DNA of 64,000 bases from Annona cherimola (taxonomy: Eukaryota; Streptophyta; Magnoliopsida; Magnoliales; Annonaceae), in assembly GCA_030490835.1 (NCBI GenBank), contig CM059971.1, positions 126,078,564 through 126,142,563 on the forward strand. The letters run 5' to 3'. Both the position numbers and the translations under genes were made by a program. The notes under the pieces are model-generated. The model made no database searches and was not told the DNA's origin. It saw only the letters and a program-made list of their open reading frames with translations. Shown piece by piece: positions 1 to 64,000 of the stretch (its first letter is position 1; every line of letters starts with the position of its first letter).

Positions 1-825
1 AGCTATATATTTTTAGTACGGAACATTTTAAATACACCCAATATTTTTACCCTTAATTCTAACTATATCCATTAAATTTGAAAATTTTCATTCATACTTA
101 TTATGTTATCAATTCGCTACACACCTGGGTAAAAATAACGCAGGTCACATGTTCGATCTCACCTAGTGCGAGTATCAATTTTCACTTTCCACTCATTATG
201 TAGTGGTTTTATGGATTCCCACCGGGTGAGGGTATTATAAAAATGTTCCTTAATTATATAAAGGTTTTGTGATATCAAATGTCATAAAAATGTGTATATT
301 ACAAATAAAAAAAAGTATATTATCAATTCCAATCATACTCCATTCATCATAAAAAATTATTAACTATGATAAAAAAAATGACTGAAATACCTTTTACATC
401 TAGGTTTCATCTCCTTTGAGGTCTATAAATAGGAAGAAAATACGGACGACACAAGGTTTGAAAGAACTAATTTGAGAGATATAACTATTGACAGCGACTT
501 TGATAAAGACAAAATTAGACCTCAGACGTATTTTAGTCATTTTCAATCATAATTAATAATTTACTTATAGATTAATAGGCTTAACATCGATAACATATTT
601 ACTAAATATCAACGAAAATTTTCAAAATATGATGGAATTAGGGATAAAAATATCTGCTATATTTAAAATTAACCTTTTTAAGATTTTGAAAAAATGCACG
701 AAGAATGTTCATTTTCATTTGAAAATAAAAAAAAATTTGTGCAATAAAAGGATTTTATTTGTATGAAATAATAAAACATAGGTAAGACGAGTGCAATCAT
801 TGAGCCAAGCATTAAATCTCAACTC
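1..825. repeat. AT-rich intergenic DNA with an inverted-repeat (foldback) element at about 28-672
   Basis: Sequence at about 28-103 is recognisably the reverse complement of about 598-672 (both contain ATATTTTTA, CCCTAATTC-like and GAAAATTTTC blocks). This matches the long-terminal-inverted-repeat style seen at 10736, 43354, 50190 and 56325. Inside it, 150-240 has a TTCGATCTCACC stretch resembling a decayed tRNA-type B box, possibly an old SINE. No gene seen. Confidence 0.45.
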
Positions 826-863
826 ATGTACATACTTATCAAAATTTGTAACATATATATTTT

Positions 864-1126
864 GGGTATGTTTGGGAATAACAAAACTTTCAAAATAAAA
901 ATTTTCAATTTAAATTTTTTATTTTCTATAATTATCTTATTTTTTAATTATTTATTCACATCTTCATATATAGTTATCCTACTTTTCAATTATTTCTACA
1001 ATTATTTCTACGTAACTATCCGTATAATTAATATATTTATTTTAACTTTATTTTTTTATTTTTCATCGTTATCTTTATCATACCCCATCATTTTCTACCG
1101 CGTGTTTTGTGAATTTCCCAACACCT
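864..1126. repeat. Tourist-like MITE, copy 1
   Basis: Terminal GGGTATGTTTGGGAA and its inverted partner TTCCCAACACC bracket the family's diagnostic interior (ATTATTT, CTACTTTTCAATTATTTCTAC, TTTTAACTTTATTTTTTTAT, ATCATACC). The short ORFs here are chance reading through the MITE. Confidence 0.6.
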
Positions 1127-1407
1127 TTTATCATTACGATGCTTGAAATCTTTTTGAGCTTCTTGGAATATGAATTGTCAGACTGAGACTGAACTGCAGG
1201 CCAAATTGAGCTCAGCGACTCCCACAGCGACTCCCGGGCCTCATGTCTTGATGGGCTCAACAAAATGTACCCCTGGATACTGGGTAAGGGTCACATCAAT
1301 TGGTATAGATCCAGCACTTGTTTTGTGAAATTTCTTACTTTGGGCCCAACCCATGAGATCAAAACACATTCCGAGCACTACATTGGAAGCCTTTTGAGGT
1401 CCTGTAC

Positions 1408-1575
1408 AACTATCTCATTTTTCAATGATTTCTCCATTACTACTCATACAATTACTTAATCCATTCTAACTTCATTCTATTTATTCTTCGTCATTATTAT
1501 TATCATATCACATTAATTCAAAAATTTTACATAAAAAATTTTCCTTTTAAAGTTATATTAAACATCAAACGCACG
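1408..1575. repeat. Tourist-like MITE, partial copy 2
   Basis: Only the right half of the family is present: TTTTTCAATGATTTCTCCATT, then CTTCATTCTATTTATTCTTC, ATCATATCACATTAATT and a decayed end (AACATCAAACGCA). The left end is missing or diverged. Confidence 0.45.
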
Positions 1576-1634
1576 TACCAACTATTCAACATCATAATTG
1601 ATACGCACTCTCTGGCTTGAAATATGCTAGTGCA

Positions 1635-1845
1635 GTTTCGAATGTGGGGAGCTGATTGTGAGGGAGTTTTATCTCCCTTAGTACATATTATTCCCTTGTC
1701 TGGGGGTGTTTACAGATTCCCTTGTGTAACAGTGCTTACAGAAAAAATTTCTCCATGAAGATTGTGAATGTATTTTATTATAATATTAATTGTTATGATG
1801 TATAAGTATAAATAAAAAAAAGTCAAATACATTTGATGTCAAAAA
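1635..1845 (+). repeat. probable 5'-truncated SINE copy
   Basis: GGGGAGCTGATTGTGAGGGAG, TTATCTCCCTTAG and an end reading ATGATGTATAAGTATAAATA followed by an A run resemble the body and tail of the better SINE at 47735-48034 (GGGAGCTGTTGTCTCCCTT, GAGATGTATGTAAATATAAA). The tRNA-like head is lacking or decayed. Confidence 0.35.
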
Positions 1846-2820
1846 ATTAAAAGAAAAAAAAAAAAATTCAGGAGCGGCAGCATAGGCCATATTTTTATAT
1901 CTCACTTGAACTTTTATGCACGTTATACCTTTTTTAAGGTATAAAATCATTACCGAGGCAGTGCCCTTGGTTGGGAGGGCAAATTATACTTTAAAGTTTC
2001 ATTCGAGACGTTAAGTATTTTCTTTATGATATTCATTATAACATTATTATAAAAATAAAATTATTTTCTATGACATATTTTCATACAATAAATTTTAGTA
2101 ACAAGTCAATAATGCCTGTTTCATTAAATAATATATTTCATATGTAAGTATTTTTGAAAATATTATTTTTAAATTATTTTCTATTATAGTATTATAAAAT
2201 TAATTTTATGAATTATTTATAGTGAAAATTTTCAAAATTTGACAAAAACAAAACTGATTTATTCAATGTCAGAAATATATCTGAATTTTTTGTTTTAAAA
2301 TTATTTTATTGTAATTTTTAATGCAAATATATTATATTGATTATTTTCATTTTTACTAAAATATTTAGTTGCAAATTTAAGTATTTAGTACTATATTTCA
2401 ATTATTTTCTATGAGAAAAATGGTTACAAATAATAAGTTTAATCCTCATCCATGTTTCAAGGACATTTTCGTTTTTTCTTTTAATTTGGTTTATCTCCCT
2501 TAATCACATGAGCATTTTTCATTCTCTTTAATTTCACTCATCACCCTCTTCACATGGGTATTTTTATCATTTTCTTAAAACTCATAACGGTCATCCGTAA
2601 AACCCGATAAAAAAAAGAATATGTTCGTGATTTCACATAAACAATCTAGGTGATCTGTAACTCGAAAAATTAAAAAAATATGTCTATAATTTCGCACAAA
2701 ATACACAGATATGAATATCAAAACCTCTAAATAACGTAGATAGTTAGTTACTTTCATGTCAAAAATAAGGATTTATTCATGTCAGTTTTTAAAGGGGTAA
2801 TTTATAAATATACTCACTTA
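1846..2820. other. AT-rich intergenic DNA
   Basis: No gene, RNA or clear element recognised. Long A/T runs and frequent stops in all frames. Confidence 0.5.
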
Positions 2821-3005
2821 AGGTGTGGTTGAGAAGTGATAAAATTTTTGATAAAAACTTTTTAGTGTAAAACTTTTTGAAGAGAGAAAATGATGTAATA
2901 TGACAGTGGTAACGATAAGAAATAAAGAGAAAAAGCTAAAAGAGAAGGAATATATGTATGAGAACTTGCGTAAAAATAATTGAAAAGTAAAATAGTTGTA
3001 TAGTA
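2821..3005. repeat. Tourist-like MITE, left half (copy 3)
   Basis: AGGTGTGGTTGAGAAGTGATAAAA opens the family in reverse-interior orientation (GATGTAATATGACAGTGGTAACG, AAATAATTGAAAAGTAAAATAG). It stops abruptly where the hAT-like repeat at 3006 begins. Its right half may lie after 3580, so the hAT-like element may have inserted into it. Confidence 0.4.
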
Positions 3006-3580
3006 TGTGTGGGAATTACGACGGGTCGGGACAAGTCAAGGCGTGCCGAACTCTGATCTTATATTTTAAAAATCAAGTCTGCCCCTTATTCTTATACTGG
3101 GTTGGAACAAGGTTGGTTTGATATTTAGTTTTTTTTTCGATGTGTCCCGAGACAAACTTTGGGTTAGTATAAAGATAGTAGATCAGGAAAAAAAGAGGTC
3201 AATTGAAATGATTTTAAAAATATATGAACCCATTAAGTATAAAATGTATAGATGCTAAATTTAAATATCGCGTGTTTCAACCTATTAATAATTTGCCAAA
3301 ATAAAATATGAATATTAGAACAAGCTAATGAAACATGTCTCTTTCTAATTTGTATTCACAACTTGAAGAAACAAATTAGGCGGGTTAGGTGGCTCAGGTA
3401 GGTCAGAAATGGTATAAGAAAGTTTGGGGTTCAGTTGGTTCGCATCGACCAACAATTTCAACAAAATCTTAAATTCTTGCCCCACCCCCCCTGCCGGATA
3501 TATATTCCTGGCCCATCTCAGTATAAAATATGGTGGGGTCAGCAGGTCACGAGTCGACCTGCCTTGATTGCCGCCCTTGT
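3006..3580. repeat. non-autonomous hAT-like repeat
   Basis: The left end GTGTGGGAATTACGACGGGT and the right end CCTTGATTGCCGCCCTTG are rough inverted repeats. The interior (AACTCTGATCTTATATTTTAAA, GGTTGGTTTGA, TTCGATGTGTCCCGAGACAAAC) matches the element at 47398-48448. No clear 8-bp target duplication was found. Confidence 0.4.
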
Positions 3581-3652
3581 TTTATATAAGGAACTGAAGA
3601 AATATTTTTAAAAAATAGAGTAATTATGAAAAGTGAAAAAGTTTAAGATTAA

Positions 3653-3927
3653 GTGTGTGTTTGGGAAGTGATAAAACCTTAATGAAAAGTTTTTAAAATG
3701 AGAAAAAATGATGTGATACAATAGGAATAATAATAAAGAATAAAGAAAATAAAGTTAAAATATATAAGTTAGTTGTATAGGTAGTTGTATAAAAATAATT
3801 GAAAAAATGGTAGTTTGTATAAGAAAATATGAATAAATAATTAAAAAATATGATAGTTATATAGTACGAAAAAATTTTAGATTAAAAAATTTTATATGAA
3901 AAGTTTTTTCTTTTAATAAACACACCC
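3653..3927. repeat. Tourist-like MITE, copy 4, TAA target duplication
   Basis: 275 bp with GTGTGTGTTTGGGAAGTGAT at the left and AATAAACACACCC at the right, flanked by TAA at 3650-3652 and TAA at 3928-3930. A 3-bp TAA duplication together with these ends fits PIF/Harbinger (Tourist) MITEs. Confidence 0.65.
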
Positions 3928-3974
3928 TAAAAAATTATAGATTAAAAAGTTACGAGGGTAAACAAACATTCATT

Positions 3975-4336
3975 TAGTTTGACTAGAATTGTAAATATTT
4001 TTATATAGTTTCAAAAATCACGAATAATCTCTATATAATTTAATTATAATTGCAAATATACTCATGTCGTTATGACACGGTTACTACACCATTACAATGT
4101 GAATACATTTACAAAGATATGTAAACTATATTGATATATTTGCAAAACTAAATATTCGTAAAATACAAATATACTCACACAGTTTATATATTTTTATAAA
4201 TATACCCGTGCTGTGATTGTGCAGTAATAATATCATGACAACATTAGTATATTTGTAATTATAATTAAACTATGTGAAGTTATTTGCAGTATTTGGAATT
4301 ATGTAGATATATTTATAATTATGGTCAAACTAAATA
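3975..4336. repeat. inverted-repeat foldback element
   Basis: Left arm TTTAGTTTGACTAGAATTGT and right arm ending ATTATGGTCAAACTAAA are inverted repeats that continue inward (TTTAATTATAATTGCAAATATACTC against GTATATTTGTAATTATAATTAAA). Coding capacity is nil. Confidence 0.5.
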
Positions 4337-6720
4337 AATGTATTTGTAAATCACCAATATTTAGAATATTTCTTAAACTTGGTAGAAGATAGATTAATTG
4401 GAATAAATGATCTACAAGTTAAAGTATTTCTTGAGCTTGGTATAAGGTAGACTAAATAGAATGGATGATGATCCAAGAGTCCATTAGGTAAATTAGTTGG
4501 ATTTTAGAATATCTTAGATTTTCTTCTTTCCCAATACATAAGAACAATGCTATTTGCCACCAAGGCAACTGTCAAAGTTTTGCCCCATTGTGTGAGCAAC
4601 TTTGGTCCGAAATTTCGCGTCCACACGTAGAGATGGTTTTTGTAGTGGCATATATTCTTCTTAAGTTTATGTAGAAGCATCCACCAAGTGAGTATTTAAG
4701 AAATATTGTAAAAAAAAATTGGATTATTGGTTAGATATCTGTAGAATATTGGTAGAAATTTTACAAGAATATCTTAGAGCTCAATTGTAATACCAATCGA
4801 GATAAAATAATATATATGAAATAAAAAAAAGAATCGTACAATCCGTGTCATGATATATGGCAATAATGTCTTTTTTCTCATTATTATGTACCTACATTTT
4901 TCTTTTTAAATATAAAATCTGTTATATGTTTACCATAATAACTCCACTTTTTCAATTTTAGATCACATTCCAAACTCATTCCACTCAAATGGAACAACCC
5001 TAAGGTTCCTTGAGTTGAAAAAACATAGAAAATGAAAAGTGGCTAAATTTAGGATAATTTAAATTAAATGATAAATATTTAACTTGGGGATCCATAAATT
5101 AAATGATAGAGTAACTTAAGGGAATATGTAATTGATACGCTCCACATCAAACATTGGAAAAGTGAAAATACAAACTCCAATTAGTTAAATAATGACCAAC
5201 AAATAAATACCTCAGCATTTTTTGTTTTGGCTTAATTATTGGCAAAAAGTTCTAATGCGCTAAGAGATTCTGTTAAGCATTGATTTAAAAAAACGATGAA
5301 AGACTACCAAAATAAGAAATCTAAAAAAAAAAATTCACTAGCAAATATAAATATGTTAATGCCAATAGTTTTTAATGTCAATTATGACGTGTATTTGTTT
5401 CTCAAAAAATTAGTTCAAAATGGTGTACTCTATGAAAAGTTAAAATTTATTAATATGTAACTGTTTTTAGAATTGCAGGGTGCGATTTACTTTTAAGATT
5501 TTGTAACAAAAATTCGTAACGAGCGAAATGCATTACGTTGTGGTTTTAATAAATGAAATAAATAAGTATGCATTAATGGTTAAATCTTGCAAAGAACAAT
5601 TAAGGGTTAATCATGGGAAGATAAGATAAAATGACACATAGGCACACAGTAACGAACTAAAAAAAGTTCGTTGGGAGTAGTTGACGAGCATGAGACCATG
5701 ATCCTAATCCCACGTCAGCGGCGCAATCTGTGATCGCTCACCTTTTAGCTGATCAGAAAAATGCCGCTAACGGTAATGCACGAGACGCGGGGCTCCATAG
5801 CCAGATATTTTTTGGATGGCGTCACCGTCACCGTCACCGTCACGTGGCGTGGCTGAGGTCCTTCGCCCGGGTAGCGCGGTCGCTCGAATGGGAGCTTGTC
5901 CTACTTCGCCCGTAGTACGCAGACGGAAATGGAAAGAGGCCGGAGAAAATTGCAAAAAATTTTGAAACTAGTCAAACGACTGAAAGTACAAAGGCAAATT
6001 ATCATTTCAGACATTTTAGACCGGTCAAAAAATTTTATTTTTTATTTCAATTTTTTTATAAGTTGTTAATCTAGACATATTTAATTATAAGTTTAATATT
6101 TTTGAAAAAATATATTTATCTTTAAAATTTTAAACATAGGTGTAATTTAATCATGTCTTAATAATTTAAAATAACTAAAATATTCTTATATTCAAAAGTT
6201 CAAAATAAGTATACATCTCCAAAAATAATAAAGCTTAATTTATAAATTAAATATATTCAAGTTAACAATTTTATAAAAATTTTTAAAAACGGAACATATA
6301 TTTTTTGATTAATCCGAAATTATTAGGCCACAGATATAAAAAATAGCACCAATAATTCAACATAATGCAATTTGGGACAAAATGATTATAACTCGAAATA
6401 ATCACATGGAAACATGCAGAATACAATGTCAAAAGATGGAAAAGGATTACAGGAAGCCAATCATCATAAATGCAAAAATATGATTTTTGAGATTGTGTTG
6501 GAATTAGTATTAACGAGAGTGACATGGAATGCGTTATGAGAAGTAAAAGAGTGACGTTATATCACAAGGGTGAAATATAAATAAATTAAAAATACAAATT
6601 GCTATGTCAGCCACATTTATGAAATAAGGGTAACACTGACCCATTCCTAAGCAGACGTACTTTTAAAACCAACGCCCCAAAGCTCTCTGAGGTTGACACG
6701 TTGGCGTTGGAAGAAGAAGC
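4337..6720. other. intergenic DNA upstream of the phosphorylase, with a GC island and a hairpin
   Basis: Mostly AT-rich and featureless. 5651-5672 is an 8-bp stem hairpin (AACGAACT / AGTTCGTT around an A run). 5690-5930 is a sharp GC island with a tandem GTCACC hexamer (5821-5844) running into a CACGTG G-box (5841-5846), about 880 bp before the TATA box. Open frames across this island on both strands show no recognisable protein. 5930-6600 is again AT-rich. Confidence 0.5.
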
Positions 6721-6728
6721 TATATAAA
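6721..6728 (+). promoter_or_regulatory. TATA box of the phosphorylase gene
   Basis: TATATAAA lies 158 bp before the ATG, which implies a transcription start near 6,750 and a leader of about 130 nt rich in CT (CTCTCTCC, CTCTTCAATGG). An ACGT-core motif (GACACGTTGG) lies about 25 bp upstream and could bind bZIP factors; that is only a motif match. Confidence 0.6.
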
Positions 6729-6885
6729 TGCCGCGCTGCCTTTCCGCTTCAGTGACCGGAGGAGAACTCTCTCCAGCTGAGCTCTCGGTTCTTCTGGTTC
6801 GGCTCTTGACAAATTTCCATCTGCGTCTCAATTCCGAATTCGAGATCTTGATCGACTCTTAGATAGTTAGACTTGATCCTCTTCA

Positions 6886-7596
6886 ATGGCTTCTGCAATC
6901 TCCTCTTCTCCTTCTCCTCCCCCATTTTCCTTGTCTCCTTCCCTTCGCAAACCTCCTAATGCCACGTTTTTTCCCGCCATTTCAAGGACCTCAAAACCCT
7001 ATGTTCCATCCCTCCCTCTCCTCTCCAAATTTCTCCGCGCGAAGCCTCCCCACGTTCTGGGAAAACGCGAAGAACAGGCCCAAGCAACGGCCAGCGTCAC
7101 CATCGACAATGCCCTTGCCGATCTGCCAGATGCCATCCCTACCACCTGCTTCGTGATCAGGGCACGTAACAAGATCGGGATCCTCCAGATTGTCACCCGA
7201 GTTTTCAAGGTATTCGGGCTCAAGATCGAGAAGGCCAGTGTTGAATTCGCGGACGAGTTCTGGATCAAGAGGTTTTTCGTCACGGACTCCCGTGGGAAAA
7301 AGATAGAGGACAAGGAGAACTTGGATCGCATTGAGAAGGCGCTTCTGGAGGCGCTTAGTGAAGGTGATGGCAATGGTTTGGCCCAGGGGCCGGGTCCTGC
7401 TTCTAGAGGGGTCATGAGGAAAGTTGGAATTTTGCGTAATTTGGGGGACAAGAGAGCGAAAGCAGAGAGGATGTTCAGCTTAATGGATGGTTTTCTCAAG
7501 AACGATCCACTTAGCCTTCAGAAGGACATTCTAAATCACGTGGAATATACTGTGGCAAGGTCACGGTTCAACTTCGATGATTTTGAGGCTTACCAG
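6886..7596 (+). other. exon 1: transit-like leader plus ACT domain
   Basis: The exon encodes 237 residues. Residues 1-60 are rich in Ser, Pro, Lys and Arg with almost no acidic residues, as in plastid transit peptides. Residues 86-158 read as one ACT repeat: a first strand with [20 protein letters not shown], where N95-K-I-G98-I-L fills the place of the usual D-x-x-G-L-L ligand loop, then a helix, then strands around [20 protein letters not shown] ending near an acidic helix ([16 protein letters not shown]). ACT domains commonly bind amino acids and mediate allosteric control or dimerisation. Residues 160-195 are a Gly-rich then basic linker. Residues 196-237 ([19 protein letters not shown] onward) are the normal start of a phosphorylase core. 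The exon is also clearly more GC-rich than the flanking DNA. Confidence 0.8.
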
Positions 7597-10500
7597 GTAA
7601 TTTTGGTTGGTTTGTTTATCGCAAAATGAGGCTCTGTAGAAGATAATATACTTGAAATATGCTTAAATGAGGTTTGATGGAGCAAAATCTACTTGCATTA
7701 AGGTTGGAAGCATTTGCTTCGAGCTAATAGAAGCAGTGACACTGCTGAAGGTGATAGCAAATGGATAAGTTTCTCCAAACAAGATAAAGAAAATACCTAT
7801 CTGAGTGGTGATAGTATCAGCCAGCAAAAGTTTATCAGTGTTTCAACTTTTCACAAGGGATTTTGCTTATGCATGCATGCATGAGAGTGAATGTATTGCT
7901 ATCAACTACTAGAGATATTCTCCTCCTCTGGAGATTGAAGATGAACAGTCCGTTGGTCATAAGTTTGAACTCAAGCTCTGAGTTTCCTTTCTCTTGAGTC
8001 TTGAATGATCTTCATCTGCTGGGTGAAGAGCTTGTCACTGTTATAATGTTTTCTACAGGCACACAATGATCGGCACTGGGTAGGCAGGAAACTCATGCAT
8101 CAAATGCAGTGACTTTGTGTGAAAACTAGGCAAGCATGTCATTATCTTGGTTGATTCATTTTGATATGATCAGATTTCACGAGGTTCCTGTTTTTATAGA
8201 CATCCATGTATATTTTTTTGAGTAAGTTGATACTGCATACTTGGAGAAATAGGCAAGAGTCCAGTTCAAGTGACAAAATCTAATAAAAAGTATAAATATA
8301 AGTTGAATACATCTTGAATATTACCTTCCCTTGTGTTTTATCTGGGAAATAGTAACTTACTCGACTCAACAAACCACTATGTTGACCTAAATTTTCAAAT
8401 CCATAAATGAGTAACACACAGGGCATGCTAGGTTCATTTGGAGAATGCTGAACTATTGAAAACAGGAATTTTTGAAGCATAATTGTGAATCCATGATGGA
8501 TTTCTGGCTTTCAAAATTCGATAGAAATTCCCTGCAAAAAAATGCCAGTTTGGAATATGAAGATGTGCTTTTCGTCATGGGAACGTAACTTCCACTGACT
8601 TTTAACTGTTGCATTCGATAACTCAAAATACCATGTAAATGGCTATTAAGCATTGGAACTGTGTTCTGAAAAGATGGTTAAGAGGATGCTCTGCCATGAT
8701 ATTTGTGGAATGCAAATTGTAGTCCGCATGATTAAAGCAAACCCAAAGAGTTCAAACAAAACACAAAATTTCTAATATCATATTCTGCACAGCATTTTTC
8801 TCCTTTTTCCTTTGGTGAGTTTGTGAGATGTTCCTGTTACAAACAGCATTTGGATGTTCACCTTTTCATGTTTCCCATCCACACTATATACTGTATGGCT
8901 TATTACTGCTGGGTCAGTCTTTGCTTCCACCTTTATCATTGTCATCTTAAGTTGTTTCCAACCTAAGCGTGGCTAGTTAAATGGACACTGTTATGCCATT
9001 CCTATCAATCTCTAGTTTCGTTCTCAACAAGCCTAGGCACTTTTGTTCCTTTCTTTGTGACTTTTAGTTCTGTTCTTTTCGCCCATTGTTAGAAAAATAT
9101 GATAAGTAGGATATGACATGACAAGTTAAAACACCTTGTGTAGAGAACATTGATAAGTTGAATGTTATTTGTTGATTTTTTTTAGAAGTATCTTGTGTGG
9201 ATCTGATATGTTGATTTTATACAGAAGTATATTTTATTTCTCGTGAGTAGCATAGAGAGTCTCACCTTTTTGTTAAAAAGATAACTTTTCATAAATTAGA
9301 TGCATGCTAATAGTTTCTCATGGTTTTATTATGTATTCTCTTTTCTAATATGTTCTTGCATGGAGTTTCTGATTTCATCATTGTGATGTATCTGTAGGCA
9401 TTGGCACATAGTGTAAGAGACCGTTTGATTGAGCGCTGGCATGACACACAGCAGTTCTTTAAGAGAAAAGACCCAAAGCGCTTGTACTTCCTCTCTCTGG
9501 AGTTTCTTATGGGTATCATTATAACTTTTACTACTAGGGTTTCTTTGCTTCCTACCGCCACCCACAAATCTTTATGGATGATTAGACAAAATATAAATTC
9601 TTCTTCAAAGAAAATATAACCTTGTAGCGGATATTACCGTAGACTTATGAGTTTTTGTCAAACTAGAAGCTGAGTGGATATTAACTTCTCATGTGTGTAT
9701 GAAGTCGCATTCAGTTTTCTCCCTTTATTCTTATAAAAGTTCTCCTTCGAAAAAACTTAATAAGCCTTGTCCATTGTTTCTGTATTTTGCAGCTTTGTAG
9801 ATGATTGAGGAAAATATAGCTTCTTGACGGATGTCTTAAAAGAAAATTTGAACTCTAAGGGTGTGTTTGGCAATGAGTATAAAATGTCAAGTTAAAACTT
9901 TTCAATCTAAAACTTTTCACTTTCCACAACAATCATATTTTTTAATCATTTTTTCACATTTTCCTATACAACTACCCTACTTTTCAATCATTGCTACACA
10001 ATTAACCATACAACTAATCTATCTATTTTAACTTTATCCTCTTTACTCTTCATTATTACCCTTATCATATCACATCATTTGACAACTTTTATTTTCCAAA
10101 ATTTTTTACCAAAAGTTTTATCCATTCCCAAACACATCCTAAAGTGTATATTTTCTTCCATGTATGAATTTTAACGGTTAAACTTAAGGCTTGGTTCTGT
10201 TGAATACTATACATTTTACACCGCATTTAATCCTCGTTGTGAAATTGCTTCAAATATAAAACTGTAATGGGAAATGGGCCTTAAATTTTGGTTCTAGCAG
10301 TAAATGTTGACATAACTGAAATCATACATTAAATTATGATTCTACTGTCAGAGACTCTGCTTACATAGTTTTACCAGTGGACATATCTAACCAATCAGAA
10401 GAGAATATAGCTTTGTAAACATGGCAGATAAGAGTGCGTGCAGAATGCAAATTGCGGACAATCTACGTCATGCAGCTTCAGTGCTTGATTCTATTGCTAG

Positions 10501-13500
10501 ACTACTTGATCGTATTTATAGTTGGATTCATCTAGATATGGATATGGAGAAAAGCTAGATATAATAGTTGTGATTGGTTACTGGTAAGGTACTTGCTCTG
10601 GGTTGGTCTAAGATAAGCATGATGGCTCTGATGTTGTTTCCTAACAAATGGAGTGGACATTATCAGATGCAAAGAAGGTTGCCACAAGTTGAGTAGTAAT
10701 ATGGTGTCACAATGAGGTAGTTTTCAATAAATATCAGGTTATTCCCAAATATATCCACTACGTTTGACCTTAATTCTAAATATACCACTACGTTTCCAAA
10801 ATCCCAAAAATGTTCATTCCGTGAGTTAACCCCATTAGAGAATATGTGAAATTAGTAACATGCCCCTCAAATTTAGGACACAATTGGAAAAATTGAACGT
10901 TATAACTCACTAATACTTAATTGCACATTAATTCTAAATTTAAAGCTCTTTAATTTCATTTTCTTTTCATTTATTTCATCATTTATTATTTTACAACAGG
11001 GACATTTTGGGTATTTAAAAAAACTTAACTAACAGCTTTTGATGGAATGAGCATTTTTGGGATTAAATGCAAATGTAGTGGGTGTATTTAGGATTTTGGA
11101 AATGTAATAGGTATATTTGGAAATAATCCATAAATATTTGAAAAGCTACAGCTTTGGGTGGTTAGTTCTGGCAAAGGAGTTTGAGTCATGAATTTGTTTT
11201 TATATGAAACTTTATTTTGTCAGCTCAAGCTTACGTGATTCTTAAGAGAGTTTCATGGGCCTTTGTTAATGTACTGGTAATTTAATGTTTTGATATACCT
11301 TATAAGAGTAATAATCGGACGCAACTAGTTGCATGATATCATACCATGCAACTGTTGTTTTTCATTCTAATAAATGTTTTCATTAAATTCAATCCACATA
11401 TGATATTTATTAATATGTATTTATTGGCGATTCAAAGATCCACTTTGATTGGAAACATGTGTATTCTCATAATCATCATCATCATCATCATAAGTCATTT
11501 CCCACTTAGGTGCGGTCGGTTGCACAGATTCTGCTGCGCCATTCTTTTTTAATTACTTTCATCCATGTTTTTTGGGTTTTTCTCTCATTCTCCTACCACC
11601 TTCTACTTGAATAGACTTTGTTCTCCTAATCGGTGCTACTTCAGGCATCCTTTTAACATGGTCAAACCATCTTAATCTATTTTCTCTCATTTTATCACAA
11701 ATTGGTCTCACTTTTAAGTTTTCTCGAATTATTTCATTTCTAATTTTTATCTTTTTTTTGTTTTACCACTCATTTACCTTAACATTCTTATTTCTGCTAC
11801 GTTCATTTTTCGTATATGTTGTTCTTTAATTGCTCAACATTCTGCCTCATCAAGCATAGTAAGTCTAATCGCAATCTTATAAAATTTTCCTTTTAGTTTG
11901 ATTGGAACTCGACGGTCATATAAAATTCCTGAAGCACTTCTCCATTTTTTCCATCATGCTTGAATTCTATATATTATATCTTTCTCAATTTTCTCTTGAA
12001 CTATTGATCCTAGGTACTGGAAATGGTTAGTTCTTCTTACTACTTGATCTAAAATCTTAATTGGTTCCTCATCTGGGTTCTTACTATTATTAAAATTACA
12101 TTTCGTATATTCAGTTTTTGTGCGACTAATTCTAAAACCATTAGATTTTAAAGCATCTACCCACCTATTCAATTTTAAATTTGGTTCTTCTTTAGTTTCA
12201 TCTATTAGAACAATGTTATCTGCAAATAACATACACCAAGGTACTTCTTCTTGGAGATGTCTAGTAATTTCATCTATTACTAAGGTAAAAAGGTAAGGGC
12301 TCAAGGCTGAGCCTTGATGTAAACCTATTTTAACCGGGAAGATATTAGTATCTCCACTAATGGTTCTCACATTCGTAACAGCCCCCTCGTACATATCTTT
12401 AATAATATCAATGTATCTGTTATTAATTCCTTTATTTTTCATCACTTGTCATATTAACTTTATTGGTACTCAATCATATGCTTTTTCTAAATCAATAAAA
12501 ATCATATATAAGTTCTTTTTCTTCTTTCTATACTTTTCAAATAGTTGTCTAAGTAAGAAAATGGCTTCAGTGGTTGATCTTCCTGGCATAAAATCAAATT
12601 GATTTTCAGATACATTAGTTTTCCGTCTTAGTCTATGTTCAATTACTCTTTCCCATAATTTCATAGTATGACTCATTACTTTTATTCCACGATAATTTGC
12701 AAAATTTTGAATATCTTCATTATTTTTATAGATTGAAACTATAATGTTTTTCCTCCATTCACTTGACATTAGCTTTGTTTTTATAATCTTATTAAAAAAA
12801 TTTGATAACCATGTTGCACCTATATCTCCCATGCACTTCCATGCCTCGATTGGTATATTATCTGGGCCTAAAACTTTTCCTATTTTCATTTTCCTTAGAG
12901 CTTCATTTACTTCAGATATTCAAATTTTGGGAAATAACTGATATTTTTATTTTCTTTTCTATTTAAACTAACATCTAATGTTAAATATTCATGTGGGGTA
13001 TCATTTAGTAAACTATAAAAATAAGTTTTCCGTCTTTCTTTAATATCATCATCTTTCACTAGAACTCTTTGGTCCTCACTTTTAATACATCTAACATGTG
13101 TTAAATCTTTGCCTTTATTTTCTCTTAATTTAGCCAACTTAAAAATATCTTTTTCACCTTGTTTAGTTCATAATCTGTCATATAAGTTATCATAAGCTTT
13201 GTGTTCAACATCACTAATAATCTTTTTAGTAGCTTTTTTTTATAGTTTGTATTGTTGTAAGTTTGTATCATTTTTATTTCTGTGTCATGTTTTAAACTTT
13301 TCTTGTTTAGCATTTATAGCTTTTTGAACATCCTCATTCCACTACCAAGTTTCCCTATGCGAGGATCTATGGTTTTTATATATACCTACAATACTTTGTC
13401 CTACTTCTTTTATGTTAGTTGTCATTTTATCCCACATTGATTCTACTCTATCTTCTTGTGTATCCTATTTTCCTTCTTCTATAATTCTTTTAGTAAAAAG

Positions 13501-16500
13501 TTCCATGTTGTTTCCCTTTAAATTCTACCATTTAATTTTTGGAATTATATTGCCTTTAGTTTTTGTTGACTCTTTTTGTGTGTATATATCCATCACTAAA
13601 AATTTATGCTGCATAGCTAAGCTCTCACGTGGGATAACCTTACAATTAATACAAAGGGATCTATCCAATTTTCTTATAATGAAGAAATCTATTCGGCTAG
13701 AATTGGTCCCACTCTTGAAAGTTATCAAGTGCTCATCTCGTTTTTGAAATAAGGTATTTGTTATAACCAAATCATATGCTATAGCAAATGACATTCCCCA
13801 TTTCATTCCTTATTCCAAAGCCGAAACCTCCATGACTTCTTTCATATCCTTCATTCTCCTTTCCTACATGTCCATTTAAATCTTCACCTATCACAACCTT
13901 TTCCTAGTTAGGTATTCTTTGCATAACACTAAGTCATCCTAAAATTGTTTATTGATTCTATCATCTAATCCTACTTGTGGTGCATAAGCACTAATCACAT
14001 TTATGACTTCTACACCTACTACAAGTTTTATTTGAATAATTTTATCATTTACTCTATTGACATCTACAACTTTATTTATGAATTTGTTATCTACTATTAT
14101 CCTTACACCATTTCTATTACCATCCTTTCTTATATACCATAATTTGAATTCATTAATCTCTTTAGCCTTCTCTCCTTTCCACCTAGTCTCTTGAAAGCAT
14201 GCTATATTAATTCTTCTCATTCTCATAACGTCTACTACTTCCATACTTTTTCCTGAAAGAGTCTCAACATTCCATTAGGCAAAACGGACCTTGTGTTTTG
14301 GTACTACCTTCTTTTCTAAACCACGTCCATAAAGGCATGGGAACCTTTGCCTACTTCTCACCACAACCGGATGCTGTTGTGGCGCGTCGCTTCCGGGGAG
14401 ACGCCCTAGCAACCCTTGTCCATTTCTCACTACATCCGGGTTCCGATGTAGCACATCGCTTCTAGGGAAATGCCATAACAACCCTTGCTCGTTTCTCACT
14501 ACAGTCGGGCTCCGCTGCAGCGCGTCGTTTACAGGGGACGTCATAGCATTAACAACTTTTAGTATATTTTCAGAATCTATAAGAGATGCGGCGGTGATTT
14601 TTAATAGCACCGGCTGCCAGCTTGACATGCCAACTCTCGCTTTTTTTTTTGGGCTTGGGACCGGCAGTAAAATAGAAACTTTTACTGGCAAGGTTATTGG
14701 AAACATGTGCATTCTAAAAATTCAAAATCATTTGAAAGGGAATATATAACTGTTAAAATTTGGAAATAAATACACTTCCTATAAAAGTTTCCAATATGGA
14801 TCCATTTGGCGTTCAGTTTTAAAAAAAAGGACTTTGTCACACCTTTAAATATGATTTGACATCTTGCCTATCTAACTAGTCTACTTTTTCTTTTATCACT
14901 TCTATATTCCAATCATTTTTCACATTTTTCATATATTTTTCAATTTTGCTAGATGTTTTCCTTTTCCTTTCTTTCGATTTTTTTCCAGCATGTCTGTTTG
15001 CAAGCACTTTTTTTTTGAATTTCGGGAAGTTTCTTTTTGTTATCAATGATTGTTGCTAAAGAATTTTCTACATTTGGCATTTCAGGTCGTTCTTTGTCAA
15101 ACAGTGTAATAAATTTAGGCATAAGAGACCAGTATCTTGATGCCTTAAATCAACTTGGCTTTGATTTTGAAGTTTTAGCTCAGCAGGTTAGAATTATTTC
15201 CACTGTTATTCTTTTAAAACTCTTTCTTTTCTAGTTTGGATGCATCATGCGTAATATTTCAGAGTTTGCACTAAACACAGAGCTCTTTGCCTGTTTAATT
15301 CATTGATCTGCTTTGTTGGCAGATATGGATACACTCCCTATTATAAATGTGTTCGTATATCCTTCTTATGATTATATATAGATGTATGCTTATTTACACA
15401 CTTAAATTTGTACTTTTTTTTATGTTTATGTACATACAAACATTGATATGCATATGTATATACACGGAACTACTTTAGTGCAGCTAGTTTCTTTGAAATT
15501 TCGTAACTTATATTGAACTTGATCAGATATGTCTCTATCTATTTGATCATGACTCAAAAATCACTTTGATTGGATGTTCTAGCAGACCATAAAGGTATAA
15601 AAGCACAGAAAAATAAAAGGACAATTGTAGTATTATTTGGAACATCCGGGAGATTTGAGTGTGTGTTTCGTTAACATTCATTGGAATGGTGTTAATTGGA
15701 AACCTTTGGAAAGTTTCCACATTCTACATGTGGAAATTGTATTTCTGGGTGCAGAGCTTTTGCTGCTGAATTGAATGAGGCCTAGAAAGCTGTGCAAAAT
15801 CCTTTGTTCAACTCCTGGATGTGATGCTTGGTTTGATCCTTGCATGCAGCTATGTTGTGGGTTTTTTTTTGCATTTTAAACGCTCTAACTTTGCCTATTT
15901 GTATTTTAAACCTTGAAGTTTAGTCATTTGCATTTTAGGCCCTGTAAACTTTGGTTCTTTCGCATTTTAAACCCTAACCCATAACGGTGTTAAAAACTAC
16001 CGTTAATTCATGCAACATGACGCGAATACCCTCAAATATTTTTTTTAGAAAAAACTCAACTTTTTAGAAAAAACTCAACTTTGTAAAGGTGAAAATGTTG
16101 TTGGAGTCTCCGAGAATAAAATAAAAAAAGCCTAATAGTTAAGTTTAAAGCATAAAAAATTTCTTTTTTTTAAATATTGAAGGGTATTTATGTTATTTTG
16201 CATGAATTAACAGTAGTTTTTAATGCCATTTTGGGTCAGGATTCAAAATTAAAGGAATCAAAGTTTATAGGGTTTAAAATGCAAATGACCAAACTTCTAT
16301 GCAAATAGCAGAGTTAGAGGGTTTAAAATGCAAAAAACCTTATGCTGTTGTATGCAACATTGAACAAAGACAGATAGCATTGAAATGCATTCTCTTTAAG
16401 ACCTGTTTGTTTATGAAATTATGTCTTCTGCTGGATTTCAAGCTCCGAAAATCAAACTTTTTTGGGAAAATATTTTAGGAACTACATTATTACCCTTTTG

Positions 16501-18483
16501 GCACATCTATATGGACATCATATTTTTTTCATGACCTTCGTTTTGTGTTTCTTGAAGGAAGGGGATGCTGCCCTTGGAAATGGTGGCCTAGCTCGTCTTT
16601 CAGCATGTCAGATGGATTCCTTAGCAACAATGAACTTGCCTGCATGGGGGTATGAATATTGCTTGTCTCATTCCAAGAGTTTTCAATCATTGCTCAGGTT
16701 TGATGTGAAATTAAAGCTACTTTTATCAATATGAAGGTTCCTTTTAGTGCCTTAGGGATAGAGCATTGTTGAGTCCTGTAGTTATCAATCCAGCGATCCT
16801 CTATTTTGATTTGTCTTTTGTACAACTCAGGAAGCCATTCTCCTGTCTCAATATCACCATGTACTTTGAGCTCCTCTAGCAGTCCCCTATTCATGGACTT
16901 AACAACTGGCAAGGCTGGCACGACTTCATTTTGGATGTGGATTTTACTCTTGAAGCTGTTGTGCATCATATTTCATTACTAATTTACAGATGATAAGAGT
17001 ACTGGAGACTATTGAAAATGGATTGTGTTGTCCTTTGCAGTTATGGGTTGCGCTACCAGTTTGGGCTGTTTCGCCAAGTTATATTAGATGGGTTTCAGCA
17101 TGAACAACCAGATTGTTGGCTCAACTTTGGGAATCCATGGGAGATAGAGCGTGTTAATGTCTCATATGAAGTGAAGGTGTGCCCTTAACGAATCCTTGAG
17201 CTTGTTTCATATGTTGCTAATAAAAAATTCTTCTTATCATGTTGTCTTGCTTAAAATTTTCTCTCCTCTTTTGTTTCCATTATGATCCGAAATAGTTCTA
17301 TGGGAGTGTTGAAGAGAAGCTTCAGAATGGAGAAAAGTGCAAAGTTTGGGTGCCTGGAGAAACGGTACTACTTTGTGGATTTCTTTACACAAATATAATT
17401 GATGTATCTGACAATATTTTTCACTGGGCTGCCTATTTTGCTCTGTTGAGTTATTTACATTTCTCTTTAGCTGATTAGCCTAATTTAATGTAGGTTGAGG
17501 CAGTTGCTTATGACAACCCAATACCAGGCTATGGGACAAAAAATACAATAACCCTCCGCTTGTGGGCAGCCAAACCAAGTGGCAAGGATGACATTGTAAG
17601 TATATATTAAAATTCATGGTTTACAACTGTAAAAGTCTTTTTCCTCCCCTCAAAAGATAAGAAGCACAACTGTTTAAACCCTGGACTACTCTAGCAAACA
17701 GAAGGATCTCTCCTAGTTGAAGCAGCTAGTAGGTTCTGCCTTGGTCAAAATTTCTGCTTACAGATATCTGATTTTTCTTGCTTTATTGAGTTGAATATCT
17801 TGTTGTGTTACTTTTGCAACGTCCAGTTTGATCTTTGTACTTGTATATATGTTTGTGCTACGTCAAATCAACAAATCTGCAATGTTTTCTTTACTAATTT
17901 GAACCTGTTGTTAGTCATAAAATTCTCTAATTCATTAGCATTTTAAAATCCTGTTGATAAGCAAAATTTCCCTTGATCCATCTGCACTAAAACTAGAGAT
18001 GCCCCTTGTCTTTGTAGTTTGCAGCTGACCATTAGTTTTTGTAAATCTTGAAATTCAACTAAATATTAATAGCTTAATCAGATATGGTTTCTTTATAAAT
18101 CAGGTCCATTCAGCTTTCTGTTTACAATCTAGTTTCTAGTAAGTTTGAAATTTCCAAGTATTCAAAAGGATCCTTGGTAATGTATTGAAATCTCTTTTGC
18201 AGGAAGCATACAATACTGGGGACTATGTTAATGCTGTTATTAATAGGCAGAGGGCTGAGACGATAAGTAGCGTCTTATATCCTGATGATCGTTCCCATCA
18301 GGTATGTGGCATTTTATTTCTCAGCATTAAAAGTCAGTATTTTGACTTAACATCATGTGCAGAGCTCTAAGTATGGCAAGTATCTTTTTAATGAAAAAAT
18401 TATTATATCCTTGTAAAAGGGTTTTGTTGGTAAAAGGATATGGAAATTCGACAGGTTTAGGGAAAAAAAAAATTCGATAAGTA

Positions 18484-18515
<32 letters not shown>

Positions 18516-21500
18516 TATTATTTCTTGGTGGCATTTTTAAGGTCGAGTCGTTATCACAAGTTTCTTCATTACTGCTGTTGTCTCGTCTTGAATGCTTCAT
18601 TATTGTTTGTATGATTGTACTAAAAGAAAGGAATATGGGGAATCCATCAGAGCTTATAAGGCCAAAAGGAATGCTTACAATCGTTAATCCTAATCATTGA
18701 ATTTCATCACTATAAGATTTTATCCAAAAGCAAACATTTTCATTAAAAAATCATAGCATGAGAATGTCGTGTTCCCAAAAATCAGTTCTCTCCTACTTCC
18801 CTATCTTAAGAGGCAGGTCATGATAACTGCTGTATAGAGCCTCACCTTATCTAATCCTGTAAAAACAAAAAAAAACAAAAAATTGAATATAATCCGTGTT
18901 TCATGTGCAAATTCATGATCAGGTTAAGAAGTTATCTCCTGATTCCTAAAAGCACACTGGGCAACTATTTATTGGAACTTGCCCTCTTTTGTGCGCCATT
19001 AGAAGCTTTCTTTCTAACAAGCCATCTGCATTCCAAAACTCTTGACGGGTCATTTATTTTCTGCACACTGAAGAGGGAACATTTTGGACTAAAGAATAAA
19101 AGCCTTAAGTCATCTTGTAGAATGGTTTAACCCAAGAGACACGAAAAATGCCTGTAAGGACGCCAGAATTCTGGGTCTAATATTGATATGTTAACATGAT
19201 TGATCCATGCCAAAGTATTAGCAAACTTTTGAGTGTCATGTTATCATGATCCTTGTGGTTGTTATCATCAACATCATTATTATTATAATGCTAGTATTTG
19301 TTTGTTCTCTCACAAGTCTTTAAGATGGAAAATTTCCAGCAGATGTTATAAGATTTTTTTGATCTAATATCTTTCTTTACAAATATTTGTTTTCTTCGAG
19401 GTGTTTTTAAGAATCATTTGAAAAAAGAGGAAGAATAGAGGGTCAAACCTAGAATTCATTTTTTGTTTTCCTGAGTATTTGAACAGCCTTTTGTCAGAGT
19501 AGCATCCGCCAACGGTCTTCTATTATTTGAATTACTAAATTTGTTGAATTTCGGAAAAACCCATGTTTTCATTAAAAAAGTGTTGGGGGGAATCTGGGAA
19601 AAAGGATAATTCTAGTCAATCGAGTGAACAAAGATAATTAGAGAAGTGAAATTTTGTGAGTTGACTCCTCAAGTGAACCAAGTCTCAATCAAACGTATCT
19701 ATGATATCTTAATTCCTGTAAAACTGAGCTATCACTTGCTATATTCTGTTTTCGGTTCTTATTTTATTTTATTTTTTTGGCTGTATTTTAGGGCAAAGAA
19801 TTACGGTTGAAGCAACAATATTTGTTTGTCTCTGCATCAGTACAAGACATCATTCGGAGATTTAAGGATTTTCACAGTAATTTTGATGAGTTCCCTGAGA
19901 AGGTCAGTCTAATATGGTTGTTCTTGACTTTCACTTTCTATAATTACCACATTCACATGTATAGTTTTGGCTTGAAGTTTCTCTTTTCCAGCATATATTG
20001 TTTACAGCGCAAGATTAGCAGTGTTCCATGTGTGTCATTATTTTATTCCTTGTTCTCCTTTTCCTTATTCACTTTGGTCACCTTGTCATGCATAAATTGA
20101 TTTAAATTTGGACTGCTTAAGAAGGGAAACATTTTGCAGGTAGCTCTGCAACTTAATGATACTCACCCTTCTCTTGCAATAGCTGAGGTCATGAGAGTGC
20201 TTGTGGATGAAGAACATCTGGATTGGAATCGGGCATGGGGCATTGTTTGCAAAATTTTCTCACTAACAAGTCACAGTGTGCAGCCAGAAGGACTAGAAAA
20301 GATCCCTGTTGATCTGTTGGGCAGCCTTCTTCCACGGCACTTGCAAGTGTGTTGTTGCATATTTATACAGTTTTGTATTCCTTCACTGAATATCTTTCTC
20401 TTTTGTCTAGCATGATGTGTTGGCTATTCCTTTAATCTGGTTGTCTATTCATTTCTTTCTTCCGCAATAAATTTTGATCCCCTCTTTTGTCACCCAGATC
20501 ATATATGAAATTAATCACAATTTCATGGAGGATCTGAAAAAGCATATTGGGCTTGATTATAGCCGTCTAGCTCGAATGTCAATAGTTGAGGAAGGTTCTG
20601 TGAAGGTAAGTGATCCTGCAGCCTCTCAAGGTCTTTTCTCTCCCTATCCAGTAGAAATGGCCTTTAGGGGAAACCATAGCATGCAGTCGCAGCCTTGAGT
20701 CTAAAAACCTTTTCCTTGTTCTGTTGAGCTCCTTTGCTTTTGTTCCAGTGCATATCAAGGCATACTGGTTAAAATAATGTTTTCTTTTGCAATTGTATTA
20801 GCATTAGCTCCTCGAGAACACTGTGCGTTTATATCTTCTTTTAACTGCCTAGTTGAATTCTTTGACTCTTGTATTGTGTGGTTCAATATACATTCTTTAA
20901 GGATTGTTTAAAACCTTTCTTCCTTCATTTCTATTGAAGCAAAGGCTGATGAATTTTTAAGGCAAGCTATACATTTCCAATTTTATTGCAGAGTATCAGG
21001 GTGGCAAATTTATCAATTGTTTGCTGTCATACCATTGATGGTGTATCCCAAGTTCATCTAGAATTATTGAAGACGAGAGTCTTCAAGGTAACCTATGTAA
21101 TACTCACTTTTTCTCTTTTTCTTGAAAACTAACTGCAATGATGGTGATAATAAATCCTTGTCCTTCTTCTACCGAATACGATTTGTCAAATCAAATTTGA
21201 CCATGGATGTCCATCGCGAAATCAGGAATTTATGGGTTCCAGCAGCATTACATCTGGTCTTCATGGATTCCATGTTTTCTTAATTCGACCAATCTGTAAA
21301 TGAAATCAAGGTTTAGATTATTGAGAAGTTTTCTTACCCAATATAGTTGCTTCTTACCATTGATTTTTGACCTGAGATTGTTTTTGGTCCTATGGTTAAT
21401 CTGTGGATGGAGTTAGAGTATTCGCACCAAGCAATAGATCTAATTTTGGAACAACAACAAACAACTGAATACCCTTTGCACTGGACACTGATCAACTTCA

Positions 21501-24500
21501 TCTGAAAGGAGGTTTAATTGGTGACTTTTTCTAGTTGCAGAAAGGTTCATGGGTTCACTTGATGATATTTGCAAGTTATGCTGTAACAGTCTTTTCCACC
21601 TTATAGTGTTCTTAGTAGAGATGTTGAAAGGGTGCAAGTACAATAAGAGTTGCTTATTTATATTGTTCGTTGTCCATAATATGATTATGTTTCCTAACTA
21701 TGACTCATGTTGAGACACTTTTTGGTAAATTTGACTAGTTATTGTTCCTTCTCATTTGTAACAGTGACCTTTTCATATGAAAATTGTATTTTGTTGCTTC
21801 AATTGGTAGTTCATATTTGTGTTTACTTTGTTTTTGTATGTGTGTGTATGTCTATGAGAAATGCTCCAATACAACTGATTGCAATGTACAATCATTTTTT
21901 TTCTAATTTTTTATTTTTTGATGTTTTATTTTATATCCAAGCCATCCATCATATTTTCCTCCATTTATATTTGCATAACATGAAACATCATGTTATTTGG
22001 ATTCATATAAAATCCAGAAGTGTAAATGCCTGAGATGATTTATAATCGTTGCTTCTATGAAACCTCTCTTCTATGTAACCCCCCTTCATTTTTAATGTCT
22101 TGGGTTAATGAAAAACTCACTTCATCTATTGTATTTAGCATCATTTATATTATCAAGAAAATCCTTTCATTTGTCTAGTATCATTATGTATGGGTCCCAT
22201 CTATAAATGTGTAAAATTAACGTGATCAAATGGTTTAATGCTAAAGATCAATTTTAAAGTTATATTCTCAACATTTAAACCATTTAAAATATCATTTCTA
22301 TATGGATAAATAATTCTATAAAGTATTATTATATTCTAATACATGTGTAAATGGATTAAGAGTTTTTCATAATTTACACACGAATATATATGAACAAATG
22401 TGGCTTATACGTATACTTGATTTGGATAAAAATTGGTTTCTTAGCTAAACAAATTATGTTAAATATAATGAATTGATTGAATTTTTCATCAAACATCCAA
22501 ATCTTAAATTTTGAAGGGATTGCATGGAACCACTTCTATATAACCTGGTTACATAGAAGCAGGGCCTATTTGTAAGATTATTTTTTTATGGGCATGCTTT
22601 TTAAGATTATTGATCATGAAAGTTCTTGATTCACTTGATTTTTGGTATGTAGGCTAAATAAATTATTTTTAGTACAGCGCATGGATTGGATGTTGAGAAA
22701 AATAAAAAGATGCATATCTATCTATCTGTCTGTCTGTCTTCATTATATGAATTTTTGCTATAGAAAGTACTGAGAAAGCATTCAACACTTCTACAGGATT
22801 TCTATGAGCTTTGGCCCCATAAATTTCAGTTCAAGACAAATGGTGTCACTCAGGTGCATATGTTACTTCTTTGATGATATATCGTATGTGAAATCTAATA
22901 TCTTGTAGTAGTCCATTGCCTGTAAACTTCACATCAGTTTCCTAAAATCTTGTATTCTTCTAGTGCAGTTAAGTGGGCTATCATGCATTGCTCTCATGAA
23001 ATCAAGTTAGTTATGTCTGCAATGTGCAATGGCCAAAAAATTGTTTAATTGTTACCCAAAAACATCTAAAGTGAAGGACTTCCTCTAGTTCTATTGTACC
23101 TTCTTGAATCCTCACATTTGAAAATTTGAATTTGACTTTGACTTTAAGCTGTTCAGGGTACATCTGTCATAGTGTGAACTACAAGAATGCGTCAAACTAG
23201 CGTGAACTACCTTCAGCTCTATGTTGTTATAATAGAAAACTATTAAGAGAGCTGAAATGATAATGCAGATATTTCATCTTCTTGTTTTTGTGCTGTTTCT
23301 GCATTTGATCTTTCTTTAGTTGCGTTACACAATTCCATCTTTAGAATGATCAAGTTTGCCCATCTGATCGTTAATTTTCCTATACCTAGGCTAGTTATTG
23401 ATGGTTGACACCAGTTTTTAATTTTGCTATGCCTGGAACATAATTACACTAGAAGCCAAATAGCTCTTACAAAGAAACTGAACTGGCATTAGTCACTTTT
23501 TGCCTGACACTTCTAACCTGTCATCTATCAGCGTCGCTGGGTTGTTGTGAGCAATCCTGGCCTGTGTAGTCTTATCTCAAAGTGGCTTGGAACAGAAGCT
23601 TGGATATGTGACATGGACCTCTTGATAAGCTTACGAGACCATGCAGACAACACTGATCTGCAGAAGGAATGGCAAATGGTACTTCAAATGAAAAACGCAT
23701 GCATGCCTATCTTTGGGAAAATGTTGCAGAGGAAAGGAATCTCACATTGGGCTTGCCTTTTCAGGTCCACCGAGTTAATAAAATGAGGCTCGTTGAGTAC
23801 ATTGAAGCTATGAACGGTTTGAAGGTTAGTGAATAATCTGTCTTTGCAGATTTGCCTCTTGGGTTCTGTTCAATTCTATCCATTGGAATTGTGTTATTAT
23901 ATGCTTCCGCATTCTGGCATTAAGCCTCTTTCAAATATAGGTAAGCCCTGATGCAATGTTTGATGTGCAAATCAAGCGAATACATGAGTATAAGAGGCAA
24001 CTGCTAAATCTTCTGGGTATCATTCATCGGTATGACTGCATTAAGGTAGATAATGCCCTTTCTTTATGGTTATTATTGTTTGTTGTAATTTTTTTCTTCT
24101 GACATGCTGATTGGATAGACCACAGTGGTGTCCACTAGGCCTCTTTCTCTTTTTGAAGAAGCTTTAGATTGCATTTGGATGCAACTGCAGAAAGGGAACT
24201 TGATGGATCTGTTGGACAAAATGGGAAAAGGGATAGGAAAGAGGCGAAAAAAAGAATTCTGAAAAGCGGATGGGAAAGGAGGGAATGATGTGATGTGATT
24301 AGGTGCATCATTGGAACAGAAAAATATAAGGATACAAGAGAAAATTTTTCATATAAAAATTTGGGAGATAATGATTGAAAATATGGATACCAATGAGGGA
24401 AATAAGGTTGCGAAATAAACTGTCACAACATATTGCCATGGGTGAAAGTGGGATGGAAAATTTTTCTGACCCTTTCCCTCTCACAATAAGCGAACTACAA

Positions 24501-27500
24501 AAGCATTACTAGTTGACAACAATTTGAAATGCTATTTTTCCATGAAATGGGCTTCCTAGCACTCATCTCTAAGTTATTGGTTGGCAGCTAATTGGAAGGA
24601 AGGACTTGTTTTTGACAAAAATTCCTATTCCTCTAGAGAAATGATTCTAGCCAATATCGTATCTGGGAACCAATGTTCTCAATAGACACTCTTGCAAGTG
24701 GCACCTTGATTTAAGAAAGCAAAGCAAAATTCAAGATAATCTATTTTGTTGCATTGAACAGAAAGGCTAAAATTTCTTTTATAATGCTTCAAAATTAAGG
24801 TTTTGCCTAGAAGGGGGCTTTATGTTAATATAAAAATCCGAAAAAATACTAATGTAGTATAGTAGTGATGATAACAGTAGTAGTAAATACTACTAAGTAC
24901 TAACACCAATAATAATAACAATACAAGATGCAGAAGAAATACTAGGGAATCCAATAGACACCATAGAATTAAACTGGCATGGCTGCATGGGTGGTTCCTA
25001 ACATAAAACCCAAAACAAGCCTGATCTTTCTTATATGTGTTTTAAATACATGTAATAAAGACATATGAAGATATCATCAAGCTCAGCCCAAGTTAACAGG
25101 TTTTAAAGTGTAATCCTATGGTTGGGTTTGAAGTACTGTATATCTGGCTTTTGACTGGTTTCGGGTAACTTATCTGAAGGACCAAGTATGTTCCTTAGGG
25201 CATGTGGTCAGGTACTGAGTCTGACCACCTTATTGCACCCAGGTCAAGTGATAAACAGGTGAAGCCTTTGAATGGCATCCAGCACACTGATTGTCACATA
25301 CTTTCTTGCTGTTATCTTTTTCTTTTTCTTATCTTATTAGAATGCTGTGACTTGCTTACTTGCATTTGTCATCTGAAGCTTCAAAATGCCTTTCTTGACT
25401 TTTTCCTCTTTCCGCTTTTCTAGAATATGAATGAGAGTGAGAGAAAAAAGGTTGTACCTCGTGTCTGTGTGATTGGAGGGAAAGCTGCTCCTGGTTATGA
25501 AATTGCCAAAAAGATTATCAAACTCTGTCATGCTGTTGGAGATATGATCAATAATGACCCTGATGTAGGAGATCTGTTGAAACTGGTACGCTGTGATTCA
25601 ATGTCATGAGGCTATAGATTAAATTCATTAAATTCCATGTCTTCAATATAATGATTGAATTAGATATTCCGTCGCTCGTAGATCTTGACGATTTTTACCT
25701 GCAGAACTGTCTGCCCGGAAATTGGATTAAAGTTTGTAATGAGTTTAGTATCAGGATATTCCTTCTGCTGTTAGATCTTGACAATTTTTAGCTGCAGAAT
25801 TCTCTGCTTCTGAAATTGGATGTAAATCTTAAGGCACATGACCATTAGGTGAAGACCCAAATCCTGAAGCAAACAAGCTGACCTTGCCACTTGAGTAGTT
25901 AGGATCCATCCTGGACACTCTGGCTATATAAATTCATAGACCATCTGGGCTGGGTGATTTATTGACCTTTACTTGTGACCAACTGCCCTGCTCAACTCGA
26001 TCTGCCCCCTGAACTTATTGCTAAGCTTGGCAGCCTCTTGACTCAGCCCAGACCTTGCAGAAATCTGCCTGCACTACAGGTGGCTTAGGAACAGGATAAT
26101 CTCACTATGTCCACCCAAATCCTTCCTTTTGAGTTTTCTGCGATGTTCTGAGCAATAGGTGACAAGGTTTTGTTTTCTTATGCTGCTGGCCATTCAAGGC
26201 TAGTCGCAATTCAATTGCTATGGCTGATTATTGCATATTTGCAGGTTTTTATTCCTGATTACAATGTCTCTGTGGCTGAACTGGTGATCCCGGGGAGTGA
26301 TCTTTCGCAGCACATCAGGTCTGACAAATACTTGTGAGGTTCTTTATTGTTCACTTGATGGTGGAACAACGGTCACTATAGTTCACAAGTGTTCATTTTA
26401 TTTTTGCGGTTGCAATTCAATGGAATCAATTCCATGATTGGACTTCATTGAACCTTCAAAATCCAAGCTGTTATATTATTTAACATCATTTATTTTGTTA
26501 TGGTACCAAAAATCATTTTAATTGGAGTTTTGAGTGGGCCTTGCTACTTAAAAGATATGTTATCATGTGTCTATTGTGAAAAACACTTAGATTTATTCAC
26601 AATTGCATTAGAATGTCATAATAATTTATAGAATCATTCACTTACATAGGAAGAAAGGTTTAGACGGTCTACATGTTGAATTAACAACCCTGAAATTGGT
26701 GTGTGTGTGTGTGTGTGTATGTATATATATATATATCATTATCATCATCATCATAAGCCATTTCCTATCTGTGTAGGGTCAATTGTATGGATTCTGTTAT
26801 GCCATTGGCGATCATCAACTAAGTTTTTAGTAATCTTTAACGTTTTCATATCTTATTTATTACTTTCATCCATGTTTTTTAGGTACTTTCATTTTCTTAC
26901 CACCTTTTATCTGAATAAATTTAGTTCTCCTAACCGGTGCCATTCAGGCCTCTATTTAGCCTGTCTAAACCATCTTAGTTTGTTTTCTCTCATTTTATTA
27001 TCTTTTGACTTCACCTTTAGATTATCTCGAAACTTTGCTAATAGTAGTTTCTATCATATTGTTGGTCCTAAGCCTAAGTAAAAAGTGAGAGTTGGCATGT
27101 TAGGTTGGTAGTCGGTGTTATAAAAATTTGTCACAATTTTCTTCATGGATTCTGAAATTGGTACATAAATCAAACTTTTTTATTACATTGATTTTACATT
27201 TTAATTTGATGGGGCCTATGCAGTGGTTTGATTTATATGAAACTTGATTTCCTTTTTTAAAAAAATTCTAAATACAATGGATGAAGTGGATTTCATATAA
27301 TTATCACGTTGGGCTCCATAGGAAGAGGTTCCATGAATCGGAATTCATGGAATCAGTTCCATTGATTTGGAACCCTTATTTGTTTACAAGAAAATATCCT
27401 CTACGCTATTTAGGTCATTCATAACAGAATCTTGGTTTCTGTTAATGAAACGAATCTTTATTATCACAAACCCACCATAACAGAAAAGGGAAAAAAAACC

Positions 27501-29180
27501 CAGACCGCAATATCTTGATTTTCATCTTTTAGTTTAGAAAAATGGGAAATTTCTTGTATGAACGAAATCCCATATTTTGAGGATGTTAGTTTTTTTGCTG
27601 AACTTTTTAGCAGTTGATCTAAAGGAAGTCATTTTTTTATTTTTTGCCTTGATCTGTTTTCAAATTTGGCTTGCAGTACTGCTGGTCATGAGGCTTCAGG
27701 TACTGGCTCTATGAAATTTCTGATGAATGGGTGTTTACTATTGGCTACAGCTGATGGGTCTACTATCGAAATCATTGAAGAGATTGGAAAAGAAAACATG
27801 GTGGGTTTGATCTTAAATAATTTTAAAACCATGAAGGCCATCAAGCATCTGCCTATGAGTAGTATCTGGATGTTTTTTTTGTTATTATTATTCTCTTTGG
27901 TTCTTTCGATATGGATGAATCAACTGATGGTTTTTCTATTATGCGAGACTTTTATTGCCTTAAAAAGGAGAAGGTTTTGATATCACTGTAAATCTTTCTG
28001 GAATTTGCATGACTCCAGCTTGGGTTAAACTTACAAAATTTCAAGGATTTCTAGCTCTTGATGTGGTTATGCTGCCCCCTTTGCTAATGACTTCGGCTTC
28101 TGGTTTATATTGCCCCTTTGGCTGATGAGTTCCACTTATATTGACTGGAACGGTTGGTTTATGTTGACTTAAGAGTTAGATTACAAAATATTCATGTAAA
28201 ATGCTTTCCATGAATTGTGCTACGGCAAAATACACATCAGCTATGATACCAGTCCAATCTAATATCAGTGTGCTTGGTACAAGATTCTTATCTATACATG
28301 ACAGTAGTGGGTCCGGGCTAGAGTAAAGTCTGTGATGTTCTGTAATTGATCTTTTTTTGCTGTTGATGACATGTAATTGATCTTTTTTGAATTCATCGTT
28401 TGCTTATAATTAATTTTTAGAATTTCCCAGATAGCTGGGCTGCTGCTAAAAATTGACCATGTGCCTTTCTTTCCTTTGTTTAGTTTATCTTTGGTGCAAA
28501 AGTAGAGGAAGTGCCTGCTTTACGTGAGAAAGGATCTGCCCTTAAAGCACCTCTGCAATTCGCGCGTGTTATCAGGTTAGTGTACTATGAAGAGGCACGA
28601 ATTTTTGCTTCTCTATGTGGCACTTTCTTATTTGTAGACCAGCTTCATGGTCCTTTGCAAACCCCAGCCCCCAATTGTTGTTTTGGACCATGCACAGGGT
28701 ATTTCCTCGTTAGTTTCTTGCATATCAAGTGGAATGCAAAAGGTTTATGATGGAATTTGCATTCTTCTAATGTTTTTATGCTATTAAAAATCCGTAGGAT
28801 GGTTCGGGATGGTCATTTTGGATACCAGGACTACTTCAAATCATTATGTGATGCGATAGAAAACAATGGTGATATCTATCTTCTCGGACATGACTTTGCA
28901 AGTTATCTCGAAGCACAGGTAAGTTTTTGAGCTTCTATTTTTAAACATTTCATATGCTATTGTGTTTAACAGTTGCAACAGTGGTAAAATGGACTGGACG
29001 TCAACTGAGAACAAAAAGCAATGGCAGGCTGCTGCAGACAAGGCATTTATTGACCAAAAGAAGTGGACACGAATGAGCATCATCAGCACTGCTGGTTCCG
29101 GAAGATTCAGCAGTGATAGAACCGTCGGTGAGTATGCCGAGAAGACATGGGGAATCAAGCCATACAGGTGTCCTTTATAA
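6886..29180 (+). CDS. ACT-domain alpha-glucan (starch/glycogen) phosphorylase, 22 exons, about 1,013 aa
   Basis: GT35 alpha-1,4-glucan phosphorylase (EC 2.4.1.1), which releases glucose-1-phosphate from starch or malto-oligosaccharides with pyridoxal phosphate (PLP). Order of parts: Ser/Pro-rich plastid-transit-like leader (residues 1 to about 60), ACT domain (about 86-158), linker, then the whole phosphorylase core (about 200-1013). Catalytic features seen: glycine loop GNGGLARL (316-323), His630, Asn664 in [13 protein letters not shown] (749-757), GGKAAPGY (791-797), [10 protein letters not shown] (856-865) with PLP lysine K864. The roughly 78-residue insertion of the classical plastidial L-isoform is absent between exons 11 and 12. 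All 22 exons join in frame without a stop. The start is the first ATG of exon 1, 158 bp after a TATA box. Exon 1 continues the core alignment, so the ACT region is in the same reading frame. The catalytic family is certain; plastid location and ligand control are inferred. Confidence 0.93.
9859..10139. repeat. Tourist-like MITE, copy 5, in phosphorylase intron 2
   Basis: 281 bp, the cleanest copy: GGGTGTGTTTGGCAATGAGT at the left, TTCCCAAACACATCC at the right, TAA duplications at 9856-9858 and 10140-10142. Confidence 0.75.
10736..11129. repeat. Mutator-like foldback (MULE-MITE) in phosphorylase intron 2
   Basis: About 95-bp terminal inverted repeats (left GGTTATTCCCAAATATATCC, right ending GGTATATTTGGAAATAATCC). 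Both arms carry a CCAAAATCC and CCCAAAAATG block. Flanking ATAAATATC (10727-10735) and ATAAATATT (11130-11138) are an 8/9 match, as expected for the 9-bp duplication made by Mutator-type transposases. No coding sequence. Confidence 0.65.
11468..14695 (-). mobile_element. RTE-type LINE, near full length, inactive, in phosphorylase intron 2
   Basis: A 3.2-kb non-LTR retrotransposon antisense to the host gene. Its 3' end (low coordinate) is a CAT/ATG trinucleotide tail (about 11470-11492), typical of RTE-clade LINEs instead of poly(A). Its 5' end is at 14695. It is bounded by a 20-bp target duplication, ATTGGAAACATGTGTATTCT at 11448-11467 and the same with one change (C for T) at 14696-14715. 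It encodes, in order, an AP-type endonuclease and a reverse transcriptase, both broken by frameshifts and stops. The near-identical target duplication sets both ends firmly. Confidence 0.85.
11954..14244 (-). pseudogene. broken endonuclease-reverse transcriptase ORF of the RTE LINE
   Basis: The frame is split into at least four blocks. 14244-13939 is the endonuclease start, with CFQETRWKG and [13 protein letters not shown] motifs. 13137-12907 is linker. 12889-12470 is the RT finger/palm, with [21 protein letters not shown] and FIDLEKAYD. 12445-11954 is the RT palm, with [13 protein letters not shown], followed by FADN where the catalytic FADD is expected. Blocks are joined by frame shifts or stops (the region 13800-13940 and the join at 12446-12469 among others). 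The loss of the second catalytic aspartate and the breaks mark it as dead. Family assignment is from motif memory. Confidence 0.8.
15860..16340. repeat. Mutator-like foldback in phosphorylase intron 3
   Basis: Arms: left GGTTTTTTTTTGCATTTTAAAC through CTCTAACTTTGCCTATTTG, and right GCAAATAGCAGAGTTAGAGG through AAAATGCAAAAAACC. Inner blocks also pair (ACGGTGTTAAAAACTACCGTTAATTCATGC with its partner near 16200). Flanks TATGTTGTG (15851-15859) and TATGCTGTT (16341-16349) match 7 of 9. Non-coding. Confidence 0.55.
18484..18510. repeat. AG dinucleotide microsatellite in intron 8
   Basis: About 13 AG/GA units, uninterrupted. A candidate length-polymorphic site. Confidence 0.9.
22051..22560. repeat. 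foldback element family 2 in phosphorylase intron 12
   Basis: Starts GCTTCTATGAAACC and ends GGTTACATAGAAGC (inverted, one mismatch). Sub-terminal arms also pair: AATGAAAAACTCACTTCATC near the left, and GAATTGATTGAATTTTTCATC near the right. The same family recurs at 58882-60110. No coding sequence. Confidence 0.6.
22717..22739. repeat. TCTA/TCTG tetranucleotide microsatellite in intron 12
   Basis: TCTA units change to TCTG units within about 23 bp, 60-80 bp before exon 13. Confidence 0.8.
26701..27151 (-). mobile_element. 5'-truncated, 5'-inverted RTE LINE copy in phosphorylase intron 18
   Basis: From the left: a GT/AT microsatellite and a CAT tail (26701-26757); then about 300 bp matching the 3' end of the LINE at 11468 in the same (minus) orientation (for example GTTCTCCTAACCGGTGCCATTCAGGC and CTGTCTAAACCATCTTAG); then 27062-27151, matching the LINE 5' region in the opposite orientation (AGAGTTGGCATGTTAGGTTG against the reverse complement of about 14600-14670). 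Direct repeats CTGAAATTGGT lie at 26690-26700 and 27152-27162. This layout is the signature of twin priming. Confidence 0.75.
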
Positions 29181-29787
29181 TGGGCTTGGTCACAACACAA
29201 ATAATTTGAACGGAGTAGGAGAACCGGGATTTTCATCGCCTCCTTCCACCCCTCTGATGCTTCGTACCTGATTCCAGGCAGGGTTCAATGTCGATTGCCA
29301 TTCTTCTGCCTCAGGCCTCGTTTAAATTCTCCATTCTTGGGCCTTGCATCATCGAAATCAATCTCCCGTGGACCTCTCAGGTCTACTGCTTATCATCAAT
29401 AAGGTCGCCAGCTAACTACCTGATATCAAGCTGTAGGTTCGGCCCACAGCTGTTGTAGATATTTGGTCTGGGGTAATTTCTCTCGCTTTCAGGGCCACGG
29501 CGGCAGTACCAACGGCAAATGCAGCGTCACTGGCAAGTGGCAACATCGTTTGCAGTTGTTGTAGACTGATTTTTTCCTTTTTTTTTTTTTTTTGAAAAAA
29601 AAAAAAGAATAATGACTGAATGAATAAAACAACCACCAAAAAAGTCATGTTTATAGAGTGCACTCAATTTTCGTGTAAAGAAGGTTGTTGGGTAACATGA
29701 TTCCAAGCTCATCTGCTTTATGTTTTCAGATGAAAGTGCCACTAAATTGATTCAGCTCTCGTCCTGTTGTAATGATAGAATGCCCCC
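29181..29787 (+). other. 3' untranslated and flanking region of the phosphorylase gene
   Basis: No coding signal. AATAAA at 29623-29628 is the most plausible polyadenylation signal, giving a 3'UTR of roughly 460 nt. A T-rich run followed by an A-rich run lies at about 29575-29607 and could fold. The LTR retrotransposon begins at 29788, so native downstream sequence resumes only at 41462. Confidence 0.5.
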
Positions 29788-30947
29788 TGTTGACACCCTA
29801 CCGTTGGGCTCAAATATGGATAAATTGAAATGGATTTTAAGCCCAACAAATTCAAGACAAAAGGAAATTCAAACCAGCCAAGCGGGTCATTCCACACTCA
29901 GCCCACGAAGCGAAGCTCCACTAAGCCTCAAAGCAGGCTTTTCAACAAACTAAATCCGGCCCACAAAGAGCGAAGCTCCTACAGGCCACCTCAACGGGCT
30001 CCACAAAGCAGCCCACCAGACAAAACAAACGGGCTTAGCCAAGCTCTAGCCCACTAAAGCCTCGGAAGCAGGCTTCTCTACAATTTTGGGCCTCCACAAC
30101 GGCCCACCCAAAAGCCATGGGCTAAGCCAAGCTCTAGCCCACAAAGACAAGCTTATGGACCAAGTCCAAAACCATTCAAGAGGCCCAAAGCCCATGACCC
30201 CAACTCAAGACCAAGTCCATGATCCCACTTAAGCCCAAGCCCATGGACCAAGTCCATGACCTCAAGGGAGCCCAAAGCCCACTCCACCATCTATAAAAGG
30301 AGGAGCTCTCCCTCTCATTCCACACACTTGAAGAGAGGCATCCCAAGGGGAGGACGGGAGTCTGCAGCAACGCCCCCGGCATCCCGGCTTCCATGCTCTA
30401 CGCGCTCCACGCCTCTCTTCCCATTTCCCCTTTCCATCTCTCCCGTTCTCTTAAATCCTTTTTATTTTCCCCCTTTTACGCCGTGTAAACCGCCTCGGGT
30501 TGGCAGATTTCTCCATATTTGCTTCAACCCGTAGGCCGGAACCCATACTCTGTATTGCTAGTGCCTTATTTCTTTAAATAGGGGTCGATCTCCCTTTAAA
30601 GATCGGTGGCGACTCCATTTTTATTGTTTTCTTGTGTGCGTGTTTGAGCTAACGCCCCGGCAAGGTGGGTGCACGCGGGTCCACAGATTCCAGCATAGTA
30701 CGCTGCCGTTATGCTGCCGGATTTGTAACTTGACCCGTGTACGGAAGCCCCGTCTTAGCCGTCATGCCGCCAAAAACACGAGAAAACGCCTATATGCCCA
30801 TTTTTCTAAAAAACGTGAGGCCTAACTCATTTTACCCCATGTGAATGCAGGAAATCCGAGCCCACGTCGCTTTTCAACACAATCCACATCTCTAAGGCCC
30901 GGGAAACCCATTCCGAGCCCACCGTAGCGCTCCCGGCGGGTGCTACA
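29788..30947 (+). repeat. 5' LTR
   Basis: Starts TGTTGACACCCTACCG and ends GCGGGTGCTACA. TATAAAA sits at 30292-30298. The roughly 500 bp upstream of it (U3) is packed with RGCCCA/TGGGCY motifs and short direct repeats such as CCAAGTCCATGA and GCGAAGCTCC. Downstream (R-U5) is CT-rich, then GC-rich. Confidence 0.95.
30292..30298 (+). promoter_or_regulatory. TATA box in 5' LTR
   Basis: TATAAAA followed by GGAGGAGCTCTCCCTCTC. It drives the retroelement genomic RNA. The matching copy in the 3' LTR at 40806-40812 points outward into 41.5 kb and could read into flanking DNA. Confidence 0.7.
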
Positions 30948-30950
30948 GCT

Positions 30951-30968
30951 TGGCGACTCCGCTGGGGA
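30951..30968 (+). other. primer-binding site, tRNA-Arg type
   Basis: TGGCGACTCCGCTGGGGA begins 3 nt after the 5' LTR. It complements the 3' end of plant tRNA-Arg of the ACG/TCG type (acceptor stem starting GACTCCG, recalled from memory), as used by several Tat elements. Confidence 0.75.
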
Positions 30969-31301
30969 CGGCATTGCTAGTCTACATCGGCGCAAGGGGG
31001 TCAGAATCTGAGGATTGGGGCTCTTTTCCTCGCTGAACAGCGAGTTGCAGGGGAGTTTCCGTCTTTTGGCAGCGTGTTTCTGAAGTTTCTGCCCAAATCG
31101 CTCAGAAACCTAAAAAGTTTTTAGGTCCAGAGGCGTCCAGCTCAAAAAAACGAGCAGAACTCGTGAAGACCTGCTGGATACGGCCTTGTGACTGTTAAGG
31201 CACCTAATACGAGCCAAAATGAACAACTTCCAGCAAGAATGAAATTGATTAATGTTAAATCCGGCGTAAAAATCACTTCTTTTTCATAACCTGAGTGTTT
31301 T

Positions 31302-31459
31302 CTGGTCACGCTTCCAGAAACGCTTCAAGCGAACTGGTCTTTCTCCAGACACTCTTCAAGCGAACTGGTCATTCTTCCAGACACGCTTCAAGAGAACTGG
31401 TCCTTTTCCAGACACGCTTCAAGCGAACTGGTCATTTCTCCAGAAACACCTCAGGCAAA
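31302..31459 (+). repeat. five-unit tandem repeat in the retroelement leader
   Basis: About five units of 31-33 bp, each like CTGGTC-N-TCCAGACACGCTTC then AAGCGAA. CTGG and CCAG within each unit can pair as a short stem. It lies between the primer-binding site and gag, where packaging or dimerisation signals normally sit. Confidence 0.7.
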
Positions 31460-31698
31460 CCCGAACCCGTGGACCTCGAACATTCTCACGCGTGGAACTT
31501 AAAACCTTTAAAATTTGCAAAGAACACAAAAGGACTCGAACCTCCAAGCATCCATCCAAAGGTTGATCTCCTTATTATTTGCTTACAAGTACTAATCTTT
31601 TTTTTTATTGATTACTCAGGTTCTTCACCATAGCTCGGGGGCAAAACCAATCAACCGTGGATCGAAGCCCCGTGGTTACCAGATCAAGAGCGGCTAGG

Positions 31699-34600
31699 AT
31701 GGAGTCCGAGCAATCCTCACATCATGAAGACCGGGATCACCAGTTCAAGCAGTCCATTGAAGCCTACATGGTGGCAATGGATAAGAGGATGCAAAAGCTA
31801 GAGGAAGTCCTGTCAAACATGGGACAACCTCTTATAGGCGGTCAGAGCACGGCTACACCACCATTTTGTTCACAAAACCCGAATCCGGAGCAAGACGGTG
31901 GACCTCAACCATCTTCCCATAAATCCCGGATTCCAGAGCAAGACGGAGGACCTCAACCATCCTCCCACAAATCTCGAAATGATCACTACAAAGAAGAGGA
32001 GTTGGTCTTAGAACAAGGCCATAATGAAATCCAAGACCTCAAGAACCAACTCCAAAACCAATTAAAAGAAATGGAGGATCGAATCCGACAACATCAAGGG
32101 GAGGGCCTACCTTCGGCCAAAATCGAAGACTTATGCCCGTTCCCCGACACCAAGTTGCCAGAGAAGTTCGAGATACCGGCTCTACCCGCATATGAAGGAG
32201 ACTCATGCCCGAGGGCTCATCTCAAGGCCTTTTGCGGCATCCTATATCCCTTGGTGAAAAGCGAAGAAGTCTTGATAAGGCTATTCCAACATAGCCTAAA
32301 GAAGGACGCATTGGAGTGGTACATATCGTTGGATTGCCGCTTGATCAAAACATGGGAACAACTCTCTTTGGCTTTCATGGACCGCTTCTCCTACAAGTTG
32401 AACATGGCTCCTAAACGGGCCGACCTCGAAGCATTAAAGCAAAAAGGGGACGAATCGTTCTCCGAGTACATTGCTAGATGGCGGGCATTGGCCGCAAAAA
32501 TGAAGAGCCCGTTGCCTTTGGAAGAGCAAATCTCCATCATCATCAACTCCGCACACCTGAGCATCTCGGGTTACCTCATTTCTCACCCCTACGTCAACTT
32601 CACTCAATTTCTCCAAGCCGGGGACCAAGTGGAGGCGGGAATTAGACATGACACCATCTCTCCATGGCCTTACCAAGGGAACGCAACTCGAAGGAAGCAA
32701 GAACCAAAAAATGGTAATCCCTCGAAGAACCCGGATGTAAACGCCATAGACACTACCCCCAAGCCTTTTCAAAGAAAAGCATACAGAGATTTTACACCTC
32801 TCACCCAGTCATACACCGACGTCCTCAACATGCTCATCCAAAAGAATATGCTTGCACCTCTAGCTCCAAAACCTCCACCTAATCCCCTTCCTAAGAACTA
32901 CCGTGAAAATGAGTTTTGTGCCTATCACCAAGGGAGAGGCCACACCACCGAGAGATGTTTTACCCTCAAACATGCCATCCAAGACTTAATAGATGATGGA
33001 AAAATCAAAATTTCATCAAACACCCATGAGGATGTGATCCAAAACCCCTTACCTATGCATGAACCGAGGAATCCCAATGCAACGAACATAAACTTCATAG
33101 AAGTTGCAAGGGAACCCGCAAAGCCAAGTCATGAGGCCTATATGATCACTCTACAACGGGCTAAGCAAGAAACTATCACACTACAAGGAGCCGCTCCTCG
33201 GAATGTCCGTAAACCTCAAGAAGCGCATGGCCAAGACTACCTCATATTGCCGGGCGTGAACAACTTGAAGATTGCTCCTCCTCATCAAGAACCCGTGGTA
33301 CTAACGGCCAAGTCAAAGCTAACATATGACTCGCACAAGGTCCCATGGGAATATCCTCAATGCTCGGAGATAGGCAACATCTATCCCAATGGCCGAGTCT
33401 ATCGACGGGAACCGGCCCGCAACGTGATCATCAACCCGGAGAAGGAACCGCAATATGACGTGGCTTCACAACTCAAGTCCCTGCCGGCTCAAATATCCAT
33501 ATGGGAGTTATTATGCACATCAACAAAGCATAGGGAGGCTTTCACTAAAGTGCTAAGCGAAGCTCACATAACCACGGAGGTGACTCCCGATGCGGTGGCT
33601 CACATGATCGGGCAAATAATGGCCCCTAACGCCATCACCTTCACCGATGAAGAGCTCCCCGCGGAAGGACGCAACCATGGACATTCCTTGAGCATCACGG
33701 TCGGATACAAAGGCTTGAAGATCCCCTTGGTAACCATTGACAACGGAGCAAGTCTTAATGTTTGCCCATTACGAACGATCAAGAGGCTTGGAATCCCGAT
33801 GAATCAAATGCGGCCGAGCGACTACCATGTAAGAGCCTTTGATAACTCTCAGAAGACGGTCTTGGGTGAACTAGACATAAAAATTCAAGTGGGACCCGAC
33901 ACCATGGTCATCCCTTTTCAAGTCTTGGACATCCCCGCGTCTTTCAACATGTTATTAGGAAGACCTTGGTTACACCAAACCGGAGCCATCCCGTCCTCTC
34001 TCCATCAAAAGCTCAAGTACATATCGGCGGGAAAGCTAGTGGTCATCGAAGCCGACCCCGAGATCATCATCCCGGTGGAATTTGAGAACTGTCATGAAGT
34101 TCCACTAATTGAAGTGTATGAATCTTCGGATCCTCTCCCTTTCAAGATGGATGACATGCATGAAGTCCATCACATCCCTTCAAAGCAAAGGCTTCCACTC
34201 CACTATGTTATATCTCCAGCCGAGAGGCAAACAACAAGGTTCAACATCAAATACCGAGGAAAGACGGTGTTACTCAATCCTCAACAAAAGAACAACAAAT
34301 GGGGACTTGGGTATAAGCCCGAGGAAGATAAATTCAAGGAATCGAACAAAGCAACTCGGTTCATAAGCGCGGAACACATACTACCCGAGGCATTGGAGAC
34401 CCAAGAAGTCTTAATGATAGCTCATGATGACCGGCATGAAAAAAAAAACGCCATTATGCAAATACAAGCCAAAAATTGGTATGCGATACCAACTTGCTCG
34501 AGACCCGGCTCTAGCAGTCATATCATGCATCCGGTACCCATTCAAAAGAAAAAGAAGCAAACGGAGCCGGATATGTGGGCCAGCATTCGCTGGTCCCACG

Positions 34601-37600
34601 AGTTGCTAGAAATCTCAGAAGATTGTGGAGTTGATGAGGAGCTGCGCGGCAACATAGAAAGATATGAAAACAAAGACGCAGCTTTGGACTACGAGATCGT
34701 CAATTTGGGAACCCCGGAACTACCCAAATGTCTTCGTATTGGAAAGAACTTATCTGCCGAAGAAAGAAACCAAATGCTCGATTTTCTCAAGCCTCGGCTA
34801 GTCAGCTTCGCCTTTTCCTACGAAGACATGCCCGGACTTGACGAAAATCTCATTACTCATCAACTCCCAATAAAGGCCGGTGTCAAGCCGGTAAAGCAAA
34901 AACTTAGAAGGCTCAAACCGGAATGGATACCCAAGATAAGAGATGAAGTTATCAAACAATACAATGCCGGATTCTTGGTAGTATCTCACTACCCGCAATG
35001 GCTAGCTAATGTTGTTCCCGTGCCTAAGAAGGATGGAAAGGTCCGAGTGTGCATTGACTATAGAGATCTCAACAAGACTAGCCCGAAAGATGATTTCCCA
35101 CTACCTCACATAGATACTCTAATTGACAACACGGCAGGCCATACATGGTTCTCCTTCATGGATGGGTTCTCCGGGTATAATCAAATCAAAATCGCCGAAG
35201 AAGATAGAGAAAAGACATCCTTCATCACTCCTTGGGGGACATTTTGCTACAAAGTGATGCCATTCGGTTTGAAAAATGCCGGAGCTACATATCAACGTAC
35301 CATGACGGCCATCTTCCATGACATGATGGGCAAAGAAATGGAGGTATATGTGGACGACATGATAGTCCGGTCTTGCACCTTTGGAGAGCATCTAAGAGAC
35401 TTGGAAAAACTATTCAACCGGATGGAGAAATTTCAACTAAGGCTCAACCCGCAAAAATGTGTCTTTGGAGCTCAAAAGGGGCGCTTGCTCGGATTCATCG
35501 TTAGTGAAAAAGGAATTGAGGTGGACCCAGCAAAAGTCAAGGCAATACTAAGCATGCCGCCTCCCGCAACCGAAAAAGAGATAAGGGGATTCTTGGGCAA
35601 GCTACAATACATTAGTCGGTTCATATCCCGACTAGCATCCACTTGTGAACCGATCTTCAAGTTGCTAAGAAAAGACTCTCCCGAAGAATGGAATGAAGAT
35701 TGCCAAATCGCCTTTGATAAAATCAAAGCCTACTTGGTTAACCCTCCCATCTTGGTGCCACCTAGAGCGGAAGGTCCCTTGCTGCTGTATCTCTCAGTCA
35801 CTCCAACGGCATTGGGGGCGGTGCTAGGACAACCGGACGATTCGGGACGGAAGGAACAAGCCATATATTACTTGAGCAGAAAATATACCCCTACGGAAGT
35901 CAGATATCCGGAGATTGAAAAGGCATGCTTGTCTCTTGTATGGGCCGTGCAAAAGTTAAGGCAATATATTATGTCCCGAACCGTATTACTTATCTCTAAG
36001 ATGGACCCGTTGAAGTATCTTTGTCAAAAGACCGTATTGACGGGAAAGCTAGCACGGTGGCAATTACTCCTCACAGAGTTTGACATAATTTATGTCACAA
36101 GGAAAGCTGTCAAGGGACAAGTGCTAGCAGATTACTTAGCCGCACAGGCGCTTCCGGATTACCAACCGCTACAAGAAGATTTTCCGGATGAGGAAATACT
36201 ACTTGTGGAGCAAGATGAAGAAAATGATGCTTGGACCTTGTACTTTGACGGCGCATGGAACGCTTCGGGTAACGGAATAGGCATTGTCCTTTGCTCCCCC
36301 AACCAAGCCCCAATCATGATATCAAGAAGGTTGATTTTTCCGTGCACAAACAATATCGCCGAATATGAAGCTTGCATAGCCGGAGTACGGGAAGCCTACA
36401 AGTTGGGGGCAAAAAAACTTCAAATCTATGGAGATTCACAGTTGGTAATCAACCAAGCAAATGGAGAATGGGAAACCCGAGATGAAAAGCTAAAGCCTTA
36501 CCACACGGCGTTAACTCACTTGGTTTACTCATTCGGAGAAGTCACTTTCACCTATGCGCCACGGGCTCAAAACCAATGGGCGGATGCACTAGCAACCTTG
36601 GCATCCATGGTTGAAATACCATATGGGAAGGGAACTCAAGAAATCACAGTGCAAACATCTCAACAACCCGCATATTGCTTGCAAGTGACGGCCGAAGCCG
36701 AAGAAACTCAAGAGGAAGAAAAGCCGTGGTATCATGACATAAGGCAGTTCTTGGAGCACCAAGCATTCGATGATCATATCACGCTTGCGGAAAGAAGAAC
36801 CATCAAGAGACTAGCCTCTAGCTACATAATACAGGGGGCAACATTGTATAAGAGGTCTCACAATCAAATGCTACTACGGTGTGTGGACCGGCTAGAAGCA
36901 AAGGAGGTCATGACCCAAATCCATGATGGGGATTGCGGAGCACATATGAATGGGATCATGCTGGCAAAAAAGATAATGCGCCAAGGATACTATTGGATCT
37001 CAATGGAAAAAGATTGCTCGGAGTATGTGAGGAGATGCTTCAAATGCCAAGAGCACGGGAACTTGATACACTTACCCGCAACGGACTTGCATTACTTATC
37101 TACCCCATGGCCTTTCTCAACTTGGGGAATAGACATAATCGGCAAGATAGCTCCTAAGTCCATTGGCGGTCATGAATACATATTGGTGGCAATAGAGTAT
37201 TTCACTAAATGGGTTGAAGCAACTTCCTTCCCAACTATTAATGCGGCACAAGTCATACGCTTCATCAAAGGAAACATCCTATCAAGGTTCGGGCTTCCGC
37301 AAGCAATCATAAGTGACAACGGAACGGTCTTCGTCAGTAAGAAAGTTCAAGACTTCCTAGCTCAATACAAAATACAACACCACAGATCAAGTCCCTACCG
37401 TCCTCAAGCCAACGGGGCCGTAGAAGCTACAAACAAGACCTTAATCAAGATCCTTGGCAAAATGGTGGAAAACTACCGAGATTGGGTAGAAAAGTTGCCA
37501 TATGCCTTGTGGGCATACCGAACCTCTATCCGAAGAGCTACGGGATTCTCACCCTATGCCTTGACTTACGGCATGGAAGCAGTTTTACCCGTTGAAGTAG

Positions 37601-37977
37601 AGATTCCAACTTGGAGGATCTTGAAGGAAAGTGAAATGGAGATGGAGGAATGGATGCAAACACGTCAATCCCAACTGGATCTGCTTGATGAAAAGAGAAT
37701 TCAAGCTCTTCACCACACCCAAGCATATCAACGGCGAATGGCACGGGCCTATAACCGATCGGTAAAAGCTAAGAACTTCCAAGAGGGTGACCTCGTCATG
37801 AAAAGGATCCTACTTGTTCATCCTTCAGATAAAAGAGGCAAATTTAGGCCTAATTGGGAAGGTCCGTGGATTATAGCCAAAGTTTTATCAAACGGAGCGT
37901 TAGCCATCTCAAAACCCGAAGACAACGGAAAGGCCGAAATCATAAGTTCGGACCATGTCAAGAAGTTCTATGCATAA
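31699..37977 (+). CDS. gag-pol polyprotein of Tat-type Ty3/gypsy retrotransposon (2,092 aa)
   Basis: Single intact frame; the first in-frame ATG is at 31699. Domains in order: coiled-coil-prone Gag N-terminus; Gag core (about 155-275); a CAYHQGRGHTTERC knuckle (407-420) of the Tat C-H-H-C type; aspartic protease with DNGAS (681-685) in place of the more common DSGAS; reverse transcriptase with YVDD (1217-1220); ordinary RNase H (about 1355-1480); a second, archaeal-like RNase H starting YFDGAWNASGNGIG (from 1515); integrase with His/Cys zinc site (from H1742) and catalytic D1812, D1873, E1909 with exactly 35 residues between the last two; and a C-terminal tail ending HVKKFYA. No frameshift separates gag from pol, so product ratios must be set by another means. 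No extra host-derived domain is seen. Confidence 0.95.
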   Translation: MESEQSSHHEDRDHQFKQSIEAYMVAMDKRMQKLEEVLSNMGQPLIGGQSTATPPFCSQNPNPEQDGGPQPSSHKSRIPEQDGGPQPSSHKSRNDHYKEEELVLEQGHNEIQDLKNQLQNQLKEMEDRIRQHQGEGLPSAKIEDLCPFPDTKLPEKFEIPALPAYEGDSCPRAHLKAFCGILYPLVKSEEVLIRLFQHSLKKDALEWYISLDCRLIKTWEQLSLAFMDRFSYKLNMAPKRADLEALKQKGDESFSEYIARWRALAAKMKSPLPLEEQISIIINSAHLSISGYLISHPYVNFTQFLQAGDQVEAGIRHDTISPWPYQGNATRRKQEPKNGNPSKNPDVNAIDTTPKPFQRKAYRDFTPLTQSYTDVLNMLIQKNMLAPLAPKPPPNPLPKNYRENEFCAYHQGRGHTTERCFTLKHAIQDLIDDGKIKISSNTHEDVIQNPLPMHEPRNPNATNINFIEVAREPAKPSHEAYMITLQRAKQETITLQGAAPRNVRKPQEAHGQDYLILPGVNNLKIAPPHQEPVVLTAKSKLTYDSHKVPWEYPQCSEIGNIYPNGRVYRREPARNVIINPEKEPQYDVASQLKSLPAQISIWELLCTSTKHREAFTKVLSEAHITTEVTPDAVAHMIGQIMAPNAITFTDEELPAEGRNHGHSLSITVGYKGLKIPLVTIDNGASLNVCPLRTIKRLGIPMNQMRPSDYHVRAFDNSQKTVLGELDIKIQVGPDTMVIPFQVLDIPASFNMLLGRPWLHQTGAIPSSLHQKLKYISAGKLVVIEADPEIIIPVEFENCHEVPLIEVYESSDPLPFKMDDMHEVHHIPSKQRLPLHYVISPAERQTTRFNIKYRGKTVLLNPQQKNNKWGLGYKPEEDKFKESNKATRFISAEHILPEALETQEVLMIAHDDRHEKKNAIMQIQAKNWYAIPTCSRPGSSSHIMHPVPIQKKKKQTEPDMWASIRWSHELLEISEDCGVDEELRGNIERYENKDAALDYEIVNLGTPELPKCLRIGKNLSAEERNQMLDFLKPRLVSFAFSYEDMPGLDENLITHQLPIKAGVKPVKQKLRRLKPEWIPKIRDEVIKQYNAGFLVVSHYPQWLANVVPVPKKDGKVRVCIDYRDLNKTSPKDDFPLPHIDTLIDNTAGHTWFSFMDGFSGYNQIKIAEEDREKTSFITPWGTFCYKVMPFGLKNAGATYQRTMTAIFHDMMGKEMEVYVDDMIVRSCTFGEHLRDLEKLFNRMEKFQLRLNPQKCVFGAQKGRLLGFIVSEKGIEVDPAKVKAILSMPPPATEKEIRGFLGKLQYISRFISRLASTCEPIFKLLRKDSPEEWNEDCQIAFDKIKAYLVNPPILVPPRAEGPLLLYLSVTPTALGAVLGQPDDSGRKEQAIYYLSRKYTPTEVRYPEIEKACLSLVWAVQKLRQYIMSRTVLLISKMDPLKYLCQKTVLTGKLARWQLLLTEFDIIYVTRKAVKGQVLADYLAAQALPDYQPLQEDFPDEEILLVEQDEENDAWTLYFDGAWNASGNGIGIVLCSPNQAPIMISRRLIFPCTNNIAEYEACIAGVREAYKLGAKKLQIYGDSQLVINQANGEWETRDEKLKPYHTALTHLVYSFGEVTFTYAPRAQNQWADALATLASMVEIPYGKGTQEITVQTSQQPAYCLQVTAEAEETQEEEKPWYHDIRQFLEHQAFDDHITLAERRTIKRLASSYIIQGATLYKRSHNQMLLRCVDRLEAKEVMTQIHDGDCGAHMNGIMLAKKIMRQGYYWISMEKDCSEYVRRCFKCQEHGNLIHLPATDLHYLSTPWPFSTWGIDIIGKIAPKSIGGHEYILVAIEYFTKWVEATSFPTINAAQVIRFIKGNILSRFGLPQAIISDNGTVFVSKKVQDFLAQYKIQHHRSSPYRPQANGAVEATNKTLIKILGKMVENYRDWVEKLPYALWAYRTSIRRATGFSPYALTYGMEAVLPVEVEIPTWRILKESEMEMEEWMQTRQSQLDLLDEKRIQALHHTQAYQRRMARAYNRSVKAKNFQEGDLVMKRILLVHPSDKRGKFRPNWEGPWIIAKVLSNGALAISKPEDNGKAEIISSDHVKKFYA

Positions 37978-40288
37978 AAGGGCTCACCATCGAAGTACGG
38001 ATATGACAGCAAAGCATGAGGAACACCCAGAAACCGTCCCTCAACATCTCTCGTGAAATTGAAGGCAAAACACAAGTGCAGAACTGCTGCTGCTGGAAAC
38101 AGGCCGGTAGACCTAAAAAGTTTTTAGGTCTATATATATAAAAAAATTTTACAGCACCCTTATGCAGAATTTTCAATGGCCAACGGCCTACAATGGATCA
38201 AGGCATTACAAGGGACATCAAGAAGAAGAAGTTTACAAGATTCATGCCCTGCAAAAGCAACAGATCATGCAGACACATCCTCCAAAAATGAGCCGGTATT
38301 CACACGGCTTTACATCCAAAAATGGGGCATACAAGCATTCAGATTCACAAAAATGCAATTTGGCCAAAAGAGGAAAAAATGAAGAAAAGTCTTCAAGGCG
38401 TCCCACTGACAGCCCTAGCCCGAGCAAGAGCGTCACCACCCGAAGCTTTGTGGCGATCGGCCGAAGAGGTTCCCGCGGCCGAAACTCTAGCCGTTGAAGA
38501 TGAAGTCTTCTTGTCTTCTCATGCTACATCATCCGGAATTTTGACAGGCATGTTCGCCAATCCACCCGGCTCATTGGATTTGAGCCATACTGCTTTATCT
38601 CGAGAGCGCAAGCCATACGCCTTTCTAGAAGACATCTTGACAACTGCAACATAAAAGGCGATGGATCAACACAAGGCAACAAGCAACAAGATAAACATCA
38701 TGCCCCGAGCAAAATCATATCAGGTCAGTTTACACCACCTTTTCAAGCTTGTAAAAAAAAAAAAAAAAAAAAACACAAAAACACAAAAACAAAAACAAAA
38801 ACAAAAAGAAAACAATCAAAAAAATCAAAAAAACCAAAAAAAGAAAAAAGAGAGGTTATGATAGAGGTCGCAACCACCCAAGCAATATCGAAAGGCTATC
38901 ACACAACCAAAAGAGGTAGCTACCCCGGGCAAACATAAGCAACATAAAGTAAAGGAAGATCAACACATGCAAAGGAGAATACACCATGGCAGCCACACCA
39001 AGAGACAAGTGTTTCAAATCGAAAGATAGAAAGGCCAGCAGTCACATGTAAAGGATACCCGCGCACAAGACAAAGGTATGGAAGGTGGGGACCACCGCCT
39101 CCAAACGGCAATTCAACTATGACAAGAAGCAGACTCCTAGCAATTTCTCCTAAGGTTCAGAACAACTCCAAGGCATTTTTCACAAACGACAATGCAAATG
39201 AAATATAGGCAGAAAGCAAAGCAAGTGACAAAGCAAAAGAAGAAAAGATACCTGTCTAAAGCAGATCCACTGTCAATACTTCAGAAATCCCAGCAATGGC
39301 AAATCAGCAAAACATATGATGAATCCTTGGCAGGCTACCCAAAAAAAAAAAAAAAAAAAAGGAAAAGAACTCCGCTGCAACCGAAAATGAAAGAATCAAA
39401 GAGCAGGGGCGGCTTCACCGGCGACGGCAGCTAGAAAGGCAGAAGCAGCGGCAACGGCGATGACCGGACGAAAGCAGAGAAGCCGACTGAGCAACGGCGA
39501 CAGCGGCGGCGCGCCACAACCAGGCAGCCTCGGCGGTAGGAGCAATGGCAGTCGCACAACGCAACAGCAGCAGCCAGCCGCAGTAGCTGGAGGAGAAGAG
39601 CAGCGGCGGTATCCGGAGCAATACCGGCGATGAAAAAGGGAGCGGCCGCAACCCGGCGGCAATAAACAGCAACCCCGCCGTCGCCGAAACACAGGCTGCG
39701 GAGAGAAAAGAAGCTCCGAACGGCGGAGGTCTCGGCAGCAATGGTTGTTGTCGGAAACTAGGAAGAGGATGGTGAAAGCAGCAACGGCGGTTTCGGCGAC
39801 AGCAGTGACCGTCGACGGCAGCACCAGCGACGAAACCGACGAACGAAGAAGAAGCCGAAATCAACGGCGCCGATCAACGACAATGGAGGAGAAGTACTCC
39901 CCAACAGCGGCAGCAACGTCAACAACACCTCGCCGGCGAACGAAGAAGAGGAGAACCCATCGGCGGCTGCGGCGAAAAAACGAGAGAAGGAGCTGGCAGG
40001 AAGAGGGGCCCACGATGGAAACCCTAAGAGCCGAAAAAAACTGCAAACGCCCCCCTCCTATTTCCGAAAATCACAAAATTGCCCCCACTCAAGGAAAAAT
40101 GCAAGGAGGCCCGGCAGGACTTCCGATCTTTCAAAACAGGACCAACGGGAATTTTGCAAAAGGGCCGCCTTCGAGATACGCACTGCAAGATTACAGGAAT
40201 TACAAAAAGGACCCAAAAGACTTGAAAAATCACTCAAGGACAACGGGGTGTCGGTTACTTTGCCATTCACCGTCAAGACGCCTCTGGC
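37978..40288 (+). other. 2.3-kb non-coding tail of the retroelement between pol and 3' LTR
   Basis: Three zones. 37978-38750 has a 19-nt hairpin at 38111-38129 identical to one in the leader. 38753-39360 is A-rich, with A runs at 38753-38772 and 39341-39360. 39400-40010 is strongly GC-rich with GGCGGC/GCAACGGCG-like trinucleotide periodicity, open on both strands over 140-240 codons but of low complexity and unrecognised. An AAACCCTAA motif is at 40018-40026. Some Tat elements carry an antisense ORF here; none could be recognised. Confidence 0.6.
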
Positions 40289-40301
40289 AAAGGGGGGCAG
40301 C
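40289..40301 (+). other. polypurine tract
   Basis: AAAGGGGGGCAGC directly before the 3' LTR: the plus-strand DNA primer site for reverse transcription. Confidence 0.8.
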
Positions 40302-41461
40302 TGTTGACACCCTACCGTTGGGCTCAAATATGGATAAATTGAAATGGATTTTAAGCCCAACAAATTCAAGACAAAAGGAAATTCAAACCAGCCAAGCGGG
40401 CCATTCCACACTCAGCCCACGAAGCGAAGCTCCACTAAGCCTCAAAGCAGGCTTTTCAACAAACTAAATCCGGCCCACAAAGAGCGAAGCTCCTACAGGC
40501 CACCTCAACGGGCTCCACAAAGCAGCCCACCAGACAAAACAAACGGGCTTAGCCAAGCTCTAGCCCACTAAAGCCTCGGAAGCAGGCTTCTCTACAATTT
40601 TGGGCCTCCACAACGGCCCACCCAAAAGCCATGGGCTAAGCCAAGCTCTAGCCCACAAAGACAAGCTTATGGACCAAGTTCAAAACCATTCAAGAGGCCC
40701 AAAGCCCATGACCCCAACTCAAGACCAAGTCCATGATACCACTTAAGCCTAAGCCCATGGACCAAGTCCATGACCTCAAGGGAGCCCAAAGCCCACTCCA
40801 CCATCTATAAAAGGAGGAGCTCTCCCTCTCATTCCACACACTTGAAGAGAGGCATCCCAAGGGGAGGACGGGAGTCTGCAGCAACGCCCCCGGCATCCCG
40901 GCTTCCATGCTCTACGCGCTCCACGCCTCTCTTCCCATTTCCCCTTTCCATCTCTCCCGTTCTCTTAAACCCTTTTTATTTTCCCCCTTTTACGCCGTGT
41001 AAACCGCCTCGGGTTGGCAGATTTCTCCATATTTGCTTCAACCCGTAGGCCGGAACCCATACTCTGTATTGCTAGTGTCTTATTTCTTTAAATAGGGGCC
41101 GATCTCCCTTTAAAGATCGGTGGCGACTCCATTTTTATTGTTTTCTTGTGTGCGTGTTTGAGCTAACGCCCCGGCAAGGTGGGTGCACGCGGGTCCACAG
41201 ATTCCAGCATAGTACGCTGCCGTTATGCTGCCGGATTTGTAACTTGACCCGTGTACGGAAGCCCCGTCTTAGCCGTCATACCGCCAAAAACACGAGAAAA
41301 CGCCTATATGCCCATTTTTCTAAAAAACGTGAGGCCTAACTCATTTTACCCCATGTGAATGCAGGAAATCCGAGCCCACGTCGCTTTTCAACACAATCCA
41401 CATCTCTAAGGCCCGGGAAACCCATTCCGAGCCCACCGTAGCGCTCCCGGCGGGTGCTACA
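40302..41461 (+). repeat. 3' LTR
   Basis: Same length and ends as the 5' LTR. About 8 single-base differences were counted by eye (for example GGGCCATT for GGGTCATT, CAAGTTCA for CAAGTCCA, ATACCACTT for ATCCCACTT, and GTCATACCG for GTCATGCCG). Most are transitions. Confidence 0.95.
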
Positions 41462-41466
41462 CCCCC

Positions 41467-43353
41467 GTAATCGAGGTATATGGACCCACCCATAATCATT
41501 AAGGCCTCATTTAACTGCTGGGAAGCATTATTTTAAAAAGTACTTCTGAGATTTCTGTTTAGATTAATAAGCATTGTGTACGAAATTTCATATGTCAAGT
41601 AGCTTTAAAAAGTGTTACTAAGAAAAGCAAATTAGAACTGCTTCCCACAAGAAATCTAATCTATATTGACCGGGCGTCCAGCCAAAATGCCCAGCTAAAC
41701 GAATCCTGGGTTGGTTGCTTCAGCGTTGCAAGGAAAATTGGATGAGGTTAGCCTCGCCAGCTACGACATTCCCGTGGTGAGGAACTTGCGTCCATTGTAA
41801 GAATTTTCGACATCCTTGCAAAGTCAGCCTATGACATCCAGTCACCGAGTGGGCATGGTTTGGGCTATGTTTTTCGGGTGATGGTGCGATTTACGTGATT
41901 GGAGAAGCTTCTGTGTTCGACAGTGAACACGTATTTGCATGACACCGACCCGTAGAGTCTAGAGGAAAAGAGGGGGCAGGCCACCAAAATTCTCAGCACT
42001 TAATTGCCTACGCGCCTACGTTAATGATTCCATCTCTCCACAGTTTAATTGGGACCTTTATTATTTTTCGTCGTCTAGGAGCCTATGTAGGTGATGGTTG
42101 CATTTCTGATCCAAGCACAGCTGGTCAAATTCCTCTGTTGACGGGCTCAACAGTCGTCCGCCAATCACTCCAAACATCCTTCCAATGAAAGCAAGGGAAA
42201 GGGTGATTAATTTGGGAAGGCCTTGGAAGGCAGGCAGGTCAAGCTGGACTCCTCAACTGAAAGGCTGCGATCTGTTTCGAAATGTAAAAAAATCAAAAAG
42301 GCCTCCACCTTGTTAATGATTCCAACCGGAGAAGCTGCAGCCTCGCTACGGTCCAAGGACATGCTCATCACGCTATGCTTGCTGGAGTGGAGAAATGACA
42401 TGCAGCAGGTGTGATTGGTCATTTTATATTTCTCTCGGCAGCTGTTGCCCCCGCGTACCGAACTTACCAAACCTGTTCCATTTCGTTGATGAGAAGAATA
42501 ATTTTTTTTTTTTTTTTAAAAAAAAAAGAACGAACGGCCCATGTGGTAGGAAGGCAGGTCGGACAAATGGGCCACATTTTGCCTGTGAGTTTTAAAGAAA
42601 GAAATATTCATATGATTGATCGATGCAACATACCACAAAATCAGGTCCCCGAATTTCCACATGCCTATAATAGACTAGTACACAAAATGGGCAGTTTAGG
42701 AGAGCTGGGAGAGAAGCGTTTCCCTCTACTGTTTTTGCAATCCATCAGAGATTTCAGTAGCCCTTTTTCAGCCACACTCGAACATTCCAAATACTGTCGC
42801 ATGTGACGTTTGGCCACAACAGTCCTGCATGGCACGTTTGTCACAAGACACACCGAATCTCGCGCGGGCAGCGTGCAAAAAATGCCATCATATCTGTGGC
42901 CCGCTCCCGGCCGTTGTTGCATCATAACCAGCGCACGCTAGAAATTTCGAATTACTTATTACAGTCATCATGGCATGGCTTGCTTGGATCTGCATTAATT
43001 GTCCAAAATAAAGTTACAAGAATATGGATGCTCTGGTGCAGCGGAATGGATGATACACGACCGCTGACCATATAGTACAAATATGATAATATATCATATC
43101 GCAGCTATTTTGACATCATTCCCTATTTTACTGATAATGACATGTACCTTACACTCGTTTTCTTCCTAACCGGCTTTATCTAAATTCACTCTTAATAATG
43201 TAAGAAAAATAAAAGAATGAAAAATACAGAATTGTATATGAAAAATAATAATGTTTAGCTGGTCTAAATTTAGGATAAAGTGTAAAATTGAATAATTGGA
43301 AGTCATAAAAAATTCTCCATTTTACATGGCACATTGTTTCTGCATTAATTTTA
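41467..43353. other. intergenic DNA after the retrotransposon
   Basis: Original 3' flank of the phosphorylase locus. Moderate GC and several open frames of 60-131 codons between 42200 and 43075, but none resembles a known protein and no start or splice context supports them. A T-run/A-run pair at about 42506-42530 resembles the one at 29575-29607. Possibly a decayed gene; no claim is made. Confidence 0.4.
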
Positions 43354-43764
43354 GGTCAAATTCCATATATACCTATAAATTTTACCCTTAATTCCATTTA
43401 TACCCATAAATTTTCAAAAATTACTCTCATACCTAAGAATTTTCATCCTAATTTCACTTATGTCATGCCGTTAGGGACCCGTTAAATGGGTCATTGGTCT
43501 CCTTGCAAAATGATTACTATAATTGAGATCTAATGTAATTTGAAGTTGTTTTACTTAAAGTTAAAATATTCATATTTAAATAATATATGATTTTATAACT
43601 ATAAAATCATAATTAGGGATGAGTATATTCGTCATTTTCTAAAAAGTTAAAAGCTTCTTTAACGAATCCTTAACAAATTCATGGGTATGAGAGAAATTTT
43701 TGAAAATTTTATGGATATAAGTGGAATTAGAGGTAAATTTCATATGTATATAAGAAATTTTCAC
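43354..43764. repeat. Mutator-like foldback with perfect 9-bp target duplication
   Basis: Flanked by TTAATTTTA at 43345-43353 and again at 43765-43773. Long inverted arms (CCATATATACCTATAAATTTTACC against GGTAAATTTCATATGTATATAAG). The interior shares TTAAATAATATATGATTTTATAACTATA with the element at 50190-50672, so the two are one family. No coding capacity. Confidence 0.75.
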
Positions 43765-44213
43765 TTAATTTTAATACAGTCACAATATTTCAAAAATTCC
43801 TCTTAAATTTATAACATCATCTTAAATCTATTATACTTACATATTCAAAACAATTGTTAACTGCTCCATCGAAAAGATAATTTTGACAATTTCTTAATCA
43901 AAATAATTCAATCATAATATGACCCAAATAATGTTGGTAAATCATTAATTTATGACTTTAAATGATTTAAATGTTATATGAGGGTTTAATCATTTTAATT
44001 AAAAAATTTTGAAGAAGCAAAATCATTTTTCATAAGGGAAATTAACAGTTGTTTTGATTTCATAAATATAATAAAAATTTATGTTAAAATATTATAAGCA
44101 TAAGAGAAAATTTTGAAATATCATAGGTATATTGGAAATTAGGAGCAAATGTTACAACTACAAAATGAATTTTTCCTTTCAAAAAATTCAAAATAAATTA
44201 ACATAAATATTAA

Positions 44214-44491
44214 GGGTGTGTTTGGGAAATAATAAAATTTTAGATGAAAAGTTTTTATATATAAATTGTTAAATTGATAGAAAATGATATAATATAATAT
44301 GGATAATGATAAAGAGTAAAGAGAATAAAGTTAAATAGATAAATTAGTTGTATGGAAATAATTAAAAACTAAGTTAGTTGTACAGAACAATGTGAAAAAA
44401 AAATAATTAAAATATATAATAATTTGGAAAGTGAAATTTTTTATATTGAAAATTTTCAACTTATATTTTTGTCTTCATTACTAAACACACC
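44214..44491. repeat. Tourist-like MITE, copy 6, in the E6-like gene promoter
   Basis: 278 bp: GGGTGTGTTTGGGAAATAAT at the left, ACTAAACACACC at the right; flanks TAA (44211-44213) and TGA (44492-44494). It ends about 160 bp before the TATA-like box of the E6-like gene, so it may contribute promoter sequence. Confidence 0.65.
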
Positions 44492-44648
44492 TGAGATAAT
44501 TATGCACATGTCGTAGGTAGAGATCATTCCCAAAGGAACAGGCCGACAGCCAACAACTGATTTCTTTGGTCTCTTTTCACCACCCTCCCTCCATATTCCA
44601 AAATAACATTAAAAATTACCGGAAATAAAGGATGAATTTTTTATCACC

Positions 44649-44656
44649 TATTTAAG
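44649..44656 (+). promoter_or_regulatory. TATA-like box of the E6-like gene
   Basis: CTATTTAAGC lies about 88 bp before the ATG, at a normal plant distance, implying a leader of about 55 nt. Confidence 0.45.
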
Positions 44657-44737
44657 CATTAAGATTATCCCCATCTTTCACCACCTACAGCTGCAGGTAG
44701 CCTTAATTGTGTCCCGTTGTCACCCGATCGATCGCCC

Positions 44738-45439
44738 ATGGCAGCTGCCGCAGGCCACATCTCCTTCCTCATCTTCCTTCTCTTCCTCGCCTCCTCCTCC
44801 CTCCACACCCAAGCAAGGTTGCCCAACCTCTTCCGCCAGACGACACGCTTTAACGTTGCTACTGAAGACTCCATCCCAAAAGAAGAAGAAGACAATCAGT
44901 ACCACTTCACGTCCTCGACCGCTTCACAAAACCCCAACAGGGATGGCGGGCTGTTCGGCTACTACGATCCTGAAAAGAATTCACGTGAAAAGTCCACCAA
45001 GTACTACAACTCTGATGCCTACGAGCAGTACGACCAGGACCCTCTAAAAAGCTCGCCCATCGACACAAACTACTACACAAAAGAAGAAGAAGAAGAAGAT
45101 CATGACTTCCAACTCTACCGCGACCAAGCAATAGCAGAAAAGAAGCCGCTGCCATTCACGAGCGCGTCGTCTAACTACCACAACTACTACGGTACTGGTA
45201 GTCGTAGCAGCAGCAGGTACCAAGACGAAGAGACATACGACAACAGAGACAAGCAACATTATCATGGCATGGAAAATGGGCGCTACTTCTACGACGACGA
45301 AATCAGCGGCAACGCGGTGGATGGAGGAAGCCGTGGAAGGTCGTATGCTGCTTCTCAATACAACTATAATAGTAATGAGATGAATAAGCAGCAGCAGCAG
45401 GCGCAGCAGGGGGAGCCTCGCGACGGATTTACGCCCTAG
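44738..45439 (+). CDS. E6-like secreted tyrosine-rich protein (233 aa)
   Basis: Single-exon gene. Residues 1-26 are a clear signal peptide (HISFLIFLLFLASSSLHTQA, then RLP). The mature part is hydrophilic, rich in Tyr, Asn, Ser, Asp and Glu, with an acidic run (116-121) and a Gln run (218-221). Family marks are GLFGYYDP (71-78) and MENGRYFYDDE (178-188), which match the GLYG and LENGKYYYD elements of cotton fibre protein E6 and its many dicot relatives. E6 proteins are secreted, wall-associated and abundant in elongating cells; their biochemical role is unknown. The ATG at 44738 is chosen because the signal peptide starts there. Pro-Tyr-type crosslinking is plausible but not shown. Confidence 0.85.
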   Translation: MAAAAGHISFLIFLLFLASSSLHTQARLPNLFRQTTRFNVATEDSIPKEEEDNQYHFTSSTASQNPNRDGGLFGYYDPEKNSREKSTKYYNSDAYEQYDQDPLKSSPIDTNYYTKEEEEEDHDFQLYRDQAIAEKKPLPFTSASSNYHNYYGTGSRSSSRYQDEETYDNRDKQHYHGMENGRYFYDDEISGNAVDGGSRGRSYAASQYNYNSNEMNKQQQQAQQGEPRDGFTP

Positions 45440-45594
45440 CTTAATTATTTATCCTCAGGTATTAATTAGTAATTAAGACGTACTAAGTTGCTGTAAGTTC
45501 TTCATGATTTGTGACTGTGGTCCAGTTGTTGTAGTATGGGTGTTTTTTTTTTATGATTTGCATTTTGTATTGGCGTGCATGGGAATGATTAGAG

Positions 45595-45600
45595 AATAAA
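45595..45600 (+). terminator. polyadenylation signal of the E6-like gene
   Basis: AATAAA 156 bp past the stop, preceded by T-rich DNA (TGTTTTTTTTTTATG), the common plant arrangement. Confidence 0.55.
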
Positions 45601-45639
45601 ATCTCGTTTAAGTTATTCTTTACAGGGGCCAATGGAATG

Positions 45640-46018
45640 CACTGAGCTTCGGTGGTGCAGTACATGTGCCTTTTTATTTATTTTTATTTTTTTTTGGCAC
45701 ACATGTAGACCAACAAAACATAAACATCTTACCCATTAAATTTTACAATTTATGAATTTTATTTAATATTTTTGAAATATTTAAAATAAAAAATCAGCCC
45801 GTGTGTTTGCACTTGATAATGGGCTGACTTTTTATTTTTAAAAATTTTAAAAATAATTAAAAATCATAAATTATAGAATTATGTTTATAAAGTTCATAGC
45901 CCCCATTATGATTTAAAAAGTTTTAAAAAAAATGAGAACGCTGCACGGGGCGCTGAATATTGCACGGGATGGGTACTCATTTTTTCTAATTAACATCACC
46001 CTCTATCGGAGATTCATA
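45640..46018. other. AT-rich intergenic DNA
   Basis: Contains an inverted repeat around 45765-45860 (ATATTTAAAATAAAAAATCAGCCC against GGGCTGACTTTTTATTTTTAAAA), a small foldback. No gene seen. Confidence 0.5.
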
Positions 46019-46290
46019 CGGGTCCTTTGGTATTATCAAAACAAAAAATTTCATCGAAACTTTTTTTTTCATAATTATTTTATTTTTAATCATTTTTTTC
46101 ATATTTTTCTATATGACTAACTTACTTTTTACAAAAAAAAATACCTTTACTTTGTAATTATTTTTTACTACTTTTTATATAACTAGCTAATCTATTTTAA
46201 CTTTATTCTCTTTATCCTTTATCATTATTTATTTTATATCACACTATTTTTTTTTCTATTTCAAAAATTCCATTAAAGACCAATCATATC
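46019..46290. repeat. Tourist-like MITE, diverged copy 7
   Basis: GGGTCCTTTGGTATTATC at the left and AAGACCAATCATATCC at the right, with the family interior (TTTAATCATTTTTTTCATATTTTTC, TTTTAACTTTATTCTCTTTATCC). Ends and interior are more decayed than the copy at 9859. Confidence 0.5.
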
Positions 46291-46499
46291 CTAAATAGCA
46301 GCCCTCTCCACTCTCTACCGCTCTTTAGGGCCCAACACGCTGTCTCACAGGTCCAGTAACTGAACTAGTCATGTCTATACTACAATGAGCCAATGAGGTC
46401 GGACAAGTAAAAAGTGCCTTCCAATAATTGTCAGATCCATACAAGCCCAGTAGCTAAAGAGGGGCCTTTTAACTCTCGGTTGGTAGTTGGTACCGGTCA

Positions 46500-47370
46500 C
46501 CACCCGTGGTGCAACTGGGTGTCTGGTTGGTCCAAACCTATCTTACCCGACCTAGTTTCAAAATTAAATTGGAGTTTTATTTTTAAAAAATTTTCAAATT
46601 AGATTTGATTTGAACCTTATCTGAGAAAACTCAAAACTAATTCCGGATTTGCATCAATCCGGTACCAAAACCTAACTCAATCCGAATTCGATATTTTTTC
46701 TAATTTATTAAAATTATTATATTTGTTTATACATAAGTATTTTAACTATAATTGTGATAAAAATTATTTTCTGTATAATTATAACATAATTAAACTATAA
46801 AATGTTTATTCTAAAACCTAAATGTTATATACATTTGTCTATAAAAGTTGAATATATTATATCTACATTAACTTTATTTACAAATAATTATAAATATATC
46901 AACTCTTTAAATTTATTACATATATACTAATTAACTATTATAAATATAAGTTTCACTTTTATTAAACTTTAGATAGTGATTTTATGCAATCTCATTTATC
47001 TTTTATCTTCATTTTTTAATAACATTACCTTGATTATTATGTATAAATTCATTATGTTCGTTGTATTTAGAATTATCTTTTAATTAAAAGACTAACTTTC
47101 ATCAAAACTACAAATATCATAGGTCATAGATATATCTGCGTGCAAATTATTTTATGCTAATGCAATAATGTTTAAAACATTTTCTATCTCTATTAATAAT
47201 TTCAATTTCTATTTATTTGAAGATAACTCGTATTTCAACTTGAAACCAATGTCAACTCAATCTAAACCCGTATTCTAATATTATGGTTAAAATTTGCATT
47301 CGTATAAACCCGATAGGCTTAGGATTTGGCGAACCCAAACCCGATAAACCCCAACACAAATTGCACTTGA
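46500..47370. repeat. hAT-like dispersed repeat, copy 1
   Basis: The interior from about 46576 to 47060 (for example AACTATAATTGTGATAAAAATT, AAATGTTTATTCTAAAACC, ACATTTGTCTATAAAAG and AAACTTTAGATAGTGATTT) is clearly homologous, in the same order, to 49510-49935. The ends are rich in AACCCGA-like words seen in hAT-type non-autonomous elements. Boundaries are approximate and no target duplication was found. Confidence 0.45.
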
Positions 47371-47397
47371 TTATAAAAAAAAAAGTCATGATGCTTC

Positions 47398-48448
47398 TAA
47401 GGGTGGGAATCGAGGTGGGCTATACCGGGTCGAGGTTTATCCAACTCTGATCCTATTTTTTAAAAATTGAGCTTAACCCTCTTTTATTTCGGGTCGGGAC
47501 AATGTTGGTTTGACCCTTACTTTTTTTCAATAGGTTTCGGAACAAACTTCGGGTTGGTATTGTACCGATTTCAGGATAGCGGGTCGTGTCAAAAATACGG
47601 ATCAAATAAAATAATTTTAAGAATTAATATACGTATCAAACACAAGTATACATTTATACCGAATTTAAATATTATATGCTTCAATATTTCACTAATTATT
47701 AAAAAAGCACATAATTAAGAAAATAAAATATTTGTCACCTGCGGCTAGCGCAGGTGGCAGGGGTGTTAGGCCCCTTAGCGCAGGTCGTGGGTTCGAATCC
47801 CACATGGGGATTTCGGCTCAGAAAAAATGGTGTGGGAGTTGTGGTCTCCCTTTGAGGTAGAGTGGGAGCTGTTGTCTCCCTTGGGCTGGATGGAAGCTGT
47901 TCTTCCTAATTCCTTAGTGGAGCTGTGTCTCCAGGTTTCTTTGGAGGAGTTATGTATCTTCTTGTTTGTAAGAATGTCTCAGAACTACAATGTAATATGT
48001 GTTGAGATGTATGTAAATATAAACCATCAAAAAAAAGAAAATAAAATATTTGAAAATATAGTATAAATTTATTAAAATAGGTTAATATACAATTACACAT
48101 AAGGGTTATATATGTACAAATTCTTTTTATTGATTTTTATATTGCTTTCTGAATAAATTAATTTTTCTATTATCAATAAAGTTGAATATAAAAAAGTGAG
48201 AATTTTGAAAGAAAATAATAATAATAATATTTAGATATATGCTTATAATTTTAATAAATTAATATATGCATGGCAGATCGGACTCTTCGGGTTGGGATAT
48301 GGTCGACCCGCCTTGACCATATTTTTGAATTCGGGTCAAAATTTCTAATATATCCCTATATCGTGTTAAAAATATATTAGTTTTACCCGGCCAAAACGGT
48401 CGGGTCAAAGTCGGGTTACGGGTTGACCAACCCTAATTCCCACCCCTA
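47398..48448. mobile_element. non-autonomous hAT-type element, interrupted by a SINE
   Basis: Left end TAAGGGTGGGAATCG and right end ATTCCCACCCCTA are inverted repeats (12 of 13 bases). Flanks GATGCTTC (47390-47397) and AATGCTTC (48449-48456) give an 8-bp target duplication with one change. Short GGGGTG-type ends and an 8-bp duplication define hAT superfamily elements. The inside holds a 300-bp SINE at 47735-48034. No transposase. Confidence 0.75.
47735..48034 (+). mobile_element. tRNA-derived SINE with perfect 18-bp target duplication
   Basis: A-box-like TAGCGCAGGTGG and an exact B box GGTTCGAATCC about 40 bp later form an internal RNA polymerase III promoter. The body of repeated GGGAG/CTCCC words ends in ATCAAAAAAA. 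The duplication AAGAAAATAAAATATTTG occurs at 47717-47734 and 48035-48052. The tRNA-like head (CCTTAGCGCAGGTCGTGGGT) is duplicated in part, suggesting a compound head. The 79-codon open frame across it is coincidental. Confidence 0.85.
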
Positions 48449-48456
48449 AATGCTTC

Positions 48457-49310
48457 AGGCGTAGGCGTTGTGGTAATTCAACCTACCAGCTTTGGGGTCA
48501 TGCGGAGTTCGGATCATGCCACCGTTGTTGTGGTTGTTTTACAATTTAGCCCCTCAATTATGAGGGTCTTACAATTTTCTCCTATTGTGAGGGTTTATTA
48601 TTTCCCCCATATGATGAGAATTTATAATTTCTTCCATATGGCAGGGGTCTAGGAAAAGTCTCTTCGTTGTTTGAGAGTGCCAATATTTTGTGACATACAA
48701 AAACATCAAAAAAATGATTATAAAAAATTAATAAAATTTCATAAATTTGGTTTGTAGTACGAGATAAAAAAAAGTGGACATTGTAAGTAAAATTATAGTT
48801 GAAACAATAAAAAAAAAGAAAGTCCTTTTAGAATGCCCTATGAACACAATTAAACATATACAAATAAATAATATAATTAGTTTTGACTTTAAAAAAAAAA
48901 AAAAAAAACTCTTAAGTTCGGTTGAGGTAGTTAGGCAGGCAATTTGGATGTTACCGGTTATATAGACATATTCCCTTCCCCCCAACCCCGGGTAAAAGAA
49001 ATCGTTTTCAAATCTCCACGTCTCCACGTCGTTGGAAAATTTAAATGGCGTCTAAGCAATCCGAGCAGCTTGTCCTGCACGGCACGCCTCCGAAGATGAA
49101 CGGTTGCACGATGACGAAGAGGTGCCCGTAAATGAACAGCCGTGATCAGTTCTCTGTGGTCCATGAGGAGAATACAAGCTCGAATTATTCCATATTGCCC
49201 TCTTCGGAAATAGCCGCACTAAATGGCTCAACGTGGACTGGAGGTCGTCCCCATGCCCATTGCCGAGCCGGCCAGCCGTATTAAATCCCTCGACGTGGAG
49301 CTCGGATGAT
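48457..49310. other. intergenic DNA with an unexplained GC-rich island
   Basis: 48457-48950 is AT-rich with an A run at 48892-48907. 48960-49310 is GC-rich and looks gene-like. On the plus strand an ATG at 49045 in good context opens a 28-codon frame (MASKQSEQLVLHGTPPKMNG...) ending at 49131. On the minus strand a 90-codon frame covers 49324-49052. Neither is recognised. It may be a gene head cut off by repeats. Confidence 0.35.
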
Positions 49311-49935
49311 CTAGCGGTGCACATGGGTTGGGTTTGCGGGTTGAACCCAACCCATTTTAAACCAGGTTGGGTTGGGTTGAAAGGTAGGTCGGTTGAGTTG
49401 GGTTCAACTGGGTTTTAAGTTGAGTTTGATTTAGGTTGGAAAAGATGGATTGGATGAGATAGGGGAACAACTAGGTATTGGGTCTATCCAAACCCGGCCC
49501 AACCCAACCCTATTCCAAAATCAATTTTAAGCTTTTTTGGAAATTTTAAACTCAACCTAAGAAAATTCAAAACCAATATTGGGTTTACATTAGTCTTGTA
49601 TCAAAACTCAGCCCAATCTGAACCCACTTCGTAATTTATTAAAATAATTATATTTAATTACACATTAAGTATTTCAACTATAATTGTTGTAAAAGTTATT
49701 CTATATAATCATAACATAATTAAGCCATAAAATGTTTATTTCAAAACTTAAATGTTGTATACATTTGTTCGTAAAAATTGATTATATTACATCTACATTA
49801 ACTTATTTACAAATAATTATAAATATACTAACTCTTTAACTAGAAGGCATATGCATTTTACTTTCATTAAACTTTAGATAGTGATTTCATATAATTTACA
49901 ATTTTTTCTTACTTCGATTGTTATGTGTAAATTCA
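49311..49935. repeat. hAT-like dispersed repeat, copy 2
   Basis: Begins near TCTAGCGGTGCACATGGGTT, followed by many GGGTTGGGTT/AACCCAACCC words, then an AT-rich interior homologous to 46576-47060. The GGTGCACATGGGTTGGG-like end fits hAT-type repeats. The right end is unclear. Confidence 0.5.
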
Positions 49936-50189
49936 CTAAATCTAAAAATTTACAAAAATGATAAAAATTGATACGCATGTTAAATACACTCAGATTAACA
50001 CTTATATAAAAATTTAAAATAAAAATAAAAAAATAAGTATATACACCTGGGTGCATACAACTGCACCCAAGCAAATATACCCCACAACTTCATAGATCCA
50101 TTATAATACCATATATTTGCAAATTTTTATAAACTACATTACGTAATTTAATTTGCATGAATTTGCAAATACCATATTATATATGATGA

Positions 50190-50672
50190 CTAAGGTGAAT
50201 TTCACATATGCCTATGAATTTTATTTATAATTCTACTTATATCTACAAATGGTTAAATATTCTTCATATATCTACGTATTTTGTGTAAAATTTCATTTGT
50301 ACCTAAGCTATTAATGATTTGTTGAATGATCATCAGTACTCTTGTAAAATTACAAATATACTCAAGGCTTAATATAACTTGAGGTTAGTTTACTAATAGC
50401 TAAAAATTTACATTTAAATAATATATGATGTTATAACTATAGAAGTGTTAAAAAATCATTTGAATATAAATTTTTAACTATAAAATCATAATTAGGAATA
50501 GACATTTTCGTCATTTTATTGGAGTGCTAATGACATATTTAACGAATCCCTAACAATGTGCGTGTAAGTGAAATTTTAGTTAAAATATGTTGGTATATAA
50601 GGAATTTTTGAAAATGTGTTCATATAAGTGAAATTAAGAGTAAAATTTGAAGGTATACGTGGAATTTGCCAT
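50190..50672. repeat. Mutator-like foldback, same family as 43354-43764
   Basis: Arms GGTGAATTTCACATATGCC and GGTATACGTGGAATTTGCC are inverted. The interior duplicates blocks such as TTTAACTATAAAATCATAATTAGG and CATTTTCGTCATTTT found at 43354-43764. No clear 9-bp duplication was found here. Confidence 0.6.
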
Positions 50673-52260
50673 TATGATTATGGATAAATTATGTGATTAT
50701 TATTTATAATTTTTAAAATTAAATAAATATATCTAAAATTATGGTAAAACTATGTAGATCAAATTATCCAACTTTTTTAACTTGCTACAGCTAAAGTAGC
50801 AACCTTACTGTGATTTATAAGAGTTTCCAATTCTCAACGAAGCCACTTATGACCTACCAACCATCTTCGGCATTTCATTTTATGTTTGGATAGCTTGGTG
50901 TTCAAGTTAGAAAACAATCCTATGCACCAAGTGCATTTGAGTTTGACACATATATTTTTTTAAAAAAAAATCTTTTTATACAATTATTAATCTAAATATA
51001 TTTTTTGCCTTTTTAGAGATTTATGTATATATAAGGAGAATAAGCTCCAAAACACGTATGTATGGCTGGCTACATACGTGGGTATAGATTCGAAACCCTT
51101 TGAAAGTTTGAGAAGTGTAAGTAATAGTCAATACCGGCCCCCTGAACCTACCACTTCCGTTGCTTCGTATAATCGTATTTACTGGGCGTGAGAGTCACTT
51201 TCTGGGTCTTGCCCATTATTTAATCCTCGTCAATGAAGATGTTACAACCACAGCGGCAAAAATGCAAGTCGTTGAGATGTGCAATTACATACTCATGATA
51301 GGTCACCTGACATGGAAATAGACAACCACCTGATCTTCAGTGATCTTGATATATTCCTTTATTTAATTTGTCGGAGTTTGTCATGGAGATTAATGATTAT
51401 CTAATTATCTTTCATTTTTCATTTTTATTTCTATTTTTTAACGTTTTTCTGTAATTATTTTTATCTATTTTTACTTTATTTCTACTTTAACCGTTTCATA
51501 TCTATTATAATCCCAGTACTCATTCATATTTCCCGTACCAAAACAAACAATAGTTGTTGCCATTTTAACCTTTGGGGGGATTGATCCCGTGAGTCCTTAT
51601 CTAAATTATATATCCAATATAATTCATTTATGAGTATATTTTATTAGAAAAAAAAAAGAAGAAACGGGTAGTGATTTAATGCACCCCGGTTCCCACACAC
51701 TCCCTTAAGTTTCCTATTTTAAAATACTATCAACTTTGAATTATTTACCAAAAATTGTTTTGATTGAAAGCTTATATGTATTATATCTACACTACACATC
51801 ATATATTTAATATATTGGTAATGTTTCAATACAAACGGGTTACATGAGCCTTTTATTTTAAGATATTTTTATCTGAGTATAAATAATTTATCATATTGAT
51901 CCATGTGCATTATTTATAATTTAAGTAAGAAAATTTATATATATTATATCTTGTACAGTTTGTAAAAAAAAATTAATAATTATATATTAAATCACAAAGA
52001 TTTTTGCAAAATATAAATTTTCAAAAAAAGTTATTTTCAATAACATGATAAAATAAGAAATGTTAAATAAAATAAGTAGTCTAAATTTGAAAAAGTATAG
52101 AATAAAAAATGAATTGCATCGAATGGGTAAAATTGAATCCTCGCTTAATGCACAATGTATATATAATAGGGTTTGGATTTAGGGATGCAATCAGGTGCAC
52201 TTAAGTACACTCAAGCCCACAAAAAAATTAAAAATTAAAAATTAAAAATTAAAAACAAAC
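50673..52260. other. AT-rich intergenic DNA
   Basis: No gene or well-bounded repeat recognised. A tandem TTAAAAATTAAAAATTAAAAA run lies at about 52228-52254. Confidence 0.5.
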
Positions 52261-52301
52261 GTGAATGTATTGAAGTTCGTATATACGAATGCACCAATTC
52301 A

Positions 52302-52625
52302 ATGCCAAAGTCGGTATTACGACCCGTAAGCATTTATGCTCAGCGGCATTACCCAAGAAGAGAGGACCGTTTTTATGTTAATCCGAGCGATGTCATATGG
52401 ATGTGTAGCAACCAGCAACGTCCGCCAGAGTATGAACAATCACAGGTAAGTACAATGCCAGAGCTTGGGCTGCCGGGCTGGCGTTCCAACAGGCAACAGC
52501 CAGCAAACTTTCCAGCTGCGTTGAAAATTCGACCTCAGTCACGCGGGCAGCCATTCGAGGCGAACGCAGTTCATGCATTTGCGGAACACGAAGAAAAGAT
52601 CAAGACCGTACCTTTGATGGAATGA
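52302..52625 (+). CDS. unrecognised 107-aa open frame, possible gene fragment
   Basis: The frame starts at an ATG at 52302 and is basic and Pro/Gln-rich (QRHYPRREDRFYVNP, PELGLPGWRSNRQQPA, AVHAFAEHEEKIK). Its base composition is far more GC-rich than the AT-rich DNA on both sides, which favours real or recent coding origin. A textbook splice donor (CACAG, then GTAAGT) sits inside it at 52444-52451, so only the first 48 codons might be an exon. No family is recognised. It could be a captured fragment, a transferred piece, or the first exon of the gene downstream. Confidence 0.3.
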   Translation: MPKSVLRPVSIYAQRHYPRREDRFYVNPSDVIWMCSNQQRPPEYEQSQVSTMPELGLPGWRSNRQQPANFPAALKIRPQSRGQPFEANAVHAFAEHEEKIKTVPLME

Positions 52626-52869
52626 AAATCAGGAAATTATAAATTCTAAAACACTTTTATACTCATAATTACAGTTTTTAAAATAATTTAATGAAGAAAA
52701 TAGCTTAATATAACGGTTGAGATTTCATAATTCCCTGTCCAATAGATACGTGCGGAAGAGGACGGCTTCAATGCTCACTCGCGAGAATATACACATTTTT
52801 GCGTCGGTCGCTGCAAGTCCAAATTCCAAACTGCAGTGGCGGGGCCCACTTCAATCACCATACGTAAAA

Positions 52870-54743
52870 GACCATTCGACTTCCAAACTGCATTCTGCAG
52901 CTCTGCTCGTCTTCTCTGCCTCTTCCGCACTCTTTTCGCTGCTTATCGGGTCAGTTTTTGTTTTTTGTCCTCTCTATAATCATATTCTCTTCGCGTTCTT
53001 TTCATTTTTGGTATTGCTGCTCTATTTCAGTGCGGCCGCTTTGAAATTCAGGTTGGTAGAGGTTGAAATTACCAGTTGGTCGAGTCTATTTTCCATTTTC
53101 TCGAAACTTTTTCTTTTTTTATTTGTTGGAAGCTGATGTTTGAGGTTTCTGATTGTGGGGTCCCGCCGTTTCCCTTGAATTGGTTCGGGCTGTGTCCTGA
53201 AAGGTGAATTGGGGTGGTATGGATGCTTGGATGGAGGCTGGTTGGTCTCCTCGGATCAATGGCCCAGATCGAACGAGCGATCTGGAGGCTGCAGACAAAT
53301 CCTAGCAATCTTCACCGCTTATCTGGTGGCTGTTGTGGGCCTCCAGGTGTTTTTTTTTCTTGTGTTTGCACAGCTCTTGTTCTTTTTTTTTTTTTTTTTT
53401 TTTTTGGAATCCATTTGTTCTATTCTTTTTGGTTGGAGGGAAAGACATGATTATTTCATTTGCTTTTCATTGTTTCAGTAGGACTTCTTAGCCTTGGGTC
53501 ATACACGTGCTGGGAATGTTCCTTGCATTTGCATAGCTGATTCTGCTATTTTTTTTTTTTTTGTATTTTAAGAAGCGGACACAACCTGCGCTAATTGTAA
53601 TTACGCATTAGTAATCATGATCGCGGATTATGAATACAATAGTCAAAGGGAATTTCTGAGATAGTCCCCAACTTTGTATCAGGTTCGCTGCTTAATTTAC
53701 AGTTTTTAGGCAAGCAATATGCCAAATCCAGGTTCTGTGTTTCCTCTTGATCCAACCGAATGGTTCGAGTCGGTTTGTAGGCGCACCGCGCATGTTTGCA
53801 ATTGATGACTTTTTGTCGTAATGCTTATGGTTTCTATTACTGTAGCCGGTGAGGATGTTTACAATCTTTGAACTTTGTTGAGCATCAACAGGTTTTTTTT
53901 TTAGTTGTTGAATGCTGCAAGATTGGAAATCTGATATTGCCTATTTAGGGGATGAATTGAGAGTTCCTTTTCTTCTTCTTTTGAAAAAAAAAAAAAAAAC
54001 ACTTTACATAATCTCTCTCATGTTACAAAAAGAAAGTTGGGACACTGGGAGGAAATTGTTCATTTCTCTAAAAACTTACAAAAGAAACACAAAAATAGAT
54101 GGTTTCATGTTTAGAAATGACTACTTAATCTTGCATTAGACTGGCTTCTGTTTACTCGATTAGACAGAAAGTATTGACAGTTTGGCCTTTTGTTTGATCC
54201 ATGCCCTGCTACAAACTCCCCCATCTCTTAATTTGTACTGCCTGAATCTTGTCGTCTCATGAATACCGCAAGATAACAAGAACTTATCCTAACTTTTATC
54301 TTCTTAGTTAGTCGTCATGGGAAAAAATTCTTCGTTATTTTGATAAATTTCCTCAGGTGGTGTCAATCCATAATCAGCATTATATCCTTGCGAAGTATTT
54401 GGAGCCGCATGGAGGTGTATGTACCTTGTTCCATGTATATTCTCACTTATTTGGTTGTCGATGTAGATTTTTTTTTTTTTTTTTGGGAGCTTATATTCTG
54501 TCCGCATAATCCTACATTCATTTCGTCTCTGAAAATGTTTAAATTATCAGTCAGTGCCCTGATTTATAGTTTATGCTGTACCCATTTTCTTGTGCTGATT
54601 AGAGTTAATTAATTGACCAAGATGGCTGAGTTCCAAATGGGCTGCAACATTATATTTGCCTCTCTGATTACTTCTAGTCGCGAGTTACTCTCAATGAACA
54701 TTGATGCACATCAGACAATATGGCACACTCATTTCTTTTCCAG
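52870..54743 (+). other. leader exon(s) and leader intron of the small plant-specific gene
   Basis: A CT-rich block at about 52890-52950 (CTGCTCGTCTTCTCTGCCTC) looks like a 5' leader. Candidate donors are TCGG-GTCAGT (about 52950) and TTCAG-GTTGGT (about 53051). The acceptor TTTTCCAG at 54736-54743 directly precedes the coding exon. Within the stretch are T runs (53381-53405, 53551-53562, 54470-54484) and an A run (53985-53998), but no coding exon. The exact leader structure needs transcripts. Confidence 0.4.
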
Positions 54744-54752
54744 GTTAACAAG

Positions 54753-55248
54753 ATGAATGCTGGGTGGCCCCTTGGTTTGGATAACATGAACATGAGACTT
54801 CGGCTAATGGACGCCTTGGAAGCAGCTTCCACCGGAGCAGACACCTTTGGTATTCCATCCATCAGTTCATCCTCATTCTCATCATCTGATCTCGACACTG
54901 AGGTGGTTCTTTAATTGCTTCTTTCCCAGCTCGGTTGTAGAAAAAGAGTGGTGAATGCTTACTTCTTGTTTCCATGTGTTGCCTTTGGAAAAATAGCAGT
55001 CCAGTAGATCGTTTTTCCGAGATCAAAGCATGACACTGGGGAGACTTATTGGGATAAAACCAGGGGAGGGGGGCTTGTACTTCCCTCACCAGGGCCACCA
55101 CGAGCAACAGAGCCGGGCATCCATTGCTAGAGCGTCTTCACATGCATCAGACAGACAGGAAATGCGAGCATGTCATGGCATATGCATCCCTTTCATTCTG
55201 TGCGTTCTTGTAAAGGCTAACCGTGGCAGGAACAATCAAAGGCATTGA
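54753..55248 (+). CDS. small plant-specific protein of unknown function, 132 aa, two exons
   Basis: Exons 54753-54902 and 55000-55248 join in phase 0 across a 97-bp GT/AG intron. The protein starts MNAGWPLGLDNMNMRLRLMD, has a Ser-rich middle (SISSSSFSSSDLDTE), then SFFRDQSMTLGRLIGIKPGE followed by GGLYFP, and a Cys-containing hydrophobic patch CHGICIPFILCVL near the C-terminus. I recall a family of short land-plant proteins sharing the WPLGL...NMRLR start, the SSFSSSxLDTES block and the LGRLIGIRPGE motif, with no assigned function. No signal peptide or transmembrane segment is evident apart from the short C-terminal patch. The start is the ATG nine bases into the exon, which matches the family start. 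Confidence 0.75.
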
Positions 55249-55437
55249 AGCAGGCGAGCTGATGGTGCTGATTATTAATTTCCTCAAGAATCTCTTACTT
55301 TATTGTTCGTTTACCTCTGGGCCAGTGAGCCTTGTATAAAATTGGTCATTTCAGTGCATTTGATGAGGCTACAAAACACAGGGCAGGCATTGGTTTGGTG
55401 ATGTAAATTGTCTATTGGAAATCGGTGCCAATAATCA

Positions 55438-55443
55438 AATAAA
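55438..55443 (+). terminator. polyadenylation signal of the small plant-specific gene
   Basis: AATAAA 190 bp past the stop (CAATAATCAAATAAAGGGC), with T-rich DNA upstream. Confidence 0.55.
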
Positions 55444-55499
55444 GGGCTCACCACCGATCTCAAAAATTCTTCTGTGCAACATGCGTCTCATATTGTATT

Positions 55500-56324
55500 G
55501 GGCAGTTTGGAGTCTGGACAAACATTGAGTATTAATTTTTTTGGGCAGCTTCCATTAATTGATAATTTTATATGAATTTTATAATTTGGAGGGCTGTAGA
55601 TGTTATACAAATTTATACGAAAAATGTGTTAAAAATTTTATAATCGTTCGAATTCTTCAATTGAATATCTCTAGTTTACTATGATTCAATTATTAAAAAA
55701 AATTGAAAACAAAGATAGTTATCTTTCAACGCATCTGATTGCACATTGAAATTTTAGTGCTACCAAGGGCAAGACCCATTTTTCCATTTTTTTTGAAAAT
55801 TTTTATAAGAATGTTAAAATAGGTGTATTTAGTTTATAATTCAAGTTTTATCATTTTTGTAATATGTGTGTATATATTTTTTTGATTTTAAAAAATAAAG
55901 GTATATACACATGTTTTAACTTTAAATGATTAAAATATTTTTATTTTAAAAAATATATATATACTCATTTTCAAAAATAATAAAACTTAGTAAATAAGTT
56001 AAATATGCCTAATTAATAGTTTTACCAAAAAATTTAAAATAAAACACATCTTCAAAAATAATAAAATTTAATATATAAGTTAAATCTGCCTGATTAACAG
56101 CTTTACCAAAAAAAAAATTAAAATAAAAAATAAAATTTGCATCTGAATGCTCTAAATTTTTTAATATGGGTGCAGTAAATTGGAGGTCAAACAAAGAAGT
56201 ATTGAGTTCTATTCAAGAAGTGCTTTAAGATTTTGTTAGAACAATGGGTTTCAATGAACTAAAGACAAAACGGTTTGGAAGAGAGGTTTTTGCTGTTGAT
56301 TTCTACTTGTTTTTAGGGAAGAAT
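55500..56324. other. AT-rich intergenic DNA
   Basis: A partial local duplication: CTTAGTAAATAAGTTAAATATGCC at about 55985 and TTTAATATATAAGTTAAATCTGCC at about 56068, each followed by TAATTAA/TGATTAA and AGTTTTACC/AGCTTTACC. No gene seen. Confidence 0.5.
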
Positions 56325-57860
56325 TCTCAAATATAACCATGTATTTTTACCATAAATCCTCTTACGCCGACGAATTTTCAAATATTTCTCTTGTACCATG
56401 AATTTTACCATAATTCTTCACAGATCCACGTCGTTAAGATGGAAACAAACTACTCTTAAGTGACAATGATAATGATGATCATGCCCCTGTAAAAACAACT
56501 TTTACAACTTTTCACAAGAGAATTCATCCATTCATCTCCAACTGTGCAGGCCTCTTATCCAGTGTTGGCGGAGTTAGCCTGACGTTTCCATTAGTCATTG
56601 CAGCTCCTCTCCTTCGGGTGCCATTATTATCTTCTCCAGCGTCACCTCGAAGCAATGCAGTTTTCTTCTTCCCTTATATCGTTTTCCTTCATTTCTACTG
56701 TTCACTTTTATTTTTTTTGATCGCCTCTCACTCCAATCCCCTATACCCATGCCCTGAATATCTCTAATCCCAGCAATGCAAATTTGCAGCTATCATCCAT
56801 CACTAGCGAGTACTAATTTTATTTTCTAGCTAAAGTATCATAATCCTCAGGATATTCTTCCCAAAATGAGCTCCATGATTGTTGGCACTTGCAATCTCGC
56901 ACGAGAAGCAATTGGACGACGATCAAAACCAACCATCATAACAACGCCACCAAAACAACAGTCTTATCGGTCTTGCAGCCTTTTGTTGTTGAGTCTCCTT
57001 ATTCTCTCTTCTTCTCCATGCTCCCTCATCTCCCTCCTGATGCAATGATGCATCGACTATAGCTGTGAAGTTAGTAGATCATGGAAGAAATGACAACAAC
57101 ATGATGGCTCATTATCAAGCTTCATAAAGGATTTGTCATGGTTTTTCACTGATTTGATGGAGATCAATACACTTTGGGTTCTTGCTCATTGATGGCTGCT
57201 AGATGAGCATTTTGATGGGTTCCTACCTGGAGATGGAGATTGGCCCGCACTTGTTAGAGGTTTGCGAGCAGTAGAGGAGAAAAATTCAAATCAACAATAA
57301 CACGCGATTTAGGTGGCCAAAGATGGGATTGGCATGCATTTATTAGGGGAAGACGATGGCGGCAGATGGGCAGTTTCGGTATTTAGTTAATATAAAAAAA
57401 TTTAAAAATGAAAAAATTTAATACGTAGCAAATGGGTGTGTTTGTTAACAGTAAAAAGTTGTCAAGTTAAAACTTTTCAATCTAAAATTTTTCAATCTAA
57501 AACTTTTCACTCTCCATAATTATCCTATTTTTTAATCATTTCTTCACATTTTTCTATACAACTACCCTACTTTTCAATCATTTCTACACAACTACCAACA
57601 CAACAAACCTATCTATTTCAACTTTATCCTATTTATTCTTCATCATCACCCATATCATATCACATCATTTGACAACTTTTCATCTCTACAACTTTTCATC
57701 AAAAGTTTTATCCATTCCCAAACACACCCAATGAATGATAACAAAATGAATATAGAGCAAATTATAGGTAAAATTCGTGGGTTTACGAGTAATATTAAAA
57801 AATCCGTTGGTATAAAGGGAATTATGGACAAAATATATAAGTATATTTGAAATTTTCTGT
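56325..57860. repeat. 1.5-kb long-inverted-repeat element carrying non-transposon sequence
   Basis: Arms of about 95 bp at 56327-56425 and 57767-57858 are inverted (TCAAATATAACCATGTATTTTTACCAT against ATGGACAAAATATATAAGTATATTTGA, and CGAATTTTCAAATATTTCTCTTG against its partner). The interior 56530-57390 is GC-richer and gene-like (CCTCTCCTTCGGGTGCC; an ATG at 56866 opening 60 codons rich in Ser/Leu), unlike the empty foldbacks elsewhere. A MITE (57434-57729) has inserted into it. It looks like a Pack-MULE-type element with captured DNA, but the source is not recognised. Confidence 0.45.
57434..57729. repeat. Tourist-like MITE, copy 8, nested
   Basis: GGGTGTGTTTGTTAACAG at the left and CCCAAACACACCC at the right, flanked by AAT (57431-57433) and AAT (57730-57732). 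It contains a short internal duplication of CTTTTCAATCTAAAA. It lies inside the right part of the 56325-57860 element, so it is younger than that element. Confidence 0.7.
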
Positions 57861-58504
57861 TGTTTTTTTCCACTTCAGACGAAGGCTAATGCCCTTGCCC
57901 TAATCCAGTTTTGAATTCCAGACCTATACACTCGCACGCACTAAACTCTTGCACATGCATATACTTATACACATGTTAACGGTCAACAACCTATCATCTA
58001 GGTTTTACTTGTCTTTTTACATGCATGGCTCTGATGTCATGGATGAGCCCCGATGGGGCGTTGATTAAACGATTTTTCTCTATAATAGAGAGTCGTTCAA
58101 TACAACTTATTGCTAGCCAGTTTTTCAAAATATTATTTTAACTCGATTCATTATAACTTATAAGTTGCTTGAAATTTTATTATTTTATTTTTATTTTTGT
58201 TTTTATCAGAAGTGTAAGTTATATTTTTTTTTATATTTGGTATTTACAATCATCTCAATCGGTATTGTAATCAAGCTCTAAGACGTTTTAACAATTTTCA
58301 TATAAAATTCTTACAAATTTCTAACAATATCCCTGCAAATTTCCTTATTTGGTGAATACTCCTATAAATTACGGAGACTATGCCACCCTTCCAACTAACA
58401 TTGTTTTGGCATCCACACTTGTCTGCTCTACCATGGGGCGTAATGGTAGTACAAGTTATGCTTAGTTCTCACTCTTTTATAAAATTTAATATAGAGGGTA
58501 TTTT
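57861..58504. other. intergenic DNA
   Basis: No gene or bounded repeat recognised. Confidence 0.5.
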
Positions 58505-58765
58505 GCAAACCTTAAAACTTTTGTCACTGAAACTTTTTACTTTCCGCAACTATTTTATTTTTTAATCATTTCTTTACATCTTCTTATACAACTACCCTAC
58601 TTGTTTATTATTTTTACATAATTATCTATTTACAAAAACCTATTTATTTTAACTTTATTATCTTTATTTCTCATTATTATCTATATCGTATCACACTATT
58701 TCTACCAATTTAAAAAATTTTACATTAAAAACTTTTCATTAAAATTTTTATCACTTTTCAATCAC
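58505..58765. repeat. Tourist-like MITE, diverged copy 9
   Basis: Interior words of the family (ATTTTTTAATCATTTCTTTACATC, TACAACTACCCTACTTG, TTTTAACTTTATTATC, CGTATCACACTATTT) are in order. The terminal GTGTGTTTGG words are decayed (TTGCAAACC; TTTCAATCACTC). Confidence 0.5.
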
Positions 58766-58881
58766 TCTCAAATTTTAAAATTTTAGCATTTTAACCTTTA
58801 AAGATAAAATGTACAAGCACCAGCGTACATACATATCTTTTTTATATTTAAAAATAAAAAAGTACTAAATTTTAAGTACGA

Positions 58882-60110
58882 GGAAACTTCTATGAAACCT
58901 CATTTTTACGCAACCCATCCGTTTTTAATATGTACATGGTTGATGAAAAATCCACTTCATCTATTGTATTTAACTTCACTTATATTATTATGAAAACCTT
59001 TTTATTTTTCTAATATCACTATATCTGGGTATAATCTACAAACATATAAAATCAACATGATAAAATGATTTAATAATGAATATTAATTTTAAATAGTATT
59101 TTCAACATTTAAACCTTCTAAAATATCATCGCTATGTGGATAAATGATTCTATAAAATATTACTAAAATCCAATATATATATATAAATATATTTAAATAT
59201 TTTTCCTAATTTACATATGAATATACATATTTAGGAGCAAAACTCGGGTCGGTTCGGTTCGGTTCGGTTAGTAATCTACCATACTCATACCCTATTTCTG
59301 GAAAGTCTACCCGCTTACAAGGTCGGTTTCTAGTTTCTACTATACCTTACTCTATCCATTACACATAGGGTCGGTTCCGATTTTGGTTCAAAATTGGTTC
59401 CTATAATAACTAATGACAACATGTGAAAAAATATTTTTTGTATTGTTTTAAATAATATAAAGCAATACTCATTTACATTTTAGACTTTATAATTAATTCC
59501 ATTTTGTTGTTATTGATGTCTATTTTCATATTCTTTCTAGTCTTATTATCCATGTTAATAATAACATTAACATCGTCATCTGCGTTCATGCTATAATCAT
59601 CCTTTATTACAAATACAAACCCTATATAATTTATAAAAAAATAAATAAGGAACCAATAGTAATTTATTAGTGAATGAGGGATAGAAACTATTATGTATTT
59701 ATTTATATACATATTTATAATTATTTACATATCATAGTACCTGTGTGGGTACCAATTCGGGTCGGTTCTGGGTACCCAGTTTGTGTACTCTACCCTTACC
59801 CTATTTATAGGGTTGGGTAATGATTTCTACCCTACCTGTACTCATAGATAAAATTTTCTACCATACCTTACCTAATTTAGGGTTGGGTTAGTGGGTACCT
59901 TACCCAAGTTGCACCCTTATATCTATTGTTGAGCAAACGTGACCTATACACAAATTAGATCCAAATGAAACTTAGTCTCATAGTTAAATAAATAATGTTA
60001 GATATAATGAATGGATTAGATTTTTCATTAAACATAAAAATCTTAAAATTTGAGGAAGTTACATGGAACCACTTCTATGTACTTCAGTTATATAGAATCA
60101 ATCTCGTTTT
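58882..60110. repeat. foldback element family 2, second copy, split by a hAT-like element
   Basis: The left arm AAACTTCTATGAAACC with GATGAAAAATCCACTTCATC, and the right arm GATTTTTCATTAAACAT through ATGGAACCACTTCTATG, match the element at 22051-22560. The two halves are separated by the insertion at 59232-59919. Confidence 0.55.
59232..59919. repeat. non-autonomous hAT-like element nested in the foldback
   Basis: Ends TAGGAGCAAAACTCGGGTCGG and ACCCAAGTTGCACCCTTA are inverted. Flanks TACATATT (59224-59231) and TATCTATT (59920-59927) match 6 of 8. A GGTTC tandem run is at 59253-59268. Open frames inside are AT-rich noise. Confidence 0.5.
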
Positions 60111-61056
60111 AAGTATATACAATTCCAGTGAAGCTTACTTTTACATATTTATTTTTAATTTTTAAAATTCAAGCTTTTTAAAGAATGCAAAATGACGTAA
60201 GTGTCTTTGAAATTGATGATTTTTAAAAAATTAAAAATAAATATGTAAAAATATTTCAAAATGATAACATTTTGTATATAGATTGAATACATTTAGGTAA
60301 TCATGTTTATGAAAAATAAAAAATATAACTAATTATAAAAATAAATGAATGTTGTATTTTATCCCTTAAGTACATCGTAGTGTATATAATCATACTCCTT
60401 TTTCTTCGACTGTTCCTAACAAATAAGAAATGTTATGCATGTGATATGCGCCTTACAAGTGGTACATGGTCACTTGGGTAGGGTTTTTGGAATGGTTGCT
60501 AAAACTCATTTGCTTTATTGGTTGGAACGGTTATATAGGGATGCAAATGTGACCAGTGTATATATTGGATTTGGATGAAACTTAGTCTTATAATTAAATA
60601 AATAATATTAGATACAATGAATGAATTAGATTTTTCATTAAGTATTAAAATTTTAAAATTTGAGAGAGTTACATGAAACTGCTTCCATGTAATCCGATTA
60701 TATAGAAGAGATTTCGTTTTAAGTATATGCAATTCCAGTGAAGCTTACTTTTACATATTTATTTTTAATTTTTTAAAATCAAGCTTTTTAAGGGATGCCA
60801 AATGACCTAAATGCCAAATTGATTTTTTAAAAATAAGAAATAAATATGTAAGTATTTTACAATGGTAAAATTTTGACATAGATTGAATACATTTAGGTAA
60901 ACATATTTATGAAAAATAAAAAATATAACTAATTGTAAAAATAAATAAACGCTGTACTTTAACGTTAAATAGGTCATAGTATATATAATTATACTCTTTT
61001 TTCCGTGGTCGTTCTCAAGAATACATAACGTTATGCATGTGATATCCGCCTTATAG
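59938..61056. repeat. tandem duplication of a roughly 510-bp unit
   Basis: Unit A about 59938-60457 and unit B about 60548-61056 align along their whole length (GATGAAACTTAGTCTTATAATT, TGCAATTCCAGTGAAGCTTAC, GATTGAATACATTTAGGTAA, GTTATGCATGTGATAT), offset about 605 bp. The sequence after unit A (GGTAGGGTTTTTGGAA at about 60478) recurs at about 63190 after unit B, with a 2.1-kb insertion in between. Confidence 0.7.
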
Positions 61057-63166
61057 CCGCCACACAACAGTTACACGAGCCCCATTTTCCCAGCCCGAAC
61101 CCGGACCGAATTGAAATCAGTTCGGCCTCGGGTTAAGGTAAGTCCGAACCCGATTTGGAGTGCATAATTCATACTCTATATATAGCTCGTTTTCCTCTCG
61201 CAACCCTAGCCAGTCGACAGCCTTCTTCTTCGTCGAATCCTAAAACCCTACATCCCATCGCCTCCATCGAATCCTAGCATCAGAGAGCAGACAGGTGACA
61301 GCTGCTTTTTTCTCCATCGAACCCCTAGCAGCCCCATTTCCGGCAGCTGTGCAGCCGCTGCATTCGTCGCCCTCCTTTGTCATTTCCGGCAGTATTCTTT
61401 CACTGCTGCCGTGCTGCCCTCCTCCATCATTTTCGACAGCCCTGTAGCCGTTGCGCCCAACGCCTTTTCCAAATTCCGAGCGGCGACCTCAACTTTTTCT
61501 TCCTTTTCCCTGTTCGTTGCAGCAAGCTTCTTCTCCGACGAACCAAGTTGCTCCGTTTGTCATTCGACTACCGCAGCTTTGCTCTGTTGCTGCGGCGAAC
61601 TGATTTTCTCTTCCTCTATCATTTCCGGCGAACAGGTATCTCTGTTGCGGCGGGCTTCTTCTCCTGCGACCTACACTTCGAGCCGCAACTACCGAGGTTT
61701 GTTTCCCCTTTGAATATTCTAAGGATCCCTTTTCATTTTCTATCTATTCTCTCCATTACAGGCTGTTTATTTTTGAAATACAGGTTGTCGATACTTTCAA
61801 ACCGTCCCTGATCTTTCATCAACTGCTGTTGTCACCTTCCTAGCAGCCACATTCCTTGCTATCGATTAGCATATCTGATCTCCGACAAGGTAACACACAA
61901 ATACCCTGGACGACCAGTCCTATAGCTCGAATTATGCCGCTGTGTATGTGTTCAGGTGTTGATTTGCATTACTTATTGACTTGTAATATGGAAATAGTTG
62001 TGATAATTGATATAAATTGTTGATTTGTTTTTGCTTATTTCTAATATAGGTAGAATTATTGTGATTCACACAAAAATATCTAATTGTGGGTGAATATTAT
62101 AAAAATGTTACTTAGGTGGTTAATTAAATATGGAAGATTCAAGTAATATGCAAGACAAGACTAATTGAAAGTTTGACCAAGAAACTTGCAAAAGAATAAT
62201 GACGCGAAAGATTGTTTTTGATGAATTTCCATTTAAATTGGTTGAGAATGAAGGGTTTAGAGAATTTTGTAAAGTTGTGCAACTACTCATTAAGCATGTT
62301 TCTAGAACCACTGAAGATCGGTTAAGAGCATCTCCAAAGGATGCAGAATATGAAGAATTTATTAATCAACTAGACAAATATGCAAAAGGTAAAATATATT
62401 TTTATATGTTTTAATTATTTAACATACTTTCGATACTATTTTCTTCCATAAAAATACTATTTTCAAACTACTATTAGTTGTTTTTATAGGAAGTTGATGA
62501 ATCATCAATATGCAACTCTTTACCTCATCTTCCACCAAAATATTAATTTAGACAAGGTATTAATTATAACTTTGAACATATAAACATTGTTCCTCCTTAA
62601 GTCTAATTATATAATATAATATCAGATTGTTGCATTTTCTGTTAGGGAAAAAGAGTTTGGCTTGGTGATAGTTTGAAGACAAGAAGAATGACAACTATGT
62701 TGCAAACTTGGGATGTTTTATTTGATTGTGTTGTAACTCAAGTGCGTATGTTGGATATTGTAATTTGGTTCATATAATTTAGTTGTGTGAGCTTGAGACT
62801 AATAGTTGGATATATGTTGTACTTGTAGTAATCGTAAATTTGACTTGATATTGTACCTCTTCATTCTCCTGCTTGATGCAAAGAGAATATCTACATGAGG
62901 TTTCTTATTTCTACTCTTAATTATTCTTGAATTGTCTTGTTTTAAAATAAAAAAATTATCATTTTAAACTTCTTTTTGGTGGTCTATTCGAAGTTGAATG
63001 AGTATGGGATCTGTAACAAAAATATGTTGATGGAGAATTCCAACCTGAATTCGAACCCGAAACTCAACTTGAACCTGAATTTCAAAAATAGGTTTAGAGT
63101 TTAAGTTTACAAATAGGGTTGGGGTTGAGGTGAAGCTGGGTTTCATGAGCCCGAGCTGCACCCCTA
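61057..63166 (+). mobile_element. hAT-like insertion with transposase remnant
   Basis: It interrupts unit B of the tandem duplication, while unit A supplies the uninterrupted form. The right end reads GAGCTGCACCCCTA, the inverted form of a TAGGGGTGCAGCTC hAT end. The left end is not a clean match. Flanks CTTATAG (61050-61056) and CTTATGAG (63167-63174) resemble an 8-bp duplication. Inside: a TATA box (CTATATATAG, about 61176), a CT-rich leader with AACCCTAG/AAACCCTAC, a coding remnant at 62199, and a possible later exon (GGGAAAAAGAGTTTGGCTTGG, about 62644). Confidence 0.55.
62199..62414 (+). pseudogene. hAT transposase N-terminal fragment
   Basis: Frame with KIVFDEFPFKLVENEGFREF, the hallmark of the region after the BED zinc finger in plant hAT (Ac/RICESLEEPER-like) transposases, where the usual form is DELPF..VE.EGFR.F. 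The frame just upstream (KFDQETCKRIM) fits the family but an in-frame stop lies before it. The dimerisation domain and catalytic core are not seen in this insertion. Confidence 0.6.
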
Positions 63167-63174
63167 CTTATGAG

Positions 63175-63388
63175 TTGTCCGTGGACCCCCGGTAGGGTTT
63201 TTGGAACGGTTCCTAAAACCTAACTGCTCTTTATCAGTTGGAATCTGTGCAGCTGGAATTCATCTCCTCTTTCTAATTTTGCTGCTAATTCCTTCCAAAT
63301 TACGATATTGGTATCTTTCATCTAGTTCTTCAATGCAATTCTAAGCAGCGAAAGTTCTGCCTCGGTGAAAATTATTGACACAGGTGAA
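63175..63388 (+). promoter_or_regulatory. promoter and 5' leader of DCAF13
   Basis: The region between the hAT-like insertion and the ATG. Its first 70 bp repeat the sequence at about 60478-60540. No TATA box is evident. The hAT-like insertion therefore lies within about 220 bp of the start codon. Confidence 0.4.
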
Positions 63389-64000
63389 ATGAAAGTTAAG
63401 GTGATTTCTCGCTCAGCCGATGAATTCACGCGTGAACGTAGCCAAGATCTTCAGGTGATTTTTAACTTCTTTTGAGGATTTGTGCAATGCTTGATACGAG
63501 AAACTTGTGATTCTAGGAATGATGAACATTGATGGTGAGCTGAATGCAAATCTAGAAAAATGACTTTTTGTTTAGATGTCAAAGAGATTTTTGCATTAGG
63601 AAGTGGTTTTTGTATTCATGGGAGTGGGATGGAGATTTGTTGCAGTGCTTTCTGGCAAATGATTTTTGCACCTTCCTGAGCCCTAGGTTTTCCTTAGATT
63701 TGATTATCCTTTCTGGAAGTGCAATTCTGTGATTGAACTAAAGGATGTCCGTAATTTCAAACTGCATATTTTACAGAGAGTTTTTCGAAACTATGATCCT
63801 AGCTTGCGCCCTCAAGAGAAAGCCACTGAATACGTCCGTGCCCTCAATGCTGCAAAGTTGGATAAGGTTTTCTTTTTCCTCCCAAAATTGAACCATCATA
63901 GATAGGTCTTTTCTTTTGACTCACCATTTTATTCTCCTCATCAGATATTCGCAAGACCTTTCATTGGAGCTATGGATGGCCATATTGATGCTGTGTCATG
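63389..64000 (+). CDS. DCAF13: DCAF13 / SOF1-like WD40 protein, 5' part (runs off the window)
   Basis: Exons 63389-63454 (22 codons), 63777-63866 (30 codons) and 63945 to beyond 64000, all joined in phase 0 with GT/AG borders. The N-terminus MKVKVISRSADEFTRERSQD, then RVFRNYDPSLRPQEKATEYV, RALNAAKLDK and IFARPFIGAMDGHIDAVSC are the conserved SOF1 N-terminal region leading into the first WD40 repeat. In yeast and animals SOF1/DCAF13 acts in the small-subunit processome with U3 snoRNP in the nucleolus, and in some species as a CUL4-DDB1 substrate adaptor. Only about 71 residues are in the window; the WD repeats and Sof1 C-terminal domain lie downstream. Confidence 0.9.

Follow-up and report, generated by a model that had tools for sequence, protein, structure and literature searches.

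The 64,000-nucleotide stretch of Annona cherimola DNA analyzed here (the window) carries an open frame in which an ACT domain appears to run directly into a starch phosphorylase. This raises the question of whether the two form one gene, what the ACT domain might sense and whether the attached enzyme is an ordinary phosphorylase. The reading to which we give roughly even chances is that of an intact PHO3 gene encoding a plastid-imported GT35 alpha-glucan phosphorylase, tuned by a ligand through an N-terminal ACT domain of the GlnD/ACR kind.

Gene structure and published relatives of PHO3

Hand splicing produced a gene of 22 predicted exons on the forward strand (6886-29180, with 29180 as the last base), in which all 21 introns begin with GT and end with AG and the predicted coding sequence measures 3042 nt, equivalent to 1013 aa plus a stop. 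The gene therefore extends over ~22 kb, compared with the 2.6 kb covered by an earlier interpretation of the same letters (the sequence-only reading), whose coordinates for exon 1 (6886-7596) and exon 2 (9398-9512) were nevertheless exact. The frame of exon 1 is open from its ATG up to the donor GT (7597) and carries on in exon 2 across the 1.8 kb intron 1. Further downstream, hand splicing placed exon 3 at 15086-15186, exon 5 at 17041-17176, exon 6 at 17296-17364, exon 7 at 17494-17595, exon 8 at 18203-18301, exon 9 at 19792-19902, exon 11 at 20498-20605, exon 13 at 22797-22853, exon 14 at 23532-23678, exon 15 at 23765-23824, exon 17 at 25424-25585, exon 18 at 26245-26318, exon 20 at 28484-28575, exon 21 at 28798-28918 and exon 22, with its TAA stop, at 29028-29180; the five other exons are given below with the residues they encode. 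A spliced-alignment script returned the same core exon limits, which serves as a consistency check only, as the script was fed our own predicted protein. Judging by its open frame, the locus is a real and intact gene.

Four parts are encoded by exon 1. The leader (6886-7068) comprises 61 S/P-rich residues, contains no D or E by sequence alone (the first acidic residue is 62) and is a putative plastid transit peptide. It is followed by the ACT domain (residues ~70-160; 7093-7365), a linker and the first 31 residues of the GT35 core (residues 207-237; 7504-7596). The open frame, together with an alignment to PDB entry 4bqe that starts at residue 207, bears out the proposal that exon 1 runs without a stop into the phosphorylase core and continues in frame past 7597. 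Fusion of an ACT domain to a phosphorylase, the central claim of the sequence-only reading, was confirmed by the spliced open frame, the GT35 profile and the ACT fold. When the Annona genome assembly (792 Mb, 1370 contigs) was scanned, exon 1 proved to be single copy, with itself as the one full match; the next-best match (38% over 52 residues, E 0.003) lies in an ORF that passes the Pfam ACT cut-off.

This architecture has already been published, and the locus belongs to the described PHO3 family. According to the available text of the 2016 description (PMC5005325), PHO3 of Lotus japonicus has an ACT domain, lacks the L78 insert that is present in PHO1 and has a chloroplast signal and location; the same text calls PHO3 the orthologue of Chlamydomonas PHOB/STA4 and credits the first such protein, from Jatropha and other dicots, to Wu et al. 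2015. The Annona protein is like both Lotus PHO3 and PHOB/STA4 in having a leader, one ACT domain and a GT35 core without L78, and in standing apart from PHO1 and PHO2; nothing basic was found to separate them when they were compared by published description rather than by sequence. A third plant phosphorylase group, SP3, was named glycogen phosphorylase 1-like in a 2024 family survey and has one gene copy in 14 of the 17 species surveyed, including V. vinifera (available text of PMC11183051). The word ACT is absent from the main text of that survey in a whole-word search, and we infer that SP3 corresponds to PHO3, which fits the earlier suggestion that relatives annotated under this name exist in other angiosperms. 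The accompanying statement that no biochemical description was known is superseded, as the available 2016 text reports the location, an overexpression phenotype and attempted assays of Lotus PHO3 (PMC5005325). The term ACT domain did not appear in a term search of a 2025 review on the plastidial enzyme, and the available parts of PMC11395678, PMC12736364 and PMC10493611 describe no ACT phosphorylase. Two features seem to go beyond the literature searched, namely the GlnD/ACR kinship of the ACT domain and 20 core departures peculiar to PHO3.

The GT35 core and its departures from conserved sites

The Pfam Phosphorylase profile (PF00343) matched PHO3 residues 296-1006 with 971.8 bits over profile positions 1-713 of 713. 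A PDB sequence search with PHO3 matched 48 entries, the best of which (4bqe, 895.9 bits), a cytosolic PHO2-type enzyme (Arabidopsis-type), aligned in one continuous stretch. By comparison, each of the four listed chains of the plastid type (9lpw, 9m80, 5lr8, 8r48) aligned as two separate parts, the pattern expected for a PHO3 without L78, and the insert is absent from PHO3 judging by its predicted protein. Alignments with full-length muscle phosphorylase chains begin only at chain position 25-26, equivalent to PHO3 209, and the ACT domain and linker of PHO3 therefore probably occupy the place of the N-terminal tail of the animal enzyme. In animal phosphorylase this tail is regulatory.

At least 39 exon-sized GT35 matches were found in the Annona genome, distributed over four gene places: PHO3 on C1, one gene on C2 and a tandem pair on C6. 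By similarity, the C2 gene is PHO2-like and the C6 pair (PHO1a and PHO1b, ~13 kb apart; G000:C6:4467001-4492000, L019-L021) is PHO1-like. The core models of PHO1a and PHO1b share 739/808 aligned residues, and PHO3 is identical to the PHO1a model at 409/801 aligned residues and to the PHO2 model at 393/801. A tree of 83 rows joined PHO1a, PHO1b and PHO2 to the exclusion of PHO3 (support 1.0) and placed all four plant GT35 rows in one group (support 0.899), setting the PHO3 lineage apart from PHO1 and PHO2 as far as sequence can tell. PHO1 and PHO2 share the GT35 core with PHO3 and differ from it in the L78 insert of PHO1, in the 20 conserved-site differences and in the ACT domain, which tblastn did not detect in the vicinity of either the PHO1-like pair or the PHO2-like gene (E 100; 20 and 25 kb fetched around the genes). 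This search returned short fragments only (best E 2.3), from which a very diverged ACT could escape, and agrees with the earlier claim that classical plant phosphorylases have no ACT domain.

Bacterial and viral GT35 sets served for comparison. Scanning bacterial contigs with the whole PHO3 protein found no relative, and scanning them with an alignment of PHO3, PHO1a and PHO2 found 91 relatives. The best 80 of these were taken, and 79 loci were aligned after leaving out the partial L106; this set is biased because the patterns came from plant proteins and 11/91 relatives were left out. No ACT-GT35 fusion was found among these best 80 of 91 bacterial relatives. In 5/80 bacterial ORFs (L073, L047, L055, L100 and L076) the GT35 match was preceded by more than 100 residues, and these N-terminal parts matched no Pfam or NCBIfam family at E 0.01. 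As a separate observation, L047, from a Prevotella MAG, departs from consensus at 29/217 conserved columns, compared with 12 for the next bacterial row, and its contig is possibly a misbinned eukaryotic one. On IMG/VR viral contigs, 202 GT35 relatives were detected, 80 of which (L111-L190) were taken; no GlnD was found on the viral contigs.

Residue K864 (exon 19, 27677-27800), which we take to be the PLP lysine, is K in 79/79 bacterial rows and 80/80 viral-contig rows. PHO3 keeps it and also keeps K749, R750, Y754 and K755 (exon 16, 23941-24045), H557 (exon 10, 20140-20346), E856, S858, G859 and T860, all presumably catalytic residues. On the strength of the full-length profile match and the PLP lysine, the predicted protein is a GT35 phosphorylase. 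At 217 columns that are each at least 95% conserved across the 79 bacterial rows, PHO3 departs 35 times, compared with 25 for PHO1a and 24 each for PHO1b and PHO2. Twenty departures are private to PHO3; the PHO1 pair has 5 of its own and PHO2 has 6, the last being an upper estimate because the PHO2 model has doubtful stretches. At the 135 columns invariant in all 79 bacterial rows, PHO3 departs at 16, PHO1a and PHO1b at 6 each and PHO2 at 3.

Thirteen of the 20 PHO3-only sites and seven PHO3-kept sites were inspected in an alignment of the 80 viral-contig ORFs, and the consensus residue was present in 80/80 rows at all 20 sites inspected. Seven positions at which PHO3 differs from all 80 are 556 (S for N), 558 (S for T), 563 (G for A) and 567 (I for W) in exon 10, 633 (D for N) in exon 12 (20992-21087), 862 (S for N) in exon 19 and 321 (A for G). 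Exon 4 (16558-16649) encodes the glycine loop, where a motif of the GLGRL type reads GLARL. The change of P to Q at position 668 is not peculiar to PHO3, as Q also occurs in 12/79 bacterial rows. We take PHO3 633, 558 and 563 to correspond to rabbit N484, T378 and A383, with N376, W387 and N678 as further rabbit positions used in the comparison, and the D633 site to be a glucose O6 contact. The glucose-site set is therefore not wholly conserved in PHO3, differing at 633, 558 and 563, and the residues for PLP and phosphate are retained.

By these counts the core of this PHO3 is unusually altered, through changes that may or may not be aimed at the pocket and common to other PHO3 proteins. Ordinary catalysis is not assured because 20 otherwise conserved core positions have changed, and the departures may be relevant to the inactivity of the Lotus protein, which once purified showed neither synthetic nor phosphorolytic activity on the substrates tested (available text of PMC5005325). 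An unlikely alternative to a tuned glucan phosphorylase is that PHO3 does not work as a normal G1P/alpha-glucan phosphorylase. Its changed glycosyl pocket would then accept another sugar phosphate or acceptor, or the protein would serve mainly as a regulator or scaffold within a complex of starch enzymes, receiving its input through the ACT domain. The excess of PHO3-only departures over those of PHO1 and PHO2, the seven sites at odds with every viral-contig ORF and the inactive purified protein all favor such a change. Against it, the presumed catalytic residues are kept, the PHO3-only departures do not cluster significantly around them by linear distance (four window sizes, with Fisher p values of 0.20, 0.23, 0.19 and 0.07) and a crude E. 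coli extract containing full-length Lotus PHO3 showed 2.5-fold phosphorolysis, as given in the available 2016 text (PMC5005325).

The ACT domain and its possible ligand

Two NCBIfam GlnD profiles matched PHO3 residues 60-162 (NF003467, 4.2e-9; TIGR01693, 2.9e-8). The match falls at the C terminus of GlnD (positions 831-928 of the 940 in the model), and the whole-protein cut-offs of these profiles (959 and 519 bits, respectively) are out of reach for one domain. As a control, ACR-like ORFs of the Annona genome were found to match the same C-terminal region. Residues 799-888 of E. coli GlnD aligned along their length with the PHO3 ACT domain (21%, E 0.001). Pfam alone misses the domain, as ACT_ACR9_3rd scores 14.2-17.3 bits where 27 is required, and a PDB sequence search with the ACT domain alone gave only two rows, both chance matches (E 0.74 and 3.6). 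The Pfam search proposed in the sequence-only reading for both domains thus recovered GT35 and left the ACT domain under the cut-off; its fear that profiles might find no ACT is answered by the GlnD match.

AlphaFold2, run in single-sequence mode on residues 60-165, gave a model with mean pLDDT 77.3 and pTM 0.71 and with secondary structure elements in the order b-b-a-b-b-a. Modeling all of exon 1 gave a poor result (mean pLDDT 55.7), which was left out of the fold search. Foldseek with the ACT model returned 1411 PDB fold matches (best E-value only 1.9e-3), and the 50 listed were mostly ACT proteins, by title or known identity, as were most of the 50 PDB matches listed by VIA-align. The modeled domain is accordingly ACT-like in its alpha/beta fold and, by its profile matches, of the GlnD/ACR kind. 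An ACT domain had been placed at residues 86-158 before; the domain is real and those limits are slightly short, given the extent of the NCBIfam matches and an extra modeled strand near VTIDN, upstream of the earlier start. A VxIDN stretch before the ACT core is common to PHO3 and the own-genome ORF L014.

Plant ACR proteins resemble GlnD, and the ACT domains of GlnD are reported as glutamine sensors (available texts of PMC3173338 and PMC12702975). The PHO3 domain is of the same ACT kind as the C-terminal ACT domain of GlnD and those of plant ACR proteins, but it is the only ACT of its protein and is fused to a phosphorylase, compared with two ACT domains in GlnD and between two and four in ACR proteins (available text of PMC3173338). 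The word phosphorylase is absent from the main texts of both papers, and in the literature searched, which covers few subscription journals, we found neither a ligand reported for the PHO3 ACT domain nor a tie to GlnD or glutamine.

Because the domain is of the GlnD/ACR kind, glutamine is the first candidate ligand, and it is reasonable to infer a connection with amino acids. In the mechanism that we favor, PHO3 would be imported into plastids, and its ACT domain would sit at the place of the N-terminal regulatory tail of animal phosphorylase. In a phosphorylase dimer the two ACT domains, one per subunit, would come together as a pair that binds a small ligand, with an amino acid as the likeliest choice; binding would tune the enzyme, so that the nitrogen status of the chloroplast could affect starch breakdown or priming. 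The available 2016 text gives no purified-protein activity and no ligand, and its authors did not exclude regulation of PHOB by amino acids (PMC5005325). Overexpression of Lotus PHO3 lowered leaf starch by ~30%, an effect independent of nitrogen supply, which counts against nitrogen tuning, and seriously retarded growth under nitrogen deficiency (same text). The inactivity of the purified protein also counts against this mechanism and, together with the substituted core, may point to another substrate or to a role in regulation.

The top Foldseek rows among the matches listed were the ACT-like domains of the plant bHLH factors GL3 and R. These domains serve dimerisation, and on a rather improbable reading the PHO3 ACT domain would likewise be a ligand-free module for dimerisation or partner binding that places PHO3 in a complex, for example with branching enzyme. 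Consistent with this, the DxPGLL loop is lost: PHO3 reads NKIGIL where E. coli GlnD has DQPGLL and the second ACT domain of L014 has DRPGLL, so that PHO3 retains the glycine but neither the acid nor the proline. The change is weak counter-evidence to ligand binding because ACR-like ACT domains of the Annona genome vary there too (NRLGLL in L024 and KHSILL in the first ACT of L014). A role in a complex has been suggested for PHOB, as told in the available text of PMC5005325, yet the sequence profiles point to GlnD, a reported glutamine sensor (available texts of PMC3173338 and PMC12702975).

Ligand tuning and an altered core could also be combined. A glutamine-responsive plastid PHO3 that has moved off ordinary glucan phosphorolysis through an altered glucose pocket, acting on another glycosyl substrate or as a non-catalytic regulator of starch, strikes us as improbable; if true, it would account for the inactivity of the purified protein. 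The GlnD-kind ligand class and the list of substituted residues make direct tests of a coupling between chloroplast starch turnover and nitrogen accessible. Finally, that exon 1 is part of a separate ACT-domain gene only seemingly joined to the phosphorylase is scarcely credible and was rejected: although the joining is predicted from genomic sequence and intron 1 measures 1.8 kb, the single-copy exon 1 itself holds core residues and its GT donor is in frame with exon 2, and Lotus PHO3, with its cloned cDNA, is described with the same architecture (available text of PMC5005325).

Other elements in the window

Intron 2 of PHO3 (5.6 kb) contains a degenerate LINE on the strand opposite to the gene (11954-12919, reverse strand, possibly extending to 14274). 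Two of its ORFs match RVT_1 in Pfam (5.9e-14 and 1.2e-11), and a third (13939-14274) matches no Pfam family and is endonuclease-like by eye only. Positions 26740-27130 in intron 18 resemble, by eye, the region around 11440-11700 of intron 2 and are likely a second LINE fragment. Just downstream of PHO3, a single open frame of 2121 codons (31612-37977, forward strand) was judged by eye to be a Ty3-type LTR retrotransposon with gag, protease, RT, RNase H and integrase-like text. A further forward-strand ORF of 258 residues (44663-45439) has a signal-like start and a Y/N/E-rich body; it matches no Pfam family at E 0.01 and presumably resembles a plant E6-like secreted protein.
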